From Desulfuromonas sp. SDB (lineage in GTDB: Bacteria; SDB-A): a stretch of 29,522 bases of DNA. Numbering within the stretch: the first letter of the stretch is position 1; each line of letters starts with the position of its first letter. The notes under the pieces were generated by a model, which saw nothing but the letters and a program-made list of their open reading frames with translations, was not told where the DNA came from and searched no databases. Location: the NCBI GenBank assembly GCA_001412365.1, contig LKUE01000274.1, forward strand, positions 1-29,522. Reading direction: 5' to 3'. The translations under genes were made by a program, and so were the position numbers. This document shows positions 1 through 29,522 of the stretch, in pieces.

Positions 1-45
1 TAATTACTAAAATTAATATTTTTTGACTTTATAAAAATGAAATAT

Positions 46-2154
46 TTATTGAAACACAATAAATTTATCAGTTCGGCAATCCCCTGCCGTACTCAAATTT
101 AAAAAATAAGTTCCCCTGGGCAAATTATTCCCTCTATTATCTTCTCCCCGAAAATTTAGCTGATGAAAACCCTCATCAAGATAATCACTTATAATTGTTG
201 AAATTTCTCTTCCCGTCAAATCATAGACTTTAAGGGTGACCATCGAACCTTGGGGTAAATGGAAAGAAATTAATAAATTTCCATTTATCATATTTCCACT
301 GGTTATTAAATTTAAATGATTCTCTGGTGTCCCTGGAAAAATTATCTCTTCAACCCCTACTTGGTGATGTACTACAAAACCTACCGGCCATCCCACTCGA
401 TAACCCAGATTAACCAAACTAATCCAGCCATGCTGATCAGTCCAAATCCAGTCACTGTTGTTATCACAATAAGATCCGGAGTTTACCGGAAATGGTTTAT
501 CTGCCGAATCATAGGTAAAACCTACTAAAACCCACAAATCTCCACTGTTGTCAATAGAAATATTGGCAGAATCAAGATCTATACAGTACCACTGGGTATC
601 TCCGCTAACTGTAAATTCAGTCTGAAACAAAGTATCTCCGGGATGAACTTCTGTTCCCTGATCAAAGATAAAAATCATGGCATCTTGAAGAAGATTAGTT
701 CCCGGGGCTAATTGAAAAATAACCTGTTCAATGTTCTTTTGGTAATGTGGAGATAGTTCCAACTGGGTAAAACGGACTCCCATTCCCATCCAAACTGAAG
801 AATCTCCGAAATTTACACTGCTGTCAATCCCATTCCAGTCCCAATAAGTTATTGTATCGCTGTCCAGACCACTTCCACCATTAATTGCATCAGCCGCATT
901 AATCCTACCTGCCCCCATGTCACCGTTATTATAATAATAACAACTGCTCATAGGGACTGCAGAATTGTAAAGTCTTGTAATAATTTGCTCCCAGTTTTCG
1001 GAAGGATACTGGCATCTGATCAATCCCACTAATCCCGCGGTAAGGGGAGCAGCCATGGACGTACCCGCGTATCTCTTATAGTCTCCATAGGGTACAGTGG
1101 AAAGAATGCCAACACCGCCAACTGAATCTCCGGGAGCAGTGATATCTATCCAATAACCGTAAGTGGAAAAACTTGCTTTTTGATCATAATAATCACTGGC
1201 TGCTACCGCCATCACCCGGTCGTAAAAAGCAGGATAATTAGCCAGGGAATCGTCATCATTTCCGGCAGCGGCAACACACACAATGTCACAATTATCTACA
1301 GCATGGGTAATCGGTTGTTCTATTATAAAATTATGCATATCTGAACCCCAGCTCATGGAAATGACATTCGCTCCGCTGGTGCAGGCATAATAGATTGCAT
1401 ATCCCTTAGAGGCGGCATCATCTCCGGTTCTAATTCCCATTAAACCAATCCTATATCCGATAGAGGCTATTCCCAGGTAGTTATGGGTAACCGCGGCAGC
1501 TAAACCACAGCAATGAGTCCCATGATAAATGCTGTCCGCAGGAGGAGTTGGATCATCATCATTATCCACAAAATCCCATCCTCCCATATAATTTCTATAT
1601 AGATCGGGATGATTCATTTCACATCCATCATCAATAATAGCTACAATTATCGCAGAATCACCGGTCTGAGTTTGCCAGGCAGCAGGAGCATCTATTCTGG
1701 CTAAATACCACTGGGAATTAAAAAAATAAGGATCATTAGGTACAGTAGCGGTAACCCAGGGATCAGAAAATGATACAGTGTAATTTTCCATAATGTAGTT
1801 AAGTTCGGCACAATCCACCCAGGGATTTTTATTTAAATATTCGATACTTTCAACTGCCAGCTGATCTGATCCCGACTGAAAGATATATATCAGATCCAAA
1901 CCGCAATCAGTGTTTTTAGAGTAATCATAATCCGCAACAAATTGCCGGAAACTGCTGATCTGAAATTTTTTTAGAAGGTTGTCAACAGAAGGAAAATTTG
2001 ACACTACCAAATCATTTTCCACCTGCAGTTCCAGGGAACCTCTTAATTCATTTCTGAATTTAACAATTATCTGACCCGGTTTATGCAGGGGTACACTAAA
2101 TAATGTCGAGTATATTAACAACAGCAGAATACTTGACCATATTCTTTTCATCAT
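46..2154 (-). CDS. Secreted subtilisin-like serine protease (S8) with C-terminal sorting domain
   Basis: This 702-residue protein is a predicted exported S8 peptidase. It has an N-terminal hydrophobic signal peptide (about 1-20) and a fervidolysin-type prodomain (about 24-120, beginning HKPGQIIVKF). The catalytic domain carries Asp175 in IIDDG, His211 in HGTHCCG, oxyanion Asn299 in AAAGND and Ser366 in GTSMAAP, so it should be active. A beta-rich region (about 435-595) matches one in the protease at 3598-5706. A GVEE motif at 600-603 precedes a sorting domain (about 620-702) with VYDLTGRE and a closing KFIVF. The start is ambiguous between two adjacent ATG codons; the SD-like AGAAG sits closer to ideal for the second (2151). 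It has its own promoter at 2226-2254, divergent from the plus-strand pair. Family and architecture are firm; the natural substrate is unknown. Confidence 0.93.
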   Translation of the reverse strand: MMKRIWSSILLLLIYSTLFSVPLHKPGQIIVKFRNELRGSLELQVENDLVVSNFPSVDNLLKKFQISSFRQFVADYDYSKNTDCGLDLIYIFQSGSDQLAVESIEYLNKNPWVDCAELNYIMENYTVSFSDPWVTATVPNDPYFFNSQWYLARIDAPAAWQTQTGDSAIIVAIIDDGCEMNHPDLYRNYMGGWDFVDNDDDPTPPADSIYHGTHCCGLAAAVTHNYLGIASIGYRIGLMGIRTGDDAASKGYAIYYACTSGANVISMSWGSDMHNFIIEQPITHAVDNCDIVCVAAAGNDDDSLANYPAFYDRVMAVAASDYYDQKASFSTYGYWIDITAPGDSVGGVGILSTVPYGDYKRYAGTSMAAPLTAGLVGLIRCQYPSENWEQIITRLYNSAVPMSSCYYYNNGDMGAGRINAADAINGGSGLDSDTITYWDWNGIDSSVNFGDSSVWMGMGVRFTQLELSPHYQKNIEQVIFQLAPGTNLLQDAMIFIFDQGTEVHPGDTLFQTEFTVSGDTQWYCIDLDSANISIDNSGDLWVLVGFTYDSADKPFPVNSGSYCDNNSDWIWTDQHGWISLVNLGYRVGWPVGFVVHHQVGVEEIIFPGTPENHLNLITSGNMINGNLLISFHLPQGSMVTLKVYDLTGREISTIISDYLDEGFHQLNFRGEDNRGNNLPRGTYFLNLSTAGDCRTDKFIVFQ

Positions 2155-2225
2155 ATCTTCTTTGTAAAAAAATTCATTTCATTACACTTAAATTTACAAT
2201 TTTATAAATTATCAACTCAAATAAT

Positions 2226-2254
2226 AATATAAAAGTAGTATAATCTAAAGTCAA
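2226..2254 (-). promoter_or_regulatory. Sigma70-like promoter of the leftmost subtilase
   Basis: On the minus strand a -35 box TTGACT (2249-2254) and a -10 box TATATT (2226-2231) are separated by exactly 17 bases. Each matches the consensus at five of six positions. The predicted start lies near 2219, giving a leader of about 65 nt before the subtilase start. The 157-base gap holds the divergent start of the plus-strand nucleotidyltransferase too. Confidence 0.6.
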
Positions 2255-2263
2255 TAAAAAATC

Positions 2264-2291
2264 TTAACTTCAATTAATCTTAATTTATAAC
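2264..2291 (+). promoter_or_regulatory. Possible promoter of the nucleotidyltransferase-HAD pair
   Basis: On the plus strand TTAACT (2264-2269) and TATAAC (2286-2291) are 16 bases apart, with 4/6 and 5/6 consensus matches. Transcription would begin near 2298, leaving a very short leader of about 14 nt without a Shine-Dalgarno site. The region is very AT-rich, so chance matches are likely. A perfect TATAAT at 2239-2244 is an alternative but lacks a -35 partner. Confidence 0.35.
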
Positions 2292-2311
2292 TGCAAATGT
2301 GATATTAAATT

Positions 2312-2872
2312 ATGATGAAAAAATTATGGTCTATATTACTTTTAGCCGGAGGAAAATCTTCCCGTACTACAATTCCTAAGCAGTTATTTGTGGTTGAGCA
2401 AAAACCTTTAATTTGCTGGCAGATTGAAAAGTGTTTGGAATATCATCCTGGAAATGTTTATGTGGTTCTGGGGGCTAATTACAGCTCAATAAGAGGGCAT
2501 TTAACCCCCTACCCGGTAAAAATTATTCATAATTCAAGTTGGGATAAAGGAATGATCTCCTCGGTAAAAATCGGATTAGAATCTATCCAGGAAAATCAGG
2601 TGTTTATTCATCCGGTAGATGTTCCTATACCAGGTAAATCTGTATTTACAAAATTACTGGAATATCAATGCGCCGTCCCCACCTATCAGGGCAAAAAGGG
2701 ACATCCGGTCCTGATCAGCAAAAGGTATTATCAAGATCTTATAAGTTCCGCGCAGCGTCTAGATCACTGGATAAACCAGAGTAATGTATTTCAGCTGGTT
2801 GATACAGATGATCCAGATATATTGTTGAATTTAAACACCGACCGGGAACTTAAACAATGGCAAGACAGATAA
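2312..2872 (+). CDS. MobA/MocA-like nucleotidyltransferase
   Basis: This 186-residue soluble protein has the fold signature of MobA-like NTP transferases, which transfer a nucleotide from CTP or GTP onto a cofactor or sugar phosphate. Visible are the nucleotide-binding LLAGGKSSR followed by PKQL (residues 10-25, with Arg18 and Lys23), the SSWDKGMISSVKIGL stretch (about 75-89), the metal-binding Asp103 in HPVDVP, and GKKGHPVLI (127-135). The Met-Gly usually seen after the Arg in MocA is replaced by Thr-Thr. The start is either of two adjacent ATG codons (2312 or 2315); there is no clear ribosome site, unlike almost every other gene here. It overlaps the HAD gene by 16 bases, so the two are translationally linked. 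A molybdenum-cofactor role is possible but no other such gene is present, so the substrate is left open. Confidence 0.85.
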   Translation: MMKKLWSILLLAGGKSSRTTIPKQLFVVEQKPLICWQIEKCLEYHPGNVYVVLGANYSSIRGHLTPYPVKIIHNSSWDKGMISSVKIGLESIQENQVFIHPVDVPIPGKSVFTKLLEYQCAVPTYQGKKGHPVLISKRYYQDLISSAQRLDHWINQSNVFQLVDTDDPDILLNLNTDRELKQWQDR

Positions 2873-3540
2873 AAGGTATTTTTTGGGATTTAGATGGAAC
2901 CCTGGTTGATACCGGAAAAGATATCGTCAATGCAATTAACTTCACCCGGAATAACTTTAATTTAGATTCACTGTCCTATTCAGCAGGCATGGATATGATC
3001 GGGCAAGGATTTGAAAAACTGCTGTCCAGAAGTCTTGCTGAAATAAATCCTGATCAACAAACCTTGGACAGCGCTAGAAGTTTATTTATTGATTACTATC
3101 ATCTCCATCTCACCGATCATAGCATTCCTTATCCGGGAATATTGAATATATTAAATTCCAAACAGCTTGAATCTCATTGTATGGCGGTAGTCACCAACAA
3201 GAATATAATCTCTTCCCAGCTTCTGCTTTCCGAACTCAATCTTATCGGTTTTTTTCAAACAATAAGAGGAGGAGGACTTAACCTAAGTTTAAAACCCGAA
3301 CCGGATATGCTGGTAGATGCGATGAACGAATTGAATCTTGTACCGGATCAGATGGTGATGATAGGAGACAGCTGGACAGATATCCTGGCTGCCCGTAATG
3401 CAGGGATAATTTCAATATTAGTAGATTGGGGATTTAAGGATGTTCGCAACCACCAGCCTGATTACAGCGTAAAAACTGCTGATGAATTACAACAATTATT
3501 AGTTAAATTAACCGGGAACTCCAGTAATCCTCTTTACTGA
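2857..3540 (+). CDS. HAD-superfamily phosphatase, phosphoglycolate phosphatase-like
   Basis: This is a 227-residue cytoplasmic hydrolase of the haloacid dehalogenase family, probably acting on a small phosphorylated metabolite. All four motifs are present: nucleophile Asp11 and acid/base Asp13 in WDLDGTLVDTG, Thr113 in VVTNKN, Lys146 in LSLKPEPD, and the Mg2+-binding GDSWTD (Asp171, Asp175). A helical cap (about 18-85) is typical of the Gph/PpaX branch, and the length is normal for it. The ATG at 2857 lies inside the last codons of the upstream nucleotidyltransferase gene. Such a pair might form a two-step route on one substrate (inference). The exact substrate cannot be read from the sequence; phosphoglycolate or pyrophosphate are the usual alternatives. 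Confidence 0.88.
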   Translation: MARQIKGIFWDLDGTLVDTGKDIVNAINFTRNNFNLDSLSYSAGMDMIGQGFEKLLSRSLAEINPDQQTLDSARSLFIDYYHLHLTDHSIPYPGILNILNSKQLESHCMAVVTNKNIISSQLLLSELNLIGFFQTIRGGGLNLSLKPEPDMLVDAMNELNLVPDQMVMIGDSWTDILAARNAGIISILVDWGFKDVRNHQPDYSVKTADELQQLLVKLTGNSSNPLY

Positions 3541-3561
3541 AAAATATTTAAGATAAAAATC

Positions 3562-3591
3562 TATCAGGGTGGAAAATATTCCACCCTGATA
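3562..3591 (-). terminator. Intrinsic terminator after the subtilase gene, possibly bidirectional
   Basis: A perfect 13-bp inverted repeat (3562-3574 with 3579-3591, loop AATA) lies between the convergent HAD gene and the subtilase at 3598. On the minus strand the stem is followed by GATTTTTATC, which fits a terminator for the subtilase. On the plus strand it is followed by AAAG, so it is a weaker terminator for the HAD gene. Confidence 0.8.
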
Positions 3592-3597
3592 AAAGCA

Positions 3598-5706
3598 TTA
3601 GTTTGTAATTATGAATTTTACAGTTTCAGTTCCCTTGTCAGTTACTAGATGCAAGAGATAAGAACCTGCAGATAATTCTCTTCCTCCACCATCCAAAGTA
3701 TTAAATTTTATCTGATGTAATCCTTGATCCTGGTAACCATTTATTAAAGTGATAATTTCTCTTCCTGCCATGTCATAACATTTTAATGATATATTACCTG
3801 CCTGAGGAAGATTAAAATATATATATGAATTATTGTTTATCAATGATGAACTTAAACTTAATCGTAGTTGATCATTTGGATTGTTAATAATAATTTCCTC
3901 TTCAATTCCAGTATTTTGACAAATAACTGCACCGACTGTCCAACCATAATAAAAACCATAATCACCTAACTTTTCCCATCCCCCATAGTTTGTCCAAGCC
4001 CAATCGCTTTTCCCGGAATAATAAGATCCGGTATTAACCGAAAATGGATAATTGCCTGATTCATAAGTAAAACCAACCAAAATCCACATATCACCCGAGG
4101 AATTTACGGGGATATGGTTTGCCCCAAGATTTATACAATACCACTGCGAATCACCAGTTACAGTAAAAGATGTTTGATAAAGAGTATCTCCAGGATTAGT
4201 GGAAGTTCCATCACCGAATATATAGATCTTGGCATCGTTAGATGGATTGTTACCTGTTCTCAGTTGGAAAATAACTTGTTCAATATATTCACCGCTATAT
4301 GGAGACAGTTCGGTTGGAGTAAATCTAACTCCCATTCCCATCCATTCCGGTGGATCACCGTAATTCATACCGCTTTCAACGTTATTCCAATCCCAATAAG
4401 TTAAGGTATCACAACTGCTTGGTCCACCGCCTCCGCCGATAGCATTTGCCGCATTGATTCTTCCCGCTCCCATGTACCCGCTGTTGTAATATGAACAACC
4501 GGTCATGGGATCAGCGGCATTGTACAATCTCTGTTCAATCTGGGTGTGGGTTTCCGAAGGAAACTGACATCTCATCAAGCAAACCAGACCGGCAGTAAGG
4601 GGAGTAGACATGGAAGTTCCCGGCATCCAGCCATAGGTTCCGTAAGGAATGGTAGATAAAATACCGTCATAGTAAACTGAATCTCCGGGAGCAGATATGT
4701 CAATCCAAGTTCCATAGTTGGAAAAACAGGCTTTTTGATCGTAGAAATCACTGGCGGCAACCGCCACTACATTGGAATAATAAGCGGGATAATGAGCAGT
4801 GGAAGTATTGTCATTGCCGGCAGCAGCTAAACATACTATATCGTAATTGTTAATGGCGTCATCAATTGCAGTTTGAATAGTACTGCTGGGAGAGCTGCTT
4901 CCCCAGCTCATGGAAATAACATCGGCACCATTTTGGCTGGAAAAATAAATACCCTGACAAAGGGTATTGGAATAAAAATCAGTCCTCACTCCGATCAGTC
5001 CCACCCCGTAGCCGATGGAAGCAATTCCGGTTCCGTTATTAGCTACTGCTGCTGCTAAACCGGAACAGTGAGTTCCATGATTATCACCGGCAGTGGGAGG
5101 GGTAGGGTCATTATCATTGTCCGCGTAGTCATATCCCGTGACATAATTGCTAGACAAATCAGCATGATCTTTCTCGCAGCCATCATCAATGATTGCCACA
5201 ATTTTACCGTGGGAACCGGTTTGAGTATCCCAGGCAGACTGAGCATCTATCCGGGATAAATACCATTGGTAGGTGGAGAAATAAGGATCGTTGGGGGTAT
5301 GATCACATACCCAGGGATCAGCTTGAAATTTCCGGTCACTTTCAAATTTTATATTCAGTTCAGCAAAATCAACATAGGGATTTTTATTGAACTGTTCCAC
5401 TGATTGAACTGCCTGCTGATCTGATCCTGCCTGAAACACATAAATCATATCCAATCCGTAATCATCATTCTGCTGAAAATCGTAATCAGGAATTAATTGT
5501 TGATAACCGGCTATTTGATATTGAGAAAATAACTGATTTACCGAGGTCAATTCACAGTTTAAAACTCCATCGGTAATATTAAAATTCAAATCACCCCTGA
5601 GTTCATTTCTAAACTTGACAATTACATCTCCGGGTTTATGCAGAGGTTCAGCCACTGCTAAACTAACCAGAGTCACCCCTAACAACAACAGCACTAACTT
5701 TTTCAT
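3598..5706 (-). CDS. Secreted subtilisin-like serine protease (S8) with C-terminal sorting domain
   Basis: The 702-residue protein aligns almost without gaps with the protease at 46-2154. Order: signal peptide (1-19), fervidolysin-type prodomain (about 23-120), S8 domain with Asp174, His210 (HGTHCSG), Asn298 (AAAGND) and Ser365 (GTSMSTP), a beta-rich region with paired YWDWN and MGMGVRF blocks (435-595), TGIEE at 599-603, and a sorting domain (about 618-702) with CYDMAGRE. The open frame extends upstream to a TTG at 5757, but that would put 17 non-signal residues first and would span the terminator at 5729-5748. The ATG at 5706, six bases or so after AGGAGG, is chosen. There is no room for a promoter between the terminator and the ribosome site, so expression probably needs read-through or a promoter inside the upstream gene. 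Confidence 0.93.
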   Translation of the reverse strand: MKKLVLLLLGVTLVSLAVAEPLHKPGDVIVKFRNELRGDLNFNITDGVLNCELTSVNQLFSQYQIAGYQQLIPDYDFQQNDDYGLDMIYVFQAGSDQQAVQSVEQFNKNPYVDFAELNIKFESDRKFQADPWVCDHTPNDPYFSTYQWYLSRIDAQSAWDTQTGSHGKIVAIIDDGCEKDHADLSSNYVTGYDYADNDNDPTPPTAGDNHGTHCSGLAAAVANNGTGIASIGYGVGLIGVRTDFYSNTLCQGIYFSSQNGADVISMSWGSSSPSSTIQTAIDDAINNYDIVCLAAAGNDNTSTAHYPAYYSNVVAVAASDFYDQKACFSNYGTWIDISAPGDSVYYDGILSTIPYGTYGWMPGTSMSTPLTAGLVCLMRCQFPSETHTQIEQRLYNAADPMTGCSYYNSGYMGAGRINAANAIGGGGGPSSCDTLTYWDWNNVESGMNYGDPPEWMGMGVRFTPTELSPYSGEYIEQVIFQLRTGNNPSNDAKIYIFGDGTSTNPGDTLYQTSFTVTGDSQWYCINLGANHIPVNSSGDMWILVGFTYESGNYPFSVNTGSYYSGKSDWAWTNYGGWEKLGDYGFYYGWTVGAVICQNTGIEEEIIINNPNDQLRLSLSSSLINNNSYIYFNLPQAGNISLKCYDMAGREIITLINGYQDQGLHQIKFNTLDGGGRELSAGSYLLHLVTDKGTETVKFIITN

Positions 5707-5728
5707 CTTACCTCCTAATAAAAAAAAT

Positions 5729-5748
5729 GGGGTTGGTTTCCCAACCCC
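5729..5748 (-). terminator. Intrinsic terminator between two co-directional subtilases
   Basis: On the minus strand, a perfect 8-bp GC-rich stem (5741-5748 with 5729-5736, four-base loop) is followed by ATTTTTTTATT. It starts about 11 bases after the stop codon of the 847-residue protease and ends about 20 bases before the next start codon. The next gene's AGGAGG lies just beyond the T-run. Confidence 0.85.
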
Positions 5749-5759
5749 TATTGACAAAG

Positions 5760-8303
5760 TTACCTAATGAACAAAATCCTCTGAAAATCACTCTGATTAT
5801 TGCTGATGACTTTTACAATATAATTACCTCCGGACAAACTTCTTCCCATAGTATCTTTTCCTTCCCAGGACAATTGATAGTTGCCACTTTGCAGGTTTGA
5901 TCCCAGAGTAATTACCCTTCTTCCGGTCATATCATAAATGTGTACATCAGCACTCTGCTGTTCGGGAACATTAACCGCAAAACTAATGCGATTTGAAAAA
6001 ACTGATGATCCCTTAACTGACAGTGATAGTTCAGAACCCAGTACAGGATTTTCCAAAGGCTGCTCTTCCACTCCTGTTTCAAACCAGTCTAATATTCTAA
6101 CCAGCACCGTATCTCTGGATACAAAAGGTCCGTTTTCATGAATTGCTTCAAAACCAAATCCGAAAAAGACCAGCTTATATCCCCCAAAGTACTGTATTGC
6201 AGCGACATCACTGCCTCCATGATAAATAAATGCTTGCTGAGCATTGGTTCCGGGAATCAGGATGTCTCTGGAGGTTTGATTGGCAGGTGAACCACCGGCA
6301 GTGGCAATCATCAATCCTTCAAAAATTGATCCGGAAATTCCATCGTGTACTGAGGTGGTGGCATTCCCACTGTAGGTTACTTTCAAATAATCAGGAAGGA
6401 AACTGTTTCCATCCAGATCTTCAGCAATATTCTGTCCGGTTATAAACAAGTCCTTACCGCTGCCTAAATATGAGGATAAATCATTGATGTCGTCATTAGT
6501 CAAAACATTGGCAGTGGCATCTCCGGTATACCATATTACCATGCTGTAATCATTGATCAATGAACCCATAGGACCATCAGACCAGCGGGGATAACAATCG
6601 TAAAGATACCCTAAATCTGACAAGGGAGTTGTATAATTTGAGATGTATTGACCCGCGGGATCAGCATTGACCACGCATATTTCAGGAATACCTCCCGCGG
6701 TAAAAGTAACTGAAAAAGTATCTACAGCTGTGGCAGGATCTGAATTAATGGTAAAACAAACAGTGACAAACTCGGTGCTGGCTCCTCCGTCTACAGTAAA
6801 TGTTATTGGATCTGCGGAATTATCCACAGTATCCCCGGGATTGGCATTGGAAAAATCTCCTGAGCTGTTATTGAAGGTTATTATTCCGGAAGTTGAATTA
6901 GCATCTACGGACACATTGGTGGCGGAGTTAAAAGCAGTATCACAGGCAAGATCAATAACTATGGAACCTTGTTCACCGGGAAGAATATGACAGCTTCCCC
7001 CTGGACCGGTAACATCAATGGCAACTGGCAGTAATCCAGTAAATCCAGCTTTTCCGATGGAACGATAAGCGTTAATTCTTCCTGCTCCCAACAATCCTGC
7101 AGTGTAGAAGGTGTCATTCATTGGTTCACAAGCGTCTTGTAAAATGCTTAAAGTGGCAGCATTAGTCAAAGTTGTATCAAAATCTCTGATATAGGTTGCT
7201 AAACCCGCCACTAAGGGTGTGGACATGGAAGTACCATCCATATAAGCATAACTTCCAAAAGGAACAGTGGAGTACATTCCTGTCCCTGGCGCAGTAATAT
7301 CAATCCAGGTACCAAAATTGGAAAAGTCAGCTTTAATGTCAGAACCGTTGGAAGCAGCTACTGCAGAAACGTTACCGTAACCGGCGGGATATTGGATAAT
7401 GCTCCAATTATCATTTCCGCTAGCACCGAACAGCAGAACATCGTAGTTGACATAAGCGTCATTAACTGCGCTGAGCATAGTTGAGCTGTAAGGGCAAGAC
7501 CAACTCATGGAAATGACATTGGCGCCATTTTGACTGGAAAAGTAAATTCCCTGACAGCACTGGGTACAGTAATAAGTTCTAACTCCAATCAATCCCACAT
7601 TAAAACTAACTGCAGCAATGCCGGTTCCGTTGTTAGTCACCGCTGCCGCTAATCCGCAGCAATGGGTACCGTGATTGTCATTAGCGGTGGGAGGAGTGGG
7701 ATCATTGTCATTGTTTACATAGTCATATCCGGTAACGTAATTTGCAGCAAGATCAGCATGATCTTTTTCACAGCCGTCGTCAATAACCGAAACTACCATA
7801 TTATTGTTACCAGTGTATAAATCCCAGGCTTTCTCAGCTGATATTTTAGCGAGAAACCACTGTTGTCCAAGACTGGGGTCATTAGGAGTAAAAAATGGTT
7901 CCCATCCGGTTTGATTGTTGCCAGTTTCATTGAAAAATTTTATGCGGTAGTTCAACTCGGCATATTCAACAATACCCAGCTTTTCAAAAGCGGGAATGCT
8001 ATTCACCGCATTTTGATCACTTTGAGAAGAAAAAACATATATCATATCCAAACCGTAATCAGTATTTTGGTTATGATCGTATTCAGGTATCAGTTGGTAA
8101 TAGTCGGTTATACCGTAATTTTTCAACACTCCATCCAAACTGGGTATCCCTGATAAAACCTGCCCTTCACTAACCTGAAAATCAATACTATTTCGATATT
8201 CAGTAGTAAATTTCACTACCACTTCACCTGGTTTATGTTCAGGTAAAGCGAGCAGGGATACTGCCAGAAAACTTAGTATCATTAAAGCAATTGCTTTCTT
8301 CAT
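5760..8303 (-). CDS. Large secreted subtilisin-like protease with extra C-terminal domains
   Basis: This 847-residue protease has a signal peptide (1-19), a fervidolysin-type prodomain (about 22-120) and an S8 domain with Asp175 (VIDDG), His211 (HGTHCCG), Asn297 (GASGND) and Ser359 (GTSMSTP). Unlike its neighbours it continues with a beta-sandwich-like region (about 430-545) rich in Thr/Asp, then a roughly 200-residue domain (about 545-740) containing GKDLFITGQNIAEDL and YKLVFFGFGFEAI. That domain resembles the class I glutamine-amidotransferase-like (ThuA-type) fold sometimes appended to secreted proteases; this assignment is tentative. TGVEEQ (743-748) precedes the sorting domain with IYDMTGRR. 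The start at 8303 is chosen because GGAGG lies 5 nt upstream; the longest frame starts 12 bases earlier, inside that ribosome site. It follows the 517-residue protease by 15 bases and is probably co-transcribed with it. Confidence 0.92.
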   Translation of the reverse strand: MKKAIALMILSFLAVSLLALPEHKPGEVVVKFTTEYRNSIDFQVSEGQVLSGIPSLDGVLKNYGITDYYQLIPEYDHNQNTDYGLDMIYVFSSQSDQNAVNSIPAFEKLGIVEYAELNYRIKFFNETGNNQTGWEPFFTPNDPSLGQQWFLAKISAEKAWDLYTGNNNMVVSVIDDGCEKDHADLAANYVTGYDYVNNDNDPTPPTANDNHGTHCCGLAAAVTNNGTGIAAVSFNVGLIGVRTYYCTQCCQGIYFSSQNGANVISMSWSCPYSSTMLSAVNDAYVNYDVLLFGASGNDNWSIIQYPAGYGNVSAVAASNGSDIKADFSNFGTWIDITAPGTGMYSTVPFGSYAYMDGTSMSTPLVAGLATYIRDFDTTLTNAATLSILQDACEPMNDTFYTAGLLGAGRINAYRSIGKAGFTGLLPVAIDVTGPGGSCHILPGEQGSIVIDLACDTAFNSATNVSVDANSTSGIITFNNSSGDFSNANPGDTVDNSADPITFTVDGGASTEFVTVCFTINSDPATAVDTFSVTFTAGGIPEICVVNADPAGQYISNYTTPLSDLGYLYDCYPRWSDGPMGSLINDYSMVIWYTGDATANVLTNDDINDLSSYLGSGKDLFITGQNIAEDLDGNSFLPDYLKVTYSGNATTSVHDGISGSIFEGLMIATAGGSPANQTSRDILIPGTNAQQAFIYHGGSDVAAIQYFGGYKLVFFGFGFEAIHENGPFVSRDTVLVRILDWFETGVEEQPLENPVLGSELSLSVKGSSVFSNRISFAVNVPEQQSADVHIYDMTGRRVITLGSNLQSGNYQLSWEGKDTMGRSLSGGNYIVKVISNNQSDFQRILFIR

Positions 8304-8318
8304 TAGAACCTCCATTAA

Positions 8319-9872
8319 CTACTTGATAATAAAAATTTTTCCAGTAAACACTGTTTGATTTATTGTTGCATAATAAGTATAAATTCCTGGTGTTTCAGTG
8401 TCAAAACTAAAATAATGCTGGTCACAAAATCTGCCCTTAACTAAATCCATAATTTTTCTTCCGGATAAGTCAAAAATATCAATTTCGACATCAACCGGCA
8501 CTGGTGAACTGAAAACTATAACCGGGAGATTTCTGTGGTCATATTTACACCTCAGTTGAATATCAGAATTATCTACCGGTAATAGTTCAACTGCGGTTTG
8601 CCCTCCTAACGCTCTAAACGCATTTATCTTACCTGCTCCTAAATTGCCAGATAAATAAAGAGGTTCATTAGGCAGTGAATCAGCCGAAGATAATAAGCGT
8701 TGAATAATCTGGTCATTGGTTTCAGAGGGGAATTGGCATCTGATTAAGGTAACTAATCCTGCCGTAACCGGGCAGGCCATGGAAGTTCCACTCATATTAC
8801 TGTAGGCGTTGTCAGGAATAGAAGATAAGATACTATCTCCGGGAGCAGAAATATCCACCCATGATCCATAGCAGGAGAAACTGGCTTTATGATCAGTATT
8901 ATCTGTTGCTGCTACTGCAATTACGTTATCCATACAGGCAGGATAGTGCAGAGCACTGTCATTGTCATTCCCCGCAGCGGCAACTACCACTATATCATAA
9001 TTATTATATGCTTCATTTATTGCGGTTTGCATCGTGCTATTGAAATCAGTTCCTCCAAAACTCATGGAAATAACATCAGCTCCGGTGGTACAGGCGTAAT
9101 AAATCCCTTCAATAGCCGCAGCATCATCAATTAAAATAAGAAATCCTGCCCTCACTCCAATTAATCCAATGCCGCTACCCACTGAGGCAATCCCGGTGGA
9201 ATTATTGGTCACCCCAGCAGCACAACCGGAACAATGAGTACCATGGGACTCGATAAAACCCCAAAATCCCGGATCGGGATCAGGATCATTGTCATAAAAA
9301 TCATATCCAGTAATCCAATTAGATGATAAATCTTCGTGATCCCAATCTATACCTACATCAATAATACATACCTTCTTGTTGTGATTGCCGGTTTGGATGT
9401 CCCATGCTTGTTCTGCATTTATATTGGGCAAAAACCACTGCTGAGAATACAGGGGATCATTTGGTACCAGGAGAGGATTAACAGGAAACTGATCTGTTTG
9501 GGAGTACAATTCTCTCTGATAATTCAAATCCACTGAAATGACTGCAGGTAAATTTCTAAATTCCTGACAAATTGAATTGATATCTTGGTTTGAATTGAAC
9601 TTGAACAGATAGATCATATCTAATCCATAATCAATATTACGGTTATAATCGTAATTTGGAATTATTTGTATGCATTCAGTGATTTCATACCGGTTTAATA
9701 TATGATTTATTTCTGGAATTGTAGATACAAGTTCAGTGTCAACAAAACTGAATTCAATTATATCTCTCAGATTATTATCAAATTTTACCAGAATCTGCCC
9801 AGGGACAAAAGATGAGCATATAAGTTGCAGAGGAAGCCAACAAATAATAAATAACCCATAAAATAATTTCAT
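8319..9872 (-). CDS. Compact secreted subtilisin-like protease with sorting domain
   Basis: At 517 residues this is the shortest of the four paralogues. It has a signal peptide (about 1-21), a prodomain beginning VPGQILVKF (about 23-120), and an S8 domain with Asp172 (IIDVG), His210 (HGTHCSG), Asn302 (AAAGND) and Ser364 (GTSMACP). The sorting domain (about 435-517, IFDLSGRK, ending KIFIIK) follows the catalytic domain almost directly, with no intervening beta domain. The GVEE motif is replaced by TAVELLP at the corresponding place. The ATG at 9872 follows GGAGG by four bases; the alternative TTG three bases upstream is less likely. It is the first gene after the terminator at 9952-9980 and is followed closely by the 847-residue protease gene. 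Confidence 0.92.
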   Translation of the reverse strand: MKLFYGLFIICWLPLQLICSSFVPGQILVKFDNNLRDIIEFSFVDTELVSTIPEINHILNRYEITECIQIIPNYDYNRNIDYGLDMIYLFKFNSNQDINSICQEFRNLPAVISVDLNYQRELYSQTDQFPVNPLLVPNDPLYSQQWFLPNINAEQAWDIQTGNHNKKVCIIDVGIDWDHEDLSSNWITGYDFYDNDPDPDPGFWGFIESHGTHCSGCAAGVTNNSTGIASVGSGIGLIGVRAGFLILIDDAAAIEGIYYACTTGADVISMSFGGTDFNSTMQTAINEAYNNYDIVVVAAAGNDNDSALHYPACMDNVIAVAATDNTDHKASFSCYGSWVDISAPGDSILSSIPDNAYSNMSGTSMACPVTAGLVTLIRCQFPSETNDQIIQRLLSSADSLPNEPLYLSGNLGAGKINAFRALGGQTAVELLPVDNSDIQLRCKYDHRNLPVIVFSSPVPVDVEIDIFDLSGRKIMDLVKGRFCDQHYFSFDTETPGIYTYYATINQTVFTGKIFIIK

Positions 9873-9902
9873 CAAACCTCCTTATTGAAATAATAATGAC
9901 AA

Positions 9903-9908
9903 ATTATA
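9903..9908 (-). promoter_or_regulatory. Possible -10 box for the two-protease unit
   Basis: A perfect TATAAT on the minus strand lies about 30 bases upstream of the 9872 start and just past the upstream terminator, where a promoter is expected. The matching -35 position is only a T-run, so support is weak. Confidence 0.35.
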
Positions 9909-9951
9909 TTACCATATTTCCGCAAAAAAAACTTAAAATCTGAAGGTAAAA

Positions 9952-9980
9952 AAAAGGAGTGCGGTAAAAGCACTCCTTTT
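9952..9980 (-). terminator. Intrinsic terminator after the propeller gene
   Basis: An 11-bp perfect stem (9970-9980 with 9952-9962, seven-base loop) contains GGAGTGC/GCACTCC and runs straight into a T-run on the minus strand. It lies about 20 bases after the stop of the gene at 10002-11720. Confidence 0.9.
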
Positions 9981-10001
9981 AACAGCATTTGTTAATTAAA
10001 A

Positions 10002-11720
10002 TTACTCAGCAACAATAATTTTACCGGAATAGGAAAATCCGCCGGAAGTCATGCGATAAATATAATTACCTGCGGAAACATCTGCATTCCAGTTGAAATT
10101 ATGATTTCCTGCAGAAAGATAACCGTTGATTAGGTCAGCTACTTCTCTTCCGCTGGCATCATATACTCTCAAGGTGGTCCTGGCGCCTTGGGGCAGGGAA
10201 AGTTTAAAGGTAAACTGGCGGTTATTTTGACTGGCAACCACCTTGTACATAGTGGGCACAACATTAACAGGCTGTTCTTCCACTCCTACCGTGTAGGGAC
10301 CAACCTGGGGAAGACCAAGATCAGTTACCACATTTAAACTTATATGATAGAGATTATTATGGTCTGTATCGTTAAGTGTTCCGCCTTCTTTGAAACATAC
10401 AATATGAACATTGCTGTTATTGTCCACATAGTATGAAGCACTGGGGAAATACCAGGCAAAGCTGTCACTAAGGAATGGTGCAGCAATCTGGACATCCCAG
10501 GTATTTCCACCATCGGTGGAGGTCATTCCGGTTAAACCATAAGGAGTGGAGCCTAAAGTATCATAAGCGGCGACACTGAATCCGTATAATACAATGTTTG
10601 TGTCCACATCATAGTAATAGCCCACGGTTGGAAATCCGGAGAGATGTTCAAAAGTGCCGGGATCGTTGTCAATTACCGCAACTGGATTCAGTGAATCAAA
10701 AGTGTAAGCTCCGGGAGTACCTCCGTTAGGTTTTATGAAATAAATCTCACCAAAGTGATAGCTGTAAGTCGGATCTTTGTGAGTATCCAATTTCGCCAGA
10801 ATATAAGGCATCTGGTTATAGTAATCTACAACCACGCTGTAGCCCATCCAGGTAAGAGAAATGGTATCCGCATTACCCAGGGTATCAATGATAGGAACAA
10901 TCATCATCTGATGAGGTGAACTCCAGGTCATTCCATAATCAGTGGTTTCCATATACCAGTTCTTGATCCAGGTATTGGCGACATCCTGTCTTCCGAAATA
11001 CATGAAGGCATAACCACTATCACCACGGTCAATCATCGGGGCAACTTGACCGGTAGCAGAACCGCAGGGAAATATTACCGTAGAATCCCAGGTAGATCCT
11101 CCATCAGTTGAAGTAAATCCATAGATATCATCATTTCCGGCATCTGCACCGGTACCAAAGCGATGTCCGTCGTCCCATACCACTCCGGTGGGGAAATAAG
11201 TTATGGCTGCAGCCATGACAGTGGGAGTAAACAACTGAAATGGAGTTAATTCGTCATAAGTATAATAGGTATTGCCGGTAGTGCCAGGATAATATCTTTC
11301 CAACCAGTAAATATGGGCAGTAGCGGAATAGGGATAAGTATTGTCATTTTCATCCCACATTTGTGCCTGATGAGGATAAGTTCTCATACAGTTTCCAGTT
11401 CCCACTTGGGCAGGAGTCCAATTGGCGCCGCCGTCGGTTGAATAAGCCTGATAGAACACCTGAAAGTCATTGGGATCAGTAGTGGTTTGAGAAAAAATCA
11501 CGGACACTGTATCCCCCCTGACTATCACATTCCTTCCCGGTTGTACTATTCCCCGGTAGTTTGCATCAGGAGTAATAAGCACGGTATCTGATGCTTTTGA
11601 GCCAATGCGGGAATAATTTGAGATGGGAGTAATCTGGTCAGGATTTAATACTCCCTGATCGGAAAATACCATTCCCGTCAGCATAACAAAAATACAAATC
11701 ATCACAGCAAACTTTTTCAT
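10002..11720 (-). CDS. Secreted Asp-box (BNR-type) beta-propeller protein with sorting domain
   Basis: The 572-residue protein has a signal peptide (1-20, cleavage near VFS-DQG) and a central region with at least four Asp-box motifs of the S/T-x-D-x-G-x-T/N-W type: STDGGANW (94-101), STDGGSTW (204-211), TTDYGMTW (259-266) and STDGGNTW (near 408). Asp boxes mark beta-propellers of the sialidase superfamily and related glycan or protein binders. I see no sialidase FRIP motif, so an enzymatic call is not made. GVEEQP at 479-484 precedes a sorting domain with RVYDASGRE. The ATG at 11720 follows AGGAGG by eight bases; the GTG two codons upstream is too close to that site. It has a strong upstream promoter and a close paralogue at 14655-16370. 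Confidence 0.88.
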   Translation of the reverse strand: MKKFAVMICIFVMLTGMVFSDQGVLNPDQITPISNYSRIGSKASDTVLITPDANYRGIVQPGRNVIVRGDTVSVIFSQTTTDPNDFQVFYQAYSTDGGANWTPAQVGTGNCMRTYPHQAQMWDENDNTYPYSATAHIYWLERYYPGTTGNTYYTYDELTPFQLFTPTVMAAAITYFPTGVVWDDGHRFGTGADAGNDDIYGFTSTDGGSTWDSTVIFPCGSATGQVAPMIDRGDSGYAFMYFGRQDVANTWIKNWYMETTDYGMTWSSPHQMMIVPIIDTLGNADTISLTWMGYSVVVDYYNQMPYILAKLDTHKDPTYSYHFGEIYFIKPNGGTPGAYTFDSLNPVAVIDNDPGTFEHLSGFPTVGYYYDVDTNIVLYGFSVAAYDTLGSTPYGLTGMTSTDGGNTWDVQIAAPFLSDSFAWYFPSASYYVDNNSNVHIVCFKEGGTLNDTDHNNLYHISLNVVTDLGLPQVGPYTVGVEEQPVNVVPTMYKVVASQNNRQFTFKLSLPQGARTTLRVYDASGREVADLINGYLSAGNHNFNWNADVSAGNYIYRMTSGGFSYSGKIIVAE

Positions 11721-11837
11721 GTTCACTACCTCCTTTTTTTAACAATTATAAATACAACTAATATAAAATTTAATTCAAGAAAAAAAGAAAAAAATTTAGT
11801 CATTTTCAGTAACCACCACTTATACTAAACTATTAGT

Positions 11838-11866
11838 ATTATAATTCAATATGACTAATTAGTCAA
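11838..11866 (-). promoter_or_regulatory. Strong sigma70-like promoter of the propeller gene
   Basis: On the minus strand TTGACT (11861-11866, 5/6) and a perfect TATAAT (11838-11843) are 17 bases apart. The predicted start near 11831 gives a leader of about 110 nt, which includes a pyrimidine tract. This lets the propeller gene be expressed independently of the 855-residue protein gene upstream. Confidence 0.7.
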
Positions 11867-11923
11867 TTACAATGTGGGGAAATTTTATCCCCAAACCGTA
11901 AAAATAATCTAATTTATGAACAA

Positions 11924-14491
11924 TTACTTTATAACTACAAACTTGCCCACCTGAGTGTTCCCGCTGGGATCCTCCACTGCAAACAAATATATTCCGCTGG
12001 CAACTAACTGGGTATCATTGGATATCAAATTCCAATCTTCGGTTCCGCTGTTATTTTCACTTCCGTCGTGCTCCAGAACTTTAACCAGATCTCCAGTCAG
12101 GGTGTAAATGCGGATGGTGCATACTTCAGGAAGATTGATAAAAGAGATCCTCCGGGAATGTTCAGTCCAGCCGGTTCTGGCAGGATCTTCCCAGGGTTCT
12201 GCCCCGGAAGAGTAATCAATATCCCCCCGGTAAGGATTGGGCACCACCATCACCGGGCTATCATCGTTTAACTGTCGGGGAGCAGGAGAAGGAACTACGT
12301 AAAAAGCATTGCTGCCTTTGGAAGATTCCAGGGGGGTAACCCCGGTTTGAGGATTTCCAAAATCAAATCCGGTAATTGCATAGTATATAGGATGTAATAA
12401 AGTTACATTAGAATCCACAAACACATAGCGGTATTCATTGCGGTATTTTTCCAAGGGAGAAAAATCAGGATTTTCATCTAATTGATAATTGAGCTGATAA
12501 GCAGTATCGGCATAATTAGCATCTGGAGCTCTAATCGTATCATATTCTAACCAAAAGCCGAAAGCATACTCCGGTTTTGATGGAACTAGAATAGTATCTG
12601 AACCCGGCAAAGTATCCGCAGGATTTAAAAATATATATCTTTCTGCCCGGTCCCATTGATGAAGCATAGTCCATCCGGCAATTTCTCTTTCCGTATTGGA
12701 ATAGCTTTTGTAAATTCGGTAACCCTGGAAATCTTCATAATTTGGTACAAACGGATCAGTTTTGACCTGTTCATCAGGAAGAACATTCCATAAAGAATCA
12801 CGGTCAGGATTAGTGGGTACTTTTTCCCTCTTTCCCCATAGTATGGTTACATCAGTAGACCTGGGAACGCCGGGAATTACCAGCATTTGGGAAAAGTTGG
12901 GAGGAGGGGGTCCGGCAAAATCAGGAATTCCGTCTCCGGTCCAGTCAATGGTGTCGCCATTGATTACAATGGGCTCAGGCCAGTGGAAGAAAGGATCGGT
13001 AGTGTCACAGATGGAAGTATCCGAAGGGGTGGGCCATCCTACCACTGTATCCGTTCCCCAGGGAACCGAGGTAATCACATTGGGATTATCGTAGACATCC
13101 AGAGCCCACCGGGCATTTGTTCCCAAATCAGTAAAGTCATATCTGGACGGGGACCATGAATTTTCTCTGGTAACCATGGTATCTCCGGGCTGGGCATAAG
13201 GATGATTAGACCAAAGGGGAACATCTGAGTAAAGCTGGAAATTTTCTCCGCCAATGTAAGCGATAGTTATAGGTACGCTATCACCGGGTTGGAAAGTAGA
13301 ATCAGTAACGGGGATACCATTTCTTAGTGCGGGATAAATTGGTCCGAAGGATAATAAATAACGGGTATCGTTAAAAAGAGTATCCGTCCTTCCCGGATAA
13401 CTTATATCAATCTGGTCAGGATCAAAAGAACCATTAGCCATGTACAGCCATTTCAATATATCTGAACGGGGATCGTCATAGCTGGGTGTTCCTGGCTGAG
13501 GATCACCCGGGGAAAATTGAGAATTCAGCTGAGTCAGCAGAATATCATAAGGATTATCAGGAAATGCAGGTCCCCAGTCAGCAATGATATCATTCTGATT
13601 ACCGTACCACCAGTTGAAAGAAGTTCCTAGATAGGGATTAGGGGTTCTTAAAATCCTGCATCCGGTTACATCGGGAGTTATCAAACCGGCACAATTTTCC
13701 TGAAAGCCGATCAGCGCGGCATTAGCCAGCCATGCAGTTTTAATACTATCCTTGGGATTATCCGGATTTCCTCCGTATTGCAGAGGAATTGAGGCAATAA
13801 AACCGCAGGCATCGTCCTGGGCTTTGGGACTCTGATAAAGTGCTCCGGTAGGTCCGCAGTCTCCATCCATGTACAGACCCATATATACTTCTTTTAAATT
13901 CTTTCTGCCGATATTTTTCACCCAGAAATCAATAATGATAAAATCTTCCGCATAGCTGTAACTCCAGGCATAGCTGTTCTGCCTAACTTCTATTCCCAAG
14001 GGTCTATGCCAGGGACCCATTTCAGGAATAGTAGGATCGGTATAGGTATCGGTGTAAACTGCCAGAAAATCCAATTCAGACACGGCGGTGGTATCAAAGA
14101 CAGGAGAATTAGGTTTGTTGGACCGCTCCACAATAGTATCACCGGGATTACATCCAGGCCACATTTCTTTAACATGAAGCCATCCGTCTCCACCTACCGA
14201 ACATATAGTATCCCTGCCCACAATTGCACCAATCCACAGGCAGCCCTTGAACAAGTACTCCTGGTTGGAATAAGCGGGGAAAATACAGGAATAAGGCTCA
14301 GTACCCCATTCTCCGTCATTTCCAAAAAAACCGTAGTTGGTAAAAGTCAGCCAGATATTACTGGCATTTTGATTTTTAAATTGAGTGGTTGGATTAACTG
14401 TGTACGGAGAGTAAATTTCTTCAGTAGTTGACAACAACAAAGATGTAGTCGCCAAGGTAAGTATTACTGTAACGAGTAAAATCTTCCTCAT
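11924..14491 (-). CDS. Large secreted surface protein of unknown function with sorting domain (copy B)
   Basis: This 855-residue protein has an N-terminal signal peptide (about 1-21) and a long conserved region rich in aromatic and Asp residues that I cannot assign to a named family. Around 516-524 DWTGDGIPD resembles an Asp-rich calcium-binding loop. Residues of about 530-720 include YEDFQGYRIYKSYS and look like a fibronectin-III-type segment. The last ~90 residues (VMVVPNPYRGD, then RIYTLTGDLVKVLEHDG, ending GKFVVIK) are a FlgD-like/T9SS-type sorting domain. It is very similar throughout to the 856-residue protein at 18196-20766, and the C-terminal ends are nearly identical. ATG 14491 follows GGGAGG by five bases. 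Being secreted and repeatedly paired with the propeller protein, it is likely a surface component; a binding role is inference. Confidence 0.85.
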   Translation of the reverse strand: MRKILLVTVILTLATTSLLLSTTEEIYSPYTVNPTTQFKNQNASNIWLTFTNYGFFGNDGEWGTEPYSCIFPAYSNQEYLFKGCLWIGAIVGRDTICSVGGDGWLHVKEMWPGCNPGDTIVERSNKPNSPVFDTTAVSELDFLAVYTDTYTDPTIPEMGPWHRPLGIEVRQNSYAWSYSYAEDFIIIDFWVKNIGRKNLKEVYMGLYMDGDCGPTGALYQSPKAQDDACGFIASIPLQYGGNPDNPKDSIKTAWLANAALIGFQENCAGLITPDVTGCRILRTPNPYLGTSFNWWYGNQNDIIADWGPAFPDNPYDILLTQLNSQFSPGDPQPGTPSYDDPRSDILKWLYMANGSFDPDQIDISYPGRTDTLFNDTRYLLSFGPIYPALRNGIPVTDSTFQPGDSVPITIAYIGGENFQLYSDVPLWSNHPYAQPGDTMVTRENSWSPSRYDFTDLGTNARWALDVYDNPNVITSVPWGTDTVVGWPTPSDTSICDTTDPFFHWPEPIVINGDTIDWTGDGIPDFAGPPPPNFSQMLVIPGVPRSTDVTILWGKREKVPTNPDRDSLWNVLPDEQVKTDPFVPNYEDFQGYRIYKSYSNTEREIAGWTMLHQWDRAERYIFLNPADTLPGSDTILVPSKPEYAFGFWLEYDTIRAPDANYADTAYQLNYQLDENPDFSPLEKYRNEYRYVFVDSNVTLLHPIYYAITGFDFGNPQTGVTPLESSKGSNAFYVVPSPAPRQLNDDSPVMVVPNPYRGDIDYSSGAEPWEDPARTGWTEHSRRISFINLPEVCTIRIYTLTGDLVKVLEHDGSENNSGTEDWNLISNDTQLVASGIYLFAVEDPSGNTQVGKFVVIK
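12030..12091. repeat. 62-bp block identical to 18302-18363
   Basis: This block inside the C-terminal coding part of the 855-residue protein is identical at all 62 bases to the same place in the paralogue, including third-codon positions, while the flanks differ at synonymous sites. It encodes part of the sorting domain around KVLEHDG and ENNSGTEDW. Confidence 0.85.
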
Positions 14492-14604
14492 TACAACCTC
14501 CCTTAATTATGCTAATAATTTATTTAAACGCTATATAGACATGTAACATAATAGTTTATATTTAAATTAATTATTAAGCAATAAAATATTATTATAAAAA
14601 AAAA

Positions 14605-14624
14605 GGAGCGCAATTAAGCGCTCC
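14605..14624 (-). terminator. Intrinsic terminator closing the TonB/PorV operon
   Basis: A 7-bp perfect stem (GGAGCGC/GCGCTCC, 14618-14624 with 14605-14611, six-base loop) is followed on the minus strand by nine T residues. It lies about 30 bases after the stop of the propeller gene at 14655. I see no convincing promoter in the remaining AT-rich gap before the gene at 14491. Confidence 0.9.
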
Positions 14625-14654
14625 CTTTAAAGCCCGAACCAGAATTTATGATTT

Positions 14655-16370
14655 TTACTGAGTGATAAAAATCTTGCCGGACTGAGAATATCCGCCAGAA
14701 GTCATCCGGTAAATATAATTACCTGATGATACATCAGCATTCCAGCTGATATTATAGGTTCCGGCAGTAAGATAACTGTTGACCAAGTCAGCAACTTGTC
14801 TTCCGCTAGCATCGTAAATTCTCAGCGAAGTTCTGGCTCCTTCTGGTATTGAAAGTTCAAAAGTGCAAAGTCCGCTGTTTTGACGGGCAACCACGTTGTA
14901 CATGGAAGGTATTACATTAATCGGCTGTTCTTCCACTCCAACCGTATAAGGTCCAGGATTAGGTAATCCCAGGTCATTGACCACGTCAAAGCTGACGTGA
15001 TACAAATTTAAATTGTCAGGATCATTGTGAGTGTCTTCTTTTATGCATACTACATGGACATGGTTGTTGTTGTCCAGATAATATGATGCGCTGGGGAAGT
15101 ACCATCCAAAACTGTCACTTAGAAAAGGTGCGGCAATTTGAACATCCCAAGTGTTGCCCTCGTCAGTAGAAGTCAAACCCATTAGAGCAGGATACTGACT
15201 AGCCATTGTATCTATTAAAGCAAGACTGAATCCGTACAAAACAATGTTTTCACTTTGATCGTAGTAGTATCCGATGGTGGGATAAGCGGAGAGATGTTCA
15301 AATACATTAGGATCGTTATCAATAACTGGATATGCATTAGTTGAATCAAAAGTCCAAGCTCCGGCTGATCCGCCGTTAGGTTTAATGAAGTAAATTTCAC
15401 CGAAGTTATAACTGCTGGTGGGATCTTTTCCGTAGTCTAATTTTGCTAGAATGTAAGGTGTTTTATTGTAGAAATTAACTACTGCACTGTAGCCCTGCCA
15501 GGTCAAGGACAAGGTGTCAGCATTGCCTAAAGTATCAATTATATCCACCACCATCATCATATGGGGGGAAGTCCAGGTCACGCCGTAGTCAGTAGATTCA
15601 ATATACCAGTTCTTGATCCAAGTATTGGCAACATCTTGTCTTCCAAAATACATGAACACATAGCCGTCGTCTCCCCGGTCAATCATGGGGGCAACCTGTC
15701 CAGTAGCAGAACCGGCAGGAAATATTACTGTAGAATCCCAAGTGGCTCCGGCGTCAGTTGAAGTAAATCCATAGATATCATCACTTACGGCATCGCAACC
15801 GGTGCCGAAACGATGTCCGTCATCCCACACCACTCCGGTGGGAAAGTAAGTTATGGCTGCAGCCATCTCTACGGGGGTGAACAACTGGAATGGAGTTAAT
15901 TCATCATAGGAATAATAAGTATTACCGGTGGTTCCAGGATAATATCTTTCCAGCCAGTAAGCGTAAGCAGTGGCGGAATAGGGATAGATGGTGTCGTTTT
16001 CATCCCACATCTGAGCCTGGTGGGGATAAGTTCTCATGCAGTTGCCGGTTCCGACCTGAGCAGGGGTCCAGTTTGCTCCGCCGTCGGTGGAATAAGCCTG
16101 GTAGAATACCTGAAAATCATTGGGGTCAGTAGTAGTCTGGGAATAGATTACTGATACCGTATCCCCTCTGACAATTACATTTCTACCCGGTTGGCAGATA
16201 CCTCTCCAGTTTGCATTAGGCGAAATCAGAACGGTGTCTGATGCTTTACTGGAGTATACCGAATAATTCTCAATCGGTACTACTTGGTCATGGTTGTAGA
16301 TTGCCTGGTCAGCAAATACTGTCGAGGCAAATAACAATGCCATCATAATAATAATTGCAAAGTTTTTCAT
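14655..16370 (-). CDS. Secreted Asp-box (BNR-type) beta-propeller protein with sorting domain, operon copy
   Basis: This 571-residue paralogue of the protein at 10002-11720 keeps the same layout: signal peptide (about 1-21), Asp-box motifs (STDGGANW, STDAGATW, STDYGVTW, STDEGNTW), GVEEQP 94 residues from the end, and a sorting domain with RIYDASGRQ ending in KIFITQ. No sialidase catalytic motif is visible. The longest frame starts at 16439 inside the upstream exbB-like gene; ATG 16370 is chosen because AGGAGG lies nine bases upstream and a signal peptide follows at once. It is the last gene of the operon, 16 bases after the exbB-like stop. It is probably a surface-displayed binding or scaffold protein, with ligand unknown. 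Confidence 0.88.
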   Translation of the reverse strand: MKNFAIIIMMALLFASTVFADQAIYNHDQVVPIENYSVYSSKASDTVLISPNANWRGICQPGRNVIVRGDTVSVIYSQTTTDPNDFQVFYQAYSTDGGANWTPAQVGTGNCMRTYPHQAQMWDENDTIYPYSATAYAYWLERYYPGTTGNTYYSYDELTPFQLFTPVEMAAAITYFPTGVVWDDGHRFGTGCDAVSDDIYGFTSTDAGATWDSTVIFPAGSATGQVAPMIDRGDDGYVFMYFGRQDVANTWIKNWYIESTDYGVTWTSPHMMMVVDIIDTLGNADTLSLTWQGYSAVVNFYNKTPYILAKLDYGKDPTSSYNFGEIYFIKPNGGSAGAWTFDSTNAYPVIDNDPNVFEHLSAYPTIGYYYDQSENIVLYGFSLALIDTMASQYPALMGLTSTDEGNTWDVQIAAPFLSDSFGWYFPSASYYLDNNNHVHVVCIKEDTHNDPDNLNLYHVSFDVVNDLGLPNPGPYTVGVEEQPINVIPSMYNVVARQNSGLCTFELSIPEGARTSLRIYDASGRQVADLVNSYLTAGTYNISWNADVSSGNYIYRMTSGGYSQSGKIFITQ

Positions 16371-16386
16371 CCGAAAAAACCTCCTG

Positions 16387-17046
16387 TTAAATAGCTTTTT
16401 GTAACTCATTGGCTCGGGCTCTGCCAAGGAGAAAATCAATAACTTTTACCGAAATGTATTCAACATCCTTGGTAATTTCATTAATTCTTGAAGTAAAATA
16501 TACATGAAAAGCGCTGACCGGAAAAGCAATTAATAGACCAGTGGCAGTAGTAATTAAAGCCACTTGAATACCGCTGGCGACTAACACCGGATCAACGGTG
16601 GCTGCCTTGGCAATGGAGTCAAATGCCATCATCATTCCCACTACTGTTCCTAAAAATCCAATAAGCGGAGCAATGGTGGAAACTGCGGCAAGAACATCCA
16701 ATCCCTTATCTAAAGTTTCCAGTTCTCTTATCGCGGAAAGATTAACTGCATCCTCTAAAGCAAATTTCTTTTCTTGTTCTTCTAAATCACCGTATTTATT
16801 ATTCTGATTGATTAACGAAGCTACAATCCTGGATAATGCAGTATTATAAGAGGTGCATACTTCCAATGCCTTTTTTCCTTTATCTTCTTGGGAAAAAGAA
16901 TTGACAAAATCAGAAATAAAACCTTTCTGCTTTTTAGAAACTAAGTTCAGAACAATTAACCTTTCAAAAATTGTCGCCACTCCGACTACACTTGATATCA
17001 GAAGCAACCACATTGCCCATCCGCCTTTTGCAAATAACTCTAGCAC
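16387..17046 (-). CDS. exbB: Second ExbB/TolQ-type proton-channel protein, next to PorV-like gene
   Basis: The 219-residue protein has the three-helix pattern of MotA/TolQ/ExbB proteins, which form the inner-membrane stator with ExbD-type partners. TM1 is about 10-31, TM2 about 117-140 (APLIGFLGTVVGMMMAF) and TM3 about 162-184 (VALITTATGLLIAF). It is a clear paralogue of the ExbB at 22428-23105. It has no ExbD beside it: its neighbours are the PorV-like barrel upstream and a sorting-domain protein downstream. It starts at a GTG (17046) nine bases after AGGAGG. A 12-bp hairpin (17075-17112) precedes it. It may share the ExbD proteins of the same operon or drive a different process such as secretion; this is open. 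The symbol reflects family only. Confidence 0.88.
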   Translation of the reverse strand: MLELFAKGGWAMWLLLISSVVGVATIFERLIVLNLVSKKQKGFISDFVNSFSQEDKGKKALEVCTSYNTALSRIVASLINQNNKYGDLEEQEKKFALEDAVNLSAIRELETLDKGLDVLAAVSTIAPLIGFLGTVVGMMMAFDSIAKAATVDPVLVASGIQVALITTATGLLIAFPVSAFHVYFTSRINEITKDVEYISVKVIDFLLGRARANELQKAI

Positions 17047-17074
17047 CTAAGATTACCTCCTTTTATTCTCATTC

Positions 17075-17112
17075 CTTTTTGGGGTAATTATTAATATAAC
17101 TACCCCAAAAAG
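17075..17112. other. Perfect 12-bp stem-loop between PorV-like and exbB-like genes
   Basis: Arms at 17075-17086 and 17101-17112 are perfect reverse complements (CTTTTTGGGGTA and TACCCCAAAAAG) with a 14-base AT loop. No T-run follows on either strand, so it is not a standard terminator. It sits about 10 bases after the upstream stop and just before the next ribosome site; it could protect the upstream mRNA end or modulate the downstream genes. Confidence 0.75.
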
Positions 17113-17122
17113 ACACTACCCT

Positions 17123-18184
17123 TTAGAATTGTGCGCCCAGGGAAACCCGGTGCACATTTCCAAGATATTCAAATTTAGTAAAAGCGTAGTCCAGAGAAAC
17201 CGCACTGCGATTTCCCAAGGGGACCTGAAATCCAACACCTGCGCTGAATTGTTCTTCACTTAAATAAGTTCTATTCAATTCGGAATTTCCTTCTTCGTCT
17301 ACTGTTTCATCATTGTAGAATCCCGGTTTCAGACCGACTCTCAAGAAGAACATGTCGTTAAATCCGTATTCAGTTCCAATGAAAAAACGGTCTTCCATAT
17401 GATTGGGATGACTAATTTCAGTGTCCATTACTATCTGGTGAGGTCCGGTTTTAAGGGGGATAAATGAAATTCCAAAACGAAAGTCCTGAGGCATATTAAA
17501 TTCTTCATTGATATATTTGGCACTACCTCCGAAATTCATCATGGCAATACCGATCATTATGCTTTTAAAATGGGTGTCGTAAAGCATACCAATATCAAAT
17601 ACAACCTGATTTGCATCAAAATCATGGATCTTACTCTGTAGATATTTAAGAGAAAGACCCACACTGAATTTATCGGTGAGCATACGGGCATAGGAAAGTC
17701 CAATGGCCATATCACCGGCTTTAAAAGTTCTTCCGGTTCTGCCTAGAGAATCTACAGCCAGACCAAAACCGGGAGGAGCAGTTTCATCCATTGCATCAGT
17801 TCCCAGATAAATGGCTTGAAAGCCAATGGTACCAATGGCTTCGCTGATGGGATAACTTGCTCCAAAAAAGGTGTGATAAATATCCGCAACGTATTTAGTT
17901 CCTCCTATTGATACTTTGATAGGGGGACTGGTCAATACCCTGCGATAATAAGATGAATCTCCTTCTTCTATTTTTACGCTTCTTACCATAGCCATGCCCG
18001 CAGGATTGTAATATACCGCCGCACCATCATCAGCCAGTGCAGTTAAAGCATTGCCCATGGCGGCACCTCTTGCGGTTGGGGTAAGCATCATAAACATGAA
18101 CCCAGCGGTACCAACATTTGACTGAGCACTGAGTAATATAGGAAGAAGGATTACTATTGAGATTGAGATTAAATATTTTTTCAT
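17123..18184 (-). CDS. PorV/PorQ-family outer-membrane beta-barrel protein
   Basis: This 353-residue protein has a signal peptide (1-20, LLSA-Q) followed by the family hallmark: VGTAGFMFMMLTPTARGAAM and then ALADDGAAVYYNPAGMA. Amphipathic beta-strands fill the rest and the protein ends in Phe, as outer-membrane barrels do. In Bacteroidota PorV carries T9SS cargo to the surface attachment complex, and PorQ and related proteins share this start; the family is wider than T9SS, so the role here is inferred from the sorting-domain proteins on both sides. ATG 18184 follows GAGGAGG by six bases; the longer frame from GTG 18199 would overlap the upstream stop and ribosome site. Only 11 bases separate it from the 856-residue surface protein gene. 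Confidence 0.85.
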   Translation of the reverse strand: MKKYLISISIVILLPILLSAQSNVGTAGFMFMMLTPTARGAAMGNALTALADDGAAVYYNPAGMAMVRSVKIEEGDSSYYRRVLTSPPIKVSIGGTKYVADIYHTFFGASYPISEAIGTIGFQAIYLGTDAMDETAPPGFGLAVDSLGRTGRTFKAGDMAIGLSYARMLTDKFSVGLSLKYLQSKIHDFDANQVVFDIGMLYDTHFKSIMIGIAMMNFGGSAKYINEEFNMPQDFRFGISFIPLKTGPHQIVMDTEISHPNHMEDRFFIGTEYGFNDMFFLRVGLKPGFYNDETVDEEGNSELNRTYLSEEQFSAGVGFQVPLGNRSAVSLDYAFTKFEYLGNVHRVSLGAQF

Positions 18185-18195
18185 CTCGTTCCTCC

Positions 18196-20766
18196 TCACT
18201 TAATAACCACAAATTTACCGACCTGAGTGTTACCACCAGGTTCTTCTACTGCATATAAATAAATTCCACTTGCAATCAACTGAGTATCATTAGATATCAA
18301 GTTCCAATCTTCGGTTCCGCTGTTATTTTCACTTCCGTCGTGCTCCAGAACTTTAACCAGATCACCGGTTAAGGTGTAGATGCGGATGGTGCATACTTCA
18401 GGAAGATTGATGAAAGATATCCTCCGGGAATGTTCAGTCCAGCCGGTTCTGGCAGGATCTTCCCAGGGTTCTGCCCCTGAGGAGTAATCTTTATCTCCCC
18501 GGTAAGGATTGGGAACCACCATTACCGGTGTATCCTCATTTAATTGACGGGGAGCTGGAGAAGGTACTATGTAGTGAGCATTACTTCCCTTGGATGATTC
18601 CAGAGGTTCTACATCAGTTTGAGGATTACCGAAGTCAAAGCAGGTTACGGTGTAGTAGATGGGATGAAGCAAGGTGACATTGGAATCCACAAAAACATAA
18701 CGGAATTCATTACGGTATTGTTCCAGGGGAGCAAAATTTGGATCAATATTTAGTTGATGATTTAATTGATAATCAGTTTCATAAATATTTGCATCAGGAG
18801 CTCTAATAGTATCGTATTCCAACCATTGACCAAAAGCATACTGGGGATAATTCTGGTTAGGCACTTCCACCGGATCAGAATTCGGATCTGTGGGATTTGA
18901 AAGTATCCATTTAAATCCCATATCCCACTGTCTTAACATTGTCCATCCGGCAATTTCCCTTTCCACATTGGAATAACTCTTGTAAATGCGGTATCCCTGA
19001 AAATCTTCGTAATTGGGAACAAACGGATCTTTACTTACCTGCTCGTCAGGCAGAATATTCCACAGCGAATCCCGGCTGGGATCAGTGGGAACTTTTTCCC
19101 GTTTTCCCCAGAGAATGGCTATATCCGTAGCCCGGGGAACTCCGGGGACAATCATCATCTGGGTAAAGTTGGGGGGGGGAGGACCGGCAAAATCAGGAAT
19201 TCCGTCACCAGTCCAGTCAATGGTGTCTGTATTAATAACTATGGGTACCGGCCAGTGGAAAAAAGGATCAGTGGTGTCGCAAATAGATGTATCCGCTGGT
19301 CCCATGGGAGGGAATATAGCTTGAGTAATAGTGTCATCTCCCCAGGGGACTGAAGTAATCACCTTGGGATTGTCGTATACATCCAATGACCATCTAGCAT
19401 TGGTTCCCAAATCAGTGAAATCATATCTTATCGGAGACCAGGAATTTTCCTTGGTGACTATTGTATCTCCGCCGGTTACATTGGGATGCCCGGACCAGGT
19501 GGGCACATCAGAAAATATCTGGAAGTTCTCTCCACCGATGTAAGCTACCGTAACCGGCACACTGTCTCCCGGCTGAAAAGTGGAGTCATAAACCGGCATT
19601 CCATTCCTTTGAGCAGGATAAATCGGTCCGAATGAGAACATGTATCGGGTATCATTCATCAATGTATCTGAATAGGCATAACGGATATCCAGCTGATCAG
19701 GATCAAATGCGCCGTTAGCCATCAACAGCCATTTCAGCACATCTGCCCGGGGATCATCATAACTAGGTGTTCCTGGTTGTGGATCTCCTGGTGAAAATTG
19801 AGAGTTAAGTTGAGTTAACAGAACATCATAAGGATTATCAGGAAATGCAGGTCCCCAGTCGGCAATCATATCCGACTGATTTGAATACCACCAGTTAAAA
19901 GATGTACTCAAATAAGGGTTGGGTGTGCGAAGCACTCTGCATCCGGTGACATCGGGAGTAACCAGACCGGCACAATTTCCCTCAAAACCAACTAAAGCTG
20001 CATTAGCCAGCCAGGCAGTTTTGATGCTGTCCTTGGGATTATCCATATTTCCGCCGTACTGAGGTGGAATTGAAGAAATAAATCCGGTCACATCGTCCTG
20101 GGACTTATCATCTGAATACAACGCTCCGGTTGGTCCGCAGTCTCCATCCATGTATAAACCGATATATACTTCTCTTAAAGTTCTTCTCCCGATATTTTTA
20201 ACCCAGAAATCAATTATGATGAAGTCTTCAGCATAACTGTAACTCCAGGCATAACTGTTCTGACGGACTTCTAATCCCAGAGGACGGTGCCAGGGACCCA
20301 TACTAGGAATGCTGGGATCAGTGTAAGTATCTGTATATACTGCAATAAAATCCAACTCGGAAACTGCAGTGGTGTCAAATACCGGAGATGTGGGAATATT
20401 TGAGCGTTCCAGAATAGTGTCTCCAGGATCAGTTCCCGGATACATTTCTCCTTCATGAGCCCATCCATCAACACCTACTGTACATAAAGTGTCTCTTCCC
20501 ACAATTGCTCCAACCCACAGTGCTCCCTGAAAAAGGTACTCCTGGTTGGAATAAGCAGGAAAAACACAGGAATAGGGCTCGGTTCCCCATTCACCTCCAT
20601 TACCAAAAAATCCGTAATTGGTAAAGGTCAACCAGATATTACTGGCATTTTGATTTTTAAACTGAGTTGTCGGTGCAACAAGAGGTCTCATCTCATCTCT
20701 GGTTCTGGCATAAATTATATTAAACAGCAACAAGAGTGAGATGAATACTATAGCAACTCTCTTCAC
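18196..20766 (-). CDS. Large secreted surface protein of unknown function with sorting domain (copy A, in TonB operon)
   Basis: This 856-residue paralogue of the protein at 11924-14491 has a signal peptide (about 1-20), a conserved unassigned region, a DWTGDGIPD loop, a fibronectin-like stretch with YEDFQGYRIYKSYS, and a FlgD-like/T9SS-type sorting domain ending GKFVVIK. It lies 11 bases after tonB and 11 bases before the PorV-like gene, so it is embedded in the TonB operon. The GTG at 20766, five bases after AGGAGG, is chosen; the longer frame begins at another GTG (20772) only one base from that site. Its place beside a TonB-dependent receptor suggests a surface partner such as a substrate-binding protein, analogous in position to SusD, but no SusD similarity is visible. 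Confidence 0.85.
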   Translation of the reverse strand: MKRVAIVFISLLLLFNIIYARTRDEMRPLVAPTTQFKNQNASNIWLTFTNYGFFGNGGEWGTEPYSCVFPAYSNQEYLFQGALWVGAIVGRDTLCTVGVDGWAHEGEMYPGTDPGDTILERSNIPTSPVFDTTAVSELDFIAVYTDTYTDPSIPSMGPWHRPLGLEVRQNSYAWSYSYAEDFIIIDFWVKNIGRRTLREVYIGLYMDGDCGPTGALYSDDKSQDDVTGFISSIPPQYGGNMDNPKDSIKTAWLANAALVGFEGNCAGLVTPDVTGCRVLRTPNPYLSTSFNWWYSNQSDMIADWGPAFPDNPYDVLLTQLNSQFSPGDPQPGTPSYDDPRADVLKWLLMANGAFDPDQLDIRYAYSDTLMNDTRYMFSFGPIYPAQRNGMPVYDSTFQPGDSVPVTVAYIGGENFQIFSDVPTWSGHPNVTGGDTIVTKENSWSPIRYDFTDLGTNARWSLDVYDNPKVITSVPWGDDTITQAIFPPMGPADTSICDTTDPFFHWPVPIVINTDTIDWTGDGIPDFAGPPPPNFTQMMIVPGVPRATDIAILWGKREKVPTDPSRDSLWNILPDEQVSKDPFVPNYEDFQGYRIYKSYSNVEREIAGWTMLRQWDMGFKWILSNPTDPNSDPVEVPNQNYPQYAFGQWLEYDTIRAPDANIYETDYQLNHQLNIDPNFAPLEQYRNEFRYVFVDSNVTLLHPIYYTVTCFDFGNPQTDVEPLESSKGSNAHYIVPSPAPRQLNEDTPVMVVPNPYRGDKDYSSGAEPWEDPARTGWTEHSRRISFINLPEVCTIRIYTLTGDLVKVLEHDGSENNSGTEDWNLISNDTQLIASGIYLYAVEEPGGNTQVGKFVVIK
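18302..18363. repeat. 62-bp block identical to 12030-12091
   Basis: This is the second copy of the identical block described at 12030-12091, in the same place of the paralogous gene and the same orientation. The spacing between copies is about 6.3 kb. Confidence 0.85.
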
Positions 20767-20777
20767 ATCCACCTCCT

Positions 20778-21428
20778 TTAATTAAGCCTAAAGTTAACTG
20801 GAAAAACTAATTTAACTCTAATTGGTCTACCTGCGCTTTCCGCCGGAGTGAATCTGCACTTCAATCCGGCTTCTACTGCTGCATCATCAAACAGTGGATT
20901 GTCTGACCGCAGTACATCCGCCCGGTTGACCGAACCATCAATATCTACATACAATATTAAAATCACTGTACCTTCTATGCCCATATCCTGGGCAGCCCGT
21001 GGATACATCGGTTCCTGAAGATGAACAGGTCGGGGAGGGACTTCATAGACATCAACATATTCTGTACTGGTTTCAACCTGTTCGTCGGGTATCAGATTGG
21101 TGGTATCCACTTCAAAAGCTTCTGCAGCGGTACTTCCCAACAAGGTGTCTCCTTCTTCAGAAATCTCGATCATTCCGCTTTGTTCGGGCAATTGTTCCAT
21201 CATCTGATCCTGGGGTTGTTGAATTTCCTGATGAATTTCTTCAACCGCCTGGAAATCAACCTGCAAGTTTACATCCTGCTGAACAGTGGTAACCTGCCGG
21301 TCTTCAGAAGGAATGTACTCGGGAATACTTGGTTCAGGTATAACCATAAATGCTACCAAATGTAAAACCAAAGCCAGTACAATTCCAACTCTTAATGGAA
21401 CCGCAGTGTTCATTCTTGGTGTTTTCAT
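20778..21428 (-). CDS. tonB: TonB energy-transducing protein
   Basis: The 216-residue protein has a short cytoplasmic N-terminus, one membrane helix (about 12-31, VGIVLALVLHLVAFMVI), a Gln/Glu-rich periplasmic spacer (about 40-130) and a TonB C-terminal domain (about 131-216) with PMYPRAAQDMGIEGTV, DGSVNRADVLRSD and a closing VFPVNFRLN. It would link the ExbB/ExbD proton channel to the receptor's TonB box. The spacer is not the usual Pro-Lys/Pro-Glu type. ATG 21428 follows a GGGGGAT site that lies inside the last codons of the upstream exbD, only four bases away, so the two are translationally coupled. Confidence 0.93.
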   Translation of the reverse strand: MKTPRMNTAVPLRVGIVLALVLHLVAFMVIPEPSIPEYIPSEDRQVTTVQQDVNLQVDFQAVEEIHQEIQQPQDQMMEQLPEQSGMIEISEEGDTLLGSTAAEAFEVDTTNLIPDEQVETSTEYVDVYEVPPRPVHLQEPMYPRAAQDMGIEGTVILILYVDIDGSVNRADVLRSDNPLFDDAAVEAGLKCRFTPAESAGRPIRVKLVFPVNFRLN

Positions 21429-21432
21429 AATT

Positions 21433-21918
21433 TTATCCCCCTAGTTGACTTTCTCTTGCTCCATAGTTTATCTGTATGGCTTGAACAACATTTCTTCCCC
21501 CTTGACGGGCTTCCTGGAGAAGAGAGTCAATATACACATAGGGCATATCTTCCTCTATCTGTAAACTGAATACAAACTGTTTCCAATCCTCTTCACTTCC
21601 ACTGGTGTTAGCTCGATATTCTTCTAATTCATTGCGTAGAATCCCATCCACCTGGTCCATCGGATAAATTTGATCATCAATGGAAACTATAGGCAAACGG
21701 TCATTAATATTCCGAGAAGACCATCCTAAATAAATATGATGAATTCTCCTCTGCTGGAGCTTATCTGCCAAATCACCGGTGGGAAGAGTAACGTCAAGCC
21801 CCCGTTCTTGCCTGAATACAGTTGAAACCATGAAAAATATTATTAATAAAAACGCAATATCCGACATAGAACTGGTGGGGATATTTGCTTTTGGTTGTTT
21901 CTTTTTAACTAATTTCAT
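21433..21918 (-). CDS. exbD: ExbD/TolR family protein (second)
   Basis: This 161-residue protein has the ExbD layout: a basic cytoplasmic N-terminus, one membrane helix (about 18-38) starting IPTSSMSDIAFLLIIFF with the proton-carrying Asp20, and a periplasmic domain. The periplasmic part is longer and more acidic than in E. coli ExbD. It shares the IPTSSMSDIAFLL signature with the exbD immediately upstream, so the operon encodes two different ExbD proteins that could form mixed dimers inside the ExbB pentamer. The gap from the upstream gene is seven bases, with AGGTG as ribosome site. Confidence 0.92.
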   Translation of the reverse strand: MKLVKKKQPKANIPTSSMSDIAFLLIIFFMVSTVFRQERGLDVTLPTGDLADKLQQRRIHHIYLGWSSRNINDRLPIVSIDDQIYPMDQVDGILRNELEEYRANTSGSEEDWKQFVFSLQIEEDMPYVYIDSLLQEARQGGRNVVQAIQINYGARESQLGG

Positions 21919-21925
21919 ATTTCAC

Positions 21926-22426
21926 CTACCAGCCGGTTATCGGTCTCAATTGAACACTTATCAGTGCAGAGACAGTCTGGTTGTTAAACCAATCTTCTTC
22001 AGGCAGATTGGGATAAATTCGGTCCAGAGAATCAGCTGCTTTTATCACTTCAGTATACACGTCCAGCATCCTCTGATAAGTTACATCTCCCTCCACAAAT
22101 ATAAGCGGTGCTTTCATTTTCCTGCCTTCAATAGCAGTGGATATTGAATCAAACACCACATTTTTTATTTCAGCAAAAGGGATTTTTTGTCCTCCCACTT
22201 TTACACTGTCCCCGGCAACGGTGGTATCTTGAGGAACCACTATACTCAGAACAACATTTTCCTGCGCTTCCTGAGTTTCACCGGTAGGGGGCAGTTTAGT
22301 TACCATTCCGGTGTCTTTTTCAAAATGAGTGGTAACTAAAAAGAATACCAGGAGAAGAAAAGCAATATCAGACATAGAACTGGTAGGTATTTCAGCTTCC
22401 CGAGATACCTTAGCGCGCAATGCCAT
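21926..22426 (-). CDS. exbD: ExbD/TolR family protein (first)
   Basis: This 166-residue protein has one membrane helix (about 18-38) beginning IPTSSMSDIAFLLLVFF with Asp20 in the conserved proton-path position, then a periplasmic domain that includes IFVEGDVTYQRMLDVYTEV, typical of the ExbD/TolR fold. Its ATG is one base after the stop codon of exbB (TGATATG), so the pair is tightly coupled. It is the more canonical of the two ExbD proteins. Confidence 0.93.
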   Translation of the reverse strand: MALRAKVSREAEIPTSSMSDIAFLLLVFFLVTTHFEKDTGMVTKLPPTGETQEAQENVVLSIVVPQDTTVAGDSVKVGGQKIPFAEIKNVVFDSISTAIEGRKMKAPLIFVEGDVTYQRMLDVYTEVIKAADSLDRIYPNLPEEDWFNNQTVSALISVQLRPITGW

Positions 22427-22427
22427 A

Positions 22428-23105
22428 TCAGCCCTCTACTTCCTCTTCCAACACTGATTCCGCTAACATGGACGACGCTTCTTCATATTTTCTGGTAATA
22501 GTATTTATTCTGGAAGTAAACCATACATGGAAAGCACTCGCGGGGAAGGCAATCATCAAACCGGTAGCAGTTGTAATTAAAGCCACCCGGATACCATCAG
22601 CGACAATAGTCGGTTCAACTGTACCCGCCTGGGCAATAGATTCAAAAGCCATCATCATTCCCACTACTGTGCCCAGGAATCCGATAAGAGGGGCAATATT
22701 TGCCACCGCTGCTAATACCAGCATACCCCGGTCCAGATAAGCCAAGCTTACCAATGCCTCGGTATCTCTGGCTTCTTCCATATCTTCTTTACCATATTCT
22801 GCCTTATCTAGCATAGCTGCAGAAATTCTGGCTATTGCGGAATCATCTTTTTTTGAACTATTTAAAGCGGCTTTTATTCCATCCAATCCTTTTTTAGCTT
22901 TAATCGTTTCAATTAAATTATTAACGTAATCAATGGGGTCAGGACCAGTTTTCAGATATAAAAAGATTACCCTTTCCACAATAAAAATTAATCCAATAAG
23001 AGCAGCGATAAGTAACAAGTGCATTGCCCATCCACCTTCTCTATACAAGGCAATCACACCACCCTGGTTAACTACCGCGTTAGCGACCACTAAACCAAAA
23101 TTCAC
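22428..23105 (-). CDS. exbB: ExbB/TolQ family proton-channel protein
   Basis: The 225-residue protein has three membrane helices: about 26-50, 128-153 (APLIGFLGTVVGMMMAF) and 176-198 (ALITTATGLMIAFPASAFHVWF). These are the ExbB signature positions lining the proton path. The start GTG (23105) is six bases after AGGAGG; the longest frame uses a TTG six bases earlier that abuts the ribosome site. It follows the receptor gene after a 16-bp hairpin and leads directly into exbD, exbD and tonB. Together these form a complete energising complex. Confidence 0.94.
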   Translation of the reverse strand: MNFGLVVANAVVNQGGVIALYREGGWAMHLLLIAALIGLIFIVERVIFLYLKTGPDPIDYVNNLIETIKAKKGLDGIKAALNSSKKDDSAIARISAAMLDKAEYGKEDMEEARDTEALVSLAYLDRGMLVLAAVANIAPLIGFLGTVVGMMMAFESIAQAGTVEPTIVADGIRVALITTATGLMIAFPASAFHVWFTSRINTITRKYEEASSMLAESVLEEEVEG

Positions 23106-23168
23106 TTCCAACCTCCTGGTTTCATCAACATTTAATCATAAATCAATTTTAAAATTTATTAATTGCAA

Positions 23169-23204
23169 GCAGAAATATCCAATATATTTATTGGATATTT
23201 CTGC
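23169..23204. other. Perfect 16-bp stem-loop between the receptor gene and exbB
   Basis: Arms 23169-23184 and 23189-23204 are perfect reverse complements (left arm GCAGAAATATCCAATA) with loop TATT. On the minus strand it starts about 13 bases after the receptor stop and is followed by TTGCAATT, without a T-run. It could stabilise the receptor mRNA 3' end or partly terminate, setting receptor and Exb/Ton levels apart. Confidence 0.8.
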
Positions 23205-23216
23205 ATTTTACCCTAG

Positions 23217-25919
23217 TTAAAAGCTGGCAAAAAACCCGACCATAATCCTGCGGGGATCGGAACGATTGGTAGGATCGGACTGTATCTCAGATCCATTTCC
23301 ATTCCAGGTTCCGGTATCTTCGTTGACATCCAACACATTTTTCCTGTTGAACAGGTTATCCACATTAACGGTGAAACCGTAGTCAACCGGGCCGTAGCTG
23401 AAGTTTTTTATGAAGTTCAGATTCCACTCGATATGATAGGGCATCCTCATATAATTTTTCCCAGCTAATAAATCGTAATCGGGATTATCAGTGCTGGGGG
23501 TATAGGGAAATCCGCTGCCGTACTGACATTCAATGGAGAAAGTCCACTTGTCCGGAACAAATCCGAACATCTTTTCGCCTTCACCAGCTTGGAGGGTAAG
23601 ATCTCCGGTAACTGCATGTCTTTCATCCCAATTCAAAGGATAAGTCTTCAGGGGAATTTCCTTGGGATCATCTAATTGATAATTATCTCTTTCACTGGAT
23701 CCCTTACCATAAGCCCACTGCATAGTGTAGCCAAGACCGACTCCCCAGTAATTGCGGACATTCTTTTCAAAACTGAAATCAAAACCTCTAACATTACCGT
23801 AATCCAGGTTGGTGTAAATCTGACCGTCAAAGGGAGGAGTTCCTCCACTCATCAGTCCCACCAAACCGCGGATATCCTTGAAGAAAGCTCTAACTGATAC
23901 TTTAGAATAGGAGTTAAAGGCATGGTCCAAACCAATTTCGTACTGCACTGTCTTCTCCGCATCTATATCTGGATTTGTGTAAATCTTCAGTGCGGATGTA
24001 CCCTGCTGATTTGCTCCGTATAAGTACTGTAATTCCGGAAGCTGGATGAATCTACCGTAGGAGAAGTAAAGCTTGTCCTTGTCAGTGACGGGGAAAGCAA
24101 TACCCAGGCGGGGACTGAAATCGTATTTATTGGTAGTCTGAACGGTGTCTCCGCTTAAAGGATCGGGATAATTGGAGAAAGCATCTCCGGGAACCCAGAA
24201 ATCCAGTCTCATTCCTACATTGATAATCATCCCTTCTGTTTCCAATTTGTCCTGAAGGTATACTGATCCTCCCATGGGTTCAGCTTTGTAACAATTTCTG
24301 AACACTCCCTGGTCGGGATAAGGTTCCCAGGGTTCCGGCTGGATTGCACCGGTGTAGTAGAGGTAAGGATACTGGATACTGTGGTATTGAAGCTGATAGT
24401 AATCAAAGCTTCCGCCAAATTTAACTAAATTTTCCCGGTTTAGCTGCCAGGAAAAATCTCCCATTAAAGACCATCTTTTAACCTGTCTTCTGCTCCAGGC
24501 TACCCATTGATCGTACTCCCCTTGATTGAGAAATCTAATTCCATCATACTGCTCGCTGCGGACGAAGATTTCCTCAGGGAAGGTCCCCGGATACCAGTAA
24601 TCAGGATTGTGACCATGATCACGGGCAGCGGTATTGTGGAAAAATCCAAATTTTAAATTGTAAAAGGCTTTGGAAGATATGGTGTGATTCCACCCCAAAG
24701 TCCACTGGTAGGCAATATCCTGAGCAACCATTTCATTTTCCACATTGTACTTGTAGATATGCTCGTAAGGAACCTGCCATTTCCAGGTTTTATTGAAGGA
24801 GAAAATTAATTTTTTAGTACTGGTTAGGAGATAGGCTAACTTTGCATTGGAAGTGTAACGATTGTACTGTCTCAGAGGAAACAATTTGTTATCTTCCATA
24901 ATATCAGACTGAAGCAGAAAATCTCCCGGAGTTACCCAGCCCCGGTAGTTGGTGGAATCCGGAGAGTATCTATTCTGGGCGTAATCGAAATCATTATTAA
25001 AGCCAACATAAGGAGTACCGGTATTGTACCAGTATCCGGTAGTGGATACAAAAAAGGTTAAATAACCGGATTCCCTTCCCTCTTCTCCTCTTCCTAACAA
25101 CAATCTGCTGAGGGGCTCGGGTCCACCCAAGGAAAATTCATAACGGTCTGAATTGAATGAATAATCCCGGTCAGTTCCGGCAAACTTATCGGTTTTGTAA
25201 CTCAATCTTCCTGAATAATTAGTTCTGCTGCCTTCTCTGGTGACCACATTGACCACCCCGGATTGAGCTTGACCGTATTCAGCGTTAAATCCCCCTGCAA
25301 TAATATTCATTTCCTGCACCGCATTGGAAGAAATGTCAATGGAGAAATTACCAAACAGAGGATCTCTAACCGACATTCCGTCAACCATGTACAAAACCTC
25401 ACCACCTCTTCCCCCTCTGACATGGATCTCCCCGCCTTGCTGAGTGGCGGAAGTTGATCTGGTAAGAGCTTCTGCAAATTGATCAATACCCAATGCTTCC
25501 ATCTGCTCTGCATTTACGGTTACCTCTGTAGCGGTAACGTCTGTGGCAATTATTCTCTGCCCATAGGTGGTAACTTCAATACCAATTTCCAGGGCTTCAG
25601 ATCTTAAGGTCATTGGACCGACATCCGTAGTCCGGTCTACATGCACCACTACCCCTGCTTTTTGGGCGGGAGTAAAACCTATCATTGCCGCCTGGACAGT
25701 ATAGGTTCCCGGGGGTACACCAATGATATCAAATTCACCTTGGGCATTGGTTAATCCACCAAAACTAGTATTAAGAACCATTACCTGGGCATAGGGAACT
25801 GGATTACCTCGGTCATCAACTACTCGACCACGGATTTTACCCGTAGTTCCGGCATAAATCATAACCGGAATAACCAGAAGTAAAACCAAAAAGCTCCACA
25901 ACTTCACCCTGAAATGCAT
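23217..25919 (-). CDS. TonB-dependent outer-membrane receptor with carboxypeptidase-regulatory domain
   Basis: The 900-residue receptor has a signal peptide (about 1-23), an N-terminal carboxypeptidase-regulatory-like beta-sandwich (about 27-105, GKIRGRVVDDRGNPVPYAQV), a possible TonB box near 113-118 (GIEVTT), a plug domain (about 125-230, with EIHVRGGRGGEVLYMVDGMS and GGFNAEYGQAQSGVVNVVT), and a large beta-barrel ending in Phe (GFFASF), the usual barrel-assembly signal. Such receptors import bulky substrates using force from TonB. The plug and extra N-terminal domain resemble SusC-like and oar-like receptors, but no SusD gene is next to it. ATG 25919 follows AGGAGG by five bases and a good promoter lies upstream. 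The substrate is unknown. Confidence 0.93.
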   Translation of the reverse strand: MHFRVKLWSFLVLLLVIPVMIYAGTTGKIRGRVVDDRGNPVPYAQVMVLNTSFGGLTNAQGEFDIIGVPPGTYTVQAAMIGFTPAQKAGVVVHVDRTTDVGPMTLRSEALEIGIEVTTYGQRIIATDVTATEVTVNAEQMEALGIDQFAEALTRSTSATQQGGEIHVRGGRGGEVLYMVDGMSVRDPLFGNFSIDISSNAVQEMNIIAGGFNAEYGQAQSGVVNVVTREGSRTNYSGRLSYKTDKFAGTDRDYSFNSDRYEFSLGGPEPLSRLLLGRGEEGRESGYLTFFVSTTGYWYNTGTPYVGFNNDFDYAQNRYSPDSTNYRGWVTPGDFLLQSDIMEDNKLFPLRQYNRYTSNAKLAYLLTSTKKLIFSFNKTWKWQVPYEHIYKYNVENEMVAQDIAYQWTLGWNHTISSKAFYNLKFGFFHNTAARDHGHNPDYWYPGTFPEEIFVRSEQYDGIRFLNQGEYDQWVAWSRRQVKRWSLMGDFSWQLNRENLVKFGGSFDYYQLQYHSIQYPYLYYTGAIQPEPWEPYPDQGVFRNCYKAEPMGGSVYLQDKLETEGMIINVGMRLDFWVPGDAFSNYPDPLSGDTVQTTNKYDFSPRLGIAFPVTDKDKLYFSYGRFIQLPELQYLYGANQQGTSALKIYTNPDIDAEKTVQYEIGLDHAFNSYSKVSVRAFFKDIRGLVGLMSGGTPPFDGQIYTNLDYGNVRGFDFSFEKNVRNYWGVGLGYTMQWAYGKGSSERDNYQLDDPKEIPLKTYPLNWDERHAVTGDLTLQAGEGEKMFGFVPDKWTFSIECQYGSGFPYTPSTDNPDYDLLAGKNYMRMPYHIEWNLNFIKNFSYGPVDYGFTVNVDNLFNRKNVLDVNEDTGTWNGNGSEIQSDPTNRSDPRRIMVGFFASF

Positions 25920-25970
25920 ACATACCTCCTAGCTTATCTTTTAATAAATGTTAATTTTCTGTTAACCTAT

Positions 25971-25999
25971 ATATTAAAACTACTTCCTTAAATCGTCAA
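25971..25999 (-). promoter_or_regulatory. Sigma70-like promoter of the TonB/PorV operon
   Basis: On the minus strand TTGACG (25994-25999, 5/6) and TAATAT (25971-25976, 4/6) are 17 bases apart. Transcription would begin near 25964, giving a leader of about 45 nt before the receptor gene. The rest of the 203-base gap holds the terminator of the next operon and AT-rich sequence. Confidence 0.55.
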
Positions 26000-26077
26000 G
26001 TAATATCATAACTTATTCAAAAAAACCAGTTTACCTAAGGTATACTAATAAAGGTAATTTTATACAACAAAAATAAA

Positions 26078-26109
26078 TAGACAAAGCCAAAAATCACCTT
26101 ATTTGTCTA
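26078..26109 (-). terminator. Probable terminator of the PATAN/membrane-protein operon
   Basis: An 8-bp perfect stem (TAGACAAA with TTTGTCTA, 26102-26109 and 26078-26085) encloses a 16-base loop and is followed on the minus strand by TTTATTTTTGTTG. It lies about 14 bases after the stop of the gene at 26123. The stem is AT-rich, so efficiency may be modest. Confidence 0.6.
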
Positions 26110-26122
26110 CAATTTAACACCA

Positions 26123-26458
26123 TTAACGATGAGACCATCTGAAGTACATTCCTGAAGCAATAACTGCAAATAAACCAGAGGCTAACAGCATTATTGCTTC
26201 AATAATCCCTGATGCCCCTAAAGATCTCATAAGATCAACTGGATCTTCAACTGAACCTACCTCGGTAATGCTTAGAAAGTGAAATACCACCGCCACCAAC
26301 ATGAACAAGGAGGACAATACTAACAAGATCCAGAACAGGGGAGGTTTCCTGATCAGTCTGAGTAATTTTCTAAGGATTAATCCAAATATGATCAATACAA
26401 TTATCAGACCTACCTGACCGATAACAAACAGCCATTCTGCAATTATTGTTTTAACCAT
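26123..26458 (-). CDS. Small membrane protein of unknown function
   Basis: I do not recognise this 111-residue protein. It has three predicted membrane helices (about 8-30, 40-64 and 84-106) with basic residues after the first helix (RKLLRLIRK), and a short polar segment with SVEDPVDLMRSLGAS between helices two and three. Its ATG overlaps the stop codon of the upstream membrane-protein gene by one base (TAATG), with GGAGG ahead, so it is a genuine, coupled gene. It may form a complex with that neighbour. It is the last gene of the operon. Confidence 0.75.
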   Translation of the reverse strand: MVKTIIAEWLFVIGQVGLIIVLIIFGLILRKLLRLIRKPPLFWILLVLSSLFMLVAVVFHFLSITEVGSVEDPVDLMRSLGASGIIEAIMLLASGLFAVIASGMYFRWSHR

Positions 26459-26850
26459 TATTGCTTCCTCCCAAACCTTTTCTTACGTCTTCCGGAAATA
26501 ACCCGGTAAAATCTGAATATTCCAATTAAGGTAATAATTGAGGAAATTAAAAACAAGCCGTATCCAATATAACCAATTCCGCCCACCAGCCGGTACTTTC
26601 CCTGTAATACCAGCAGACCGGCTTGGATAATAGCGTAGAGCAGAATCCCTGAAGGAGCAATTACTAGAAATTGCCATTCTGTTGCTTTTCTAAGCACCTT
26701 TTCATAATTTCTGGCTGAAAGTCCTAATAATAAAAATGAAAGCCATAACAGAATTGCCGCAACCACAATTCCCCAGGTTTTCATTGTCCACAGTTGCTGG
26801 ACATCCTGGGGCAAACCTCCAGAGATTAAAACCAGCGGCAATAAATTCAT
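26458..26850 (-). CDS. Small membrane protein of unknown function
   Basis: This 130-residue protein has three predicted membrane helices (about 24-45, 60-82 and 88-113) and a strongly basic C-terminal tail (FYRVISGRRKKRFGRKQ) that should face the cytoplasm. I do not recognise the family. The ribosome site AGGGAGG lies inside the last codons of the preceding gene, two bases upstream of the intergenic gap, so it is coupled to the Pro/Glu-rich protein. It could anchor the soluble proteins of this operon to the inner membrane (inference). Confidence 0.75.
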   Translation of the reverse strand: MNLLPLVLISGGLPQDVQQLWTMKTWGIVVAAILLWLSFLLLGLSARNYEKVLRKATEWQFLVIAPSGILLYAIIQAGLLVLQGKYRLVGGIGYIGYGLFLISSIITLIGIFRFYRVISGRRKKRFGRKQ

Positions 26851-26852
26851 AT

Positions 26853-27701
26853 TTAAACCTCCCTTGCAAAATCAACAATTGCCTTGAGGACTTCTTCCTT
26901 CATATCAGAAGCAGAAGATGGTCCAATAAGCAATGAAGTAGAATTGTGAAGTTTATCAACAAGAGTTTTAATTTTTGTTCCCTTGAATTCAGATTGTTTA
27001 TCAGGATTGATGCCTAAATCAGTTAACTCGTTTTCCAGGATAGCATCAGAAAAATCTTCTAAATATTTTTCCAGAACCATGGCAATGGCATTGATTACTT
27101 CTTCTGAATAAATTAACTCGGGCTGAGGAGGTTCTGGTTCAGGAGTGGGCTCCGGTTCAGGTTGAGGAACAGGTTCCGGCTCCGGTTCCGGAGTGGGTTC
27201 TGGTTCCGGCTCAGGCTCCGGTTCAAGCTCCGGTTCAGCCTCCGGTTGAGGAGGAGGAACAGTTTGTTTTTCCGCATCCAAAAGAGATTCAATACTGGGT
27301 TGTTCTTCTTTTTCCTCTATCTGTTCAGTAATTTCTTCTTCTTTTTCAGCAACCTCGGGGGAAGGTTGTAGTGTTTCCGGCTGTTCCTGAAGGGTTTTAA
27401 TCATAGCTTCAATTCTGCGTAATTGAAGCAGGGAGGAGATGTCTTCTTCCCAGGTTAAGCCGATGTACTTTTGATCAATATTTACAAAACTGGCTGAACC
27501 GTCAGTTGCTCTTAAAATTATTGCTTTCACCGAACATTCAGGGATACTGCTTATGGCGCCTTTTAATGAACCAATTGCTCTGACCAGATCATTATCTTTA
27601 ACATCATCTTTCCACAGACCAAACCTTCTACACTTATCCGGTTGAGGTTGAAAGGCAAATGCCGCTCCGGTTGCTTCTTTTAGAGCTTCTGCTTCGGTCA
27701 T
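26853..27701 (-). CDS. Soluble protein with Pro/Glu-rich linker, probable signalling or scaffold protein
   Basis: This 282-residue protein has no signal peptide. It has three parts: an N-terminal domain (about 1-105) whose alternating pattern ([20 protein letters not shown]) could be Roadblock-like; an acidic, Pro/Glu-rich linker (about 105-196, dense PEPE repeats 153-195); and a helical C-terminal domain (about 197-282). The linker should be extended and flexible. No family can be named with certainty. It starts three bases after the stop of the upstream gene and is followed two bases later by a membrane-protein gene. Role is inferred only from its neighbours: a cytoplasmic scaffold in the same complex as the DUF4388 protein. 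Confidence 0.75.
27117..27245 (-). repeat. Degenerate tandem repeat encoding the Pro-Glu linker
   Basis: About 130 bases of imperfect six-base units (variants of CCGGAA/CCTGAA with GAACCG on the coding strand) encode PEPE-type repeats, broken by PTPE and PVPQP. Such tracts can change length by slippage in multiples of three or six without breaking the frame. Confidence 0.75.
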
Positions 27702-27704
27702 AAT

Positions 27705-28433
27705 TTATCCTTTTTTTCGGGCAATGAATCCCATCTTCTGAATAACGGTATGAACCTTTTGTTTAGCATCATCAGGTCCCAGTTTTTGAATAGCCAGCCT
27801 GCACAGGGAATCAATTAAAACTTTAGATACTTCATTTACTTCAGATTCAGCAATATCTTCAATTGAATCAGTAACCGAGAGATTGAAATTTTGAATTTCC
27901 AAATGTTCAATTAATTTCTTTTTTCCCCGGAAATCTTCTAGTTTTCTTTCAATTACATCCAGCCAAGGTTTTCTGTCCTGATCGCCTGAAAATTCTTCCA
28001 TTAATAAATTAATCTGTTTTAATTTACTCATTAACAGCCTGAATTCCTTGGTCATGGCAACATCTTGAGGTTTATCCTTTTTCTGGGTAGTATCCGGCTG
28101 CATCGCTTTAATTCCGCTATTGGCAACGGTGTCCGGGTCCACCCCTTCCTTGCACCTAAATCCGATGATGAATATTTCGTCAATCATTACCACTACATAA
28201 CCATTCTCGTCTTCCACCACCATGTACCGGGGTTTACCTAAACCTAAAGAAGAGGAGATGGGAGTACTTACCGAGCCTAAAAAAGCAGCGATGTCGTAGA
28301 GAAAAGAATCAGACTCACCTGAGGTAAATAAAAGATCACCGTCATTAGCAGACAGCACTTCTATGGTTTCAGCATTTCCCTGCTGAAATATTTTCTCACC
28401 AATAGTTCTGGCTTTTTCCCTTATTCTCACCAT
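27705..28433 (-). CDS. Possible Roadblock/LC7-domain protein
   Basis: This 242-residue cytoplasmic protein has an N-terminal domain (about 1-115) with the Roadblock/LC7 pattern: IEVLSANDGDLLFTSGES, an amphipathic helix, then RYMVVEDENGYVVVMIDE and FIIGFRCKEGV. Roadblock proteins such as MglB regulate small Ras-like GTPases. The match is by pattern, not a proven family assignment. The C-terminal half (about 125-242) is helical and contains LGPDDAKQKVHTVIQKM near the end. It lies five bases after the DUF4388 gene and three bases before the next one, so it is part of the same operon. Confidence 0.7.
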   Translation of the reverse strand: MVRIREKARTIGEKIFQQGNAETIEVLSANDGDLLFTSGESDSFLYDIAAFLGSVSTPISSSLGLGKPRYMVVEDENGYVVVMIDEIFIIGFRCKEGVDPDTVANSGIKAMQPDTTQKKDKPQDVAMTKEFRLLMSKLKQINLLMEEFSGDQDRKPWLDVIERKLEDFRGKKKLIEHLEIQNFNLSVTDSIEDIAESEVNEVSKVLIDSLCRLAIQKLGPDDAKQKVHTVIQKMGFIARKKG

Positions 28434-28438
28434 AACTG

Positions 28439-29320
28439 CTATTTATCCTCTCTCTGGGATATCTTCTTCATTACTTGATCATACTTGCGTTTGGCAATTA
28501 TCTTTCCGTAATCATTAACTGCTTTTTCTAAGATCATCCCTCCCAACCGCTGCATAAATTCGTTTATGACAGTGGCATTGCTGGAGCTAATATTATCCTG
28601 ATTTAATCCCAATCCTTCTGCATTCCATATAAAAAAAGGAGCAAGCTTAGATCCGTCCGGATCGTATTTATCAACTTGTTCTTTAAGATAATTTATCCAG
28701 GAGGGGATTCCCACTCCTCCTTCACCGTAAACTTTAACCAGTTCATTAACCTTGGTTAAGGTTGTATTCAACTCTCTTAATGCCGCAGCGGGATCCAGAA
28801 TAAATCCCTTTTCAATCAACCAGCTTATACTGGCATAGACTTCCAGAATTCCGATTTCAGAAGTTTCAATGACATCCTTTAAGGTACCTTCTCCGTCAGT
28901 GAGCACAAACACTTTCCAGTCACTTTTTCTCAAGGTAATGGGTTCATTGGAGTTAAGCCGGGTTGCCCTTTGCAGAACGGTATCCAAAGGAGGAATTTTT
29001 TCCATCAATTCACGTAATTCAATGCGCCTGCGTTCAGCTTCACTTATCAACTGAGCTGATTCTTCAGCAATAGTTTCGGAGGGAGGAAATTCTCCCAGTA
29101 CAAAAAATTCCTTGCCTTGTTGAGCCAGGGTAAGGTTATATAGAGCTTCTAATCCAACTTTATCATTATTAATGGCGTGAACAATTTTGCCATCCTTTAT
29201 ATATATTTCCCCTTTAATGTTTTCACTGTCAATTTTAAAAACCCCGGTTTTACGGAAATGGGATAAAAAATATAAGAGTTCGCTAGGACTAGCATCTTCA
29301 ACTCTACATTCAATTGCCAT
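28439..29320 (-). CDS. DUF4388 (PATAN) domain protein
   Basis: The 293-residue cytoplasmic protein begins with a DUF4388/PATAN domain (about 5-90): the helix ELLYFLSHFRKTGVFKI is followed by GEIYIKDGKIVHAINND, and then a short helix EALYNLTL. PATAN domains occur in response regulators and proteins that control pili, motility and polarity, and often accompany Roadblock proteins and small GTPases. A second region (about 130-175, LTDGEGTLKDVIETSEIG and YASISWLIEKGFI) looks like a winged-helix module. The C-terminal third is helical. ATG 29320 follows GAGGAGG by four bases. It is the first gene of the operon within the window. Confidence 0.82.
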   Translation of the reverse strand: MAIECRVEDASPSELLYFLSHFRKTGVFKIDSENIKGEIYIKDGKIVHAINNDKVGLEALYNLTLAQQGKEFFVLGEFPPSETIAEESAQLISEAERRRIELRELMEKIPPLDTVLQRATRLNSNEPITLRKSDWKVFVLTDGEGTLKDVIETSEIGILEVYASISWLIEKGFILDPAAALRELNTTLTKVNELVKVYGEGGVGIPSWINYLKEQVDKYDPDGSKLAPFFIWNAEGLGLNQDNISSSNATVINEFMQRLGGMILEKAVNDYGKIIAKRKYDQVMKKISQREDK

Positions 29321-29351
29321 ATAACCTCCTCAACAAAACTTGTAAATAATT

Positions 29352-29380
29352 TATATACATCTAAAATCATGCTAAAGCAA
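29352..29380 (-). promoter_or_regulatory. Weak promoter candidate of the PATAN operon
   Basis: On the minus strand TTGCTT (29375-29380, 3/6) and TATATA (29352-29357, 4/6) are 17 bases apart, just upstream of the DUF4388 gene. Support is weak; the operon may also be read from further upstream. Confidence 0.3.
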
Positions 29381-29388
29381 TATTGTTT

Positions 29389-29522
29389 TTACCTTTTTAT
29401 GGTTAGTTTAGCTTGTTTTTTATTTTCATTCCAAACAGTAGATTTATACTTGCTTTCCCTAAGCTTAACTGCAGTTTGATGCTCCCGGTTAGTGGGGTTC
29501 CGCTTAATCATTTCGGTACAAA
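29389..29522 (-). CDS. Possible 3' end of a gene running off the right edge
   Basis: One minus-strand frame stays open for 43 codons from the window edge to a TAA at 29389-29391. It would encode a Lys/Arg-rich C-terminus (for example KLRESKYKSTVWNENKK near the end). The bases are more GC-rich than the flanking intergenic region, as for coding sequence. Open frames of this length occur by chance, so this is tentative, and no family can be named. Confidence 0.35.
   Translation of the reverse strand, partial: CTEMIKRNPTNREHQTAVKLRESKYKSTVWNENKKQAKLTIKR

Follow-up and report, generated by a model that had tools for sequence, protein, structure and literature searches.

A conserved gene module of TonB receptor, surface protein and PorV/PorQ-family barrel suggests a type IX-linked uptake machine in FCB-type phyla outside Bacteroidota

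Results

The DNA analysed here (the window, 29,522 nucleotides) is contig 274 of the draft genome of Desulfuromonas sp. SDB (G000; 3.14 Mb in 433 contigs, 98.7% complete). Nine genes run along its minus strand from 25919 to 14655, in the order that a first-pass annotation had read from the sequence: receptor, exbB, exbD, exbD, tonB, surface protein, barrel, exbB and propeller protein. The TonB-dependent receptor (23217..25919, 900 aa; PF13620, 66.8 bits; PF07715, 33.1 bits; PF00593, 88.5 bits) is followed by ExbB1 (22428..23111, with GTG 23105 the likelier start; PF01618, 96.6 bits), two copies of ExbD (21926..22426 and 21433..21918; PF02472, 56.8 and 54.1 bits) and TonB (20778..21428; PF03544, 64.2 bits), which together make up a TonB system, the models for ExbB, ExbD, TonB and receptor (PF01618, PF02472, PF03544, PF07715/PF00593) all being matched above their cut-offs. 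The surface protein, SURF-a (18196..20772), which was studied through alignments (A2/A3), a structure model, a fold search and a tail profile, is 858 aa long from its first GTG start or 856 aa from its third codon. Next comes a barrel of the PorV/PorQ family (17123..18184), assigned to a SURF-linked clade by model score, tree, structure model and fold search; it has 353 aa from ATG 18184, and its reading frame is already open from GTG 18199. The series closes with a second ExbB (ExbB2, 16387..17046; PF01618, 97.5 bits) and PROP-a (14655..16370), a BNR/Asp-box propeller-type protein with an ordinary type A tail of the type IX secretion system (T9SS; TIGR04183, 28.2 bits, cut-off 23) whose propeller matches fall under their cut-offs (PF13088, 27.9 bits; PF02012, 21.7 bits).

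In the order of transcription the gaps measure 105, 1, 7, 4, 5, -4 (or 11), 76 and 16 bases, so that six of the eight joints span 16 bases or fewer, in keeping with the small gaps first described, and the wide ones are those of 105 and 76 bases. Each wide joint holds a minus-strand hairpin without a T-run: one with a perfect stem of 16 bp between receptor and exbB1 (23169..23204), the other with 17 pairs in the gap between barrel and exbB2 (17047..17122). No shuffle of the gap bases was as stable as either hairpin in G000. Of two relatives in the same family, G003 has a hairpin in both gaps and G001 in the first, its second gap falling outside its contig; the places are the same and the sequences differ. 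Since both lack T-runs, these hairpins look like stability or processing elements rather than full terminators, and they may split the operon into receptor, energiser-SURF-barrel and ExbB2-propeller segments, probably setting separate amounts for the receptor, for the energiser with SURF and barrel, and for ExbB2 with the propeller protein. A single promoter and a single terminator had been proposed for the nine genes. The terminator is there, an intrinsic one at 14601..14628 (minus strand, 11 pairs followed by T9) and the strongest on that strand; a consensus scan gave the single promoter no support, finding 30 promoter-like sites where shuffles gave 33.

Directly downstream of the terminator lie two paralogous genes that the first-pass annotation had overlooked: SURF-b (11924..14491, minus strand), which is 81% identical to SURF-a, shares its tail and has no barrel gene of its own, and PROP-b (10002..11726, minus strand), a paralogue of PROP-a with a type A tail (TIGR04183, 33.0 bits). 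A third SURF, accompanied by its own barrel, is found on contig 350 of the genome. The remainder of this side (46-9875) is taken up by four minus-strand subtilase genes (S8), among which the only other genes are a short plus-strand pair, and counterparts of two of them, SUB4 and SUB3, also follow the operon in G003. All four subtilases end in T9SS-type tails, and their presence suggests that protein degradation is tied to the locus. On the upstream side (26123-29320) are genes for a DUF4388 protein, two proteins without a clear family and two small membrane proteins. Three of these have counterparts upstream of the corresponding genes in candidate division TA06 SM23_40 (L145), which among the named genomes has the closest upstream synteny.

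The receptor consists of an N-terminal CarboxypepD_reg domain, a plug and a barrel, as read from Pfam and NCBIfam matches, and belongs to a module receptor family aligned over 20 relatives; it stays far below the SusC/RagA model TIGR04056 (35.8 bits vs a cut-off of 368.25). Receptors of the corresponding modules in other phyla carry Asp/Asn-rich, calcium-binding-like repeats of the form DxNGNGxxDxxEPFxD in the barrel region (L145 3228-6194, alignment A5); the window's receptor is free of these. With PF13620 at its N-terminus, the receptor shares its domain order with Oar of Myxococcus, which together with ExbB/ExbD/TonB exports a protease (PMC6434023), and here too secreted proteases, the four subtilases, are encoded close by. 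TonB and the receptor might thus power secretion, with SURF, propeller protein and subtilases leaving through the receptor as PopC leaves through Oar. However, such a domain order is common, occurring in 28% of such receptors, the subtilases lie outside the conserved module in other phyla, and all cargo here, unlike that of Oar, bears T9SS-type tails in a genome that has the T9SS translocon protein SprA. Given the tails of the cargo and the commonness of the domain order, we consider secretion of the Oar/PopC type very unlikely.

The placing of the energiser in one operon with these genes holds for the window's genome but not as part of a widely conserved core, the ExbB-ExbD-ExbD-TonB set standing within the module only in the window's own family (G000, G001 and G003). 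TA06 SM23_40 has its genes arranged as exbB-exbD-exbD-receptor-SURF, preceded by small genes of the kind also found upstream in the window, and in two other genomes (G006 and G010) the ExbB and TonB genes are located away from the module. The window's genome encodes three TonB receptors in total, two besides that of the operon, and also holds two further ExbB/TolQ-type genes and a second, stand-alone TonB, so the energiser complex may serve other receptors as well.

SURF-a begins with a signal peptide, followed by a supersandwich domain (residues ~31-528), an FnIII-like middle and an extended T9SS-type tail (~754-858). In a structure model of middling confidence (pLDDT 67.5) the predicted fold of the first domain is the supersandwich of GH15, GH94 and GH116-type glycoside hydrolases and phosphorylases (Z up to 18.8 over 254 residues), and the catalytic helical barrel of those enzymes is absent from the model. 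The modelled fold would point to a glycan or glycoconjugate ligand, which sharing a fold does not by itself establish. Where modules occur in several copies, both ends of SURF are kept and the middle, which matches no Pfam family, is variable, as might be expected in a family of binding proteins. SusD did not appear among the fold-search matches of SURF, which by itself proves nothing, and a sequence search of the PDB returned no relative of SURF or of the receptor and only chance-level matches to the barrel.

The tail sets SURF apart from the other predicted cargo of the window: a profile made from it scores 148 bits on SURF-a and SURF-b vs <10 on those of the propeller proteins and subtilases. 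It spans 101-132 residues and has an invariant Gly-Asp (Gly803-Asp804) in place of the generic Gly-Arg. The motifs described for T9SS export, a glycine in the beta3-beta4 loop and a lysine in the last strand (PMC11285876), are present as Gly803 in 40/40 and Lys853 in 37/40 SURFs. Under the type A model TIGR04183, SURF-a reaches 18.8 bits (cut-off 23) and 8/40 relatives match at E<=0.01. The operon had been predicted to encode two T9SS-type cargo proteins; this is borne out for PROP-a, which passes that model, whereas SURF-a falls below it and belongs to a tail class of its own that retains the T9SS motifs. A PorZ model matches 21/40 SURFs at E<=0.01, over the PorZ tail; SURF as a PorZ was considered and rejected, the match being confined to that tail.

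The barrel belongs to the PorV/PorQ family (NF033709, 168.9 bits, cut-off 90) and is by the curated models neither PorV nor PorQ, scoring 64.4 bits on the PorV equivalog NF033710 (cut-off 250) and 95 bits on the PorQ equivalog NF033711 (cut-off 220). Every one of 20 aligned relatives matches NF033709 and the PorV, PorQ and PorV2 models, and a Pfam scan of the barrel at E<=0.1 returned no PorP/SprF family. In the tree, all 35 SURF-linked barrels form a single clade (support 98/97) apart from the PorU-linked PorV. Barrels of at least 150 bits number at least 73 in 60 genomes, and at least 50 of them directly follow a SURF-type tail; among the matches listed for these genomes, none precedes such a tail or lies on the opposite strand.

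A model of the barrel (pLDDT 81) finds its best solved match in 8gl6, a PorV with a bound cargo tail in the T9SS translocon (Z 33.7), followed by 6h3i (Z 32.7), FadL (30.7) and BamG (25.7). The nearness of FadL to PorV in this ranking, together with a weak Pfam Toluene_X match (27.9 bits, under cut-off), could be taken to mean that the barrel works with the receptor as a FadL-type channel for oily molecules and has nothing to do with the export of SURF. Set against the NF033709 score, the uniform matches of its relatives to the PorV, PorQ and PorV2 models and the regular position of its gene behind a T9SS-tail gene, this seems barely plausible. The earlier idea of a barrel of the kind that ships T9SS cargo is thus upheld as to family, by sequence and by predicted fold, with the correction that the barrel pairs with the special tail of SURF and not with the type A tail of the propeller protein.

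Of the type IX machinery, SprA is found in the genome (TIGR04189, 461.9 bits summed with its neighbours, cut-off 200), as is a PorU-linked PorV on contig 176, where PorU itself runs off the contig edge and no more than its tail is visible; in G001 and G003 PorU scores above its cut-off. The standard job of PorV is to shuttle cargo with type A tails to the sortase PorU, where the tail is cut and the protein attached to LPS, and at the surface PorV anchors PorU and PorQ anchors PorZ (PMC5562754). The SURF-linked barrel might by analogy be a transient shuttle from SprA to PorU, with the SURF tail cut, SURF linked to LPS and the receptor merely co-regulated, and the PorU-PorV pair for this is at hand in the relatives and, cut by the contig edge, in G000. 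With a PorU-linked PorV already there, however, a second, clade-specific barrel next to SURF would be superfluous; the SURF tail is longer than tails that are processed (cleaved tails have 67-88 residues, the uncleaved ones of PorZ and PorU 96 and 108; PMC11285876); and the receptor remains beside SURF across phyla. We therefore hold a transient shuttle to be unlikely. The absence of a SusD lipoprotein, claimed for the operon, extends to the whole genome, in which PF07980 has no match anywhere. Among 21 genomes with the module, SusD/RagB (PF07980) was not found in 17 and is present in 4, so that in those without it the module could fill the role of SusCD.

Relatives of SURF were collected from named records (80, from Zixibacteria, Calditrichota, LCP-89, Electryoneota, UBP14, TA06 and others); in genome contigs a single 858-aa SURF query returned no relatives, and an alignment query succeeded. 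Among 44 SURF loci with sufficient flanking sequence, a receptor upstream and a barrel downstream are present at 21 and neither of them at 23; a single neighbour or a reversed order occurs at 0/44. Full receptor-SURF-barrel modules number at least 36 in the 60 genomes, with at least 8 in one genome, and the SURF-type tail and the barrel clade occur together in 18/19 genomes, the exception being G001, where the contig stops immediately behind SURF. In the phylum of G047 the barrel clade is present in 75/79 genomes (E<=1e-60), in up to 22 copies, and each of five loci opened there holds two complete modules head to tail. Since many of these loci belong to related genomes, they do not count as independent; the pattern nevertheless turns up again in lineages where the barrels share for the most part 25-40% identity with that of the window.

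Within the window's family, G003 preserves the entire series, ExbB2 and a pair each of propeller and subtilase genes among them, and G001 keeps it up to the end of its contig inside the operon. In more distant genomes the energiser and propeller genes are absent from the series, and receptor, SURF and barrel remain. The first-pass annotation had proposed a search for the same gene order in relatives and would have given up the functional link had they kept the genes apart; for the core, relatives from several phyla keep them adjacent and in the same order. Calditrichota-type genomes have a gene of ~2 kb between receptor and SURF; in the two genomes in which the gene at this place was examined, it encodes a right-handed beta-helix protein (G010, L038 9938-11881; G053, L043 8261-10906).

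In Zixibacteria chromosomes (L108, L114, L147), five to seven SURF genes or gene fragments stand in tandem with no receptor or barrel. The 23 loci without either neighbour, such Zixibacteria arrays among them, and SURF-b, which likewise lacks adjoining receptor and barrel genes, indicate that SURF can do without them. SURF might accordingly act as a coat or adhesion protein of the surface, or as an enzyme, and dock on the receptor with no nutrient passing, as the receptor-free arrays and the fold shared with glycoside enzymes would allow. Yet the catalytic helical barrel of those enzymes is not in the SURF model, and TonB receptors with a plug and a TonB system are normally importers, which leaves docking alone distinctly improbable.

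Discussion

The first-pass annotation saw in the operon a dedicated surface uptake machine that carries its own export factor. Our analysis strengthens this idea for the three-gene core of receptor, SURF and barrel, corrects it for energiser and propeller protein, and leaves the function a matter of deduction. The reading that we favour, at a probability of roughly 0.55, is that the core encodes an uptake complex like SusCD, in which the T9SS exports the surface subunit and a cognate barrel holds it in place, bearing in mind that neighbouring genes need not mean a physical complex. From the gene content, order and conservation, the separate barrel clade and tail type, the presence of SprA and the lack of SusD, as read from sequence, we infer capture of the tail by the barrel, uncleaved anchoring, contact with the receptor, the direction of transport and the nature of the ligand.

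In the mechanism we envisage, the signal peptide would take SURF to the periplasm and SURF would cross the outer membrane via SprA. The barrel encoded directly downstream would then catch it by recognising the long Gly-Asp tail, and would probably hold it on the surface by that tail, uncleaved, as PorQ holds PorZ and PorV holds PorU. So placed beside the TonB-dependent receptor encoded upstream, SURF may act as the outer ligand-binding part of the receptor, in the role that SusD has for SusC, with TonB and ExbB/ExbD powering uptake of the ligand bound to SURF. The 'export factor' of the earlier proposal is one of two options for the barrel; by analogy with PorQ and PorZ a permanent anchor would fit better, because of the long SURF tail.

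Several known systems invite comparison. The SusC/SusD (RagAB) pairs of Bacteroidota combine a TonB receptor with a SusD lipoprotein, and the present loci resemble them in a receptor with an N-terminal carboxypeptidase-like domain, an adjoining gene for a large surface protein and multi-copy tandem loci; they differ in that the partner is a T9SS-tailed supersandwich protein instead of SusD, that a barrel is added as a third gene and that the receptor lies far under the SusC/RagA cut-off. BtuG, a surface propeller that forms a lid on the B12 receptor BtuB, is likewise a partner of a TonB receptor other than SusD, and a propeller-type protein is also encoded in this operon, but BtuG is a lipoprotein and the propeller protein here stands outside the conserved core. 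The PorZ:PorQ and PorU:PorV pairs share with the module a long-tailed surface protein joined to a PorV/PorQ-family barrel, the SURF tail resembling that of PorZ, whereas the present pair is linked to a receptor, exists in many copies and has a SURF without PorZ-type propellers or a sortase domain.

In Flavobacterium, genes for type B cargo are followed by their own PorP/SprF shuttle (PMC12618676, PMC9143113), and a single common PorV is said to serve type A cargo (PMC12618676). The module has the former arrangement, a cargo gene directly preceding its own outer-membrane shuttle or anchor gene, but with a type A-like tail and a barrel of the PorV/PorQ family; as far as the open-access literature shows, a type B-style arrangement with type A-like partners is new. 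A description of the receptor-SURF-barrel gene combination was likewise not found in that literature.

The recurrence of the three-gene core in several little-known phyla suggests a second way to build surface nutrient-uptake machines. We see about an even chance that FCB-type phyla outside Bacteroidota have, as a wider rule, made SusCD-like machines from T9SS cargo, long Gly-Asp tails being matched by a permanent-anchor clade of PorV/PorQ barrels on a TonB receptor and the module having multiplied as polysaccharide utilisation loci have, to reach as many as 22 barrel copies or more in a genome. If so, two systems so far thought of separately, TonB receptors with their surface partners on one side and type IX secretion on the other, would become joined, and something other than a lipoprotein could serve a TonB receptor as its surface partner. 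A role would be predicted for dozens of unannotated surface proteins per genome in poorly known phyla, the rule of one PorV for all type A-like tails would be contradicted, and the many natural tail-barrel pairs would make their pairing testable by comparison.

A smaller feature of the operon concerns its second ExbB. ExbB2 has no ExbD of its own and is kept in G003, where a counterpart 75% identical to it stands at the same position; with two ExbDs encoded in the operon, mixed energiser complexes are possible.
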